In this document: piece by piece, positions 1 to 64,000 of the stretch | Numbering within the stretch: position 1 is the first letter of the stretch | Layout of the letters: the number at the start of each line of letters is the position of its first letter | NCBI GenBank assembly: GCA_032622095.1 | Contig: CP136065.1 | Location: 153,517,577-153,581,576, forward strand | Source: Siphonodentalium dalli | Lineage: Eukaryota > Mollusca > Scaphopoda > Gadilida > Siphonodentaliidae | Length of the DNA: 64,000 nt | Direction: 5' to 3' | Program-made: the position numbers and the translations under genes | Notes under the pieces: generated by a model | Told to the model about the DNA's origin: nothing | Database searches by the model: none | Seen by the model: only the letters and a program-made list of their open reading frames with translations

Positions 1-61
1 CTAAATTCACCCTCTGGAGACCTCAATCTGCAAATGACAGACACACTATTTCAAGGCTTGT
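1..61. repeat. 3' end of hAT-like MITE (family C), cut by window edge
   Basis: The first bases match the last part of the family C element at 11221-11668: an ACCCTCTGG(A)GACCTC motif, then CAAATGACAGACACACT and a CAAGGCTTG-like end. The rest lies outside the window. Confidence 0.75.
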
Positions 62-208
62 GTAAGCTGCGACTGTTTGTTGAAATTATTAGCAAAACAT
101 CGCTACAAATGAATCAATATAAATCAAGTAACTACTCATCAGCAAGATTTCAGTTAACAAATCGTTAATTGACATAACACCAGCATACTACCTTTAATTC
201 TCTTTCAG

Positions 209-269
209 GAAGTTTGACTTTTCTCTGTGCCTCCGGGTGCAGACCAGTGTTGAGTTTCCTCTCCCTCCT
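209..269 (+). CDS. Candidate internal coding exon, unidentified protein
   Basis: A pyrimidine-rich acceptor (TTCTCTTTCAG) precedes 61 bases, followed by a consensus donor CCT|GTAAGTG. With one leading base, the frame is open and reads KFDFSLCLRVQ..., ending ...VEFPLPP at a codon boundary. A second frame is also open, so the frame was chosen by compatibility with exons at 463-524 and 5018-5129, which continue it without a stop. Together they would form the 3' end of a + strand gene. I do not recognise the product. Its upstream part is outside the window. Chance splice-like motifs remain possible. Confidence 0.4.
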
Positions 270-462
270 GTAAGTGATAAATGATCATTAGAAAATTTAA
301 CTTCTAAACACACAAACAGGTCATTTCAAGCATTCAATAATAAATATGTAATTGGACATAACATATCTACATTATAAATTTTTCAACAGTTGTTTAAAAC
401 GTATCTTGTGATTAATAAATACATGCATACCACACTTTTGATGCTTTATTTCCATTGCCAAG

Positions 463-524
463 TCCAAATATCCAATCTCCCGTCTGTCAGTTCAATATCA
501 ATGTGCTTGTACAAAGTATCCCAG
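463..524 (+). CDS. Candidate internal coding exon, unidentified protein
   Basis: Follows a TTTATTTCCATTGCCAAG acceptor and ends at CCCAG|GTATGC. The 62 bases give 20 codons (SKYPISRLSV...CTKYP) plus two bases. The leading phase (0) matches the end of exon 209-269, and the two trailing bases AG join the single leading G of exon 5018-5129. The intron between 269 and 463 would be 193 bp. The other two frames are also open over this short span, so the support is phase continuity rather than codon bias. Product unknown. Confidence 0.38.
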
Positions 525-1643
525 GTATGCAGGGATGCCAATTATTCTCCTGAGAATAGAGATACTAACTTCATATATGATTGGAGCCAATACGTATATA
601 GTTTTAACACCAAAAAAAATTAAAATAAGGAGTTATTACTCTTTGTACACACACACACATTTGCGTGAAGAGATCCCACATCTGATGTTAAGACGGGCTC
701 TAAATAAAATTAACAAAACATTGTTGGTTTTAAACTTTTGAAACAGCAAGCCACAGGAGTAGGGTTGCCATGACTATTGAGTTTTCAGAATTGACTAATC
801 AACCGTTATAATCAACGGCTAGTTGATTAATTGTTCATATATGCACCCAATATTACATCGAAGTAAACAAGTGATAAATGTGAAATTATTATGACTACTT
901 TACATCCATTCTGAACACAGTTATAAACTGTCAGTGTTCCATGTTTTATTCCATATCCAACAAGGAATACTCATGCTCTCATTCATCCCGCTGTTACCAA
1001 AGTATGAAAATTTCCTCAAGAATATAATAACAGTATAGTATAAAACACACTTTGTGTGAGCTGAGCATTTGTTTATATACAGCATGTAAATAATGAGATT
1101 ATTTCCAAAGAAAACCACAAATAAAGTTGAAAATCGACACGCTGTCACTCAGACATCTAACTATTGATTGATCAATTGGCATCATCAAGTGGTAAGTGAT
1201 CATGCAATAGCATTGCACATGTTCATGATAAATTTCGGCTGTTGTTAGTTTAATTTCTTTGCGAATGTCAGCACATGTCTTGTTTATTTCACTAGGTACT
1301 TGTACACTGAGGTTTAGTAATATGGTTATTGGCAGAGCAAAGGAATTCTGATGCAAAATCAAAATTGCCTTTTAAATCATAGAAAGTATCGAATAGTTTT
1401 CATGTACATTTTTAGGCATGTGGTATAGGTGTGGTCATATCACCAGATGCCGCTGTTGTTTTTTGTGTTAATTGGTTGACAGGCTGTGGGGGAAAGTAAT
1501 CACGAAATTTAGGTTATCGAGAAATACCCTTAATGTGTAAGAACAAATTGTTTTATATTATTCCATGGATTGACAGTTTATGATTAAATTATCTGGAAAT
1601 GAGTTGAATTCATGCATAATGTTATCCACGTTTAGAGCTGTTT
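525..1643. other. Presumed intron sequence, no feature recognised
   Basis: Low-complexity, AT-rich DNA with a short (CA)n run near 646-659. The GTAAGTG at about 1191 is preceded by sequence with stops in all frames. No repeat family seen elsewhere in the window is recognisable. Confidence 0.4.
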
Positions 1644-2096
1644 AGGTTACACTGGTGTAAATAAGGTTCCGAGTGACATCTAGCGGATGCGGGAGGAATA
1701 TATAGGAGAGAATAAAATAGACACTGGGCCCTGATTGGTCAATAGCCTTGTGTGCTTTTCACATAAAAAAATCATCACACCTCTTCCCTATGATTTCCCA
1801 TAGGTAAAATAACCATTGGCACAGGAATTAACCCTTTGTAGTGAAGTTTGAATTTGTTGGTGTGGTCTAAAATATGACTGTATTTTTTTATGCGGTTCTG
1901 ACACTAGTTACGAAAACATAAGATTTAAAGGCGAATTCCCTGCTAGACAGACATGATTTTTTTTGGTAAAAAGTTTCCCAAAATGTCAATTTTTCAGATT
2001 TAAAGAAAATTTTGGACCCAACATTTATATTGCCAACACTATACGCTAAAACGTTAGCACTGAGTCCTATGGAAAACATTTACATCAGTGTAACCT
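1644..2096. mobile_element. 453-bp TIR element, copy 1 (family J)
   Basis: Begins AGGTTACACTGGTGTAAAT and ends with the near reverse complement (ATTTACATCAGTGTAACCT), giving terminal inverted repeats of about 19 bp. By eye it is base-for-base identical to 2997-3449. No transposase reading frame. A 63-codon ORF on the minus strand appears in both copies but has no recognised domain and starts inside the TIR region. Confidence 0.85.
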
Positions 2097-2996
2097 AAAG
2101 GGAAAAAATAGCTTTTTATCATTTTTGATTCCTGGGAGTCACTTTAAAGCATTTTAATGCATTTTACAGAGCCTGGTCTTTCAGTCCAATGAATATCTCA
2201 TGCTTGATGTGGCTATTCTTGCTGCTGATGTCTTCTTTCACTTACATCAGCCAAAAAAATAGTAAGATTTTTCATAAAAAATGCCAATTTTTCAAGGTAT
2301 TTTCAAAAAATTTCAAGGTGGTAATAGTCACATGATAATGCAAATGACCCATAACATGGGCATGTCAACGACACATATATCAATTGTTATAAGAACCTAA
2401 TTTAACAAGTATTTTGGATTTTATAGCCAGTGATATACAGATATATATCATAAAAGTGTGTCATTTCCACTGGTGGGTATGGTCATTTGAAGGTTAATAG
2501 CACTAAAACTTGGACACATTTAAGAAAATGCTTCAGCAATTCAAAGAGAGCATATCTTTATTCAACTAATTCAATATACAGCCACATCCAGTTATCTTGG
2601 ATCACCCTTGCAGACCTGAAAATGTCATATTTTATTCTTCAATGTGCTGATAAAGTCATGCGCTTGATGCTCAGCTGATCAGATCTGGACTCAATGACCT
2701 CACATCACCAGAAGTTCTCTCATGGAAAGAATATTGAACAGTCTTCCATAGCTGATCCAAGTTTGCAACACCAGACCCCTAAAACTGAGTGAAAATGGGG
2801 CCTGAACATGACTGGTGGTGGAAAATTGTGCTTTTTTGATGAATAATTTGTTAAAGAGGGTGGGGTTAAATTGTGTGTGATAAATAAAGAACCACAGAAG
2901 TGATATTGTTTTTGAACACATTTTTACCATTGATGGGCAATTCTGAAGAAATGTAGGGAGTTACAATTATTCCGCGAAAAAGCGGGCTATCGCTTT
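2097..2996. other. Spacer between the two 453-bp twins
   Basis: About 900 bp with no recognised gene or dispersed repeat. Near 2970-2990 a short CCGCGAAAAAGCGGG hairpin precedes the second twin. Confidence 0.4.
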
Positions 2997-3449
2997 AGGT
3001 TACACTGGTGTAAATAAGGTTCCGAGTGACATCTAGCGGATGCGGGAGGAATATATAGGAGAGAATAAAATAGACACTGGGCCCTGATTGGTCAATAGCC
3101 TTGTGTGCTTTTCACATAAAAAAATCATCACACCTCTTCCCTATGATTTCCCATAGGTAAAATAACCATTGGCACAGGAATTAACCCTTTGTAGTGAAGT
3201 TTGAATTTGTTGGTGTGGTCTAAAATATGACTGTATTTTTTTATGCGGTTCTGACACTAGTTACGAAAACATAAGATTTAAAGGCGAATTCCCTGCTAGA
3301 CAGACATGATTTTTTTTGGTAAAAAGTTTCCCAAAATGTCAATTTTTCAGATTTAAAGAAAATTTTGGACCCAACATTTATATTGCCAACACTATACGCT
3401 AAAACGTTAGCACTGAGTCCTATGGAAAACATTTACATCAGTGTAACCT
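2997..3449. mobile_element. 453-bp TIR element, copy 2 (family J)
   Basis: Same length, orientation and sequence as 1644-2096. If the element is taken from GG to CC, TTTA lies on both sides of this copy (TTTA-GGTTACAC...GTGTAACC-TTTA), a possible 4-bp target duplication. Copy 1 has TTTA and TAAA, so the duplication is uncertain. Confidence 0.85.
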
Positions 3450-3914
3450 TTAATAGAGTAGATACTTTTGCACATCAAAAACTTGAACGAGTTAGAGTTA
3501 CCACTCTTTGTATGCACAGTTGCATGATTAAATCCCTGGTCCCCAAATCAATGTAAACACCACCAGTTGACCAGGATAGTTGGGACCAGGGGCACTGGAG
3601 CAAGGAAGGGAGTGCACAGGGAGACAAAGGCGCTATTGTGTCCAGCATAGAATTACAGGAAATATCAACAGAAACAGTTATGATGTCCTGAGACCAAACT
3701 ATATAAATTCTGATAGCAAGATATGTGTTTGTTTCTCAAAGAGATCATACAAATGTTATCTTGGTTGCAAAATTATGTCTATTTCACAATTATGATATCC
3801 CTGAAGTAAAACACTGTTCTTGTTGGGAGTTGTGCCTCCCTCACCCTCGGCTGATTCCTAGGGTTGGACTAATTCAAACCATAAAACTTCAGCCTTAGTA
3901 TTCTTCCGATTATT

Positions 3915-4185
3915 TTAACCTTTCTATACTAAATGGCTTCCATTCAGTTCTAAAAGTATAGAATGGAATAGTCTATTATTAATTTGGATGGGCGATCAAG
4001 AAACATAAGCAGACAACAGACAGGAAAACAGATATTAGTGCAAGATCAGGCTGATTCATATTCAATGGTGGGAAATGTTTAGATAATAAGTTCAACAAAT
4101 GACCATGGTCATTTGTTGAACTTATTATCTGAACATTTCCTAAGGGAACAACTCATCAATGAGTATTTAGTATAGAAAGGGTTAA
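3915..4185. mobile_element. TTAA-flanked MITE, CTATACTAAAT family (family D)
   Basis: TTAA-CCTTTCTATACTAAATGG at the left and TTTAGTATAGAAAGGG-TTAA at the right. The centre is a near-perfect palindrome (about 4070-4140): GGGAAATGTTTAGATAATAA and its reverse complement around GACCATGGTC. CCCTTT-type ends plus TTAA target sites are typical of piggyBac-superfamily MITEs. No coding capacity. This is one of the best-preserved copies of the family. Confidence 0.85.
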
Positions 4186-4382
4186 TAAAACAGATATAGA
4201 GAATACCTACAGTTTTTGTTTGAATACCAAAATATCTCATCAGTGTCTGGAAAGATATATAAAATTTTCATGAGCGCCTGCAAGCAGCGAGTGAAATTTT
4301 TATATTTCTTTCCAGACACGAATGAGATGTTTCAGGTATTCCAAACAAATGTAGGTATTCTTTTTATTATATGCGCCTTATT
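4184..4382. repeat. Foldback inverted repeat
   Basis: Arms about 4184-4272 and 4290-4382. Paired landmarks are GAATACCTACA / TGTAGGTATTC, TTTGTTTGAATACC / GGTATTCCAAACAAA and AGTGTCTGGAAAG / CTTTCCAGACACG. The loop is short (GAGCGCCTGCAAGC). Likely a small MITE or cruciform-forming repeat. It abuts the TTAA end of the preceding element. Confidence 0.75.
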
Positions 4383-4473
4383 AATGTTCAAAGTTGCTAA
4401 ATTACATGACATTTTCACTTTTAATAGTATGGTACAACAAACTGAACAATACAGAAACACGCTCATGTAAACC

Positions 4474-4590
4474 GTCGGCAAGCTAAAGTGAGATAACGAA
4501 AGCTACAGTGAAATAACGAAAGCTACAATGAAATAACAAAATCGTATTTCACTGTGGCTTCTAAGAGATACATACGACGATTTAAGTTTC
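4474..4590. repeat. Three 20-bp tandem units with an inverted fourth
   Basis: AGCTA(A/C)A(G/A)TGA(G/A)ATAACGAA occurs three times from about 4481 to 4540. A partial inverted copy (ATTTCACTGTGGCTT) follows at about 4546. Confidence 0.7.
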
Positions 4591-4696
4591 GGTAATTTTC
4601 CGCTGTTTTATGGGCAAGCATATAATAGAAACATCTTCCTTCGGCCCTTGAAATTATGAAAAATTTCCCACGACAAATTGAATAATGTGGCATTAT

Positions 4697-4912
4697 ACAG
4701 TAATGCCCTAAATAATCGACTCCTTAACAACAGCATAATTATGGGTAATTTTTCAGGATTTAGTCGGAAATATGGCTTGTTGCCATTCATTGGAAATCTC
4801 TCAGTGAGAGCTTTCTAATGCATGGCAGCAAGCCATATTTCTGACTAAATCCTGAAAAATTACCCATAATTCTGCAGTGGTTAAGGAGTCGATTATTTAG
4901 GGCATTACTGTA
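4697..4912. mobile_element. Palindromic TA-flanked MITE (family E)
   Basis: TA-CAGTAATGCCCTAAATAAT at the left and ATTATTTAGGGCATTACTG-TA at the right. The two halves are nearly perfect reverse complements of about 100 bp with a short central loop. TA target duplication and CAGT- ends fit Tc1/mariner-type MITEs. Eight copies occur in the window. Confidence 0.85.
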
Positions 4913-5017
4913 GATTCCACCTGTTGCTTATTGCCATGGCTAATTTCGAGGATTGTATTCCTTCATGGTCAGATTCCTCCCATTATTATATACTTACTCT
5001 GAAATCCTCTGTTTCAG

Positions 5018-5129
5018 GTCAGCCTGGTATGAAAATGTGAGGTTACACAGTCTCTCATATACACCTATCTGCGATACCACGCACGAGAATGGTTTGAGAA
5101 CTTTATTCATAAATTTGCTGAAAAGATAA
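5018..5129 (+). CDS. Candidate terminal coding exon, unidentified protein
   Basis: A strong acceptor (AAATCCTCTGTTTCAG) is followed by one phase base and 36 codons, SAWYENVRLHSLSYT...GLRTLFINLLKR, to a TAA at 5127-5129. The other two frames stop within about ten codons. The phase matches the end of exon 463-524, so this would be the last coding exon of the + strand gene entering from the left. No good AATAAA signal was found nearby. The intron before it would be about 4.5 kb and would hold the 453-bp twins and other MITEs. No known family recognised. Confidence 0.42.
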
Positions 5130-5761
5130 AAATGCAGACTTTTAGTTAATATACCATGTGATTTTATATTTGTAATATTATAATATTATAGTTTACCCCA
5201 GTAAAACATAATCTGTTCACAATATTACTTTCTAGTGACAAATATTGTTGACTTCAACTAAGAATTATTATTTTATAGCTTGGAATACTATACACAACAA
5301 AAATAATGAAAGATCCCATGTCTGTTGGAGAAAAACAAACGTCAGCATTCCTTTTGCTTAATATTATTCAGAGTAAAAGATTTATTGTTACTTATCACCT
5401 GGTAGACAGCAAGTTGTGAATAGAATATTGATAAATGAGGGATTGGGAAGTGGGGAGGGGAGTTGTCCCACCCCTCCCAAAATTACATACGTAAACAACA
5501 AAAGGCAGATATTACACGATGAAAAATTGGCTGAAAATGTCATATTTGAGCCCAACTACATTCAAGGTTGGTTTGGTTGGTTCATTGGGGCTTAATTATT
5601 ACCATCAAACCATCATGAAGGTCAGATCTCAGACTAATTGGGGAGGCAACACAGTAAACAGGAATAATTTCACTCTCCTACAAGTAGAATCCAGGGACAC
5701 CCCCCCCCCTCACTGTAATGTCTCCTAGATAGATAAGGAACTGATAAACTACCAGTCTCTT

Positions 5762-6159
5762 TTAACCCTTTACCCAACAAACCGGCCAAAACCGGCCAAA
5801 TAAAGCTTCAACAGCCTAAAATATCTTCGGTCTGTCTCAATAGAACCATACAAATATGGATATCATTGGAACCGGTTCATTCACCACATTGTGATGGTTA
5901 GTTATGCCCTGTGCCAATGCATTCTCTTATATATGCGAGTCGACCATAGGTCGCCTCGCATATATAAGAGAATACATTGGCCTAAAAAAAATCTGTTTTT
6001 AACACTTTTTACCATTTTTTCTTACATTCTTTAACAATTTTATAATTTTTAATGTGTTAAGCCAATGCATTCTCTTATATATGCGAGGAGACCTATGGTC
6101 GACTCGCATATATAAGAGAATGCATTGGCACAGGGCTCTTCTGTTGGGTAAAGGGTTAA
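5762..6159. mobile_element. TTAA MITE with ACCCAACAAACCGG ends and double hairpin (family B)
   Basis: TTAA-CCCTTTACCCAACAAACC at the left and TCTGTTGGGTAAAGGG-TTAA at the right. Inside are two long hairpins, about 5909-5984 and 6060-6132, built from GCCAATGCATTCTCTTATA and its complement around a CGACCATAGGTCG-type loop. They are separated by an AT-rich spacer containing CTTACATTCTTTAAC. The hairpin core is shared with family A elements, whose ends differ. Confidence 0.85.
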
Positions 6160-7198
6160 AGCCCAGGATAATCTAATCAGATGTATGTCTCTGGAACTCC
6201 CAACACCTATTTGATTCTGTATTGGTGGAATTCACTTCATTCCATTGGCCATGTCTCAGACTGGGCGCTATTTCATTTGTTGCATAGCACCAGCTCATTA
6301 CAAGGTGGAATCCAGTCTCTATACAAATATGATAACAACTACAAACACTGGTTCATGGTTGGTTATATTTAAATTGCAAGATCAGAGGTCAATGACATGT
6401 TTACAGTTTTTCCAGCATAGCGACAAACCACAAATTTTATAATACATGTACAGAATACAGGTGACATATTAATAATAATTCATGATATTCATCACAATCT
6501 AAGAACGTCATATTTTATTTTTTATCAGTCAACGATATTTATTACTGATTATTTTATCCCATCCTGTTGTTTGTATAACTATTGCAAAATACTATGATTC
6601 TCACAAACATTTACTACACCAGGCATGCACTCCATATTTGGAACAATTTATTAAGTCATCTTGGGAAAGCCCATGCAGTCATCTTAGAAATCAACTATGA
6701 GTCGGAGTTACAGAGAAGTAAATCTGATAAAATAATCATCGTCTTTTAAGAGAATGATGACACTGGACTGTGGCAACCACCCCAACCCCCCCCCCCCCCC
6801 TACCACATTCCCCCAAGACCCTGTAGCAAATACTCAAGGTAGAATGTTCAGTACTGGGCATATTAAATGATGCTTCAAATTACGGAACTTGACAAGTTGG
6901 AATGTGTTGTAATTTCAAATTTATAACTAGCTTGGTAGCAGCACTACCATTTTATCACTCAAAAGAAGTCCCAAATTGGTAAATCGATGTTGGAGAATGT
7001 GCTAGCTTCCCTGAACTAATGCTCCCTATGCCCAAGCTAATAAACAGAGGTTACCCAATATTGTAATTCCTATTGACAAGAAATTCAATTTATAGTGCAT
7101 CAGAGTAATATTAGCTGAAATTCAGCCCTAACAGGATTCTTTATTAGAGACCTTAAGAAATTTTTTAACCTGTTGCTGCCGAGCTGAATTGAACTATT
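6160..7198. other. No feature recognised
   Basis: Mostly AT-rich DNA with a poly-C run at about 6786-6800. Open frames near 6181-6440 lack splice or codon support. Confidence 0.35.
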
Positions 7199-7371
7199 AA
7201 AGAAATAAAGAGGATCTACAACGAGTCGCCAGTTTATAGCGGAATTTACAAAACAAGTCCAGTAAATTAGGTCTGGACCAAGCCTTTGGCGAGGTCCAGA
7301 CATAATTTACTCGACGAGTTTTGTAAATTCCGCTATAAACTGGGGACGAGTTGCAGATTCTATTTATTACA
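7199..7371. repeat. Long hairpin / palindromic MITE-like repeat
   Basis: CCAGTTTATAGCGGAATTTA near 7229 pairs with TAAATTCCGCTATAAACTGG near 7325-7344, and GGTCTGGACC pairs with GGTCCAGAC around the centre. Pairing extends outward (AAATAAAGAGGATCTACAAC against GCAGATTCTATTTATT). No second copy seen in the window. Confidence 0.7.
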
Positions 7372-7576
7372 TGATCCAAAACCTTGACAAAACATATTTA
7401 AATCAACAAATGGGACGAGAAACTAACAACGGCTTCTATAAGGCATGCGATGACGTTTCACGTAACTATGCGTTGTGTGCCCGCGTAAAGAAATAGTCCC
7501 AGATAAATAGAGACTCTTTGGTGTATTTAATGGCATATATTTAATGACATAACTTTTCAAATTCTTCATTCATTAC

Positions 7577-7690
7577 AGTTTGTGGGAAAAATATTGGACG
7601 CCATAGTATTTTGAGATGTAGCATACGGAATGTAAACAGATGACAAACCGGAAGTCAAAGGTCACCTAGCACTATTTCCTGTTATTAAAC
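7577..7690 (-). promoter_or_regulatory. Possible promoter / first exon on the minus strand
   Basis: Read on the minus strand, a CTTCCGGTTT (ETS-like) motif and a TGACCTTTGAC stretch lie shortly upstream of ATGGCGTCC (start codon complement 7602-7604). Nine codons follow before a weak donor ACT|GTAATG. The surroundings are relatively CpG-rich for this window. No downstream exon was identified, so this is only a suggestion. Confidence 0.15.
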
Positions 7691-8439
7691 GAACGTTTAA
7701 TATCACAATTTATAGAATGGGTTTACTGAATGGAATAAGGGTAGGATCGTGTAATAAAATGATATATTAATCTCCCAGTGAAGAACATTTTCAGCAGAAA
7801 TGGAATAACTTTTCATTTTCTTGTTCAATGCCCAAAAAGAAATATTCCCCCCACCCCAAAACCTTTATTTAGTCGAAAGTAAATTCAATTCGTCTAGTAA
7901 TTTCACACATTTAGTGCTGATTCAAGAATTGCATCATTGCATCTAAACATCTCAACTCTGTTGTCTACGCAATTGAGTTTGGCAAATCAGGAAAGAACTT
8001 CCCGGAGTTGGAAATTTGGTCTAGTCTCGCTTATATTATTTCTCCTAGGTCTAGTTCAGGAGATGGAGTGCAGATGAAAATTGGAAGCTAGTTAGTTAGA
8101 TACCCTAGTGACGTTGCCACCATCTATACTGTGTCCCTAATGATGGTGGCGTATGGCCTTTGTTGATAATTTGGGAATAAGAAACAAGGGATTATAAGTG
8201 TGGTCAAATACTATGTACAATAGAGAAATACTACACCATATAATATTCCCTAATCGGCCAACGAAAAGAATTAGTTATTTGGCGTAAAGAGAATTTATAA
8301 ATTACTGCATGCATTTTTTACGAAAATTATGGAACCCCTGCATTAATTCGGAAAAAGCCTCGGAATGCCCAGCATAACAATTGACCTTCACTGATTAGCA
8401 CAGTTTACTGTTCAGTTCTGAGCCAATCAAATGCAGATC

Positions 8440-8760
8440 CTATTCATTAGTGGGAAATGTTCAGACAATAAGTTCAACATAAGGCTATTCATCGAACTTA
8501 ATATTTTTATAGCGTCACTTAATATTTTTATAGCATCATTACAAATGAATCCAAAAGGTTTTCAAGTCCACCTGTGTTCTGTTTCTATGTTCTGAACATG
8601 AGTACAAATGAAAAGTAGTTCATTCCATTGTATACTTTATTAACTGAATGGAAGAATCAATTGAATAACAAGACAGTAAATAGGGCGTTTGTTGACATTG
8701 TTGGATCACTCAAGTAACTACTCATCAATGAGTATCAGTTTATAGGGTTTATAGGGTTAA
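8440..8760. mobile_element. Degenerate family D MITE
   Basis: Contains AGTGGGAAATGTTCAGACAA, TCAACTACTCATCAATGAGT-like segments and a right end ATAGGG-TTAA at 8757-8760. The left end is not clear. A 21-bp internal duplication (CACTTAATATTTTTATAGC) lies near 8500-8545. Confidence 0.55.
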
Positions 8761-9019
8761 GCCATCAAACAGTGCACATGCCTAATTAATTATAACAAGA
8801 GGTTTTTAAGTGGCTCATTGATAGGTCATCAATCAGTGGAAGATTAGCAAATCTCATGCATAAAACATTAGTCTAATCACTCGACATGAGTGGACATGAT
8901 AGACATACTGTCTGTTAATTTACATAACTGACACATGCAGGTGGACCCAGTACCTTGGGCAGACTGACACCCGTTATATAACTCAAGCTATTTGTTGAAG
9001 ACTATGGTGTATTATATTG

Positions 9020-9357
9020 TTAACCCTTTATTTACTCAATACTCTTGGACAAGCAGTTCCCACCAATGAAAATTAATCCTGGACTTGTAATATTGGTTCA
9101 TCTGGCTGCTGTCTACTTTTAAAAATTCATGAACATCCCTTATTAGACAATTTAAATATTTAATTTTACTAGTCAATGGGAGAACAGCTCCCTTTATAAT
9201 AGAAACATTTCCATCCAATGAATAGGAATCCTTCTGCACTTATATTATCTGCCGTCTGCTTATATTTCCTGGACATCCCTCCAGATGAATAATAGACCAT
9301 TCCGATATATACATTTATTTATTAATGGGAGAATCCATTCAGTAATTAAAGGGTTAA
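9020..9357. mobile_element. Family D-like TTAA MITE, reversed and diverged
   Basis: TTAA-CCCTTTATTTACTCAA at the left and GTAATTAAAGGG-TTAA at the right. It contains the family D landmarks in reverse (GACATCCCTCCAGATGAATA, GACCATTCCGATATATAC). The interior palindrome is replaced by unfamiliar sequence. Confidence 0.65.
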
Positions 9358-9361
9358 ACCT

Positions 9362-9415
9362 TTGATTAGTGAATGGAATCTAACACTCAATTCTAGAAGT
9401 ATACAATGGAATAGC
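9362..9415. repeat. Family D fragment
   Basis: Short left-half remnant (GAAGTATACAATGGAATAGC) lying between a full-length relative and the following tandem-core element. Confidence 0.45.
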
Positions 9416-9418
9416 CCA

Positions 9419-10149
9419 ATTTATACGCCCCTTTTTGAAAAAAGGTCGTATTATGTAATCAGTCTGTCCGCCGTCTGTCCGTCCGTCCATCTGTCCATCC
9501 GTTAACATTTTTTGTTTCCGATCGATAACTCCAGTTTGGATTATTTGATCTGAACCAAAGTTGGTATGTGTATTTCCCAGCTAAAGATACAGGCCAAGTT
9601 CGAATATGGGTTCCTTCCAATTATGTTTCCATGAGTTACGGCCCTTTTTCGACTTAGAATTTGACCATCTGTTAACATTTTTGGTTTCCGGCCGATAACT
9701 CCAGTTTGGATTATTTGATCTGAACCAAAGTTGGTATGTGTATTTCCCAGCTAACGATACAGGCCAAGTTCGAGTATGGGTTCTGTCCAGTTATTTTAGT
9801 GTGAGTTACAGCCCTTTTTCGACTTAGAATTTGACCAATTTCATAACATTTCGGTTTCTGACCGATAACTCCAGTTTTTATTATTTGATCTGAACCAAAG
9901 CTGGTATGTGTATTTCCCAGCTAAAACTACAGGCCAAGTTCGAGTATAGGTTCTGTCTAATTGTTTTCACATGAGTTACAGCCATTTTTCGACTTAGAAT
10001 TTGACTGCATTTTGGCATTGAAATTCGGGGTATATCAGATATTCTTCAAATGTAAGCCCAAAGTATTATTTTATTTTGCGGTAGTACAATTCGAAATAGC
10101 TAAAGGGCGTATTTTGCCACGCCCTAGCGATGCTCTTGTTAATTTATAG
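9419..10149. mobile_element. Tandem-core (pearl/Helentron-like) element, three ~181-bp units
   Basis: Starts ATACGCCCCTTTTTGAAAAA, then a CTGTCCGTCCGTCCAT microsatellite. Three units of about 181 bp follow, each carrying GATAACTCCAGTTT, GATCTGAACCAAAG, TGTGTATTTCCCAGCTAA and TTTTTCGACTTAGAATTTGA. It ends with GGGCGTATTTTGCCACGCCC. The layout (microsatellite plus tandem core) resembles bivalve pearl-type non-autonomous Helentrons. No Rep/helicase gene is present. Confidence 0.6.
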
Positions 10150-10159
10150 GAATGTTCAT

Positions 10160-10266
10160 ATAATACTACCAGTTGACAGGCAGAGATATCCCTTTGATTT
10201 TATTTGTAGGGATAACCAGCCTGAGTCAGGAATCAAGTAACTACACATCAATGAGAGTTTAGCTAT
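10160..10266. repeat. Family D right-end fragment
   Basis: AAGTAACTACACATCAATGA and GAGTTTAGCTATTATAAACC match the right end of family D. It directly abuts the next, more complete copy. Confidence 0.45.
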
Positions 10267-10505
10267 TATAAACCCTTTCTGTACTAAATGAAGTCTCCCA
10301 TCCATTCAGTTACATGTATTAAAGTATACATTGGAATGGTCTATTATTAATCTGATGGGATGTTCAGGAAGAAAAATGTGGACGAAAGGCAAACAATGAG
10401 ATAAAGTGGAGAAGGATTCCTATTAGCTAGTGGGAAATGTTCAGATAATAAGTTCACAAAATGCCATTTGTTGAACTGATGAGTATTTATTAGATAAAGG
10501 GTTAA
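10267..10505. mobile_element. Family D TTAA MITE
   Basis: AAACCCTTTCTGTACTAAATG at the left and ATTAGATAAAGGG-TTAA at the right (TTAA 10502-10505). It includes GTGGGAAATGTTCAGATAAT and a shortened central palindrome. Confidence 0.75.
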
Positions 10506-10720
10506 GTGGTTAAAGGAGTGTCTGACCATACAAAGTATAGCTGTATATTATTTTTGTTTTAAAGTTTAGGTTGAAGTTTAATATGTGATTGAAAATTTCC
10601 AACAAGAGTGTTCTATATGTATTTCTTTGTTTAAAATAAGCGAGGGGATCCAAACATTGCTATTATCGTTAAAAGAACCCAAAGACTCATGATTCTAGAG
10701 TGAACATATTTTATTTCATA

Positions 10721-10972
10721 TTAACCCTTCCATGACAGCAGCTTCTTGAAATATTTTGAAAACCCTGTGCCAGTGTATTCTCTTATATATGTAAGTCTCA
10801 CACAGGGAGCCTCACATATATAAGAGAATACATTGGCCTAACAATATTTGCCTTGACCTTGTAAGCCAGTGCATTCTCTTACCTACGGGAGACTCATATA
10901 TATATATATAAGAGAATGCACTGGCACATCTTTAAAGCTGCACCAGCGCTCCTCCGGTCATGAGAGGGTTAA
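10721..10972. mobile_element. TTAA double-hairpin MITE (family A)
   Basis: TTAA-CCCTTCCATGACAGCAGCTT at the left, CTCCGGTCATGAGAGGG-TTAA at the right. Two hairpins (GCCAGTGTATTCTCTTATAT...; GCCAGTGCATTCTCTTACC...) are separated by CCTAACAATATTTGCCTTGA. The right part contains the family's AGCTGCACCAGCGC motif. Confidence 0.85.
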
Positions 10973-11220
10973 AGGATATGACCAAAGAAATTCTGAAATA
11001 AAATGATAGTTATCATAGTAAAATGTGCTGGTACACTTTTTGAAAAGAAGCTCAGGTTACCAGAAGACGTGTATCAACCTTATGTACATATAGCTAATGC
11101 TGAAGTTTCTTATTTCAAACAATTGGGAGGGGAGGGGCTTAACCTTAAAATTGTCCATATTAGTTCTAATGCCAGGTTCTCAATAAAAGTGTGAAACCAT
11201 GCATTTGGAATGCTGGTTGT

Positions 11221-11668
11221 CAAGTCTGCAAATAGTGTGTCTGCCATTTGCAGAATGAGGTCCCCAGAAGGTGAATTTAGTGACTTTATACCGGAGAGTG
11301 AGCTAGCATCACCAAATTCACCCTCTGGGGACCTCATTCTGCTTAGGCCTAATCTTCTGGGAAGTATCTATAGTTTCAAATCAGCATTGCCTTTTAGTTA
11401 CTTTTCCTTCTGGGATGTTTCTATATCCCCTAACTTGCAGAATATATAATGCATAATTGAGGTGACTATTAAATGGGTGAACATCACCAACTTCAACTGG
11501 GGTACTTCAATCTGATCCTAGGTCTACCATAGCACTTGAGGTCTGAACAGAATGAGGTTACCAGAGGGTGAATTTGGTAATGCTAGCCCACCATGGGGGA
11601 TAGCATCACTAAATTTACCCTCTGGGGACCCCATTCTGCAAATGACAGACACACTATTAGCAGACTTG
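11221..11668. mobile_element. hAT-like MITE, full copy with 8-bp target duplication (family C)
   Basis: Ends are CAAGTCTGCAAATAGTGTG and the matching CACACTATTAGCAGACTTG. CTGGTTGT flanks both sides (11213-11220 and 11669-11676), a perfect 8-bp target duplication as expected for the hAT superfamily. Subterminal palindromic modules carry GAATGAGGTCCCCAGA and its complement. The middle holds a stretch shared by all copies (TCATCTTCTGGGAAGTATCT; AACTTCAACTGGGGTACTTC). Non-coding. Confidence 0.88.
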
Positions 11669-12167
11669 CTGGTTGTATTGAATGCTCACTTTAAAACATC
11701 AAATTAAACATCAATAGCATTTGGAAAATCATTTCCATTTACAAAGGCACCATTCAAAATCTGCTTGGAGGGAGAGACTTATGCACAATAATTATAGCTT
11801 TTTGTAAAGAAATTGATGAAATTTCACAGGAAATAACACTAATGATAAATGCCCCAAAATTAATATTGCAAATGCAGTTGGTCGTCTGTAAATATATGAC
11901 TAACATGGTAAACTGAATGAGTCACATCAGGTATAGCAACACCTCATTGAATATTAAATGTCTATTGGATCGAATATGAAATGACAATATATAAAAATAT
12001 GATAACTCAAAATTTGAAAATTAGGTAGACCTGTTGCCCATTTGTAATGGTTAAAACTTGTATTTATATGCATCTTGATATAACCAAATTAGATATTTTG
12101 GATACACATTCTGTTTTCTATGCATGATTGCTTCGCAGTAGGGGCCTTAATATTCATGGAAACTCTG

Positions 12168-12213
12168 AGGAGTGTGTCTGCAAATGTCAGACACACTATA
12201 TCCAGGCTTGTGC
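12168..12213. repeat. Solo end of family C element
   Basis: Only GTGTGTCTGCAAATGTCAGAC and ACACTATATCCAGGCTTG are present, the two extreme termini joined with the body missing. Confidence 0.55.
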
Positions 12214-12783
12214 ACGAGGCCAGAGGCCAGCGACTATCACTGTCTACAGAAGTTATATAGTCATCAAGACCCTTTGTCACTCACTATAACTGACTTCTCC
12301 CTTGCCCTTGATGACATTTATATGAGGCTTTTATTTCGTATTTATGACAAATCTGGAGGGTGGTCTATGCTAGAAGTCTTGTATTACTATGCTGACTCAT
12401 TCTGTCTAATCTGAGCTTGTCCCAGTTAGCAGGCTGGACATTGTCCTAACATGTGATCATCACTGTAAACCCGTCTCAAAATGTTAACTGCTCTCATGTG
12501 ATAATCACTAATCCATCCCAGAGTGCAGCTTGATATATTTATCAAATTTCACAGCTATATATTTATATAGCTCATCTTTGTTACACTAAATCCTGTTTGG
12601 TGATTGGTCAACTGTCAAAGGGTCATCCGTTTCATACCCAAATAATACAGACCATAACACGAGATCACAAATTGTTGAATTATCTGACCTACTAAAAGCA
12701 GTCAGCAGAATAATTGGTGTTAATATTTCAAAACCAATCAATGGATCGATACAAATAACTATACAGGTGAGGGGTGAATCATC

Positions 12784-12965
12784 ATTAACCTGCACATAAA
12801 ATATGAACACGATCTGATAAAAAATACTTGAGTTATCGAGTGGGATAGCATGTGTCTATGGACAGATGGACGGACGAATGACAGATAATTGATCCCGATG
12901 TTGGCATTATGTTTACCATAAATGGTATGGGTACACATAAAAACAAAAACTGAGCATGATTATTA
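12784..12965. mobile_element. 3' part of tandem-core (pearl-like) element
   Basis: AATACTTGAGTTATCGAG, a GGACAGATGGACGGACGAA microsatellite and a terminal hairpin ATGTTTACCATAAATGGTAT. The same arrangement closes the element at 31604-31985. Confidence 0.5.
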
Positions 12966-13470
12966 TATATGCCACTTTGAGCCCCTTGTGATTTACACAC
13001 TATATATCATTAGAAAAATACAGGAAATGGTTCAATAGACAGAATTTCATGCGTTAAAAGTGTATGCATAAATCTTTTATATTGACATCCACGAAACTGA
13101 GAGGTTTGTCTCAGAACTCAAAAGAATCAGGAGGTTAGAAATTCGTTTGATGTTTAGGGTTATATTGATTCATAGGTTGGAGAGATATGAATTGATGAGG
13201 CCGCCGATAAGTCGATTCAGTAACAGTATGTGATAGTACCATCAAAGATGCGTGTGATACCTCGTTAGCACCATATTACAATTGACTCAGACTAGTGGCA
13301 CCAGGCAGACAATTAGTTGTGAAAGAATAAAAGTTATCACATATGGAACAAAAAAATCAATAATATCGAAGTGAGATATGGTAAGTGAATTCTGCAAGCT
13401 AAACACAATATTCCAGACGGACTGAAGCAGCACACCTCTCCAGTTACACGGCAACCTCAAATTTATGCAG

Positions 13471-13727
13471 TTTGACCCTTCCTTTACTAAATGAATTCTC
13501 CCCACTTAGTTACAAGTCTACATTGGATTGGTCCATTATTCAGTTGGAGGGATGTTAAGGATATACATGTATGTGCAGACGTCAACGAGTTAAAAAATTA
13601 TACAAGTGCTGAAGTATTCATATTCATTGGTGGGAAATGTTCAGATATGGTCGTTTGTTGAAATTATTATCTGAACATTTCCTAAGAGAACTACTTGTCA
13701 ATGAGTATTTAGTACATAAAGGGTTAA
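13471..13727. mobile_element. Family D TTAA MITE
   Basis: Left end decayed (TTTGACCCTTCCTTTACTAA); right end TTAGTACATAAAGGG-TTAA. The central palindrome around GTCGTTTGTTG is shortened. Confidence 0.7.
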
Positions 13728-13824
13728 TCTTTTCCTGTTATGAGATCTCATTCAACCCTTCTCCTCACTAACCCCCTCACCACCTCCAATCCGATCAAGT
13801 TATGATATAAAGAGGGTTGCAAGG

Positions 13825-14079
13825 TTAACCCTTTCATGATGGAAGATGCGCTGGTGCAGCATTATAGATCCTGTGCCAATACATTCTCTTATATATGAGA
13901 GTTTCCCATATATTAAAAGAATGTGCACTGGCTTAGTAAAAGGTCAAGGTAAATATTGTTAGGCCAATGTATTCTCTTATATATTCGAGGCTCCCTGTGG
14001 GATACTCGCATATATAAGATAATGTATTTGCACAGGGTTTTCACAAAAATTTAGGAAGCTCCAGTCATGTAATGGTTTA
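13825..14079. mobile_element. Family A TTAA MITE, inverted
   Basis: TTAA-CCCTTTCATGATGGAAG, then GCGCTGGTGCAGCATTATAG. Hairpins follow, with a CCTGTGGGATACTCGCATAT-type loop. The right end GAAGCTCCAGTCATGTAATGG has lost its exact TTAA. Confidence 0.75.
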
Positions 14080-14189
14080 TTTTTCCAATATGAACTGTTT
14101 CAGGTTGAAATCACACAATTAATTTGTCACACTACATATCATATGATTTATGTCAATATAGAAGCCCAACAAATATAATTCCAACAAAG

Positions 14190-14385
14190 AACCATAATTC
14201 TGGTGAAAATCGGCAGGCAGACCCAAACTCAAACTTGAGTTTTTGGCTAGTAAACTTGCATACCAAATTTCATTCCATTCAGTTCAGACTAACTAGAGTC
14301 ATCATCCCGAAAAGAAAATCGAGTGCAAATATCTCATTGGTTGTGCACCCAACAGTTCTTTGCAAGATGACAGACTATCCTTAAG
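14190..14385. repeat. Tandem-core (ATAACTCTGGTGAAAAT) repeat unit
   Basis: ACCATAATTCTGGTGAAAAT, GGCTAGTAAACTTGCATACC and CATTCCATTCAGTTCAGACT match the two units at 48880-49130. This is a solo unit without the microsatellite. Confidence 0.6.
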
Positions 14386-14707
14386 ATTATCCTTGTTTTT
14401 AAAGAGATTGTATATCAGGACCAGTTCCAGCTTTGAACATGTGAAAAAAAATAGGAAGCTGGAGAGAGAGAGAAGAAACAGATGTGTCAGTCAGCAGCAT
14501 GCCCCCTGTGTGCTTGGTGGATGGTTTGAGTAGGTATTAATTATTCAGAACTGGAGAGCGATTGACTGTAAAGATCCAATCATCACCCCATCACTCTCTG
14601 CTTAATTAGATCAACCTGGTGTAAGTGTTCACCTGGGCTCAACTCCATCAGCAGATATCTTCTACAGGTGTACTGCCTCAAGAGTCTCATGGTACAGTTA
14701 TTATTTA

Positions 14708-14790
14708 TTAACCCATACTAAACAGGATGTATTCTCCCATTATGTGATAAAAGTATACACATATTGGTCCATCACAGTCAGGGTTGGCTG
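14708..14790. repeat. Family D left-end fragment
   Basis: TTAA-CCCATACTAAACAGGATG, AAAAGTATACACATATTGGT. Truncated 16 bp before the next family A element. Confidence 0.55.
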
Positions 14791-14806
14791 ATTTAAACAA
14801 TTATAA

Positions 14807-15032
14807 TAAACCCTTCCATGACTGGAGCTTCCTAAAATTTTGTGAAAACCTTGTGCCAATGCATTCTCTTTATATATATGTGAGTCTCCCATAGGAGACC
14901 TAATAATATTTACTTTGACCTTGTAAGCCAGTGCATTCTCTTATATATGCATATATATATATATATAAAGAGAATGCACTGGCACAGGATCTTTATTGCT
15001 GCACCAGCACAGCTCCCGGCACAAAAGGGTTT
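14807..15032. mobile_element. Family A MITE
   Basis: AAACCCTTCCATGACTGGAG at the left; CAGCTCCCGGCACAAAAGGG at the right. The first hairpin has lost its 3' arm, and the second has an (AT)n-expanded loop. Confidence 0.7.
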
Positions 15033-15039
15033 CAAGATT

Positions 15040-15105
15040 TAAATCAATGATTTTTTTCAAAAAAATCATTGATTTAAATCAAATTTTTTTAAATGATAAA
15101 AAAGT
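15040..15105. repeat. GATTTAAATCAATGATTT palindrome
   Basis: GATTTAAATCAATGATTTTT pairs with AAAAATCATTGATTTAAATC across a short loop. A related ATTGATTTAAATCATTGATTT string lies at about 46244-46265. It may be the end of another MITE family. Confidence 0.5.
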
Positions 15106-15486
15106 CAAGAACTGCAATATCTGACAAGGGTTTTGTCTTACCTTATATAACAGTTACATTTTTGTTAACATTTCAGGAATTTCTTACTAAACATGCATAA
15201 AATGACACTTTCCTGTGGCAGACCCCCCACCCATGAGCCTCTCTCAAGAGGGGCAGCCGCTGAACATGTCTTAAAACCTAGGCTTACACAAGCTGCCTAC
15301 ACACTACATTAGCAAGCAATCTCATTGCCTTTTAAAATCCTAGAGCACTACAATTCCTTGTAGAAGCATCATCCTTCATCCTGTCAACGGCGCCAGCTTA
15401 CATAATACTAAGAATGCTTTACTATCCGTGTCTGTCTCATTACCCTTCTCTACCACTGAATCAAAGTCATAGAAAATCAAACATAC

Positions 15487-15549
15487 GCAGAGGATACGTG
15501 CAGGGAATTTATATCCAATGCACCTCTGCACACGACTCCTCGCACATCT
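15487..15549 (-). CDS. Candidate internal exon, minus strand
   Basis: On the minus strand an acceptor CATTACATTTATCAG and a donor CTCTGC|GTATGTTTG bound 63 bases. The frame with one leading base reads DVRGVVCRGALDINSLHVSS. A second frame (RCARSRVQ...) is also open, the third stops. It is isolated, with no neighbouring exon linked to it. Product unknown. Confidence 0.22.
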
Positions 15550-15792
15550 CTGATAAATGTAATGTAGAAGTGAGGCTGACATCAGCTTCATCATTCTGAC
15601 AAATTTTCATATTAGGTTTTTTATTAGGCTAGAGTACTTTCTCTGTGACGAACAGCAAGCAAATTGATATTAATGGGACCTGTTATAAATGTAGCCTCAA
15701 GAGTATGCAAAGGAATTCTCATGACTGGCTGAAATGTATGGAAAGTATAAAGGAAAGAATAAATTTTAGGCGCTCCCCAGAGATGTGTTATT

Positions 15793-16149
15793 TTAACCCT
15801 TTCATGATTGGAGCTTCCTGAATTTTTGTGCCAATGCTTTCTCTTAATATATATGCGAGTCGACCATAGGTCGCCTCGGGTATATAAGAGAATGCATTGG
15901 CCTAACAAATTTTATATATATTTTATAATTATAATTGTTAAAGAATGTAAGAAATAATGATAAAAAAAAAAAAAATGTTAAAGAATGTAAGAAAATACAT
16001 AGGATGCCTCGCATATTTTAGAGAATGCATTGGCCTAACAATATTTACCTTGACGTTGTAAGCCAATGAGACTCACATTATATAAGAGAATGCACTGGCA
16101 CATGATCTTTAATGCTGCACCAGCGCAGCTCCAGTCATGAAAGGGTTAA
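15793..16149. mobile_element. Hybrid TTAA MITE: family A ends, family B core
   Basis: Ends are family A (TTAA-CCCTTTCATGATTGGAGC; AGCTCCAGTCATGAAAGGG-TTAA). The first hairpin loop is the GTCGACCATAGGTCGCC of family B, and the spacer contains GTTAAAGAATGTAAGAAA, the reverse complement of the family B spacer. The second half returns to family A (CCTAACAATATTTACCTTGA, GCTGCACCAGCGCAGCTCC). It appears to be a recombinant of the two. Confidence 0.8.
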
Positions 16150-16492
16150 AACCCTAGGATTTGCTTAGTGGCACACTAAGATTTAGTTTTGTTTTGGTTT
16201 AAATTTCCCAGTTGACCAGGTTGTCTGGCTTTATATAAACACATATCAAACAAATAAATAGTGGTACTTGTCATCGACTTTCTATACCCCACCCCCACCA
16301 TGGGATTCCAAGTCGGTATCACCAATCACCAATCATAACTCACTATTAGTAGCACAAAGATAAAAGTGTCCAATCAAAATGATTAATGTAGCATGATGTT
16401 ACATATTGGGAGAAGACCGCAAGCGTGTTCCGAGAAGAAAAATTTGGCAAGGAATAAGATAGACACAGTATCAACATGAATATGAGTGTATG

Positions 16493-16600
16493 TTAACCCT
16501 TTCATGACAGGAGCTGGCTAGTGCAGCACTAAAGATCGTGTGCCAGTGCATTCACTTATATATGTAAGTCTCACATATATAAGAGAATGCACTGGCTTAC
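16493..16600. repeat. Left half of family A MITE, duplicated
   Basis: TTAA-CCCTTTCATGACAGGAGC through CACTGGCTTAC. It is repeated almost exactly at 16792-16901, including the flank TGAGTGTATG before the TTAA. It ends at the start of a family C fragment. Confidence 0.75.
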
Positions 16601-16785
16601 ATAGTGGGCTAGCATCACCAAATTCACCCTCTGGGGACCTCATTCTGCTTTATACACCTCAGCAGAATGAGGTTCCCAGAGGGTGAATTTGGTGATGCTA
16701 GCTCGCTATGCGGGGTAGCATCACTAAATTCACCCTCTTGGAACCTCATACTGCAAATGACAGACACACTATTTCAAGGCTTGAG
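16601..16785. repeat. Family C fragment between family A copies
   Basis: Carries both subterminal palindromes (GGGCTAGCATCACCAAATTC... and AGCAGAATGAGGTTCCCAGA...) and the right end CAAATGACAGACACACTATT, but lacks the central section and left terminus. Confidence 0.75.
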
Positions 16786-16791
16786 TGTATG

Positions 16792-17042
16792 TTAACCCTT
16801 TCATGACAGGAGCTGGCTAGTGCAGCACTAAAAATCATGTGCCAGTGCATTCACTTATATATGTAAGTCTCACATATATAAGAGAATGCACTGGCTTACA
16901 AGGTCAAAGTAAATATTATTAGGCCAATGCATTCTCTTATATGTGTGTGAGGCTCCATATGGGAGATTCAAATATATAAGAGAAAGCATTGGCACAGGGT
17001 TTTCGCAAAATTTCAAGAAACTCCAGTCATGAAAGGGATAAC
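16792..17042. mobile_element. Family A TTAA MITE, full length
   Basis: TTAA-CCCTTTCATGACAGGAGC at the left. Two hairpins follow, then AGAAACTCCAGTCATGAAAGGG with a decayed TTAA (GATAA) at the right. The orientation is inverted relative to 10721-10972. Confidence 0.8.
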
Positions 17043-17070
17043 ACAGACTGAATAGTTCCCTGCTAAGGTA

Positions 17071-17282
17071 CAGTAATGCTCTAATTAATCCACCTCTTAA
17101 CCACAGCAGAATTATGGGTAACTTTTCAGGATTTAGTCGAAATATGGCTTGTTGCCATTCATCGGAAAGCTCTCGGCGAGAGCTTTCCGATGAATGGCAA
17201 AAAGCCATATTTCCGACTAAATCCTGAAAAGTTACCCATAATTCTGCTGTGGTTAAGAGGTGGATTAATTAGAGCATTACTG
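17071..17282. mobile_element. Family E palindromic MITE
   Basis: TA-CAGTAATGCTCTAATTAATC at the left and GATTAATTAGAGCATTACTG-TA at the right. Full-length and almost perfectly self-complementary around AGCTCTCGGCGAGAGCT. Matching changes in both arms (CTCTAATTAATCCACCTCTT) suggest arm homogenisation. Confidence 0.85.
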
Positions 17283-17598
17283 TATAAAGGCAATATATGA
17301 CCTGTTACCAAAGGGATTCAATCTCACTACAGAGCTATACTTAATGCAAATGATAAATTATCTGTGGTAGGTACCCACATCAATAGTGATTAATTACAAA
17401 CACTACCCAGGCTTCTTGAGTAAGACTGGCAAATTCCCCATGGAGATAAATCAGATAAACAACCAATATATACTCCTTATTGTAGTTTTATTCACATCAT
17501 TTAGGAATTTATCTTGTATCCAAATCTCCAGAGAGCTATAAAAGGGTAGCTCTCATCAATATATCACTTAAACCTGCTGCAATAAACATGGAAAAGTA

Positions 17599-17751
17599 CA
17601 GAATGCCCTAAATAATCCACTCCTCAACCACAGCAGAATTATGGGTGAGAGCTTTCCGATGAATGGCAACAAGTCATATTTCCGACTAAATCCTGAAAAA
17701 TTACCCATAATTCTGCTGTTGTTGAGGAGTCGATTATTTAGGGCATTACTA
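17599..17751. mobile_element. Family E MITE, deleted
   Basis: Left arm is cut after CAGCAGAATTATGGGT, so about 60 bp of one arm is missing. The right arm is intact to GGGCATTACT. Confidence 0.75.
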
Positions 17752-18257
17752 TATGTATAGGTAGTTTGGCTTTTCTGATGTTTTGGATTGAAGCAATCAT
17801 CACTTTCAATGTTAGACAAGAACTCAATTGTTATTTAAAGATATATTATGGACTTACTTTAGCGATTAAAACCGATAAGTTAGTAACCAAACACTATCTC
17901 CACTGGAAGGATGTAGCAATCAACTAAGATTGTCAAAAATTTGAACCCCATCAACTGTGCCATCTCAGAGAACACAACATTTGAACTACGCACAAATGTA
18001 AATATTTACTTCTTTATTTGGGATGCATTGTTTGGCATAAACATTACGGCACTGATTCAGCCAACAATAGTCACCGCATGTAATTCGTTTATAACAATGA
18101 CCCGGTGTTCTGCCTATTTAGATGTTAAATTTATGAAAATAACTTAATTTGCCATGATTCTTTGTAATTCAGTTCTGAACACCCCAGTGGAGTGTTTCAC
18201 ATCACTTTAAGACACAGCCTTTTTGTTCTCTTTTGCATATTATCTCCCCAAAATCAG

Positions 18258-18404
18258 CATTTGATACAACAACTCAATGCTCATATTATTCATATGTTGG
18301 TAACTATATGCAAAAGGCGCCCACAACAATACCTCAGTCAGCTTATGGTACACTTTAAACATCTATGCCCCACATATAAACAAAGAATATATTCTTCAAT
18401 ATAG
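18258..18404 (+). CDS. Candidate coding ORF after an acceptor
   Basis: Acceptor TTATCTCCCCAAAATCAG, then 48 codons (HLIQQLNAHIIHMLV...KQRIYSSI) to a TAG. Mixed polar and hydrophobic composition with KRRPQQYLSQ in the middle. The ORF also runs upstream to an ATG at 18192. No domain recognised and no partner exon in phase identified. It may be chance. Confidence 0.18.
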   Translation, partial: HLIQQLNAHIIHMLVTICKRRPQQYLSQLMVHFKHLCPTYKQRIYSSI

Positions 18405-18729
18405 CTTTTTGCACATTTGTAGAAGGACTTTAATACAACTTGGCTTTGTATGAGAGCAGGTTTCAGTGTGTATAAATAGAGCATGAAGTGACCAATCATA
18501 TTCAGGCAAAAACAATTTTATACACTGTATGAAAAAATCCATATATAGTGGTATAAAAATTTAAATGTATGATATAAATAGATTTAAAATTGCAAATTTT
18601 TTATTTAATAACCAATACTTTCACATATTAAAGCGATGTTTGTTTTGAGGGGACTAGTAGTTACTTTCAGGTACAATGAAATATGGTAATTTACCCTAAA
18701 CCTAGCTAATCGGAACCCATCCACACACA

Positions 18730-18860
18730 CACTCAGTTAGGGGAGCCGGAAGCAAAGGAAGGCAAGGGGCACAACTCCAGAAAAGGGCACTTTTTCAGTC
18801 AAATATAATGGCATAAATGCCGAAAAGGCAAAATTTGTGCTCATACAGCAAGGGTGGAAA
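18730..18860. repeat. Dispersed repeat, AAAGGGCACTTTTTCAGTC type (family L)
   Basis: CCGGAAGCAAAGGAAGGCAA, AAAAGGGCACTTTTTCAGTC and ATGCCGAAAAGGCAAAATTT. Similar strings occur at 22262-22400, 22790-22860, 31980-32060 and 48470-48545. Ends are undefined. Confidence 0.5.
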
Positions 18861-18865
18861 GGATC

Positions 18866-19134
18866 ATAACCCTTCCATGACTGGAGATTCCTGAAATTTT
18901 GCGAAAATCCTGTGCCAATGCATTCTCTTATATATGCGAGTCTCCCATAAGGAGCCTCGCATATACAAGAGAAAACATTGGCCTAACAAATTTTTTACCT
19001 TGACCTTGTATTTTAAAGCCAGTGCATTCTCTTATATTTGCAAGGCTCCCTATGGATACTCTCATATATAAGAGAATGCATAACACAGGATCTTCAATGC
19101 TGCACCAGTGTTTTTCCTGTCATGAATCGGTTAA
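18866..19134. mobile_element. Family A MITE
   Basis: Left TTAA decayed (CATAACCCTTCCATGACTGG); right end TTTTCCTGTCATGAATCGG-TTAA. Both hairpins are present, with CCCATAAGGAGCCTC and CTCCCTATGGATACTC loops. Confidence 0.75.
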
Positions 19135-19911
19135 TAGTATAAAGCCAAAGGGATAGGTATAAACATAATAATATATTCGTTCTAGTAAATGCAGGTATAC
19201 ATGGGACCAGTACCTTGCAGATGAGATTGAAATCTTTATATATTTTTTTAGCAATATATATATAAACCCATCCCAGAACAAAGAATCATAATGATAATGT
19301 AAACTTAGAATGACAGAAAATAATATATGAGACAGAGATATAGTAGAACAAGCAATATGAGATATGACATTTATCATCACTCAAAGATCATAATTCTTTT
19401 GAAGTGGAGCCTTGCTGACATTTCAATTAAGAACAGGTAATACCTACCTGACGGGCATATGAGGACATGCAAACTATAAGTTGTTTGGTTTATCTTCATT
19501 TCAGTCCCTAGGCCAAATCACAACATTGTCAGTTTTATTAATATGGGAGGAAAGACCATGGAGAGGGTTTCATTTAGAAACCATTCAACTGTGCATTAAA
19601 AGTCAGCCCTTGAAATTGCCATTATTCTTCTTTGGCATTGCTTCAGCTTTTTATACAGCATAGCCTTTTGCCAAAGCTCCCTCAACATGGATCACATATA
19701 ATTATGCAGTTATAGAGATTCATACCAGCTTCACCATCACTAAATGTCTTATGACAGCCTACAAAAGTACTATGCACCATACCAACTATTAGTTAGCCAA
19801 TGACAGTGCCCCTAAAACTTCACAGTGTTTAGTAAATGAGAAGTAATAAATGTAAATTGGCACAAATGATCAGGCTGTTTATCAGTAGAGCTTTAATGTC
19901 ACACTTTCAAC

Positions 19912-20181
19912 TTAATCCCTTTCTATACAAAATACTCATTGATGAGTAGTTATTCCTTAGAAAATGTTCAGATAATAAGTTCAGCAAATGACCATAAGTC
20001 ATTTGTTGAACTTATTTTCTGAATATTTCTCACAAATGAATAGGATTCCTTCTGCACTTTCTAAATATTGCCTGTCGTCTGCTTATATTCCATGAACATC
20101 ACTCCAGATGAATAATACACCATTCCAATGTATACTTTTATAACCTGAGTGAGAGAATCCATTTAGTATAGAAAGTGTTAA
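19912..20181. mobile_element. Family D TTAA MITE, inverted
   Basis: TTAA-TCCCTTTCTATACAAAAT, ACTCATTGATGAGTAG, the central palindrome GACCATAAGTC, then ATTTAGTATAGAAAGTG-TTAA. Its right TTAA is also the left TTAA of the next element. Confidence 0.8.
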
Positions 20182-20315
20182 CTCTTTTAATGCCAAACGC
20201 GCATTATTGTGAATTAACCGGTCGACGCCAAACGCACATAATTGCGAAAAATTCTCAGCTTATTCTAATATCTTGGCACTAGGACGTCCTGTTGTGGTGG
20301 CATCAAAATAGTTTA
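20178..20315. mobile_element. Small TTAA MITE, TTTAATGCCAAACGCGC family (family M)
   Basis: TTAA-CTCTTTTAATGCCAAACG at the left. A decayed complementary end GTGGCATCAAAATAGTTTA lies at the right, about 138 bp in all. GTCGACGCCAAACGCACATAA repeats part of the left end. A single copy in the window. Confidence 0.45.
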
Positions 20316-20380
20316 TAATACTCTTCTTCTTCTGTCTTTTTGTTTCTTCTTATTTTTTATTTTTTCTACTTTATATTGTT

Positions 20381-20400
20381 GGGGGGGGGGGGGGGGGGGG
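20381..20400. repeat. Poly-G run (20)
   Basis: Twenty consecutive G following a T/C-rich stretch. Confidence 0.9.
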
Positions 20401-20462
20401 TACTAAGCCTGGAGCCACCAGACCTAAGCTCCCAATAAGTGGGCTATCCCTGTTGATCTCAG

Positions 20463-20524
20463 GCGATGATGGGTAGAGTCACCATGCTCATGTTCATCAG
20501 GGTGACTTGGTACCGATTGACCAG
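20463..20524 (+). CDS. Candidate exon, strand uncertain
   Basis: On +, acceptor CTGTTGATCTCAG and donor ACCAG|GTATGAG bound 62 bases. One frame is open (AMMGRVTMLM...WYRLT plus AG). On the minus strand the overlapping sequence after GAAGTCTCAG reads QVNSYLVNRYQVTLMNMSMV... to a TGA at about 20461-20463. Either could be a real coding remnant, for example of a retroelement. The + reading is phase-compatible with 23384-23534. Confidence 0.2.
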
Positions 20525-20945
20525 GTATGAGTTGACCTGAGACTTCAGATGCATGACGGACAGGATAAAATGTGCGCTAATGTAAGAGCAGTCAGAATAC
20601 ATCATCCATGTTATTAATCAAATGGCATCTTATTATGAGATCCTCAACAACTGTGTCAACTTCATGTGTGGTAATTACAGGGATGTAGCTATAACCCAGC
20701 TCAAAAGGCCTTCATTTGGAGAGGAGGGAGTCTACATCCCTCAGAATTTACAGACACAAACATGTCTTTTCTTCCTTGGTACCAACACAATTTTCAATCC
20801 ATACACCATACTCCAATACCTTTTAATAGTTCAGAATTTTTGTTGTCTAAATTTTCAAAAATCAAATAACATCAATCTTTAAGGTTGAACAAATATAAAA
20901 TCGATGGTTTTGTATTTACATGCCAACCAAAATTTATTGTTTGAA

Positions 20946-21507
20946 ATACGATAAATTACAAGACGGTGTGATCTGCGGAACATTCTAGGCAATTCATCAA
21001 TTACTCATCCCTCTGAGTAGTTAAACTAGGGGCTATCAGAAGCTTCCAAAAGCAAGGGGACAGAACATTTACAGTAATGCCCTAAATAATCGACTCCTTA
21101 ACCACATCAGAATTATGGGTAATTTCTCAGGATTTAGTCGGAAATATGGCTTGTTGCCATTCATCGGAAAGCTCTCAGTGAATCCTGAAAAATTACCCAT
21201 AATTCTGCCGTGGTTAAGGAGTCGATATACGATAAATTACAAGACGGTGTGATCTGCGGAACATTCTAGGCAATTCATCAATTACTCATCCCTCTGAGTA
21301 GTTAAACTAGGGGCTATCAGAAGCATCCAAAAGCAAGGGGACAGAACATCTACAGTAATGCCCTAAATAATCGACTCCTTAACCACAGCAGAATTATGGG
21401 TAATTTCTCAGGATTTAGTCGGAAATATGGCTTGTTGCCATTCATCGGAAAGCTCTCAGTGAATCCTGAAAAATTACCCATAATTCTGCCGTGGTTTAAG
21501 GAGTCGA
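20946..21507. repeat. 281-bp tandem duplication (two units)
   Basis: Unit 1 is 20946-21226, unit 2 is 21227-21507, both beginning ATACGATAAATTACAAGACG. They are nearly identical (GCTTCCAAAAG versus GCATCCAAAAG is one of few differences). The junction falls inside the right arm of a family E MITE. Confidence 0.9.
21072..21227. mobile_element. Family E MITE, truncated by tandem duplication
   Basis: Starts TA-CAGTAATGCCC. The second arm stops at AAGGAGTCGAT where the duplicated unit begins. The centre lacks the usual GAGCTTTCCGATGAATGG stretch. Confidence 0.8.
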
Positions 21508-21525
21508 TTATTTAGGGCATTACTG
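21353..21525. mobile_element. Family E MITE, shorter form
   Basis: TA-CAGTAATGCCCTAAAT to TTTAGGGCATTACTG-TA. It has the same central deletion as the neighbouring copy, showing the deletion came before the tandem duplication. Confidence 0.85.
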
Positions 21526-21576
21526 TAGATAGTAATGCTGTTTGGAATTTACATCTCATCGAATGCCAATCTAGAA

Positions 21577-21630
21577 GATGTTCATTATTGGTGGTGTTGT
21601 CGAGATGTTCATTATTGGTGGTGTTGTAGA
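21577..21630. repeat. Two 27-bp tandem units
   Basis: GATGTTCATTATTGGTGGTG occurs twice, 27 bp apart. Confidence 0.85.
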
Positions 21631-22261
21631 ACACACTTCAAATGAGTTGCCGGGAGACAATGCGGGCTCAAAAATTTGTCCAAGAGCAATTTTATATGAT
21701 ACTTATTCAAAGGTGTTGCTAAAGTTCTCTAGGGAGACCTGGCCCAAAAATTTGGATTATCCTGGATTATCCATTTTTTTTCTGCATGACTGAACAATAC
21801 ATGTAGGTTAATAACCAAAACCATTAAAACTAACAACAAAACACATAACATAGGTGAAGATGAATTTCAAAATTGTATGCACTGCACCATTGGGGTTAAT
21901 TGGAGCTTTTGCCCTTGAAACAATGACTAAACTGGTTTACCAGAGCTCCCAGACAAGAGGCTGTACCTGTATAATCTGAGAGCCCCCATCCTGGAGTCTA
22001 TTTATAATAACTCAAGTGGTCCTGGAAATGTCACTCCTGCAGGAACCACTTGAATAAGCATTTTACTCATGGCATGAACTTAGTATAACATAATACAGAG
22101 CCAATGGTTTACAAATCATGGAAGAATTGAGTTAACCCACGAGAATTTGTATACAATAAAGATGCATTCAGTTTCCCAGACCCTCTAGTTGCAACAACAA
22201 CATATTTTAGTAAAAATCTAATTTCATATAAAATGATATCATGTACTATTTGTTAAATAGC

Positions 22262-22400
22262 AGAGGCGACAAAATCAACCAAGGACAAGGGGGGCACATT
22301 TCTTCCAGAAAAGGCAAATTTATCAGTCATATATATTGGTATGAATGCAAAAAAAAACATGACAAAGGCAAAACTTTGGTGATTTTATAGCATTTCCAGG
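22262..22400. repeat. Family L dispersed repeat
   Basis: AACCAAGGACAAGGGGGGCA, CCAGAAAAGGCAAATTTATC and GACAAAGGCAAAACTTTGGT. Confidence 0.45.
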
Positions 22401-22789
22401 GACTGAGCTCATATATTACTACTAGATTGATACACTTTTCTCTGAAGGACAACATAACAATGCTGTCTTAGTCGATATATAGAATGCTGTATCGACAAAC
22501 CCTTTCACACATGCACATGTTGTTCTGTGTTTATTACACACTACCCGTCCTAGAAACCATTAATTGAAAACAAAAATACTTACAAAGTTTATTCAGAAAC
22601 AGACAGGGCTTGTCTTGTTATGTGTGAAGATGATGCTTTTATTTTATAAGTAGAGTTTCGTGGTTGATGCAAATGTCATTTACGCCGTGTGATGATGTTT
22701 TCTGATTCAACACATCCATGTGGAATCGCTTGAAAAAGATGACACAGCTTAAGATGATGGAACAGTGTGTCTTTTTCATGAACAGGTGT

Positions 22790-22945
22790 TCAGGAACGCC
22801 AGAAGCACCAAAGGGCAAGGGGGGCAAATCAGTCAGGAGGGCACTTTTCGCGTCCCCACTGGTCTCCCCTGGGCCAGGGCAGGGGGAGGCAAGTGCCCCT
22901 GCATGCCCCCCTTCTCTGGCGTCCCTGCAGGCGTTCAATTAATAT
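22790..22945. repeat. GC-rich family L-like repeat
   Basis: AGGAACGCCAGAAGCACCAA and GGGCAAGGGGGGCAAATC resemble family L starts. The following GC-rich stretch (GGCCAGGGCAGGGGGAGG) is unlike the rest of the window. Confidence 0.4.
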
Positions 22946-22990
22946 TATACAATAAATAGGTAGAATTGCCCCTGAATTATTCAATGTACT

Positions 22991-23330
22991 CAAGTCTGCA
23001 AATAGTGTCTGTCATTTTCAGAATGAGGTCCCCAGAGGGTGAATTTATAGTGTATCTATCCCGCACACTCTGGCAACCTCATTCTGCTTTATAGGCCTCA
23101 TTTTTTGGGAAGTATCTATAGTCTCAAATTAACATTGTTTTTAGTTAATTTTTCCCTTCTTTTGCAGAAGATAAAATGTATAATCAAGATGACTAAATGG
23201 GAGAACGTTACATCACCAACTTCAACTTCAATTGAATCTGATCCTAGGTCTCCCTTAGCAGTTGAGACCTAAGCAGAATGAGACTGTCCCCAGAGAGTGA
23301 ATTTGGTGATGCTAACTATTTGCAGTCTTG
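22991..23330. mobile_element. Family C MITE, partial
   Basis: Both termini (CAAGTCTGCAAATAGTG and CTATTTGCAGTCTTG) and the central AACTTCAACT region are present. The subterminal palindromes are shortened at both ends. Flanks AATGTACT and AATGCCTG agree only at four positions. Confidence 0.75.
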
Positions 23331-23383
23331 AATGCCTGGGTAGGCCAGCCATACACTCTAATGTCACTCTAGTTTCTTTCCAG

Positions 23384-23534
23384 TGTATATCACGAGAACT
23401 TGAAGCATCTAATGTATTGGCCAATGATTGGTAATATAGAATTTCCATATTATGATTTCCGATCAGCCTCAAATAAAATGATTGAGCAGAACTGGCTGGT
23501 GGGTCTGAATAATATACTGAGAAAACAAGATTAG
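23384..23534 (+). CDS. Candidate terminal coding exon
   Basis: A strong acceptor (CACTCTAGTTTCTTTCCAG) is followed by one base and 49 codons: VYHENLKHLMYWPMIGNI... ending QNWLVGLNNILRKQD, then TAG. Composition is protein-like (W, P, G, D, H and R present) rather than the N/K/I/F bias of chance ORFs here. The single leading base fits the two trailing bases of the candidate exon at 20463-20524. No domain recognised. A conserved C-terminus of a longer protein is possible. Confidence 0.3.
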
Positions 23535-24057
23535 CTGCAGCCAGTCAACTTGTCTATCTCATGATGACAAGTCATCAGGGAAGAAATCCTATCACAATAC
23601 AAACCTAAGTTCTTTAATTAAATGGATTGTGAAGAATTGTCTTGGAATTTGTGTGGGATGTATTAGGAAATTAAGGTGTCGATTCATCAGTCGATTCACT
23701 TTTTCCCAGACAGTGGTATAGCGTGGTGTTGAGCTATTTGATTCGACGTATATTTATTCACTTATGAGTTGTGAAAGAAATTTTTATCGGGGTATACTTA
23801 ATTTTATCAAGCTGATAGTACAATATTCTGGGTGGAATCCAAAATGAATCTTTTATGCCCCACATCTTCTCATCTTCAAATTTTCAAGTCACAACAATGA
23901 AGTTGATTCTACTCAAAATAAAATTAAATTTGGAGATTTTCTCTTGCCTAATATTACAGTGAACACAGATATAATTTAAACAAAATTTCAATAGTTAATC
24001 ACCCCACCCAATTAAGGCCATGCAAATAGATTGACTTTTTTCTTTTTTTCTTCATTA

Positions 24058-24320
24058 TTAACCCTTTGAAGACCAGTGCTGCTTTGGTGCAGCATTACAG
24101 ATCATGTGCCAGTGCATTTTCTTATATATCTGAGTCTCCCATAGGGAGCCTCACAGATATAAGAGAATGCACTGGCTAATATTGTCAAGGTAAATATTGT
24201 TAGGACAATGTATTCTCTTATATATGCAAGGCTCCCTATGTGAGACTCGCATATATAAGAGAATGCATTACAACATGGCTTTCGCAAAATTTCAGGAAGC
24301 TCCAGTCATAGAACAGTAAA
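24058..24320. mobile_element. Family A MITE, inverted
   Basis: TTAA-CCCTTTGAAGACCAGTGC; hairpins with CCATAGGGAGCCTC and CTCCCTATGTGAGAC loops; decayed right end GGAAGCTCCAGTCATAGAAC. A minus-strand ORF across it repeats a FSYICE motif only because the hairpin is repeated. Confidence 0.75.
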
Positions 24321-24594
24321 TAACTGTCCAATAATGAGATTTCACATGTCAAAACCATAATTATGCAAATATTACTGTTACATTGGAATTCTGAAAATAA
24401 TATTCAGACTAAAACATTTTAACTTAATACACAATTAACAATGTTTTTTGAAAAATCACTGTAACAGGTTTGTTTACATAACAATGGTTTCAACACATGA
24501 TATTTCGTTATTGGAGAGTTATCAATAATGAATATAAGAACAAACTATCTATTTCTCCATGTTCTTCTAAGTGGTATTAAATGTTTACATTTAA

Positions 24595-25022
24595 AGGTAC
24601 TCAATCCGATTAGATGCTCCTAAATTACTATTTCTTTGGCTTTGGGGTTAAAAAATATTTGATTCGAGTCAAGGAACCCACCCTTCAAAGCTCAGAGTGA
24701 TCAGATATCGATTTTTGAAATGTGTTAATTTTTGGAGATGTGGGCCACTTCCACATCTCAAACGGGCAAATTACGGGTGTAAGATGAATAACTCTAAAAA
24801 CAAGTGGTTAATAATAACCACTTGATTTTCGTGTTGTCCATCTTACACCCACAATTTGTCCGTAATTTGTCCGTTGGAGACTTGGAAGTGGCCCACATCT
24901 CCAAAAAATAACACATTTCAAAAATCGATATCTGATCTGGGTTCCTCGACTCGATCAAATATTTTTTACCCCCGAAGCCAAAGAAATAGTAATTTAGGGG
25001 TGCTTAATCGGATTGAGTACCT
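24595..25022. mobile_element. 428-bp palindromic TTAA element (family F)
   Basis: TTAA-AGGTACTCAATCCGATTA at the left and TAATCGGATTGAGTACCT-like end then TTAA at the right (TTAA 24591-24594 and 25023-25026). The whole element is one long imperfect inverted repeat: TTTCTTTGGCTTTGGGGTTA against CCCGAAGCCAAAGAAATAG, CAAGTGGTTA/TAACCACTTG at the centre. Non-coding. A second, diverged copy lies at 40095-40524. Confidence 0.85.
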
Positions 25023-25732
25023 TTAACCACTTCGAGTGCCTTGGTTCCCTTTAACATTTTAAAATACTAATTCTCTACCAGATATGACAGCAGAAAATGT
25101 AATGGTTGAATAACACAATAAAAAGTATTACAATGTTCACATCAGCAAAGACATTCATTCTATAGGGACCTGGTGTTATGTACGATTGATTGAATTTAAT
25201 ACGAAAATACAGTGGCAAGAGGAGTACTGATGTATAGAACTTCTTCCATGAGAAGCCCCAAAACTCCAGACGCAAGACAGAATATCAATATTCAGAACAA
25301 AAGACCAATTTCTGTGCTTTCTCTTCTTTAGAAGTCAGACTAACGAGAGTTTGTGTTAAGCTTTTAGGCAGAAGAGCTAAAAGCCTTAAATGTCTTTGCT
25401 TTGAACTTATACCTACTGTGGTTGAACTCAGCATTAACCTTAATACCTACAGCAGACAAATTAACATGAGAGCAATCTAGCTAGAGGCACTAGCCAGTAC
25501 AGAGGACGGCTAAAAATGACCAAAAAAGAAAGATATACTTCTGTCAAAGCTGCCTTAAGCAGCAAATACAGCAGTTCTGGTTAAAACACACTCGAGAGCT
25601 ATTGCAGTACTGAGTCTGGAGAATTTGGGGGGTGGGGGGTATTTCCATTAACACCAGCAAGATTATCAGAGTCAGCCAATCACAACATCTATCAATAAAG
25701 TGATGCAATTTATATTTTTGCTGACATTTCAG

Positions 25733-25867
25733 GCTTTCATTGGAAAGTATCTACGCTGTTCTGTGAAAGATGAAACGGGCCACAGAAGCAACCAAGGGCA
25801 CAACTTAAAACGAGAGGCTGATCACAATCGGCAGATGTTTAACCCATACCTTGGCGATAGCGACTAG
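25733..25867 (+). CDS. Candidate terminal coding exon
   Basis: Acceptor ATATTTTTGCTGACATTTCAG precedes 44 codons in phase 0, AFIGKYLRCSVKDETG... ending NRQMFNPYLGDSD, and a TAG. The peptide is polar and charged (HRSNQGHNLKREADHNRQ) with an acidic C-terminus, unlike typical AT-rich chance ORFs. No neighbouring exon or family identified. Confidence 0.28.
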   Translation, partial: AFIGKYLRCSVKDETGHRSNQGHNLKREADHNRQMFNPYLGDSD

Positions 25868-26866
25868 CCATAACTGATCATTTGTCAAAGATATGATCAC
25901 AGGAATTAATCCATATATCAGTACCCAACTTGAAATCAAAAGCTCAAATAATTTGTCTTAAGAAAGGGTTAAAGTATTTGGGTTGGGGAGGAGTAGTTTT
26001 AAAACTCATAACTCTGTCCCTATTCACACAAGGACCTCTCACTGTGAGATCCAATGGTTTAGTGATTTCGGAGGACATGTTTAGGAGTTTAAGTTAACTC
26101 ATTGGAAGCAAAAGTGATAAATCCCTATCTTTGCCACTTTTGATATGCCAGATATTCAAAATTGATTATTCACTTCTAAAGAGAAATTATAATTGCTTAG
26201 AACGACATATATGTAGGGGATTCCATCTCGTATTTAAATGGTACTTTAATTACCCCCCCCCCCTTCCCCCATTCTCCCCAGTTATTTGTTTATCAGATCT
26301 GACATGTGTATTAAATAAGATTAAGTGTTTCATAACAGGGGTGTATGGTTTTCAAAAATATATGTAGTTTATACAATTCAAAAGTATTATCTATATAAGG
26401 GAGCTTGTCCAATTCCGACGGAGTTTCCGTCGGAATCGGTGTTTCCGATGGATATTTCCGATCTCCGATACCGATGGCAATCGGAGTTTTTGTATCGGTA
26501 TAAAACTCCGATTCTGTCGGAGATTTTTCGCTGTGTCGTCGGTAAAATCATCCGATTCAATCGGAGTTTTTTATCGGAGTTCCCGTTCTTCAAGTGCGGT
26601 ATGTTTTGGAAAACTCCGATCCCGTGAATTTTCGTAGGAGCTTTTAATAAATCGTCGTTTCGGTTCTTCGTGTATATTGTTTATATATATACCAGACACA
26701 ACGGAGAAAGACATGTAACATGTTACGTCCATTCTCAGCGACTCGGCCATTTCCGCTTCGCTGAGGAAATAACCTCCCCATAAATAGAAACCATATTCGC
26801 GCAATGCTAAAATAGGCCTATAATTATCAGTCGACGTAAACATCTCCGTAATAATTATAATATCAG

Positions 26867-26958
26867 ATGAATTTATATGATATACTGAGTCGAAATTTAT
26901 GTCGACTGTATAATTATATGCGTGCAGGATTTGAACCGGTGGAATATGATATCTACTG
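26867..26958 (+). CDS. Possible captured first coding exon inside Harbinger-like element 1
   Basis: An ATG at 26867, with in-frame stops just upstream, opens 30 codons (MNLYDILSRNLCRL...VEYDIYW minus the last base). They end at a consensus donor CTACTG|GTAAGTATA. It lies inside the transposon. This could be a host exon carried by the element or a 5' exon of a lost element gene. Not recognised. Confidence 0.2.
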
Positions 26959-27294
26959 GTAAGTATATTATTGGGTGCATATACAAGATTTGAAATACAC
27001 TGGGTTTACGGTATTCTCAGAATCCGACGATGTTGCAAATATAGTTTATATCGCTAAGTGCAGTTTAATATGGAATAATCCATTTCAATCCCGGCTGGGG
27101 GTGCAAATAATTATTCCATTTTCAATGATATACCGGTACCCAGGTATTACAACGTACTGGTATCAGTACTGAAATTGTCTTCTAATGTTTCCAAATCCGC
27201 CTGAACAAACCAAAGATCTATTTCTTGTTGCCATTTTCTGAATAATTATATCGTTTGAACCAACTTTGCGATTCTTAATTCAACTTCGGTCGAG

Positions 27295-27345
27295 TGAAAA
27301 CCACGTGTGTGTGTTGTGTTGCAAACCGGAAGAGTGGATCAATCG
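27295..27345. promoter_or_regulatory. CACGTG and CCGGAAG motifs inside the element
   Basis: CCACGTGTGTGTG (E-box type) is followed by GCAAACCGGAAGAGTGG (ETS-type core). Both are common in animal housekeeping promoters. They sit in the CpG-richer middle of the 26399-28051 element, suggesting captured promoter sequence. Confidence 0.25.
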
Positions 27346-29091
27346 GGAGGTTATTGGAAGAGCCTGTATAATTGATGGAAGAGCCGGACCAATCCAGTGA
27401 CGGCAGAATCAAGCCTCACCCAAATAAGGAAGTTGGATTTATTTTTATTTTTTATTGATATTGGGAATCGTAGGGATTATTCATATTTAAGAGACGAGTA
27501 ATACCATCGCACCAGATAAATAAACAACGTGTTTTGCGAAAGCGACAAACTGAAAATGACGCAACCAACAATCACGTAATAAAATGTTATGATTTACTCG
27601 ATATTAAAGCTAGATTTTTCCAGTTTTCTCCGCAAAAGTTTAAATTATAATCGGAGATGGGATGTGTATTCCCTTCATCACAAGGATTTCCCCCTAAACG
27701 AACCGTCTGTTCAACTTTTTCTGGTGACTTTCTCAACTTTTCAGAGGAAGTTTGGCATAAATAAAAATGAAATTATTACACAAAACTCAAATCACATCGC
27801 CGTTTTGATATCGGAGAAAACTCCGATGAAATCTGATTAAATCGGAGTTTTAACATCGGAGAAAAACTCTGATTTCATCGGAGTTTTGTTCAGAGTTCAT
27901 CGGAATTTTCACCGGAATTGATCGGAGTTCTTGATCGGAGAAAAAACTCCGATCTAAGAAATTCCGATGATGAGGGAGAAAACTCCGATTAAAACTCTGA
28001 TTAAAAGCTCCGATCACCGACGGAAACTCCGTCGGAATTGGACAAGGTCCCTAATGTTATACAGACATAATATGATGGGGATGCTGGCCCCTATGACCAC
28101 TAAATCGTTCATATAAAAGAAAGTAAGTTAGCCCTCATTTGAATGGTTTCACAGATTACAATGTTTTACAAGTAGCTTGGGCACTATTAAAAAGCCACAA
28201 CCTTCAATGTTAATCTTCTAAGTGCTCTGTGGCCCCTAAAATTCAATCAACCATGAAAATGTGAACAAATGGGAAAATAAGGTTCCTGGAAATACTAACA
28301 TCTACCATATTGATTTTCAAAACAAGTCATCACTTACAATAGTCATGTATATTTATCTGCCTGTTTCCCATTGCATAGATAAATCATATTGGCTATCAGC
28401 TGTTGTTTTAATTTCAAATTGAAAGCACGTGTCTGAAGGGTTAATATATTTTTCAAAAATCAATTAATCAGTCAATACCAAAATTGATAGAAGTGAATAG
28501 TGTGCAAAGATACCCAATAGATATTAAGAGATATGAGGAAGAGTTCATGTACATTATAGCATGTGTCTATGGAAACCTTGGAAAGGGTTAATTATTTTTG
28601 AAGCAAATTAATGGAATTTAGAAGACACTTATATAGGCGAGGGGGGCCCTTATCTCACCCTGTAATGAAATTTCAAGAATAGGAAAAACACCAGTCTTGT
28701 GCTGCCATTAATCAATTTGACAGTTAGAATAAACAAACAGCCAGCCACCAGTGTTGTTTATCTTGCTTGACCCACCAGAGCTCTGTATCATATGTCATCA
28801 CTCATTTCATAACAGATTTCACTTGGAATGACAACATCTATAAAAATCCTCTCATATACTCTGGATGTTGGATGATCACATGGTAATTTATTGATATCAT
28901 TATATTACATGAAACTATTGCAATAAAATCTTCATATTTTCAAAACAGGATATCACACCTAATTAATCGTATAAAACTAAAATAAATGAAAGTGTCAATT
29001 TTTTTTTATTATTTAAATTTTTTTTTTTATTGTTATTTAAAGTTCAAACAAAATTTAATATTTGTATATGCTAAATTTAGCAAGGAGCTAA

Positions 29092-31569
29092 GGGAGCATG
29101 TCAAAACCTCTTTCGCATATGCGAAAAAAATGCGAAAAATGTGGCGTCATTGACGTCGTTTTTTCTACATTATCGGAGTTTTTTCATCATTATCGCACGC
29201 CGTAACGTTGTACGTTTTCGTCAATTTTTCGTCATTTTCGCTGTCTTGGTTCGATGTTTTCGCAATTATCGCAGTTTTGCTCAAATGTTCGCTGTTCTGT
29301 TTCGACATATTTTCGCAGTGTTTGTTTTCGTCAAGATCGCAGCATTATATCGGTCAATATTGCTGTTGTGTCGATATGATTGGCAGGACAGTTTGTGTTC
29401 AATAAATACTCCATAGTCGCAGTTTTATACTGATGTGTCGCGAACGGGAAGATGTCGGTGTCCATGCTGAAATTTCTCAGATCGGAGTTTTTATCATAAG
29501 AATTCCATTGATTTAATCGGAGTATTCTCCGATATGAAAACATTTCCGATTTGATCGGAGTTTATAAATGTAGGCATATTAGTAAATTTCTCCGATCTAC
29601 TGAAATCTCCGATTTGGTTAATATCGGACAATTCAAACTTCGTTTAATAATAAACTATTATTAATAGAATTCCCAGACCCAATTTATATAATAGGATTGG
29701 CCAACACAATCATTTCCTACGTTTTAAAACTTTTGATGTCACACGGTGCCCGCAAATCCGTGGGTTTATAGCAGTGATATTGCATCACTGGTTTACAGTA
29801 AATATTACAGTACAGGTTGAAGTCCCCCTAAATCTCGAGCAATAATTGCTACACCGTCGCATTAATACTGCAGAGTGGTACCGTAAACAATGCAAATTTT
29901 GATTTCGAAAATCGTTTTTGTGTGTGATTATGTAACTTGTCTTCACTTTGGGTAAACCGTCACCATTTAATTGTGCAAACTATTATGAATAAAAGAATAC
30001 AGCCGAGGACGACAATAAATTATTCCACAACCACGATTTATAGTATACTTTCTGTATGCCACGTAGAGTTAATTTCTACAGTTTCAATCTGTCTTTCTAG
30101 ACCAGACACATATTTTAATGTGGACGCAAATCAGGGTGTTTACGGCATCGTCGGACAGTCGTAAACAATGCTTTAATTTTCGCAATATAAGTATGAAATC
30201 ATTGTTAGATATCGGAAGCGCAGCGTCATCATGATTAATTCGTCGGCGACTTTTATACTTTTATTTCAAATCTACACATTTTATTCAATATATATCAGCG
30301 ATCAGATGCGACAAAGTTAAGTTAATACAAAACATATTATATAATAGTTTGGAATTTCCACGAATTGCACAATCATGTTATGCTGTGCTATTTTTAGCAC
30401 TAATTTCCCAGGCCAATCCTAGTTTCGTTTGTGGGTAGCATTGACTGACAGAGGAGTTGAGTGTTATGTTTTTCTTGATTCTTTATTGAATGAATAATAA
30501 AAATATGGATAACATACCATTATAAAACAATGAACTTATGGGGTATGGCTCTATATATGTCTGGCGTTGATACAATGTGATGAGGGCTTGTTCTATATCG
30601 GGCCTATTGCTTCAAATGCTGGATCATGTGGATGGACGGTTGTCGCTCCCGTTGTGGGTGGGTGCAGCTGGTTTCAAATTTCTGTGTGATTTCATCTTTT
30701 TTCTGTTAGATGTGTGATACCTGGGGTTGTGAAAACCCTAACTTCTTCGTACTGTCGACCTGTGTAAACTGCTGGTCTAATATTTTCCCAACTGCGTATA
30801 TGTCCGCTACCGATAGATCTATTCGATTTCATCACTGTTTCTAGCCATGATCGAACTGATATTATGAAATCAAGTCGCTTCATTTTGGAATTTTATATAT
30901 CAGATGTGTTGTTTTTGTCCAACGAGTTAAACCATTGTTCACTAATTGAGAAGACATCACGACAACAACAAAACTGTCGCACAGTTCACGCATAGTTGTG
31001 AGGGACCGGTAGGCCTATATATACGTCATTATATGTCAGTAGACCTATATGTTTGTATAGCCTTTTGCTAAATGTCACCCCTTCACACATTTGGAATGGG
31101 TTAACTATTGTTTAATTAGGCCTTGTGCGAACTCATAGCTATCAAAACAGTCGAACTGTCAAGTCATTGTACGTGTGTGTTAACCGCATAGAGTTGTTTG
31201 TATGGCCTTTGGTTGACAGCCAATAAAAATTCAGCTGGCATCTGATTACGCAGAAGGCAAAAATAAATGCGCGGATTTATGAAGTGCGACAACATGGATG
31301 TTTTAACTTTTCATCGTTTGCGAATATCGATCAATGTTTCGACGTCGCGACTTTCGCGTTGTCGAAAGTTTCGACATTTTACGGAAATTTTTGTCTGTTG
31401 CGGTTTCGACGTTATCGCACTTTTATGGCCAGTCGCTTTCGACGTTATCGCATTATTTTTCGTCATTTCCGACATTTCGTTTTTGCACATTTACGTCAAT
31501 TACGTCAAAACTTTTTCGACATTATCGACAATATTTTCGCATATGCGAAAGAGGTTTTGACATGCTCCC
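29092..31569. mobile_element. 2.48-kb PIF/Harbinger-like non-autonomous element 2
   Basis: TAA on both sides (29089-29091 and 31570-31572). Perfect inverted termini of at least 35 bp begin GGGAGCATGTCAAAACCTC and continue through TTTCGCATATGCGAAA. The first bases GGGAGC(A/T)TGTC match element 1. Subterminal regions (29140-29350 and 31300-31550) are dense in TTTCGAC/TTATCG units, giving strong strand asymmetry. No transposase found, and a long ORF running out of the right end is an artefact of this composition. Confidence 0.82.
29470..29640. repeat. ATCGGAGTTT patch of element-1 type inside element 2
   Basis: AGATCGGAGTTTTTATC, TTAATCGGAGTATTCTCCGA, TTTGATCGGAGTTTATAAA and TCTCCGATCTACTG are the subterminal units of the 26399-28051 element, embedded within the neighbouring element. 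Confidence 0.6.
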
Positions 31570-31603
31570 TAAATCTAAAAAAAAAAAATAAAATATTTTT
31601 TTC

Positions 31604-31985
31604 TCGAAAAAGGGTCATAACTCCTTTAAAATTAATCGGATCAAACCCATATTCGGACTCGATCTGTATTTTGGGCTGTATATACCAAATTTGGTTCCAA
31701 TCAGATAAAAAATGTTTGAGTTATGGCAGAATGCGTGAATTATAAGTTGAAAAAGGGCCATAACTCTGTAACAAAAACTCGGATCAAACCCAAATTCGAA
31801 CTCGATCTGTATTTTGGGCTGAGAAACCCATATACAAAATTTGGTTTCGATCGGATAGAAAATGTTTGAGTTATCGCATTACTCGTAAAGTGTCTACGGA
31901 CAGACGGACAGACGGACGAACGACGAATGGTCAATCCGGGCAACGACACTATGTTTACCATACTATGGTATGGGTAAACATAAAA
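31604..31985. mobile_element. Tandem-core (pearl/Helentron-like) element
   Basis: Two units of about 130 bp, each with AAAAGGG(T/C)CATAACTC, CGGATCAAACCCA, CTCGATCTGTATTTTGGGCT and AAATGTTTGAGTTAT. Then an ACGGACAGACGGACAGACGG microsatellite and a closing hairpin TATGTTTACCATACTATGG. Adjacent downstream bases begin a family L repeat. Confidence 0.6.
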
Positions 31986-32060
31986 AGGGCACTTTTTCAA
32001 TCAGATGTATTAGAATAATTGCCAAAAAGGCAAACTTTGGCAATCATACAACACTTTAAA
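31986..32060. repeat. Family L fragment
   Basis: AAGGGCACTTTTTCAATCAG and GCCAAAAAGGCAAACTTTGG. Confidence 0.4.
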
Positions 32061-33344
32061 GAACCTTCCAAGATTAAGTTCATATTAAGCTACTAGAATG
32101 AATATGATTTTCTTTTAGGACCATATAACAATGCTATTTTAGATGATATATGAGGCATTGCATGTCATTCTCTTTGTCCCCCCCCCACCCCGATTAGTGT
32201 AGGGCAGGATGAGCAGTTGACCCCCCACCACTCCCTCTGGTCCCACTGCCTATCAAGCTCTAACAACTCAATTCCAAATTTATATTATTTGAGTTTCATT
32301 TTCTTTTTTTCAAATTTAAGAAATCCAGGAAAATGTATGGGCTTTCTTATCACAAAACTGATGTCTGGACCTCAACATGTGTGGCAGGGACAATTAAGTA
32401 AAGTGATTATTTTCCACTTGATTATACATGGAGAACACTTGAAACTAGTAACAGCCTAATTCATTAGGGATACAAGGGTTTCTTGCATAAAAACAGCCCA
32501 ATCAGGTCTGAGCTCAATCAAGAAATCCTCACTAAATTACACAGGCGACAAGCCCATCTGTTAAAAAAGAAGCAATTCTCAGATAAATGAGAAGTCCTTC
32601 AGAAAAAAGGGCCAGGTACTTGACTTTCTGGATGAAAAGAGCTATCAGATGGTGAGAAACAGGATAAAGAAGCAGTATGTAAGAAAAGTGACTGATAACG
32701 GTTAACACTTGAGTTTTCAAACACTGGTTTACTGGAGACAAAGAAGTCATGTTTTGTGCTTCAGCTAAAGACTTTTTTTTATAGAAAATTTAATTCTATG
32801 TATACATTTGAAGATTTTAGCAATTAATGGTATAAAAGTTTACAAATGAAATAAATTCTAAGCAGAAGACTTCAGGAGACAAAGAAGTCATGTTTATACT
32901 TTAGATGGGGACCTTAATTAAGGACATTGAATTTTAAAAGTAATTAATAATGACATAAGCTCAATATTCTCAAATGGCCAATTGTAAATAGAGGAAGATA
33001 TTTCTCCTTTCTCTTTCTCTTCCACAAAATCTGATATAACCATGCAAATATTACTAAATAGTACCAAACCAAATGGTACCTAATTTTAATGTTTTTAATG
33101 ATCAGAAAAAAAACAAAAAAATTCATTTACTCATATAAATATATTTTACGCATGTGCCCCTAAATGGTTCTCAGTTCATTGAAGGTATGTGGTATATTTA
33201 TGAGGTCAGGCGAGTTCTGAGATGTGTCAAAAAGAGTATTTATATATACAAACCAAATGGAAGTTTTTTTTTCAACAATTTCAGAGTGCAGCAAATTAAT
33301 GTGCTTAAAAAACGAATTCTTCGGCTATGACTGTCGTTTTTATA
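32061..33344. other. No gene confirmed
   Basis: AT-rich DNA. On the minus strand a good acceptor (CTCTTTTCATCCAG) near 32630 precedes an ORF of about 31 codons (KVKYLALFSEGLLIY...) to a stop at about 32532, but nothing else supports it. GGAGACAAAGAAGTCATGTTT occurs twice (about 32733 and 32875). Confidence 0.3.
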
Positions 33345-33865
33345 TAAACACAAACAAATGAAATAAAGAAAAATTTGGACTAATTATATCGATATGGTTT
33401 CACAAGAAGCTTGTACAGAAAAAATTATTCAAATTGGTTCATATTTGTTAAAGTTATTAAGTCGGACAGAATTTTCTAAGTCAAAATAAGTCGAAAATGA
33501 AGTGTAATATTACAAACAGTCTGTGCCAACCCCTAGCCGCATCATGTAGAGAGGGTATTGTGAGAAGCATGTATACCAAAAATTATTTAAATCGGTTCAT
33601 ATTTGTTAAAGTTATAAAGTCGGACAGAATTTTCTAAGTCAAAATAAGTCGAAAATGAGGCGTAACTTTAAAAAAAAGTCGGACCGAACCGCAATTAGCA
33701 TCATGCGGAGAGGCAGTCCTAAGGAGATTGCATACAAAAAATTATTGAAATCGGCTCATAGTTGTTCGAGTTATGAGGTCGGATGGACGAACGGACGGAC
33801 GGACAGACACAGTCAATCCAGTATACCCCCCATTTTCTTCGAAAGTGGGGGTATAATTACATATA
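33345..33865. mobile_element. Tandem-core element with terminal C/G hairpin
   Basis: Three related units with TCATATTTGTTAAAGTTAT, AAGTCGGACAGAATTTTCTA and AGTCAAAATAAGTCGAAAAT. A GGACGAACGGACGGACGGAC microsatellite follows, then a terminal hairpin TATACCCCCCATTTTC/GAAAGTGGGGGTATA. The terminal hairpin and tandem cores fit a Helentron/pearl-like non-autonomous element. Confidence 0.6.
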
Positions 33866-34086
33866 CATGTACACCACAGTTGTGGATTAAAAGTCTTTAA
33901 GCAATAGGAAAATGTTCAAATTTTAGGACATGACTCTCTGACATGTATAAAGTATGTATAACAGAACACACCTGACAAATATGCCATTGTGACTCTTGAT
34001 GTCTTGGGTACATTACATATTCCTTCGCTTTTTCACACCTAATCCTGAAGATACCCTCCCTACCATCCTTCCCACCCAATTTTCAG

Positions 34087-34259
34087 AGCCTAGGGTACTG
34101 TACATTGAATGTCACCTGGACCTTGTTTTATATGTAGCACTTATCACTCACTACTCTAATGCATATATCAGGTTTCCATTCATAAGTTTTTCTAACCACC
34201 CACATGAGGTCACGATGTACTGGGAGTTGATTACTTCCTTGTTTTCACACATGTTGTGG
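34087..34259 (+). CDS. Candidate internal exon in a long ORF
   Basis: Acceptor CATCCTTCCCACCCAATTTTCAG and donor TTGTGG|GTGAGTTCC bound 173 bases: two phase bases and 57 codons (PRVLYIECHLDLVLYVALIT...MYWELITSLFSHMLW). The frame stays open upstream to an ATG at 33996 and downstream to a stop at 34346, 116 codons in all, the longest ORF outside a repeat here. A hydrophobic middle (LDLVLYVALI) could be part of a membrane helix. No family recognised and no partner exon found. Confidence 0.33.
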
Positions 34260-34700
34260 GTGAGTTCCACTGAAATATACCTTAATCACTTGCAAGACTT
34301 GTTTGTTTGTGAAGAAAACCCACCAAAAACAATAAGGCATTGGTGACAATGCTTACATGAATAGAAATATAATTGACTGGTAGGTATTACATATGTTAAT
34401 GATGAAAGAAATGGCTCTGAATTTGTTTCTTCTGAAAACATTCCTACCTGTTATGACTGTGGTATAGGGCGAGTGTACGGCAAACCAAAATGTTAATGAA
34501 TTTTATACAATCTATGAGGACAGAATGCATTTGGGTGCAGCTAAACTTATTTTCCCGATAATCAGTGAGTCCCTCTCCCAACCCCGCCCGTATAGCACTT
34601 CTTTGAAAAAGAAAGTAATATTATTGTGAAAGGCAGGACAAAGAAAAAAGCTTCCACAGAACTTACCTAGGGGTGCTTTTGCATCCCTGATGGGGGCTTT

Positions 34701-34951
34701 GGGGGGGGGGGGGGGTAATATGGATTCTCCCACTCAGTTACAGAAGTATACATTGAAATGGTCTATTATTCATTTGGAGGGGTTTTCAGATAATAAAAAT
34801 CAGATGACAGACATAAAAACAAATAATACAATGATTCATATTCATTGGTGGGAAATATTCAGATAATAAGTTAGGCATTTGTTGAACTTACTATCTGAAC
34901 ATTTCCTAAGGGAACTACTCATCAACGAGTATTTAGTATGGAAAGGGATAT
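34701..34951. mobile_element. Family D MITE truncated at a poly-G run
   Basis: Fifteen G (34701-34715) replace the left TTAA end. GGATTCTCCCACTCAGTTAC through TTTAGTATGGAAAGGG is present. The right TTAA is decayed (GATA). Confidence 0.7.
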
Positions 34952-35473
34952 ACAATGGCAGCCCCATGGGTAAATATATTTGCAATATTTTTATTTTGAT
35001 CCGATTATTGAATGGTCCCATGGCCACAGGTGCAAATTAAGCAGTTTATTCGTGGTGATTACACGATCCACCACTATTTAAATGGGGTGGTCATTTTAAT
35101 AGTCAGTTAATAATGACTTCAGTAAAAGGTGTGTTCACACAACTCAAGACGCCACCATAATTATTTCCAACTGATGCAAATCAAAAAAGTTACATTTTTA
35201 AAAACATTTTTAAAAATGTGATTGAAAGTGGTATGGCATGAATTTTTTACAGTATAAAGCTCCATCTACAAATATCTACCGATGCATTTCATTTAGTTGC
35301 GCAAATATGGCACTATCATAAAAGTGTTGAAAAACGACATACATGTGGTTCCACCCACCAACCATATAACGACATAAATGTTATTCTACCCGCAAAAGGG
35401 TTATAAGCTGTACATATATCACCAATAATCAATTAAGGCTACGAAAGGCCCTGCAGAAGCCCAGTCATATGTT

Positions 35474-35679
35474 AATAACCCTTCCATATACATGTACATG
35501 TATATTAAGAGAATGCATTGGCCTAACAATACTTACATTGGTCTTGTAAGCCAGTGCATTCTCTTCTATATGCGAGGCTCCTTATGGGAGACTTGCATAT
35601 ATAAGAGAATGCACTGGCACGGGGTCTTTCATGCTGCACCAGCGCAGCTCCCTTCATGCCAAGTTCATGGAAGGGTTAA
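35474..35679. mobile_element. Family A MITE with left-hairpin deletion
   Basis: AACCCTTCCATATACATG joins directly to AAGAGAATGCATTGGCC, so one hairpin arm is lost. The second hairpin and right end (GCACCAGCGCAGCTCCCTTC...GGAAGGG-TTAA) are intact. Confidence 0.75.
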
Positions 35680-35931
35680 TGATAATTTACTTTATTTTGC
35701 AATTAACTCTTATATAGCTGGATACTTGCTGATGGGTAGTTACTTAATTCCAATTCATTCATTTTAAGGGATGTTCAGTTAATAAGTACAACAAACAGCC
35801 TTAAGATAATAGTACATTACAATTTTAACAATTTTTTTGACAACATTGACAATTTTAATAAACAAGATTCAAATTCAGATATTCCATTCTTATTCATATT
35901 TCCGAACTTCTTGACCCTTTGACAATCAACG

Positions 35932-36102
35932 ATGTCCGCAAACGATAGACTAGGGCTATCTGTACAGATCAAGATCTGGCAAACTGACACCGCAAATGAC
36001 CTTTACCCATCTCAAACCACACAGAATACAATCACACCAGCTTGGTTCAAATGCATTGTAAAACTACCCGCCTTGGGCAATACAGTCTTAGATATGCGAT
36101 AA
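35932..36102 (+). CDS. Small complete ORF, 56 codons, unidentified
   Basis: ATG (35932) to TAA (36100-36102) with an in-frame stop upstream. The product begins MSANDRLGLSVQIKIWQTD and ends VKLPALGNTVLDMR. Codon and residue mix (W, T, D, P, G) is more protein-like than surrounding ORFs, and the neighbourhood has more CpG than the flanking repeats. It could be a short exon or a microprotein. No homologue recognised. Confidence 0.25.
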   Translation: MSANDRLGLSVQIKIWQTDTANDLYPSQTTQNTITPAWFKCIVKLPALGNTVLDMR

Positions 36103-36525
36103 AGACATCTCAATTGTAGACCATTTGGCTGTAAACTAACACAACCTCAAAAAGCACAACAGATCATATTCTATGCGAGTCGTAGATGAACGCGATGATC
36201 AGTATCGTATTGTCCCTACTAATCTATGGGATGTCTTTATATACACAGGCGTATTAAGCTTCTGTGAATAAAAGATTTGTCGGTTGGCAAAAGTGAACCA
36301 TCCATGTATGAAAAGTGTTTGCAGTTGTATTTTTATTTATAAAAAGGTCTATTGGAGATGAAAAATGAACTGTGTTTATATAGTTCACGTAGTGCAATTC
36401 TCAATGAGGTTCTGATGTTGCACTGCATTGGATTTTCACAAATCAGTCAATACACCGCCATTTGCAAATGTTTGGTTATACAATAAAGAGACTCAAAACA
36501 GATGAGAATCAATATAAATTTTGTG

Positions 36526-36613
36526 TTAACCCTTTGAGTGACGGGGGCCGATGAGATCGGCCCTAAACCTATACAATGAGTCTGTTAAAGAATATAAGAA
36601 TAAATTATTAAAA

Positions 36614-36672
<59 letters not shown>

Positions 36673-36795
36673 TTAGGCCAATGCATTCTCTTATATATGC
36701 GAGGCGACCTATGGTCGACTCGCATATATAAGAGAATGCATTGGCACAGGGTATGTGGGTTGATACAAAAATCGACCTGGCACTCAAAGGGTTAA
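36526..36795. mobile_element. TTAA MITE with GAGTGACGGGGGCCGA ends, family B-like core
   Basis: TTAA-CCCTTTGAGTGACGGGGG at the left and CTGGCACTCAAAGGG-TTAA at the right. Inside is GTTAAAGAATATAAGAATAA, then a 53-base poly-A run (36618-36670) and a single hairpin GCCAATGCATTCTCTTATAT with a CGACCTATGGTCG loop. The core matches 5762-6159 but the terminal sequences differ. Confidence 0.82.
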
Positions 36796-36897
36796 CTATT
36801 CACTTGAATTTCCTATTCTGATATTCAACATATTCACTTGAAGTTCCTATTTGATAATTCACTGGCTGTTCTGAATGTATATTTGAATAATATATAA

Positions 36898-37262
36898 AGT
36901 GGGCTAATGTCACCAAATTCACCCTTTGGGGACCTCATTCTTAGGCCTCATCTTCTATGAAGTATCTATAGTCTCAAATTAACATTGTTTTTAGTTACTT
37001 TTCCCCTTCTGTTCAGTTTCTATATCCACTAATTTGCAGAAGATAAATTGCATAATTGAGGTATTAAAAACTAATGGGCGAAAATCACCAACTTCAACTG
37101 GGGAACATCAATCTGATCCTAGCTAGGTCTCCCATAGCAATTGGGGCCTAAACAGAATGAGGTCCCCATAGGGTGAATTTGGTGATGCTAGCCCGCTGTG
37201 TGGGATAGCGTCCCTAAATTTACCCTCTGGGACCTAAATTCTGCAAATGTCAGGCACACCTT
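36898..37262. mobile_element. Family C MITE, partial
   Basis: Begins within the left palindrome (GGGCTAATGTCACCAAATTC) and runs to CAAATGTCAGGCACACC. Left terminus absent. Confidence 0.75.
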
Positions 37263-37321
37263 ATGCTTCTATTACCCTCTTTAAAATGTCTATGAAGGGA
37301 CGTGGTGAGAGGGTCTTCATT

Positions 37322-37342
37322 GGGGGGGGGGGGGGGGGGGGG
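37322..37342. repeat. Poly-G run (21)
   Basis: Uninterrupted G tract, preceded by AGAGGGTCTTCATT. Confidence 0.9.
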
Positions 37343-37374
37343 TCTGTCCACTTTGATATTCTGTAGCAGATTGA

Positions 37375-37890
37375 AATCTATCTATCATTGTCTAGATAAA
37401 TCTTCTATCACAGCATTCTTCTGTAGAATTTTAATGTTCTCACCGCCCCCAGGCCTTGGGTTGGAAATTTTCTAACGGGTATCTCAACTGATTGCCATAT
37501 CATGCAGTCCAAAAATTTGACCAAAGGTAGGAAAAGAAAAAAAATTGGTCCAAAAACAAATAAATTTCATACTAATTACTGGTTGAAATATCAAGACCAC
37601 CTCCCCTTGTCGATATGCCCTGTGTTTATGCCTCCAAATGGAGAAAAAAAGTTACAAACATAGTGATTGAAGTCACATTCTTCAATTCAATTAACTTAAT
37701 ATCAATTCCATAATAATTTTCTGAAAAATTTCTAAAATTTGACAGCCTCCATTCAAATAATCAGTCATTTCAACTAGCACTGTGTGGCTTCAAAGATAAA
37801 AGTAAGGAATTTCACAGAGAAGCATTAAAATTCTAGAGAAGAAGGCGGTGATAGATAGGTTTATCTAGACAATGATGGATGCATCCCGTC
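37375..37890. repeat. ~510-bp inverted repeat
   Basis: TCATTGTCTAGATAAAT...TTCTTCTGTAGAATTTTAATG (37390-37440) pairs with CATTAAAATTCTAGAGAAGAA...TTTATCTAGACAATGATG (37825-37885). About 380 bp separates the arms. It may be a MITE or local inversion-duplication. Confidence 0.6.
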
Positions 37891-37969
37891 ATGGCTGCAG
37901 AAAAGTAACACAGGAAATGGTGGTGGCCTGCAGGAACTCGAAGCTTCAGAAACCATTATCACCGGAACT

Positions 37970-38040
37970 CCTGGGGTTTACCCATACATTTAACACCATT
38001 TTCTGGGGTTTGTCCACAATTTAATACCATTTTCGCACAT
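37970..38040. repeat. Two ~35-bp tandem units
   Basis: CTGGGGTTTACCCATACATT...CACCATTTT is followed directly by CTGGGGTTTGTCCACAATTT...TACCATTTT. Confidence 0.65.
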
Positions 38041-38835
38041 TCCTTGAGAAAATATTGACAGTAGGTAATTCTCCCGCTGATCTGACCAATCATCTCTGTA
38101 TATATTTCTTGTTTCTGGCTATCATTAATGGGATGTGTTAAAATTATTTCAACACATACCGGAACATGTTCATTTTAATGCAACATGAATAGAGCATGTT
38201 GAGCAGGGTCTGTGCTGGCCCAAAATTAACTTTTGCTATTGAATGTTTTGCCAAATTAACCTATTTTTTGCCAAATTTCTCAGGAGTTGCAAAATGATAT
38301 CGGATCGAAATAACATGTCTATTGAACATTGGTTCCTTATGCTTTGGCAATAGTTATTTCAAAGACTTGAAAAATTTAACACGGACTTCAGTTATCATAA
38401 AACAAACACCAGCCAACATGTGGATTAAATTAAGTAGGATGATTAGCTGTGTAATCAACCCTATTGTACCCCCCCCCCCCATATCCCTGACAATCTCATA
38501 TTGAGAATACTACCTATTGGTAGAGGTGATAATGTCCATTTAAATAGTCTGAATACTCTGATAAATGTGAGGGGCTTACTTGACCATGGCGGTATTGAAC
38601 CATCAGTTTTTTTTTTAAACTTTGGCTTCCTGATTTGGAAATTAGAACTCACTTGCCAATATTTTTGACAAATTCGGATTATTTTTGCATTCGGCAAATG
38701 GCAGCATGAACCCTGATGTTGAGGTATTCTTCACACTCTATTTTTGGGAAGTTTTTATTATCTTCTGGATAACAGTGTTAATCTAAATTTCCAAATTGTT
38801 ATTACAATATAAATGAGTCGAAAAATATTTATCTA

Positions 38836-39078
38836 TTGATAAGTGAATTTTTTTCCATGAGTTCTCAAATCAGAATTTTAAATGTGCACTTTAATAATTG
38901 GCAAGCAACAATTCTAACGCCTTTGAAAATACCAGTGAGGACAACCTTTCCTGGAACAGATGACTGGATAGCTGTCATGAAATATTTAGATGCCTCTACG
39001 GGGAAAAAAATCAAACTCAATCGTGATTTGCCTACCCATCCATATAAATTTAATTGGAGTCTCCCTAATTGCAAATAG
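38836..39078 (+). CDS. Candidate coding ORF, 80 codons
   Basis: The second half reads like protein: TTFPGTDDWIAVMKYLD, ASTGKKIKLNRDLPTHPY, KFNWSLPNCK, then TAG. A usable acceptor (GAGTTCTCAAATCAG) lies inside and could trim the start. A donor-like CCA|GTGAGG also lies within it. No domain recognised, so this is a weak gene candidate, possibly an exon or an old coding remnant. Confidence 0.25.
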   Translation: MISEFFSMSSQIRILNVHFNNWQATILTPLKIPVRTTFPGTDDWIAVMKYLDASTGKKIKLNRDLPTHPYKFNWSLPNCK

Positions 39079-40094
39079 GATAATTTATCATTGTCGCAGA
39101 TTGTTGTACAATAATTATATCTCACGTCAGGTACAACTTTGAGGAGCAGGTGGGTCCATTTTTCGTCCCAATCTCATAATCTCAGTCCCCTCAAGTGGAA
39201 ATATTTGAAAAATCATCACACAAAGGCAACGGAGCTGTGCGGAAGTGTTCCCACAAATTAAGTTGAGATTTCTTGTCACGATGAACAATGACTGTAGTCT
39301 TTATTCTTTGCTTTTTTGTTCTTTTTGCTCTGGGGCTTTCTGTATTACATTAAAGGATATCATGTCTCCCCTATAATATTGCTCAATTAATCAGTAACCA
39401 CAGATCCCTTCATTCATCATCTTAACACAACAGCCTGTCTTAGCCCATTTTTCACAGGAAAATTTGAGTAACTGACGGCTCCAATCGGAACTGGTTTGTC
39501 ACGGAAGCATCTAGAAATGATCATACTGCAGATATCTCCTGAAATATCTATCATATTTGGGTTTGTCAAAAAGTTATGTAAGTGTCACTGAAATTGTCCT
39601 TTTTCTTAATACATATTGCCATGTTTTAACAACACCAGATTGCTTCTGTCGGATAAGTTAAGGTTGTGCTCATGTGACCATTCTTCCACATTCACAGAAA
39701 TCTTCGAGTTCCTGAGGGTTGGAATTATGTAAGACTTGATGCCACTTTATTTGCATTCAAGTCCGAATCAGAATGCACATCTATTGCACATCCATTGGTT
39801 TATTTTGGTGAAATACAGCAAAATACTGAAGATTTCAAAAAGTTCAATAAACAATTTTGTCTTGTCCTAGCTTGGACAATACAAATCGAATATGTTGACA
39901 ACGTCATTGACAATGTCATTTGTATAAACAGAAATTGTCTTCACTAGATCAAATGAGGTATAGTCTATACATAAATTGCATGATTGTTCAATTAAATAAA
40001 GAAATATCGCCCTAAATTTCAGTATACCACAAGCTAACATCTTCAGAGTGTGCAATAAACATAATAGAACAACACAGTTGTGTTAACATGTTAA

Positions 40095-40524
40095 AGATGC
40101 ATAATCCAAATAAATGCTCCCATATTAGTATTTCTTTGGCTTCAGGGTAAAATATATTTGATTCGAGTCGAAGAACCCACCCATCAAAGCTCAGAGTGAT
40201 AAGATATCGTTTTTTTAATCTATTATTTTTCACCACCAGTACTTTTTGGCAGCCTGGCAAAAAGTTGACGATCCAATGGTCTCCAACCAGATTGTGGATG
40301 ACGATGAATAACTCTAAAATCAAGTGGGTCTTAGATATTTGACAATCCATCCAAATTTCGTTGAATGAAATGTTGATAAATAACAGGTTTTGAGCAATTT
40401 TATACTATAGTTGACTATAGCATTATTTTTGCACAATTATTCGATTCTGATTACTGAAGCGGCATTTCAAAAAATGTTGGTGGAATCTGATGATATGGAG
40501 ATCATCGAATCAGATTGAGTACCT
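40095..40524. mobile_element. Family F element, second copy
   Basis: TTAA precedes AGATGCATAATCCAAATAA. TTTCTTTGGCTTCAGGGTAA and GAACCCACCCATCAAAGCTC match 24595-25022. The right end is CAGATTGAGTACCT followed by AATG. The right arm is largely replaced by unrelated sequence (GACTATAGCATTATTTTTGC). Confidence 0.7.
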
Positions 40525-40637
40525 AATGTTATTGCACTCGTTTGTCATGCAATCAAGGTAAACATTGAACCTACGGTTCTCGTTGTACCATCAAATCACA
40601 CCAAACTTCTGCAATACAACATTAACCAGTTCACACA

Positions 40638-40788
40638 TAGTAATGCCCTAAATAATCGACTCTTTAACCACAGCAGAAGTATGGGTAACTTTTCAGGATT
40701 TAGTCGGACATATGGCTGGTTGCCATTCATCGGAAATCAACCCATAATTCTGCAGTGGTTAAGGAGTCGATTATTTAGGGCATTATTG
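40638..40788. mobile_element. Family E MITE, deleted
   Basis: AGTAATGCCCTAAATAATCG to TTTAGGGCATTATTG. Much of the second arm between CATCGGAAATC and AACCCATAATTC is missing. Confidence 0.75.
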
Positions 40789-41069
40789 TACTTGTGTCGT
40801 TCAATCTACAAGTATATCATGCTCTCATGACAATACAACTTTCTGGATCAGTTGATTTTTCCGGTTTTTCATGCCATTCTAAAAAGTATAGACTGTCATT
40901 TGCCGTCCCTTCTGTGCCCCCCATGAAGAGGGATCAGGATATGATTTAGGACATTCTCCCTGCATATCCACCAGGCTGTTGGCATGAGACAAGATTTAAA
41001 TTAATAACGGTTATACAGAGAAATAATAAACTATTAGCAGTTCTCCAAAACTATTCAGATCCCCCCAAA

Positions 41070-41285
41070 CCACCCTATTTGAGTGCAAATAAATGACAGT
41101 GAACCGGCCATGTGTTGGGACCAAAACTCCTACGAAACCATTTAGCCTCTCCCCTCTCAGAATCAGCCTCCGACGTCACTGGGATGAAGCTGTAAATAAT
41201 TGAAAGCCATTCTCACAGCAACTGCAAATAAGTGAAAGTGAACTGGCCATGGGTGGGGGTCATGATAGAAACTGTGGGTAAACCT
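41070..41285. repeat. Diverged ~150-bp tandem duplication
   Basis: GTGCAAATAAATGACAGTGA-ACCGGCCATG (41073) and CTGCAAATAAGTGAAAGTGA-ACTGGCCATG (41223), about 150 bp apart. Confidence 0.6.
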
Positions 41286-41544
41286 CCCCAACCAGTGGTA
41301 TTTACTCAGACATAGTGACAAACTTTGTTTAGGCCGCTGTTTACATTTCTCATTAGCCCCAAACAACAAAGTCTGTCCGGAATGACTACACAATACATCA
41401 GAGACACATGAGGGAAAAAAATCCATCTTTTGAAATCAATGCAGACAGAGAAGCAGGGATTGTTAACTTCAAATCTTTGTCAATGTTTGGTATGCTTCTT
41501 TTCCGGACAAGGAATGTACCATTGTGGCCCATACTATTTAAAAG

Positions 41545-42320
41545 GCCTGATGAGTTTCTATCAAAACCAAGAGGACCATACATTCAAGATAGTTGTTCAG
41601 TTTAATCAGTTATAAATGCAAACCAGTAGAATTGAAACTCCAGAATTTGAGTTGTGAACAGTTTAGATTTTTAAATGATGGACGCAATTTGTCACCCTAT
41701 AGGACCACCTTTAACTCTTTCGTTGCCGGAGCTTTTTCACTTTTTAGACACTGTCCTATGATTTCCAGGTGATGGATCTAGGTCTAAAAAATACCCAAAA
41801 TGACTGACCCTGGTGTTTTTAGATTCGCTATCACCTCTTTATTCATGTCCCAAAACAATTTTAGAAAAAAAAATATTTTTCCAATTTTTTTTTTTAGACG
41901 CAATTTTTCGATTGTTTTAGGGCCGAAAATATAGGCCCCTGGCAACGAAAGAGTTAATAATGGGCAATACCTTCTTTAATACTAACTTTCTATATCTATT
42001 AAGGGTCCCAAGCAGTGAAGAAAGCACCTCATGAACTGGTGATGCCGAAATAGAAGTTTTTTTTAGCAGTATGGTTGTCCAAAAGGAACCATAACATTTA
42101 ATGAGCTGAGGAAATTAAGTATCATATGCACCATAAAAGCAATCAGGAGATGCTTTTAGAGCTTTGTTTCCGGACAGATCCTGGATAGTTTTATGACAAG
42201 CTGAAAGTAGAACAACCAGTTTTCCTGGATCAATGATGTTAATCTATCATCTTCTATTCATTAGGAAACCAGGAGATGAGAATTTATTTTTTTCAATTTT
42301 TTCAATATGTCACCTTCTTC
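41545..42320. repeat. Tandem segmental duplication, unit 1
   Basis: Pairs with 42320-43065. Landmarks: AAGATAGTTGTTCAGTTTAA, CAATTTGTCACCCTATAGGA, ATTTAATGAGCTGAGGAAAT, CACCATAAAAGCAATCAGGA and GATAGTTTTATGACAA. The unit is interrupted at its TTAA by the 41711-41957 element. Confidence 0.85.
41711..41957. mobile_element. TTAA MITE, CTCTTTCGTTGCCGG family (family H)
   Basis: TTAA-CTCTTTCGTTGCCGGAGC at the left and CCTGGCAACGAAAGAG-TTAA at the right. AT-rich interior, including GCCGAAAATATAGGC. Only copy in the window. The termini fit the same TTAA/CYCTTT class as the other families. Confidence 0.8.
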
Positions 42321-43065
42321 CAACTTAGTGATAATCTCCCTTTGTATCAAATCCAACAGTACCATATGTTCAAAATAGTTGTTCAGTTTATTATAAATGT
42401 AAACAAGTGGATTTAAACTCATGAATTTCAGTTGTGAATAGTTTAGATTTGTAAATGGTAAAAACAATTTGTCACCCTAGGGCCACCTTAACCCTTTCTG
42501 TACTAAATAATCATTGATGATTTATATAGTTCCTTAAGAAATGTTCTACAATCGCTTGTTGAACTTATTATCTGAACATTTCCCATCAATGAGTATGAAT
42601 CATTCTGAACTTGTATTATCTTTTTGTCATACTGTCATTTGCTCATTTGACCTAAACATCCCTCCAAATGAATAATAGACCATTCCAATATATACATTTA
42701 TAACTAAACAGGACAATCCATTTAGTATAGTGAGGGTTAATGTGCAATTCCTACTTGAATACTGACTTCCTATACCCAATAGGGGCCCCAATCAATGCAG
42801 AAAGCAGAACATGAACAGGTGATGACAGAATGGAAGTTTTTTTGCAGTATGGGTGTCCAAAATGAACCATAAAATTTAATGAGCTGAGGAAATTAAGCAT
42901 CATATGCACCATAAAAGCAATCAGGAGATGTTTTTCAAGCTTTGTTTCTGCACAGATCCGGGATAGTTTTATGACAATCTGAATGAAGAACAACTGGTCT
43001 TCCTGGATCGAGGCTGTTAGACTGTCATCTTCTCTTCATTAGAAAACCATAAAATTAGGAGATCA
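42320..43065. repeat. Tandem segmental duplication, unit 2
   Basis: Same landmarks as unit 1 at an offset of about 775 bp (AAAATAGTTGTTCAGTTTAT, CAATTTGTCACCCTAGGG, ATTTAATGAGCTGAGGAAAT, CACCATAAAAGCAATCAGGA). A minus-strand frame open in unit 2 contains a stop in unit 1, so the duplicate is not evidently coding. Confidence 0.85.
42488..42740. mobile_element. Family D MITE, inverted, at the duplicated TTAA site
   Basis: TTAA-CCCTTTCTGTACTAAATA to TTTAGTATAGTGAGGG-TTAA. It sits between CCCTAGGGCCACC and TGTGCAATTCCTACTTG, the position equivalent to that of the family H element in unit 1. Confidence 0.85.
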
Positions 43066-43244
43066 GAGGGTACGAATGTATAAACAGACACCAAGAATGT
43101 TTCTCTACCCCCAAGGAAGGTGTATTGGTAGGATTTATTTACGCTCTGAAAATGTGTTTTCTTATAATTTGTTGGCCGGTGATAATATTGATAGAAGACA
43201 CTGGTGGCATGTCTCTGCTTCATTTCTGTCTGTTTTGCTTACAG

Positions 43245-43337
43245 CGTAAGAAGATGGATGGCATGAGATTTTCATCCATCTTGCTGAGACAAATTGGGTA
43301 TAACGGTGATATTAAGATGAAGTCATCAGGTCTTTAA
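43245..43337 (+). CDS. Candidate short terminal exon (strand ambiguous)
   Basis: A very good + acceptor (CATTTCTGTCTGTTTTGCTTACAG) precedes 30 codons, RKKMDGMRFSSILLRQ..., to a TAA. On the minus strand the same DNA has an acceptor (CCAATTTGTCTCAG) and a donor GCT|GTAAGC bounding 41 bases open in two frames. The two readings exclude each other, and neither has further support. Confidence 0.15.
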   Translation, partial: RKKMDGMRFSSILLRQIGYNGDIKMKSSGL

Positions 43338-43559
43338 ATAGTAAAGGCAACACAGTGTCAACTCTCCAAAAACATACTTCAACTTCGGAATAAATGTCAA
43401 CATCAAAAGGATAACAAAAGTTAATATAAATACTGGTACACATGTACTTCTCTGTAATACGTGGGGTTTAATTTGTTGCTTTGTTTAATATATTTTTCTC
43501 AAAATCTTAGTATTCCATGCAAATAATACAGTTTTATGATATAATTTATAACACATCTA

Positions 43560-43740
43560 CTCTCAGGTGCCTAACAATAGTGTCAGCACGATTATTACTG
43601 AATTTTGTAGAAATTTCCCAACGATCACGATTATTTGGCATTGAGACATAGAGTAAAATTGTCATTACTATTATTAATTTCAGCCTAAATCCCTACCCAT
43701 CACTATTATTACGCCATCGCGATTATTAGGAACCTGAGAG
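43560..43740. mobile_element. 181-bp TA-flanked MITE with CTCTCAGGT ends
   Basis: TA-CTCTCAGGTGCCTAACAAT at the left and ATTATTAGGAACCTGAGAG-TA at the right, with internal CACGATTATT and CACTATTATTACG repeats. TA target duplication suggests a Tc1/mariner-type MITE distinct from family E. Confidence 0.75.
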
Positions 43741-44001
43741 TACTAGTATTAATTTAATTTCCACTATAAGCAAAGGGATGTAGCAACAGGGTTGGTGTCT
43801 CATCCCACCCTAGTGATGCTGCCTGTGCTATTATGAACATTACACTTTTTTTTAAAGCGCACTAGTGAAATCAATACATACTTATATATGTGCATCAGTT
43901 GGATAAACTCAAAACTCTTTCAAATAGTTATCTTTTCAAGAGGAATTTGAAGCAACTCAAGATTTGGAATTATAATGTTGTTTATAAAAATATCAAAGTA
44001 A

Positions 44002-44181
44002 AGTAAAAGAAAAAATAGATGCAAAGAGAAGGCAGTGCATGTTGAAATAGATGTTTCTCCAACTAAACCAACCTTGACACATGCCAAGGAAATGGTCAAG
44101 TTGAAGCAAATGCTAAGTCTCCAGCCACATGGGAGAAAGTATGCAGAGCATGTCCAAATCACATTACTATCAGGGGCTTAA
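44002..44181 (+). CDS. Candidate coding segment, 59 codons, unidentified
   Basis: Open from just after a stop at 43999 to a TAA at 44179-44181. It reads ...CKEKAVHVEIDVSPTKPTL, THAKEMVKLKQMLSLQPHG, RKYAEHVQITLLSGA. There is no early ATG, and a weak AG (AAAAAATAG) could serve as acceptor. The low N/F/Y content and amphipathic KEMVKLKQML stretch look coding. It may be a terminal exon or a processed-gene remnant. Confidence 0.32.
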   Translation, partial: SKRKNRCKEKAVHVEIDVSPTKPTLTHAKEMVKLKQMLSLQPHGRKYAEHVQITLLSGA

Positions 44182-44429
44182 GATAGCTAAGCATGATTGT
44201 AATTTATAGACATTGTTGGACTCAATATGTCAGGAACAGTGAAACCTCTGTGGAAACAATTACTCATGAGAACATGATAGAACTGGGCCGAACATGATGG
44301 GACAAGACCGGAACACGATACCGGAAACACTACGAGACTGAACCGGACAAAGCTGGCTCATAATTGCTTGCTGGTAATGTGACTTCTTATTAATATATGA
44401 ACACATGATTAGCTGATCCTGCTATAATG

Positions 44430-44640
44430 CTGCTATGGTTGTGGGTTCTTCTGTTCAATTAGCTATGATGTTGGTGGGGGGCAAAAGGTCCTATTATTTT
44501 TTCGTAAATTATAATTTCCGCAGCCATAAATCCGAACGTTTCTGTGAGAAGCTGTTATCTGCATGGAACAATCCAAGAATATATGACGTGCACTTTTACA
44601 TCCGTAATAGTTACGGACGTCACAGCAGCAAAGAGGTTAA
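44430..44640. repeat. Family I TTAA end, inverted
   Basis: GACGTGCACTTTTACATCCG, TAATAGTTACGGACGTCACA and GCAGCAAAGAGG-TTAA are the reverse complement of the left end of 50801-51036. The far end is not clear. Confidence 0.55.
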
Positions 44641-44827
44641 ACTTATTATCTGAACATTTCCCCCCATTGAGTATGATTCCTTCTGCAATTATATTATATT
44701 TTCGTCATACTACTGTCTGCTTATTTTCCTGAACACCCCTCCAGAGGAATAATAGACCATTCCAATGTATATTTTTACAACTGAGTGGGAGAATCCATTT
44801 AGTATAGAAAGGATTAAATAATTCTAA
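44640..44827. repeat. Family D right half joined to family I
   Basis: Starts within the central palindrome (CTTATTATCTGAACATTTCC) directly after the TTAA of the neighbouring family I end, and finishes AGTATAGAAAGGA-TTAA. Confidence 0.7.
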
Positions 44828-44883
44828 TATCTATGTATTTTAAAATAGATACCTCCTGCAGATAACAGCAGAGTCTTGAGTTA

Positions 44884-45085
44884 TTAACCCTTTCTATACT
44901 AGATGGTTTCTTCTACTCAGTTATAAAAGTATACATTGGAATGGTCTATTATTCAATTGGAGAGTGTTTCCGAAAAAATAAGCAGTCGAAAGATAATACA
45001 AGTACAGAAGGAGTCCTATTTATTGGAGTGAAATGTTTCCTAGGAATAACTACTCATCAATGAGTATTATGACAGAAAGGGTTAA
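44884..45085. mobile_element. Family D MITE
   Basis: TTAA-CCCTTTCTATACTAGATG to GAGTATTATGACAGAAAGGG-TTAA. The central palindrome is deleted (GAAATGTTTCCTAGGAATAAC). Confidence 0.8.
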
Positions 45086-45129
45086 GATTCATGAAAAACG
45101 TGAAAATGACAATATAATATTTATAAATA

Positions 45130-45380
45130 TTAACCCTTTAACAATGGGAGCTGCACTGGTGCAGCATTAAAGATTCTGTGCCAGTGCATTCTCTTATATA
45201 TGCGAGTGTCCCATAGGGAGCCTCACATATATAAGAGAATACATTGGCCTAACTATTTACCTTGACCTAGTAAGCCAGTACATTCTCTTATATGCGAGGC
45301 TATGGGAGACTCGCATATTATAAATATAAGAGAATGCACTGGCACAAGAACTTAAATGCTGCACACAACTTTTTTCTTAA
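45130..45380. mobile_element. Family A MITE
   Basis: TTAA-CCCTTTAACAATGGGAGCTGC and AATGCTGCACAC are at opposite ends, with two hairpins between. The right terminus is decayed (TTTTTTCTTAA). Confidence 0.75.
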
Positions 45381-45544
45381 CAGCATGCAGCATGACTTTA
45401 CCCCACCAAAATCATAGGATTATATAGCATGAAGACAGTTGATAATTACTACCTGATAATAGGACTCTATATCATACCATTTGACCACCTATTAATTTAT
45501 AGAGATAGATATGTGGTCAGTGCTGACAGAGTACTATGGCTTAC

Positions 45545-45588
45545 CCTACTGTGCACCCCATGAAGCAATGTTTTATTGCCCACTTCTG
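45545..45588 (-). CDS. Candidate minus-strand exon ending at GTAAGC
   Basis: Minus-strand donor AGTAGG|GTAAGCC. Upstream a pyrimidine-rich acceptor (CTTATTCATCGCAG) gives a 44-base exon open as QKWAIKHCFMGCTV or EVGNKTLLHGVHSR. The second frame extends 22 codons further upstream (LHPIIVVHQETSYNF...). Frame and 5' boundary are unresolved. Confidence 0.18.
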
Positions 45589-45683
45589 CTGCGATGAATA
45601 AGATTTGATAAAAGTTGTAGCTGGTTTCTTGATGAACTACTATGATAGGATGTAACCTGCTTTTACACATATCATTCATATCA

Positions 45684-45768
45684 TTAACTCCTTCCATCAC
45701 TGGAGCTTCTTGAAATTTTGCGAAAACCCTGTGCCAATGCATTCTCTTATATATGCGAGTCTCCTTTT
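45684..45768. repeat. Truncated family A left end
   Basis: TTAA-CTCCTTCCATCACTGGAGC to ATATGCGAGTCTCC. It breaks off inside the first hairpin loop, where a family C element begins. Confidence 0.75.
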
Positions 45769-46152
45769 GGGCTAGCATCACTAAATTCACCTTCTGGGGA
45801 CCTCATTCTGCTTTAATAGGTCTCATCTTCTCTGGAAAGTTTCTTTGTTATCAAATTTCAACAGAAACTTCTTCATATAGATTCTATTTCTTTTTTCGTT
45901 TAGTTTCTCTATATCCCCAAATTGGCAGAGGACACATTGCATAATTGAGGTTCCCAATGGGTGTACATTACATATTCACCATTTGGGAACTTCAAACTGA
46001 GTATATGTCTCCCATAGCAGATGAGGCCATGCAGAATGAGGTCCCCAGAGGGTGAATTCAGTGATGCTAGCCCGCTATGCAGGATAGTGTCACTAAATTC
46101 ACCCTCTGGGGACCTCATTCTGCGAATGACAGGCACACTAATCTCAGACATC
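45769..46152. mobile_element. Family C MITE, left end missing
   Basis: GGGCTAGCATCACTAAATTC at the left; AATGACAGGCACACTAATCT with CAGACATCCTTG at the right. The body is typical apart from a rewritten central part (CACCATTTGGGAACTTCAAA). Confidence 0.75.
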
Positions 46153-46358
46153 CTTGTCACACCTTTTTAAAACCATATCTTCCAGAAATGGAGCTAGCTC
46201 TTCAAATTAATGGATTCATTGAAAAGCTAGAGCCTTAAAGTCATTGATTTAAATCATTGATTTATTTGCTGGGCGAAAACTCTGTTAAACCAATTTTTCA
46301 CAATTCCCGGTTTTCAAGATAAAAACAATGTTTCCTACCAAGAAGAATGTAGTTGAAC

Positions 46359-46585
46359 GTAACCCTTTCATGACGAGAGCTTCCTGAAAGTTTTTGTTTT
46401 TGAAAACCCTGTGCCAATGCATTCTCTTATATATGCGAGTCTCCCATAGTAAGCCTCACATATATAAGAGAAAACATTGGCCTAACAATATTTACGTTGA
46501 CCTTGTAAACCAATGAATTCTCTTATATATTCGAGTCTCCCACTTTCATGCTGCCCCAGCGCAACTCCCGTCTTGAACGTGTTAA
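46359..46585. mobile_element. Family A MITE, second hairpin broken
   Basis: TAACCCTTTCATGACGAGAGC to GCGCAACTCCCGTCTTGAACG, TTAA at 46582. The second hairpin has only one arm (CTCTTATATATTCGAGTCTC). Confidence 0.7.
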
Positions 46586-47399
46586 CAAGTGAGTGTACTA
46601 AGACATTAGTTACTATTGGCTTTCAATGTTTGGAATTTTGTCAGGATTCTTGATCAACTCGAGATTGATTTAAATTTAGTTTTAGTGTCGAAAGACTTTG
46701 CTTGATTTATACTCTCTGACATGACATGTGTATGATGCACTAACAGGTTCAATGTTTTAAAAAAAGTTGCCAAAGTACCACTGTACGGAAGCTGACTGTT
46801 CCAAAGCAAAGTACAAGTCTCCTTGAATATTGCCAATTAAGTACAGTGCTGAAGGGAGAAGTTAATGAATCTGTCAAATCTAGAGTTCAATACAACAATT
46901 CAATCTGATTTAATAGCGAAAATAAATAGAAGGAATGATTAGAAGTATTGGAATTTCAACTGAAATGGGACAAATACTATGTGGCAATATGTAGACCTGT
47001 ATATTAAATAACAGATTCATTTGTCTTTCAATTTAACGAAACTGCTGAAAATGCCAGAAGGCAGAAAGTGGAACATATTAAATTCAGTCTGCGATTGTCA
47101 GTTGTTCATGTATAAAGTGTTGAATTTATGTTATTGTATAAAAGTTTATTCAGGGCTGCCCAAGTCTCCATGGTAGATGCCAGCTGTTTATTTGAACTTT
47201 AATAAATATTAGATGAAGATGTAAACAAGTAAATGAATGGGAAACAAGTAATTACTCATCAGCACAAGCATCCAGCTATAAGATACTTATTAACATAAGA
47301 TAAGATAAATTTTATTTGAAAGTCGAAGGTAAATCATTATACAAACACAAGCTGAGAGCTTTTGACCACTGAAAAACAATCTAATATATAAATGCAAAT

Positions 47400-47705
47400 C
47401 TTTGTGTCTCACTCTCTCTGACTTTCTATGTATGTTCCTTACAGCCATATTTCGGCACTCCGGGTAACATGGTCTGGGTCAGGTCTCTGTCTGATGTCGT
47501 GTTTTGACGTTATAACATCATATCCGCACAGGCATAACCAGTTTCTCAGGAACTAATGGTTGAATCTCACTGAAATTTGGTACAATCTTGTATTTTTGCC
47601 CTTTGGGTATTACATGGGATGGGACCGGACTCCGCCCGACGTAAACTTTAGACATTATGACGTCATATCCACAAATGCTGTGGTGACTCTGGGTACCCGG
47701 GCAGA
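47400..47705. repeat. Unclassified repeat-like segment
   Basis: Two similar halves: ATAACATCATATCCGCACAG (47512) and TATGACGTCATATCCACAAA (47658), with GGACCGGACTCCGCCCGACG between. It has more CpG than its surroundings. Neither ends nor family are defined. Confidence 0.3.
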
Positions 47706-47858
47706 TAAATGGTGTTAGTTTTTTTTAATTTTGATCTAAAAAAAATTTAATTTAAAAAAATAAAAACAAAATCTTTAATAAATATTAAATTGAGCAAGGA
47801 GTTCACTCCAAAATAATTGTTTATAAAAAGTTTAAATGATTCAAGATAAATATTTTTA

Positions 47859-47998
47859 AGCCCTATGTGAGATTCGCATATATAAGAGAATGCAACGGTA
47901 CAGGGTTTTCACAAAATTTCAGGAAACTCAAGTCATGGAAGGATTCAAGTATATGAAAGGGATAACTGGGAGAATCCATTTTGTAAATAAAGGGTTAA
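47859..47998. repeat. Fragments of family A then family D
   Basis: The right arm of a family A hairpin (GATTCGCATATATAAGAGAA, TTTCAGGAAACTCAAGTCAT) is followed directly by a family D right end (CTGGGAGAATCCATTTTG, AAAGGG-TTAA at 47995). Confidence 0.6.
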
Positions 47999-48469
47999 AC
48001 ATCTGCACGTTTACTTTTTCCTTCAGCAAGAATAAAGGCACACAGTGTTGTAAGGAGAAACCGGAAACTCAGGCAATGATAGCACTTTCGGCATGAAATT
48101 GCACAAAGATTTATACCTTCAATTCTGATTAGCCTGAAGAACAGTACACCACAGCTTGAGAATAGGTTAACGTAATGCAAGTAATGATTGTTTTCCATAA
48201 AACGTCATGGCTCATGAAAAGCTGAACAGAAACATACCTCTAGCTGGTGTCTCTCACTATATCCCATTTATTTTATGACTCTCTTGAAATGAAAACTTTG
48301 AAATAAAAAGGGAAGGAAGAATTTATTATCTGAACAGTTGCATTAGCGTTTGCTAGAAATACCGTCTTCTATAAATCAGTCTGTGTATATCACATACCAT
48401 GAACCTGCTTGCTAGACCAGTTGGGACCGAATGCCGAATTCTCATATGTGTACCATAAACTAAGCTTTG

Positions 48470-48815
48470 GCAGGGCCACGGTAAGTAACAGAGGGCAAGG
48501 GAGGGCACAAATTTCAGAAAATGACAAAATCATGCATGTTGCCAAAAAAAATTCTAAGTCGAAAAAAGGAGATAACTCCAGTTCTGATTACTAAACTAAA
48601 AAAGTTGGATTGAGCTCATAATTGCAGGTGCACAGGTTATCATAGTGTTAAATATCTGTTTCAAAAACATTGACCAGAAAATGTAGGAAATAATACATGC
48701 TCAGACAAAGTAGGGTCCATGGATGACCAGACAGATGGATGGACAGCCAATCTGATTCCTATATACCCCCCAACCCCATAACTTAATATGGGGGGGGGAT
48801 ATAAAAATAATATGA
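48470..48815. repeat. Family L fragment followed by pearl-like tail
   Basis: GAGGGCAAGGGAGGGCACAA, then GTCGAAAAAAGGAGATAACTC, a CAGACAGATGGATGGACAG run and a CCCCCC...GGGGGG hairpin (48766-48801). This repeats the layout of 33345-33865. Confidence 0.5.
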
Positions 48816-48869
48816 TTTAAAACTTGAACAAGAGCATCACTATGGTGTGGCAAAAAACGCCTGTGGTAA

Positions 48870-49195
48870 CTCCAACAAAGGGCCATAACTCTGGTGAAAA
48901 TTGGCGATCGGACTCCAAATTTGAACTTGACCTGTATTTTGGGCTAGTAAACTCACATACCAAAGTTCATTCCATTCAGACTTACTAAAGTTATCATCTG
49001 GAAAACGAAAATTGAGTGCAAATTCCAACAAAATGGCCATAACTCTGGTGAAAATTGGCGGGCGGAACTCAAATTTGAAGTTGACCGAGCTGTAATTTCA
49101 TTCCATTTAGTTCAGACTTACTAAGTTATCATCTGGAAATGAAAAAAAGCGAATGGACGGACAGACAGATGGCTAGACAGATGGACGGACCGTAT
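48870..49195. mobile_element. Tandem-core (pearl-like) element, two units
   Basis: CCATAACTCTGGTGAAAATT occurs twice (about 48883 and 49037), each time with ACTTACTAA(A)GTTATCATCTGG. Then ACGGACAGACAGATGGCTAG, a microsatellite-type end. Confidence 0.6.
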
Positions 49196-49689
49196 AATAA
49201 AGAAACTCCAAAACATAAAATGGTTAAAACAATAAGCGACACAATGCTCATAAACTATACATTCAAATAAGTCAAAGTTTATTTTGGAAGCAACTTGAAA
49301 TATCTTGACAGAAGTCATTTGAATGACTTTATTTAAATGATAAGAAAAAATAAACACTCTTTTAATATTGTTTAATTATTAACCAAAACAATTTTCTTCA
49401 TTATACAAACAGCCAACTTTATACTCCGGATATTGGCCATACACATATGGAACCTATTTTATATTATCAAAGTCATTGACAGTGTACTCTACCAACATTG
49501 TCCCCTTTCAAACATATAAAATGGGCCTACACCTTTCCCTTGTGCTACTCTGGTAATGTATGACATTTTGTGCCCGTTAGTCTAGTACCCAGTCAGGAGT
49601 CGATAAATATTGTCAGTATGCTAATCCTGATGCGCTCATTAGCTGCTCGGATTAATTCCCCCTATTAAAGTTACGATTGGTAATCAATG

Positions 49690-49775
49690 CCCTATGACCG
49701 AGGTAATAATCATGTAAAGCGCATTGAAACTACTTTACTGTGGAAAGCGCTATAGAAATGCATTGATTATTATTA
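49690..49775 (+). repeat. LINE/SINE-type 3' tail
   Basis: TGTAAAGCGCATTGAAAC, GGAAAGCGCTATAGAAATGC and a short ATT repeat match the tail widely shared by L2/CR1-like LINEs and their SINEs in animals. No reverse-transcriptase sequence is left upstream. Confidence 0.5.
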
Positions 49776-49867
49776 TTCTGATCAAACTTGTACATTACGG
49801 ACCCCAGTTTCCCTGTATCCGGGACAAGACTAGAGGGCAACTTGGTAGACATCTTATCCCTAAAATG

Positions 49868-50152
49868 TGCGACTTCTCCCTATTTTTGTCCCTGGGAGAA
49901 GTGACTTTTCTCTCATATACCAGTATACATATGTCCCAACAGCATATTTAAACTATATTTATTGATTATAATGGTGATCTTACTCCCTATATCGGTTTTA
50001 TAAATTGGGCTCTTGTGTTGCGTGATACTGATATTGGATCATAGATGTGTGATGTTAGGGTGTAAATTGAACTTCAGCCACTGTAATACTTCTCCCTGAT
50101 AACAGTCCACTTCTCCCTACTAAATAACCAAAGTGGGAGAAATGAATTCTCC
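49868..50152. repeat. Two ACTTCTCCCT hairpin units
   Basis: CGACTTCTCCCTATTTTTG-TCCCTGGGAGAAGTGAC (49869) and CCACTTCTCCCTACTAAATAAC-AAAGTGGGAGAAATGA (50108) are two related stem-loops about 240 bp apart. Confidence 0.45.
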
Positions 50153-50498
50153 CAATTTAAACCTCAAGCTGGTCCCTGCCAGTTATAACCAGGGCCCTAA
50201 TCATCAAGATATCAGTATAATTAAGAATGTGGCATTGGTGATTTGATAATTCCAGCCTGTCAGATCTAGTTTATAAGCTTCAAATCTCCCATTCACTTCA
50301 GGCTTCACATCAGATAACTTTCCCATGGTATTAACTAGATGTGCTTCAGGCTAAGGAAATACTGAACACTCTGTTGAGGGCCCTATTAACTAAGACCATA
50401 TGAGGCATTGTGGGAAGAAACAAGTTGTATTTTCTGAGAATATTGAACTTCGACTCTCATGCAGGTGAGGTCATTTGGGGTAAAGGTGTTTACACAAT

Positions 50499-50730
50499 TT
50501 AACCCTTTCTATACTATTAAAATGGATTCTCCCACTCAGTTATAAAGAATACATAATAATGGTCTATTATTATTATTATTATTATACATCTGGAGGGGTT
50601 TTCAGGAAAAAAAATAAGCAGACGACAGATAATAAAATTGCAGAAAAAGTTGTTTTTTAAACTTATTATCTGAACATTTCCAAATAGATAAATACTCATC
50701 AAATGAGTATTTAGTATAAAAAGGGTTTAA
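50499..50730. mobile_element. Family D MITE with (ATT)n insert
   Basis: TTAA-CCCTTTCTATACTATTAA to TTTAGTATAAAAAGGG-TTTAA. An ATT microsatellite (50566-50584) lies at the usual GGTCTATTATTC position. Confidence 0.75.
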
Positions 50731-50800
50731 TTTATAGTTTAAATTTCTAATTTCACAGGATAGCATTAAAAAGATGACAATGGGAGGAGGCTTTTACGCT

Positions 50801-51036
50801 TTAACCTCTTCACTGCTATGACATCCATAACTATTACGGATGTAAAAGTGCACGTCGAGCGTATCTCGTAGTTTTATAATGTATATGATGTTCCACAATT
50901 GTGAATGATAATAGCCTTTCAACTGAGTCAGTTTTATGGTTCTTGTGATATTCCCATTATATTTTTATAGGGGAAAAATAACGTCAACAGCCCAGCACAC
51001 AACGTCATAACATCATTTAACAGCAAGGAAGGTTAA
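50801..51036. mobile_element. TTAA MITE, ACCTCTTCACTGC family (family I)
   Basis: TTAA-CCTCTTCACTGCTATGAC at the left and ATTTAACAGCAAGGAAGG-TTAA at the right. Includes AACTATTACGGATGTAAAAG, shared with 44430-44640. Confidence 0.7.
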
Positions 51037-51343
51037 AGTAATGTGGAACACTCTGCTGGGGTGATCGAATGGGAATACAGAATAACGTAATTATTTTCAT
51101 AATTTTTTTAACCCAAATTAGTAGCACACAACATAATTCTTATATAGGAATCATATGCAGCAACCCTATTTGACAGAATCATTGCTGTTCAGACATTATG
51201 TTCTCTAAAATGGCATGCTCAGCATGGCTTTTTTGGTAATATTAGTTGAATGCTACATTCTTTTAGTTGGAGCGATGCCTGGATACTCACTTATCAGTTT
51301 ATAGGTGCAGTGAAATATTAGCACACAAATTGAATAATATGTC

Positions 51344-51474
51344 TTCAACTCTTTCATGACGGGAGCTGCGCTGGTGCAGCATTATAGATCCTGTGCCAGT
51401 GCATTCTATTATATATGTGAGTCTTCCAGAGGGATCGAGCCTCGCGCATATATATCCAGTCATGAAAGGGTTAA
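51344..51474. mobile_element. Short family A MITE
   Basis: CTCTTTCATGACGGGAGCTGC to TCCAGTCATGAAAGGG-TTAA. Only one degenerate hairpin is left. Confidence 0.75.
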
Positions 51475-51501
51475 GTTTCGAAACCTACCACTTTTTTTCA
51501 G

Positions 51502-51608
51502 TAATAGTGTTCATGGATGACACAGCCAAGGATTGGAATGGACAGTTGATGCTTTCCATCACTTTCAGCAGACCGGTTATTACTGATGATTATCAACAAG
51601 TCACTTGA
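51502..51608 (+). CDS. Candidate terminal coding exon
   Basis: Acceptor ACCTACCACTTTTTTTCAG, two phase bases, then 34 codons IVFMDDTAKDWNGQLML...RPVITDDYQQVT and a TGA. Acidic residues and conserved-looking W/G/D content suggest coding. On the minus strand a 35-codon frame is also open, so strand is not certain. Not recognised. Confidence 0.28.
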
Positions 51609-51712
51609 AGACTTTTTTCCTTTTATTAGCGGTGGACCCTTCTATGAGAAACCATCGAGATAATGGTCCACTAACAGATCAGAGAACTTGAGAGAAGCCA
51701 ATTCAGACTCAT

Positions 51713-52161
51713 GTAGTACGGCTGAATAGGTCATTGTCGCATGGTTTCTGGCAAAAAGACACCCTGGATATCTTAAACTGTCAAAAAGACACACAGGATC
51801 TCTTAAACTGTCAAAAAGACACCCAGGATCTCAAAGTCTCACCAAACAACGGGAATGTTGCTTAGTTGTCTGCTATTAATATTGGTCCAACTATCAAGGA
51901 TGCGGAATTGCGCTGTCAGTCAGACTCAAAGCCGAATTAAATTTCGTTGATATTTCACTCAGATCACAAGCAAATAATTATCATAATATTAATAGCAGAC
52001 GACTATTAAAACAAAATTCCCGTTGTTTGGCGAGACTTTGAGATCCTGGGTGCCTTTTTGACAGTTTACGAGATCCTGGGTGTCTTTTTGACAGTTTAAG
52101 AGATATCCTGGGTGTCTTTTTGCCAGAAACCATGCGACAATGACCTATTCAGCTGTAGTAC
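51713..52161. mobile_element. Foldback element with tandem repeats in its arms
   Basis: Arms of about 165 bp: GCTGAATAGGTCATTGTCGC-ATGGTTTCTGG at 51721 and its complement at 52110-52155. In both arms a 29-30-bp unit (TCAAAAAGACACCCAGGATC) is repeated three times. The inner arm AACAACGGGAATGTTG pairs with ATTCCCGTTGTTTGG, and the loop is about 115 bp. Long inverted arms with internal tandem units are typical of foldback-type DNA transposons. Confidence 0.8.
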
Positions 52162-52659
52162 GTGGTAGTGGGACTCTAACCAAAGATGACTACTTTGGAC
52201 AATTTTCGATAGGACCGTCATAGATACATGTATATTAAATAACCAATTTTTTAAGTAAAAAAAAACAAAAAACTGAGAAATATCTATCATTGTAAATGCT
52301 TTTGATGTTTAATATATATACTTGTCCAATTTCAGTTATTCATCTCGTGATGGAGTCAGTTAATTGTCACAGTATTAAATCAAAATATTTGAAATCAAAG
52401 TTCAAAAATACCAAAACAGGTGCATGAATTGACAAGACCATAAATACAAGTGACCTCCTATGAACTTTTATATCACAGGTAAGAGTTTTCATCAACAAAA
52501 ATAGCATAAGTGATCCTTGAGATATCGTAATCAAAACGGAGATATATGTTTCAGGTTTAGACTTTCCCAGTCACTTGATATGGGCACCCATACAAACTAA
52601 TGTGGTACAATAGCTTATAAACATCAAGTGATTACTGTGGTATAATAGGAGAAGCCACA

Positions 52660-52878
52660 ATGAGCCTCTTAAATGTGGCCACCAGACTGCCCACTCCATT
52701 AACAATGGGTGAAACTACTTTATATATTAAAAGCCTCATAAGTACCAATGTCTGGACAAGGTTATATCAAGTTTATGAACTAATCTGTCTGGTCATTTAT
52801 AAGGAATTTGAGAAGTCTCTGTTGAATTTATGTTGTATAAAATCTGATAAGTCCCATAACATTGACCAGCAGTCTTGA
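52660..52878 (+). CDS. Small ORF with good start context, uncertain
   Basis: GCCACAATGAGC provides a favourable start. The 72 codons run MSLLNVATRLPTPLTMG... to ...DKSHNIDQQS. No splice links, domain or signal peptide. Possibly chance. Confidence 0.15.
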   Translation: MSLLNVATRLPTPLTMGETTLYIKSLISTNVWTRLYQVYELICLVIYKEFEKSLLNLCCIKSDKSHNIDQQS

Positions 52879-52978
52879 CCTTTTCTCCAAGATTGTTGGT
52901 TTGAAACATGCGTTGTCTTGGCACAAAGAACACTACCTATTGGTGACCAAACCTCCATTTGCGTTATTTCTGGTTTAC

Positions 52979-53213
52979 TTAACCCATTCTTTTTTTAATG
53001 GATTCTACCATCAATTATAATAGTATATATTTGAATGGTCTAGCTATAATTCATCTGGAGGGGTGTTCACGAAATATGAGCACATGACAGACAGAAAAAC
53101 TGATAATGCAAGTGCAAAATGAGTCCTTGATGGAAAATGTTCAGATAATAAGTTAAACAAACGGCCTATGGAACTACTCGTCAATGATTATTTTATAGTA
53201 AAGAAATTGTTAA
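52979..53213. mobile_element. Family D MITE, diverged
   Basis: TTAA-CCCATTCTTTTTTTAATGG, CATCTGGAGGGGTGTTCACG, GAAAATGTTCAGATAATAAG, TAGTAAAGAAATTG-TTAA. No central palindrome. Confidence 0.7.
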
Positions 53214-55060
53214 ACATATATTGTCAAATTTATTAGATGAATAAGAATAAATACATGAAATTAGGTTCCTGTTGTTATGGAGATGCCCATATACACATAT
53301 AAATTTGGTGGAAACCAGTAAAAAATTCCACTGGCTCGAACTGCGGCACTTTGGAAACTTGAACTTGATGCTTGAATATTAAAATTCTGCATTAAACACA
53401 ACTAAATGTCCTTTATAGTGCCATTAAATTATAGATACTTAAAAAAGCAGTGCCATAAAAAAGAATGGTATTATAATAAAAACAAGATTCTTCTACAATG
53501 TCTAAATTAAAAACAAGACAAAGACAAGTTGGGCAGCAGATACCGGTAGTAAGGTGTCTGCTATTTGATAAAATGTTTGTTCTTCACAGAGACAATATGT
53601 AAATTACGTGAATTGAGCAAATAGAATTACAATGAAGACATGATTATTATTCCCAGAAGATTTCCGGAGAACGGAATAATGCCAGATCCAATTCCAAATA
53701 ACCCATCAGCATGTTTTCCGTTAAACAAGATGATGCAATACATTGCAAATTTGCTCAATGAACCGTATCTATAAAGCCATCTTTTTAATGCATTTTGTCT
53801 CATTAGCCATGCTTGGACAACACTGGTGTGAATTAGAGAATAACAATTCGATTGGAGGGACAAAACCCTGTAGTGATAACCTAATTAAAACTCGCCCGGA
53901 GCATGATTCTGAGGTCACAATCAGCAGCGTCAAGCAGAGACCATGACAGTTTACAATCAAATTAACGCTGAATAAGTTCTAATCTGTTGTCATCAGGAAT
54001 CAGATATAATTATTAAACATCGTAATTATTTTATCAAAGTCAAACAACTATCCCGCTGAGTCTCCCCAGTGGCCCAGGTGGTCCCTGCTCATGACATGAA
54101 CATCTTCCACCTGATTTGGTACTCACAACCCCAAAATGCCAACTCTTTAGGCATGGGGCAATAGTTGTAGTAAAGAAATGAAATTTTCCCATGAGAAGTA
54201 TGAGTCCCATAAACATGTTTGAGTAGCCAACCAGGAAGACATTTTATATTACATTAATTGATAGGCCTCCATGGGTGCCAGAAGCTAGTGGGTATAGAGA
54301 CTGTCCTTCCTTTGGCAAACATTTTGGCAAGTGGGTTTTTAAACTATGTGATGTGAACTATAAATTAGTCATAAAACATCATTGACAGTGGATTATCCAT
54401 CAGGTGTGCCAACTTAGTCGGACTTACAACTGTGTACTTTATCTTTGTATGTGGTTAGTTTTTACATTATATAACAAAGATAAAAACAATGATAACTTCC
54501 TTCAATTTCCCCAATTATACCCTCAATTAAATTGGGCAAATCATTTTGAAATTTGGAAAACAAAATTTCATTTGGCAAACATTTTGGAAAGAGAAAATAT
54601 GGGTCCAGAACCAACCCTGATCAATGGGGAGGGGCAGGTGGCAACAATGCCCTCCCAAAGCTCCCAAGAATGGCAGTAAAATCCTTTAATATCAGCAAAG
54701 AATACTGCTATGCCATTTCAAAAGTGATTTATTAATTTTGGTAGTTTATTCTGGTTTAGTTTGAACTTATAATAAACAACATTGTATATGTAAAATACTG
54801 ACAGTCCATTTTTTAAGACCATTTTTAGAATTTCTTCTTGACATTCAAACCTCAATGCAGCTTGACCCTATGTGACCCTTTGTCATTGGTTACTTATGAA
54901 ACCCCTTCCCGAAGTATCACCTTCTGAGTTGATTTTCTGACTATGATTGTTGGTAAAAGTACAAAGGCAATGCAAGGTTAATGCCAATGCCACCAACTCT
55001 CAACAAAACATCTTACACAGGCAACTAGTTTCCATATCCTTTCATCCATGGGGGCCTATT
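53214..55060. other. No gene confirmed
   Basis: Single-copy-looking sequence. Around 53640-53945 both strands hold ORFs of 40-67 codons (for example + MNRIYKAIFLMHFVSL... from 53758, with a hydrophobic start resembling a signal peptide), and base composition is less AT-rich. No splice structure links them. CCTTTGGCAAACATTTTGG recurs at about 54312 and 54574. Confidence 0.3.
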
Positions 55061-55064
55061 AACA

Positions 55065-55320
55065 TTTTTCTATGGATTCTCAAGTTATAAGAGAATATAT
55101 TGGAATGGTCAGTCTATTCATCAGTAGTAGGAATATTCAAATAGTATAAGCATACACCAGTTAGAGAAACACTCTCAGGATTTATTTGTAGAAATGTTCA
55201 AATATAAAAATGTCCAATATTATAACCAAATAATAGGCTACTTGTAGAACTTGTTTAATAGTTAACATCCCTACAAATGAATCAATGGGAATCAAGTGAC
55301 TAGTCACAGAGTACACAAGA
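55065..55320. repeat. Degenerate family D-like sequence
   Basis: GGATTCTCAAGTTATAAGAG, TATTGGAATGGTCAGTC and ATCAAGTGACTAGTC follow the family D order but are heavily diverged. Confidence 0.35.
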
Positions 55321-55395
55321 GTACAACCCAAAATTATTCACACAATCCAGCACAATGAGCATAATATTAGCCCAGTGACTTGTCTCCGGGATTAC

Positions 55396-55469
55396 CGCCA
55401 GAAGTCCCCTGTCAAAACCAAATTGGATTTTTCACTAATAATCTTGGAACCGTGATGCACAAACACATC
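55396..55469 (-). CDS. Candidate internal exon, minus strand
   Basis: On the minus strand an acceptor GATCTCATTTCTGCTATGACAG and donor TGGCG|GTAATCC bound 74 bases: 24 codons DVFVHHGSKIISEK...LTGDFW plus two bases. Starting phase 0 is compatible with the end of the exon at 60499-60585, but a possible terminal exon at 57430-57532 lies between them, so the link is doubtful. Confidence 0.28.
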
Positions 55470-55550
55470 CTGTCATAGCAGAAATGAGATCTGACTGCCA
55501 GAATCATGCTTTTTAGCTTCAGGTTTGGACTTTGTGATATGCAACACATT

Positions 55551-55908
55551 TTAACCATTTCTTTACTAAATACTCACTGAATAACACAAGCATATGACAA
55601 GCAGAGTAAGACACTTGGAATTCCTATTCATTTATTTGTAGAGATCTTCCAATAATTACTCAGTTGTAATGTGACTAGGCTATATCTCATATTGATGGAT
55701 CTTTCAGAGAATAAGACCAACTTTTCATTAACTCTTTCTAAACTAAATTGATGAGTAGTTCCCTCAATAAATATGACTCCTTCTGCACTTTCATTATTTG
55801 ATGTCTGCTTATATTACATGTACATCTCTCCAAATAAAAAATTGACCATTTTCAAAGTACACATTTTAAAACTTGGTGGGAGAATCTATTAAGTTGAGAA
55901 CGGGTTAA
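55551..55908. mobile_element. Two abutting family D-type TTAA elements
   Basis: TTAA-CCATTTCTTTACTAAATAC starts the first. An internal TTAA (55738) starts the second with CTCTTTCTAAACTAAATTG, which ends AAGTTGAGAACGGG-TTAA. The shared TTAA suggests insertion at an existing end. Confidence 0.6.
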
Positions 55909-56013
55909 TTGCGCTCCGTTAGAGGGACGGCACAAGGGGCTGTACTATAAAGGGTGGACTGAAGATTCACTGTTATGCTTAGTAAAATATCAACAGAAAC
56001 AGAACTACATGTA

Positions 56014-56154
56014 CAGTAATGCCCTAAATAATCGACTCCTTAACCCACTGAGAGCTTTCCGATGAATGGCAACAAGCCATATTTCCGACTAAATCCTGAA
56101 AAGTTACCCAAAATTCTGCTGTGGTTAAGGAGTCGATTATTTAGGGCATTACTG
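56014..56154. mobile_element. Family E MITE, asymmetric
   Basis: TA-CAGTAATGCCCTAAATAAT. The left arm is cut after CTCCTTAACC, while the right arm is complete to GGGCATTACTG-TA. Flanks CATG-TA / TA-CATG mirror each other. Confidence 0.8.
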
Positions 56155-56426
56155 TACATGTATTATAATTCAAAATATATCCATTCTGATAGCTCTGTAT
56201 AATATGAGCTTGATCCTTGTAAGTGCATACCCATATTATTTGAGTGACAAATGCATAATTGGAAATGCTATTAAGTGAAAAAATACTTTGTAAAGACATT
56301 TATTTTCTGAAAGAATTAGTCTTCAATTGTGGAATTCAGTATATTCAGAAGTCAAAATAGTTATAAGGCTGCACTTCGAAATAATAAAACATTGGCAACG
56401 AGAGTTTGAATATCATACTCAGCTGT

Positions 56427-56678
56427 TTAACCCATCCATGACTGGAGCTTCCTAAAATTTTGCGAAAACCCTGTGCCAATGTATTCTGCGAGTCGCCCAC
56501 AGGGTGCCTCACATATATAAGAGAATGCATTGGCCTAACAATATTTACCTTGATCTTGTAAGTCAGTGCATTATCTTATATATGCGAAGCTCCCTATGGG
56601 AGACTCGTATATATAAGAGAATGCAGACACAGGGTATTTAATGCTGCACCAGCGCAGCTCCCGTCATGAAAGGGTTAA
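56427..56678. mobile_element. Family A MITE, full length
   Basis: TTAA-CCCATCCATGACTGGAGC to GCAGCTCCCGTCATGAAAGGG-TTAA. The central CCTAACAATATTTACCTTGA and GCTGCACCAGCGC motifs are intact, and the first hairpin has a deletion (AATGTATTCTGCGAGTCGC). A good reference copy. Confidence 0.85.
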
Positions 56679-56713
56679 TAAGATTTTCAAACCAACAAGA
56701 AAACTGACATGTA

Positions 56714-56972
56714 TTAACCCTTTCTATACTAAATGGATTATCCCACACAGTTACAAAAGTATACATTGGAATGATCTATTATTCATTTGGAGGGATGTTT
56801 ATAGGGTGATATAGGCAGATAATTCAATTACAGAAAGAGTCCTATTTATTGAGGAAAATGTTCAGATAATAAGTTCAACAAATGACTTAATTAAACTCTT
56901 TATCTGAACATTTCCTATTATAAACGGATAACTATACTCATCAATGAGTATTTAGTATATAGAAAGGGTTAA
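56714..56972. mobile_element. Family D MITE, full length
   Basis: TTAA-CCCTTTCTATACTAAATGG to TTTAGTATATAGAAAGGG-TTAA, with TACACATTGGAATGATC-like and TTGGAGGGATGTT motifs. It lies 36 bp after a family A copy. Confidence 0.85.
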
Positions 56973-57429
56973 ACCAGTTACATGCTGGTCAACCAATTGG
57001 AATAAGCAAACCATAACGATAGTGGCATGATCAATAATGGGCTGCCGCTATTGGATACCTATAATTGGTAACTTCTGATTTCACTATCATTCATGATGAG
57101 TCAGAAAGTGATCACGGCCAGTTTAATCTTCAAGTAATTCAGAATCATGAAAAATCACCCTAACATGCATAGATCATGCGCGGAACCCCTAATAACTAGT
57201 TGAACCCGGATTGTTGAAATCCTGAAATTAGTTGCTTCACCGGCGAAGCGATAGTGAGATATGGTTTCCACGATCCCAAGAGTCGGTCACCGAAAGAAGA
57301 TTGTAGATCAGTTGACTGGAGAGATATTTATTTGGCAATTACTGTCGCCCATCTAATAGACATGGGGACATTAAATCTCTGTTGCATGGTATTATTTCCA
57401 ATTTGTGCAAGAAGATAGGGACATAAATT

Positions 57430-57532
57430 TCAAGGTATTGAAAGCGATGATGATTCATCGGATAGTAGCGCCTGTTGCTTTGGATATGACGACAAACCAC
57501 TAGGGGGATGGTGGGAGTCAGCGAGTTGAGGC
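57430..57532 (-). CDS. Candidate terminal coding exon, minus strand
   Basis: Minus-strand acceptor TATTGCCGTTACAATGACAG, one phase base, then 33 codons: PQLADSHHPPSGLSSY, PKQQALLSDESSSLSIP, TGA. The Ser/Pro-rich tail with a QALLSDE stretch resembles the flexible C-terminus of a membrane or signalling protein. This is an impression, not a match. The region has more CpG than its surroundings, and another frame is open for longer (66 codons). Upstream exons would lie at higher coordinates. Confidence 0.35.
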
Positions 57533-57952
57533 CTGTCATTGTAACGGCAATATTAATTATTCAGATTTCCCATTAAGGTGAGATAGATGCACACAATTCA
57601 AGGTGGTAATGTACCAGAAGAACCTTTCCCTGGAGAGTATTACAGACAAGCCAGGTCAGCATTATTTAATGATGTCTTGGGCATTCCAAGGAATTGCTCG
57701 CCTGATGTATGCATGGTTTTCTTGATTTTATTTCACTGAAAGTGTCGAATATTTTCCAACTTTCATCAGCATTCAGTTCAAATTTTAGAATAACATTGGT
57801 TGGACAATTTCCAAACATATGGGCGTGTTAATTAGGTCAGTGATTAGGTTGGAATTTTCTGACAGATTAAAAGCTTGAGGTATCAGATGGAAATAAATTT
57901 GCCAGAGTTGGTCATTTTGGTCTTCAAGGGGAGGTTTAGTTTTTTAGCATTT

Positions 57953-58382
57953 CAAGTTTGCAAATAGTGTGCAGAAAGAGGACATTGAGGTCCCCAGAGG
58001 GTGAATTTAATGACTATCCCGCATGGCAGGCTAGCATCACCAAATTCACCCTCTATGGACCTCATTCCGCTTTGGCCTCATCATTGGGGAAGTATCCATA
58101 GTCTGAAATTAAAATTTTTTTTTAGTTACTTTCAGTTTCTATTTCCCCTAATTTGCAGAAGATAAAATGCATAATCGAGGTGACCAATGGGTGAACATCA
58201 CCAACTTCAACTGGGGAACTTCAATCTGGTCCTAGGTCTCCCATAGCAGCTGAGGCCTAAGCAGAATGAGGTCTCCAGAGGGTGAATTTGGTGACACTTT
58301 CCCACTGTGTGGGATAGCGTCACTAAATTCACCCTCTGGGTACCTCATTCTGCAAATGACAGACACACTATTTGCAGTCTTG
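57953..58382. mobile_element. Family C MITE, full length
   Basis: CAAGTTTGCAAATAGTGTG to CACACTATTTGCAGTCTTG. Flanks TAGCATTT and TAGGGTTT match at six of eight positions, consistent with an aged 8-bp duplication. Confidence 0.85.
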
Positions 58383-58403
58383 TAGGGTTTATCATTGTTT
58401 CAG

Positions 58404-58489
58404 ATGCAAGGCCATATCAAGACAACAGTTTTAATGGTGATGGAAAGACCATCCATATGGCTAATTTTGTTTGGAATGTACTCAACTGA
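58404..58489 (+). CDS. Candidate short exon after a family C MITE
   Basis: Acceptor TTATCATTGTTTCAG, two phase bases, then ARPYQDNSFNGDGKTIHM...WNVLN and TGA. An alternative frame starting ATGCAAGG is also open. It lies only 21 bp from the transposon end. Confidence 0.17.
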
Positions 58490-58895
58490 CTCCTCATAAG
58501 CAATTGACAAATGTGATCTGATACACAAATCAGTTATCCTCCCTATATGTGTGATATTACAAATCTGTAGCTATCGGGATTCAACCAGCTTTTAATACCA
58601 GCATTTGGATGGCACTGACTGAGCCATCATAGCTAAACCTCTGGGTATAGTAAGAGAATTTTGAAACTCTTAAAACAAGCTGAGTAGGGAGTTATATAGT
58701 TGTGACAATTTTGTCTGTGCCTGTAGCTTGCACTCGAGTGACACACACGGTGGTATGTTAAATGCCCAGCACGTTTTTTCCTCCAATTGTCCCGCTATTA
58801 TTTGACCGTCTTTATGTTGTATGTTATGTACCTTTTCATGGCTGGATAGAAAAAGACTCAGTGATAGATATCTGATTTTCTATTGTTCGCAGTGG

Positions 58896-58966
58896 TTAAA
58901 TTCAATGTAATGTCAGCGGATGTAGCAAATATCCCCAAGTCTATGTACAGAATAGTAAAATAGTGA
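58896..58966 (+). CDS. Candidate short terminal exon
   Basis: A strong acceptor (TTTTCTATTGTTCGCAG) is followed by two bases and VKFNVMSADVANIPKSMYR, IVK, TAG. It is very short and out of phase with the candidate at 58404-58489. Confidence 0.15.
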
Positions 58967-59372
58967 CTCTGTAGTTGGCTATGGTAAATAGCCTGGATTA
59001 AAGCGTGACTTCACAAGAGAAATTGCGTGAGCAAACAGTAGGAAATTAGCTTGTTATTCCAGGGGACTGTACTGAGGTAAATATGTGTAAATACAGAAGA
59101 ACTGACTCTTTCTTTGCCAGTGTTTCAAATGCAAATTTTGTTCAGAAAGAATGCACTTTAATAGAATTCAGGACCCCAAGTTCATTATGAGCGAAAGGTC
59201 ATGGCGTGTTTTCTACATTTGGTTTGATCAGCAGAACATTTAATGTCGAACCGGTCATGACTAATACTGCTTTGATATTTCTTCATCTTGAATCTCATCA
59301 ACATTATTTACAAATTTGGAAAATCATAATATTGGACTCATAAATTTGTATTGATAAAAAACAAGGACTTAA

Positions 59373-59954
59373 AGGGGTACTGTACGCCATTTTCATTAAA
59401 TTTCCGGTGACAACAACGATCTAATATCGATAATATATAGAAACATAAGTAATTTGAGTTGAAGATGTATTCTGTAAACGCTCAGGTTAATAGGCTATCT
59501 TAAAATTTAATAATTTAAAAGTTAATAATTTGATATAAATTGAATTTATGACTGGAGCCATAAAATGGCGTCAATTAAATTACGAATTACCGTAATCAAA
59601 AACAGTAATTAAGGGATACTGGATTTTTAAACCGATCGCACACACGATCGCTTAAATATTATGATGATACGGGGAGAACACTCAAGCCACTCACTGACTA
59701 GCGACGGTACAATAACTTAAATGATTATATGGGACTAGTATGCATATAATATAACTTTTACTTGATTCGTTTGGTTGAAAACTTTACAAAAATTACTCGA
59801 CAACGACAACTTGTATTTTTGCATTCCTGTAAATTTGTCATCCGTAACATGACTTCGTACTCAACAGACTTTCAAATAATGGAAAAATTGTTACCTTATT
59901 CTCCGACTCGGAGACTATAGAAACCAACAACAACATTTGGCGTACAGTACCCCT
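59373..59954. mobile_element. 582-bp TTAA element with AGGGGTACTGTACGCCA termini
   Basis: TTAA (59369-59372) and TTAA (59955-59958) flank inverted termini AGGGGTACTGTACGCCA of at least 17 bp. The interior is AT-rich with some CpG (CACACACGATCGC, CGACGGTACAATAAC) and no transposase. The TTAA duplication fits piggyBac-type mobilisation. Only copy in the window. Confidence 0.85.
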
Positions 59955-60004
59955 TTAAAAGAGTATTGGTCTTTTGGTCACTGTATACATGTATTTGATG
60001 ACAA

Positions 60005-60227
60005 GTGGTTCATTTGTGGAATATTCAGATAATAGAAAGTTCAACAAATAGTCTTTGGCCACTTGTTGAACTTATTATCTAAACATTGCCTACATATTAA
60101 AGAAAGAATGGGATTTCTATGTTTTATACACTTGTATTATCAAAACATCCCTTAAATGAAGAATAGACTACCAATGTATCCTGTTTACAACTGAGTGGGA
60201 AAGTTCATTCAGGAGTAAAAGTGTTAA
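60005..60227. mobile_element. Family D MITE, left end missing
   Basis: GGAATATTCAGATAATAGAAAG, palindrome around GTCTTTGGCCACTTGTTGAAC, right end GGAGTAAAAGTG-TTAA. Confidence 0.7.
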
Positions 60228-60498
60228 CATTATTAAAATTTCATAATTATTTTGAAAACCGAAACGTGCTGGTTGGATGAAAGCTGCGTCCTTGCATTTT
60301 AATAATTATACCTTGCAGGCTTTCATAATTATTTCTGAGCTAAGTCGCCAACATTCCATCAGCGGACGCAATATTATTCCGTTTATGCATGTTATGACAA
60401 AACCAATCACTTAAGGCCATCGATGAGTCACCAGGAGTTATTCTCTGCAGATTTTTATGAGCTTTACACAGCTATATAGGTCTCATGAGTCAGCATAC

Positions 60499-60585
60499 CT
60501 TTACTGGAGGGTGGCCTATAACGACTTGTTGGATCTCATCAAAGGCAATCCCATCTAATGTTCCATTAATTCCAATTGCACAAGC
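60499..60585 (-). CDS. Candidate internal coding exon, minus strand
   Basis: Minus-strand acceptor ATCTGATGTCTCTCCAACAG and donor GTAAAG|GTATGC bound exactly 29 codons: ACAIGINGTLDGIAFDEI then QQVVIGHPPVK. The two other frames stop early. Balanced residues (G, D, A, P) and clean consensus sites make this the best single exon in the window. It lies below the stop of the 61878-62049 exon, so it should belong to a different minus-strand gene, unless that exon is spliced within. Product not recognised. Confidence 0.45.
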
Positions 60586-60991
60586 CTGTTGGAGAGACAT
60601 CAGATAAAAGATGTTGCCTTTGATAAGGATGCAAAAAATGAGACAAGTACGGGCTTTTATGACACAAACCAAATCAATGCATAAGATCATATTAGTGTTA
60701 TCGGGTTGTTGTCAATAAATCGTGTACTCAAGGCATTGAAAAATCAGCTATAAATTACGATTTTCTATCTAAATATCATTTCTCAGTATGCCTCATTTCA
60801 AGCTGGCTTAATCTGATTCCAGCAACCGGAAAACTTATTTTTTCCTGTCAATATGTTGGCAGCTAGTGTATTTTCAATCTTGTGAGTCTAGCCAAATCTG
60901 ACTTAGATTTATTGGAGGGTTGTGAATGGATCTACTTTGGCTATATTAATATAAAACATATATCAAAAATAGAATGTCCGCATAAAAACTA

Positions 60992-61204
60992 CAGTAATGC
61001 CCTAAATATTCGACTCCTTAACCACAACATAATTATGGGCAATTTTTTAGGATTTAGTCGGAAATATGGCTTGTTGCCATTCATCGGAAAGCTCTCAGTG
61101 AGAGCTTTCTGATGAATCGCAACAAGCCATATTTCTGACTAAATCCTAAAAAATTACCCATAATTCTGCTGCAGTTAAGACGTCAATTATTTAGGGCATT
61201 ACTG
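60992..61204. mobile_element. Family E MITE, full length
   Basis: TA-CAGTAATGCCCTAAATATT to ATTATTTAGGGCATTACTG-TA. Centre is GAAAGCTCTCAGTGAGAGCTTTC. An AGAATGTCCG string occurs on both sides (60970 and 61206), outside the TA duplication. Confidence 0.85.
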
Positions 61205-61759
61205 TAGAATGTCCGTTTGGGATATAGGCACAATATTGGACAATTAATATGTATTGCTGTTCATGTATTAATCTCTCTCATTTTAAATGATAGATAGCTG
61301 AATGTTATCAGCATGTGGGAAAATTTTTGGAAATCATTCCAATTCCAACAAATTCTCAGTAATTTAGATAAATTACATAAAAATTTGCATAATATAAAAG
61401 ATGTATTCAGGGTTGCAATCAGTATGATAACCACAACTCAATTAAGCACCACAAATATCTTATTTATCTCTATATTAAAGAATCAATCTCAAATTTGATA
61501 TATTCTTTTTTAAAAAGTAGTAGGTGTGCCCTATTTAATGAGGAACTGACTGCTTCAATGTGTATTCTTCTAAAATGTCACCAATTCTATTCTTTTCCCT
61601 CTCATTACGAGATCATTTCAGATTACCAGATTATCTTCAAATAACATCATTATAAACAAAGCCTGCCATTCCAATGTAATACAACTGTCAAAACCAGTCT
61701 GTCCAACCGTTAGCTGGATATATGGGGGAAGGGAGTGGATGCCCAAGGAGTGGATGCCT

Positions 61760-61781
61760 GGGGGGGGGGGGGGGGGGGGGG
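61760..61781. repeat. Poly-G run (22)
   Basis: Follows two copies of AGGAGTGGATGCC. Confidence 0.9.
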
Positions 61782-61877
61782 TCAGGAACATGTTACCACA
61801 CACTGTTGTTTCTATCTCCAAGTTGGCAACAAATGAAGTAGCTTCATTATTAACAGTAAATTTCATTTGTTTAATGT

Positions 61878-62049
61878 CTAACGAGAAGACATAAATTCAT
61901 TATTGCTCCACATAAGAAAAGTCAGTTTTCTCCAGACATCATCCTTTAAACCTGACTGCCTATTAATGGAGGCCTGTTGTAAACTAATAGTAGTTCCAGA
62001 CGAAATGTCTTCCATTTGTGCCTGCAAATTGTTAATTGATTTTGACTGG
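61878..62049 (-). CDS. Candidate terminal coding exon, minus strand
   Basis: Minus-strand acceptor AAAGTTTTTCTTACAG, one phase base, then 56 codons: QSKSINNLQAQMEDISS, GTTISLQQASINRQSGLK, DDVWRKLTFLMWSNNEFMSSR, and TAG (complement 61878-61880). An ATTAAA follows the stop by 3 bases and could be the polyadenylation signal. Ser/Gln-rich then hydrophobic-aromatic composition is convincingly protein-like. The single leading base completes the codon left by the exon at 63206-63279. The frame also stays open upstream to an ATG at 62084. No family recognised. Confidence 0.45.
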
Positions 62050-62130
62050 CTGTAAGAAAAACTTTCTGAGTCTGACCTTCCCATGCAAATTTGATTAACA
62101 ATAGTTGTGTCTTTATATTAATATAACAAG

Positions 62131-62593
62131 CAAGCCTGCAAATAGTGTGTTTGTCATATGCAGAATGGGATCCCCATAGGGTGAATTTAGTGATGCTGTC
62201 ATGCACACCGGGCTAGCATCACCAAATTCATCTGCTGGGGACATCATTCTGCTTAGACCTCAATTTCTTGGAAGTATCTATATAGTCTCAAATTTAAAAA
62301 AAAAAAATTCGTTACTTTTTCCCTTCTGGGAAGTTTCTATATACCCTTATTTGCAGAAGATAAAATGCATAATCGACTAATCGGTGAATATCACCAACTT
62401 CAACTGGGGAAACTTCAATCTGATCCTCGGTCTCTCATAGCAGTTGAGGCCTTAAAGCGGAATGAGGTTCCCAGAGGGTAATTTGGTGATGCTATCCCAC
62501 TTGATACTAGCCCACCTTGTGGGACAGCATCCCTAAATTCACCCTCTGGGGGACCTCATTCTGCAGATGACAGACACACTATTTGCAGGCTTG
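62131..62593. mobile_element. Family C MITE, full length
   Basis: CAAGCCTGCAAATAGTGTG to CACACTATTTGCAGGCTTG, a perfect pair of termini. The two 8-bp flanks do not match. It would lie in the intron between exons 62049 and 63206. Confidence 0.85.
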
Positions 62594-63205
62594 CTGTCTT
62601 CTTCTGTGCTTTAGGTCTTTGATCAGTAATCTTTGCCATTCTTTGGTTTAGTGGGAATGTACAGCAGTGTTTGACTTTCCCATTACATCTTAGACTGCTC
62701 TAGTCCCAATATAATCGCTCTAATACTGCAGGCATCCTTCTGATGTTATAGCCTTTGCACAGAGACATTTTTTCTCGAGAATTGATTTACTAAGCTCTTC
62801 TATTAGTTATACAGTTCCCACAGGTGAAGATGGAGATTCGTGGTTTTGTGTACCTCTTCCGTAAGCTCTTCTGTTTTGTCTTTCTTCTAATCTCAACAAA
62901 GAATTTCTGCCAAATATTTCCAAGTCACTGTAAACAAAGTTCACAGCATTCATAGACAAAATGACTCGAGTTTATCAGAATGATCAACAGAAGAGCATTA
63001 TTGTCTATATTTGCTGGTTAATCATGCTTTCGGGATAAATTACTTTAATTGTAACAAACAGCTGGGTCATAATTTAGTTTATAGTGACATCGATTTGAAT
63101 CCATGTAGCATTGAAGTACAGAAAATTAGCCTTGGGTCCTGTTTTGTCAAGAGTGATACATTACATGAAAGGGAGAGGGACAACTAAAATCCTCCTTGCT
63201 CATAC

Positions 63206-63279
63206 CGAGTGGTATCAACAATATGATGACACCACCCATAGTTGGCATGGCTAGATTGGTCATAGCCAAAAGGTGGGTT
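63206..63279 (-). CDS. Candidate internal coding exon, minus strand
   Basis: Minus-strand acceptor TTCTTTGTTTTTAG and donor ACTCG|GTATGAG bound 74 bases: NPPFGYDQSSHANYGW, CHHIVDTT plus CG. The start phase (0) fits the exon at 63663-63704 and the trailing CG fits the single base opening 61878-62049, giving Arg at the junction. Residue content (H, Y, W, P, G, D) is unusual for chance AT-rich sequence. Product unknown. Confidence 0.42.
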
Positions 63280-63662
63280 CTAAAAACAAAGAATTTAGCC
63301 TTAAAGTTTTTTCCGGGGAAATCACCCACATATGACTTCCTGTGCACTTGTGAATTAGCTTAACATGCTTTACAGCCTTAGTAATCCCATCATAGGGTAT
63401 AGTCTGAGACGTGGCCAATGGAATGAAGGGCATAACCGTCAATTCGAATATCAAATCTAGAGACATAGAGATTATACATGTACTGGATAATACTAGTTGT
63501 GAATGGCCAATAACACATATTGGCAAATTTGATGAGTGACTGGTGCTAAATTCAATCAAGAAAACTCATGTAAAATGCAACCACACTGAGACATGAGGGA
63601 CACATGCAGTTGAAGTCTCAATCAGTAAAAGGATTATCGATTGACCGTATTATGGTTCCTAC

Positions 63663-63704
63663 CTCCTCCATCAGCGTAAAGCGGGAACGATTGCGGTTGA
63701 AGAC
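63663..63704 (-). CDS. Candidate small internal exon, minus strand
   Basis: Minus-strand acceptor GAGTTTGCTTTCAATCAG and donor GAGGAG|GTAGGA bound 14 codons, VFNRNRSRFTLMEE. The frame continues upstream as IEFAFNQ, so the true 5' edge may differ. It ends in phase 0, matching the next exon. A diverged copy of its 5' part lies about 90 bp away. Confidence 0.35.
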
Positions 63705-63835
63705 CTGATTGAAAGCAAACTCAATCACGCAACATGCGTATCAACACCCAATCCCTCTACTGTTTTGCAAATTTGCAGATGAACGCAGCAGCTGAAGAGC
63801 TGATTGAAGACAAACTCAATCAGCCGACACACATA
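63690..63835. repeat. Diverged tandem duplication (~90-bp period)
   Basis: GTTGAAGACCTGATTGAAAG-CAAACTCAATCACG (63696) and GCTGAAGAGCTGATTGAAGA-CAAACTCAATCAGC (63790). On the minus strand the units read VIEFAFNQVF and LIEFVFNQLF. On the plus strand they read VEDLIESKLNH and AEELIEDKLNQ. Confidence 0.65.
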
Positions 63836-63977
63836 CCGATTCTTCCCCTAATCATTATTGTTCGCGATTGCCTTTCCACTCAAGTCAACCAGAAGGCACA
63901 ATAAATGAGAGGCGCATTTTAATAATGCACAGTTAGACAAGGAGCATCTAGGATAGCTTTATAGCTTCAGGCAATGT

Positions 63978-64000
63978 TTAACCCTTTACCCAACAAACCG
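63978..64000. mobile_element. Start of a second family B TTAA MITE, cut by window edge
   Basis: TTAA-CCCTTTACCCAACAAACCG is identical to the start of 5762-6159. Confidence 0.8.

Follow-up and report, generated by a model that had tools for sequence, protein, structure and literature searches.

The tip of piggyBac reads CCCT. The CRD site of piggyBac lies at bp 17-33 from the tip (PMC7351741), and for piggyBat a palindrome is described on the left end only (PMC11707139). The CMITE families of the coral Acropora, which have TTAA duplications and CCCTTT-type TIRs of 13-14 bp and were linked to piggyBac, are described as having different TIRs around a conserved interior; one element, AP824033492, has a core that mismatches its TIR family, and the origin of the shared interior was "a mystery" to its authors (PMC2872659). 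The wider question is by what route MITE families come to have interiors that are unrelated to any autonomous element.

In the window, the whole stretch of 64,000 nucleotides that was analyzed, we found that TTAA elements with different ends, namely A (CCCTTTCATGAC), B (CCCTTTACCCAACA) and C (CCCTTTGAGTGAC), shared a directional core, CCCTGTG-hairpin-CCTAACA. The full cassette had the layout CCCTGTG-hairpin-spacer-hairpin-CACAGGG, in which the hairpins were near-perfect palindromes of 69 nt with folding z values of -8 to -15 (six hairpins folded). The 27-nt core arm, of which each intact element contained four similar versions, occurred 42 times in the window with up to five substitutions and not once in 10 order-1 Markov windows. 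This result confirmed the claim of an earlier note on this DNA that TTAA MITE families with different ends share one hairpin core, and the A, B and C elements were found where the note had placed them. The copy at 10721, however, does not read CATGACNGGAGC, as claimed, but CATGACAGCAGC, and its hairpins contain GCCAGTG variants. A search of Rfam gave no match at the gathering score, exact scans of viral contigs and GTDB contigs with core, end and other repeat strings gave none, and six core and end strings had no match in the literature searched. We read the elements as non-autonomous piggyBac-type (TTAA) MITEs that traded their shared core at fragile hairpins, through template switching or ectopic repair, and we give this reading as a whole a probability of about 0.6.

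The alpha core was found in A1 (10721..10972, forward strand), A2 (13825..14077, reverse), A4b (16792..17041, reverse), A5 (18866..19134, forward), A6 (24058..24320, reverse) and A13 (56427..56678, forward), as well as in A3 (14807..15033, forward), which had deletions in the hairpins. A7 (35472..35679, forward; its left limit is approximate, and 35469 was also used) had an internal deletion, hairpin 2 was partly deleted in A10 (46359..46585, forward), and A12 (51345..51474, reverse) was a short A derivative with one hairpin. A4a (16493..16600, reverse) corresponded to the right half of an A element and was a partial duplicate of 16792-16898. Two A left fragments were also present: A9 (45684..45764, forward) ended in the hairpin 1 loop against another repeat, while the match of A11 (47858..47947, reverse) ended past the hairpin 1 loop and continued as a weak spacer-like stretch of 18 nt (E 0.41). 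B1 (5762..6159, forward) consisted of a unique left arm (5762-5906), CCCTGTG (5907-5913), beta hairpin 1 (5913-5981), the beta spacer (5982-6060), beta hairpin 2 (6061-6129), CACAGGG (6129-6135) and a short right end to 6159; a second B copy, cut by the window end, was present as its left tip (63978..64000, forward), whose 23 nt were identical to those at the start of B1. C1 (36526..36795, forward) had a D-like left end, a beta-type spacer that included a run of 53 A nucleotides, one beta hairpin (36677-36745), CACAGGG and the right end, so that C did share the hairpin core, as claimed, but with one hairpin only. D (41711..41957, reverse) was a TTAA element without the hairpin core, and its left end was like C left.

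The elements had the TTAA flanks and CC[C/T]T tips of piggyBac-type MITEs. By eye, TTAACCCT was present at both ends of B1, C1, A1 and the hybrid copy described below, at a single end of A2, A4b, A6, A7, A8, A12 and A13, and at neither end of A3, A5 and A10, which were all decayed; the D tip was CTCT. After TTAA, the TIRs measured 14 bp in B, 13 bp in D, 19 bp with one mismatch in the hybrid and 11 bp in C, against about 12-19 bp for the class, of which C fell just short. Of 11 ends tested for a palindrome around bp 25, counted from the tip, three (C left, D left and E1 right) reached nominal p<0.05 and A right gave p 0.057; the other 7, including both B ends, gave p >0.1. There were 23 stop-to-stop frames of at least 95 aa; a Pfam scan of 10 of them revealed nothing above the cut-off and three weak matches below it, with no transposase among them.

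The A, B and C ends lacked significant similarity. In particular, nothing beyond TTAACCCTTT was significant between the B and C ends (four comparisons, shuffle p 0.30-0.91), in agreement with the claim that the ends are unrelated, but that claim went too far, as the ends had TTAACCCTTT or TTAACTCTTT in common, A left and A right shared the TIR, and C left resembled D left with a score of 16 that was reached by 0 of 300 shuffles. The B and C hairpins, in matching orientation, were 97.5% identical over 81 bp and 98.7% over 79, and the AT-rich spacers also aligned (79% over 157 bp including the hairpin). As in CMITEs, the interior was better conserved between families than the TIRs, the B and C copies being few. 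Among the 15 elements scored, the beta loop was complete (21/21) in B1, C1 and the hybrid only, the best of the other 12 reaching 13/21, and for the beta spacer B1 and the hybrid both scored 30/32 and C1 scored 19/32, with no other element above 10/32; the diagnostic strings were picked from the very elements scored. Within the window, the core subtypes (alpha and beta) and the end types are incongruent, and the check for conflict between core and ends, which was close to the one that the earlier note had proposed, did not refute an exchange between elements.

These values already disfavor divergence of all ends by point mutation from a single ancestor with a core that stayed conserved, for instance through selection acting on the hairpin, and we consider such an origin very improbable. 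TTAACC or TTAACT was kept at all listed ends but one, as this origin would predict, and the hairpin arms tend to change together, so the hairpin structure may be under some constraint. Yet the offset between the TTAA start and the core ranged from 26 at B right, through 44-50 at A left and 46 at A right and C right, to 147 at B left, and the near-identity of the B and C hairpins contrasts with their dissimilar ends. With regard to hairpin covariation, two measures exceeded all 500 shuffles, the count of pairs changed on both sides was reached by 57 of 500, and that of pair types by 148 of 500. Because the latter two counts lay within the shuffles and the signal was largely one inherited loop change plus the difference between hairpin 1 and hairpin 2, we do not claim selection on the hairpin.

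The hybrid (15793..16149, forward) was composed of an A left end (15793-15829), a beta hairpin (15830-15901), a beta spacer (about 15902-15997), the inner half of alpha hairpin 1 (from 15998), the alpha spacer and an A right end (16100-16149), with hairpin 2 deleted; the alpha core was therefore entered at the hairpin 1 loop, where the A sequence resumed at CATAGG. The local alignment scores, relative to their maxima, were 32/43 for A left, 44/46 for A right, 21/21 for the beta loop, 30/32 for the beta spacer and 26/28 for the alpha spacer. The copy had been described as A ends with the loop and AT-rich spacer of the second family; this holds for the ends and the beta loop and spacer, but the A spacer was also kept. 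Half of the A loop, the A spacer and hairpin 2 in damaged form all remain in the hybrid, so the beta segment was added at the hairpin 1 loop and did not replace the A spacer. Additionally, at a position where the consensus has A, the left end and outer arm had a T, as did A4b. Instead of a recombinant, the hybrid could be a relic of a three-hairpin ancestor with A ends and both cores, from which A lost beta, and B and C lost alpha. This seems quite improbable: the hybrid differs from the hand-cleaned A consensus by 13.5%, no less than the eight near-complete alpha copies do (7.6-12.6%), as befits a relic, but replacement of the B and C ends would still be required, and the alpha part resumes mid-loop without the outer arm, like a junction.

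A second rearranged A copy, A8 (45130..45390, forward), contained the alpha core and a right-type end (45130-45179) that aligned to A right with a score of 38 and to A left with a score of 14. Its far side (about 45344-45364) was a right-type subterminal remnant without a TIR and scored 15 against A right (p 0.001) and 7 against A left (p 0.35). In the 11 A-type copies, 28 of the 35 indel breakpoints were located in hairpins (18.4 expected, nominal p 7e-4) and 10 of the 35 in loops (5.6 expected, nominal p 0.04), although these counts are non-independent and palindromes are prone to misalignment. The loop excess was confined to hairpin 2 (8 versus 2.8 expected), as the hairpin 1 loop had 2 versus 2.8.

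The edge (C)CCTGTG was identical beside A left, A right, B left, B right and C right; random switching within the core alone does not explain the same CCCTGTG edge beside five different ends. A core that is itself a nested piggyBac element was rejected, as TTAA adjoined CCCTGTG at 0 of 5 end types. The identical edge, together with the existence in D of a C-like end without the core, would suit a core that is itself a small mobile element (CCCTGTGCC...GGCACAGGG), inserted independently into TTAA MITEs and then amplified with them. We regard this as unlikely: inspection by eye showed no duplicated target site where the core meets the A or B ends, and it placed all arm matches of at least 20 nt in the window inside TTAA elements or fragments thereof. 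Moreover, C carries half a core only, and such an origin would not account for the hybrid's junction from loop to loop.

Since one hairpin core occurs with different ends, and a single copy combines parts of two families, such elements seem able to swap parts. The incongruence, together with the dissimilar ends on near-identical B and C hairpins, supports well the proposed exchange between non-autonomous elements, although gene conversion, ectopic recombination and template switching are not separable as its route. The claim that new families result was supported in the case of B, the left tip of which is found again at 63978, but not in that of C or the hybrid; both of these, like the A8 end replacement, are single copies in the window. 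Under exchange at fragile hairpins, the near-perfect palindromes would extrude or stall replication and then break, and repair would switch template to another copy via the 27-nt arms, sometimes returning. The outcomes could be a cassette joined to other ends, a second cassette inserted (the hybrid), one end replaced (A8) or arms deleted. We infer stalling or breakage as the trigger and template switching over crossing over, and the family-specific ends may serve different transposases. It is also conceivable, if doubtful, that the cassette acts as a selfish module inside the elements and persists longer than its transposases, with the palindromic arms as recombination adapters for acquiring new piggyBac ends; if so, core-end shuffling would be a regular route of MITE family birth.

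Compared with piggyBac and piggyBat, the elements share TTAA and, at some ends, what may be an imperfect palindrome centered near bp 25 (PMC7351741, PMC11707139), and CCCT tips are common to them and piggyBat (PMC11707139). In contrast, the palindromes here varied by family, with none clear in B, no transposase was found, and the long hairpin core is without a counterpart in the descriptions of piggyBac and piggyBat drawn on here (PMC7351741, PMC11707139). Pack-TIR gap filling, or FoSTeST, is similar in its breaks within a TIR element, template switching and chimeras that are still mobile, but its filler is non-TE host DNA, whereas the filler here is another MITE core (PMC8277862). Galileo/Foldback elements also have long inverted repeats, and their structural variety was explained by gap repair, slippage, template switching and ectopic exchange; they differ in belonging to the P superfamily and having long TIRs, and a shared core among distinct ends is not described in the part of that account used here (PMC4168063). 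In architecture, the CMITEs resemble the present elements through TTAA, several TIR types over one interior and one mixed element (PMC2872659). A CMITE is about 100 bp long and its interior 75 bp, whereas the elements here are about 250-400 bp, have a double-palindrome core and include one copy that holds both cores; the main text on CMITEs uses none of the words palindrome, hairpin and recombination (PMC2872659). Core sharing among different ends and a mixed element are already known from coral CMITEs (PMC2872659); the double-hairpin core, the copy with both cores and the breakpoints in hairpins are added here, and the two-core copy with its hairpin-loop junction offers a concrete, testable mechanism for the origin of MITE interiors.

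The window was found to be rich in repeats and eukaryotic in appearance, with a G+C content of 36% and a CpG observed/expected ratio of 0.50. The catalogue lists 15 A-type loci, the hybrid and fragments among them, together with one C locus, one D locus and two B loci, one of which runs off the end of the window. Other repeats included two inverted repeats of one repeat group (4696-4912 and 60989-61207; arms of 108-109 nt, 89-93% complementary, around one central base), a tandemly duplicated 281-bp unit (20946-21508, matches 98%) and three tandem copies of a 170-bp unit (9495-10005, matches 88%).

The TTAA families A, B and C had different ends and a common, directional core unit, which from the outside inwards consisted of CCCTGTG, a 69-nt near-palindrome (GCCAATGCATTCTCTTATATATGCGAG...CTCGCATATATAAGAGAATGCATTGGC) and then CCTAACA or TTACAAGG. 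Two such units, inverted relative to each other, flanked the spacer in an intact A or B element; the C element had a single unit, and its spacer contained a 53-A run (36618-36670). When up to 5 substitutions were allowed, the window gave 42 occurrences of the 27-nt hairpin arm, and 10 Markov windows gave 0. Folded as single-stranded DNA, six hairpins gave z-scores of -8 to -15 and the whole element B1 (5762..6159, plus strand) gave -21. The core was present as two subtypes: alpha, with loop TCTCCCATAGGGAGCC and spacer TATTTACCTTGACCTTGTAAG, and beta, with loop TCGACCATAGGTCGCC and an AT-rich spacer that includes GTTAAAGAATGTAAGAA. The loops differed by a paired change (TC/GA to GA/TC).

Among 15 elements scored, the exact beta loop was found only in B1, C1 (36526..36795, plus strand) and the hybrid (15793..16149, plus strand), which have three different end types; the diagnostic strings were picked from the same elements that they score, so the table shows a pattern and not an independent test. 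A ends were paired with an alpha core in the other A copies and with a beta core in the hybrid. In particular, the left end and outer arm of the hybrid were A-like and shared a T with A4b (16792..17041, minus strand) where the consensus differs, and its loop, inner arm and spacer were beta-like. The A sequence restarted at CATAGG in the hairpin 1 loop (position 15998), followed by an alpha spacer, a deleted hairpin 2 and an A right end, which in alignment to the A consensus appears as a 132-nt insertion at the loop; because the arms are almost identical, the sequence does not pinpoint the exit within the outer arm.

End segments from TTAACCCTTT to the core were compared for 10 end sequences (45 pairs). 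The p-value stayed above 0.05 for every A-B, A-C and B-C pair, with a minimum of 0.09; the pairs that did reach 0.05 included A left/A left and A right/A right. Both A left copies matched the A right end of A13 (56427..56678, plus strand) at this level, but not that of A2 (13825..14077, minus strand). None of 300 shuffles reached the similarity between C left and the left end of D (41711..41957, minus strand), an element without the core; at a nominal p of 0.027, D left also matched the A left end of A13. In matching orientation, the B and C hairpins were 97.5% identical over 81 bp and 98.7% over 79. This identity, beside ends without significant B-C similarity, argues against the ends having diverged gradually.

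Covariation was examined in 12 ungapped hairpins out of 30 hairpin or half-hairpin segments. Pairing cells amounted to 90.9% (87.3 when shuffled) and the covariation score was 0.128 (0.063 when shuffled); two other measures were not unusual in these hairpins, being reached by 57/500 and 148/500 shuffles. Arms of the same hairpin were closer to each other (4.5/33 differences) than to opposite arms of other hairpins (6.0/33), with permutation p-values of 1e-4 for all 12 hairpins and 0.011 for the 9 A hairpins alone, and about as close as same-side arms between hairpins (4.7 and 4.8). As one inherited change supplies much of this signal, the result says that the arms change together and does not imply selection on structure.

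Breakpoints were compared in 11 A-type elements including the hybrid, with A8, A4a, A9 and A11 excluded. The 20 indels of at least 5 nt gave 35 breakpoints, of which 28 fell in hairpins (18.4 expected from length; p 7e-4) and 10 in loops (5.6 expected; p 0.04), both p-values being nominal because the paired ends of a deletion depend on each other. The loop excess was confined to hairpin 2 (8 versus 2.8 expected), with 2 versus 2.8 in hairpin 1. Additionally, A9 (45684..45764, plus strand) terminated inside the hairpin 1 loop and A11 (47858..47947, minus strand) shortly past it. A dispersed, partly foldback repeat, AAATTCACCCTCTGGGGACCTCATTCTGC and variants, was present at 11220-11679, 16600-16782, 22987-23317, 36898-37259, 45768-46149, 57952-58383 and 62118-62596. 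Two copies adjoin truncated A elements, at the hairpin 1 loop of A9 and just inside hairpin 2 of A4a (16493..16600, minus strand). An A right half with flank GAGTGTATG was directly duplicated (16484-16599 and 16783-16898), with the AAATTCACCCTCTGGGGACCTCATTCTGC repeat in between.

The TTAA sites, CCCT tips and short TIRs fit mobilisation by piggyBac. At 11 ends, which had been inspected by eye beforehand, a test was made for a palindrome with its centre 23-27 bp in from the tip; this position follows the piggyBac palindrome at bp 17-33 (PMC7351741). C left (8/9 pairs, p 0.003), E1 right (8/9, p 0.004), D left (7/9, p 0.016) and A right (6/9, p 0.057) gave the lowest values, and the remaining 7 of 11 ends gave p >0.1; C left is related to D left, and E1 and E2 form one family. 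The A, C/D and E palindromes were unlike one another in sequence, as are those of piggyBac and piggyBat in the portions available of PMC7351741 and PMC11707139. This suggests, without proving it, that different ends serve different transposases around one common core. A further TTAA group with ends like CCCTTTCTATACTAAAT (3915-4185, 42488-42741, 44882-45086, 50497-50733 and 56714-56972) revealed no link to the hairpin core on self-comparison; 1 of 3 ends tested gave nominal significance for a palindrome at about bp 26, counting from the tip.

The rearranged copy A8 (45130..45390, plus strand) started with an A right-type end (44/50 identical) and retained on its far side a remnant of right-type subterminal sequence that lacks a TIR. 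According to the available part of PMC7351741, the native piggyBac enzyme shows no activity on LE/LE. We infer from its palindrome that A right corresponds to LE, and by analogy a copy such as A8 may be a dead end.

No description of the hairpin core was found in the literature searched, where most subscription journals are absent. Wang et al. 2010 (PMC2872659), in the portion available, reported TTAA MITEs in corals whose TIRs differ and whose interior is common, one of these elements having an interior that does not match its TIR type. The elements in the window likewise combine different ends, a common interior and one mixed element, and the case is a variant of that phenomenon. Beyond what that portion of the coral report describes, they show a palindromic core, a two-core copy and breakpoints at hairpins.
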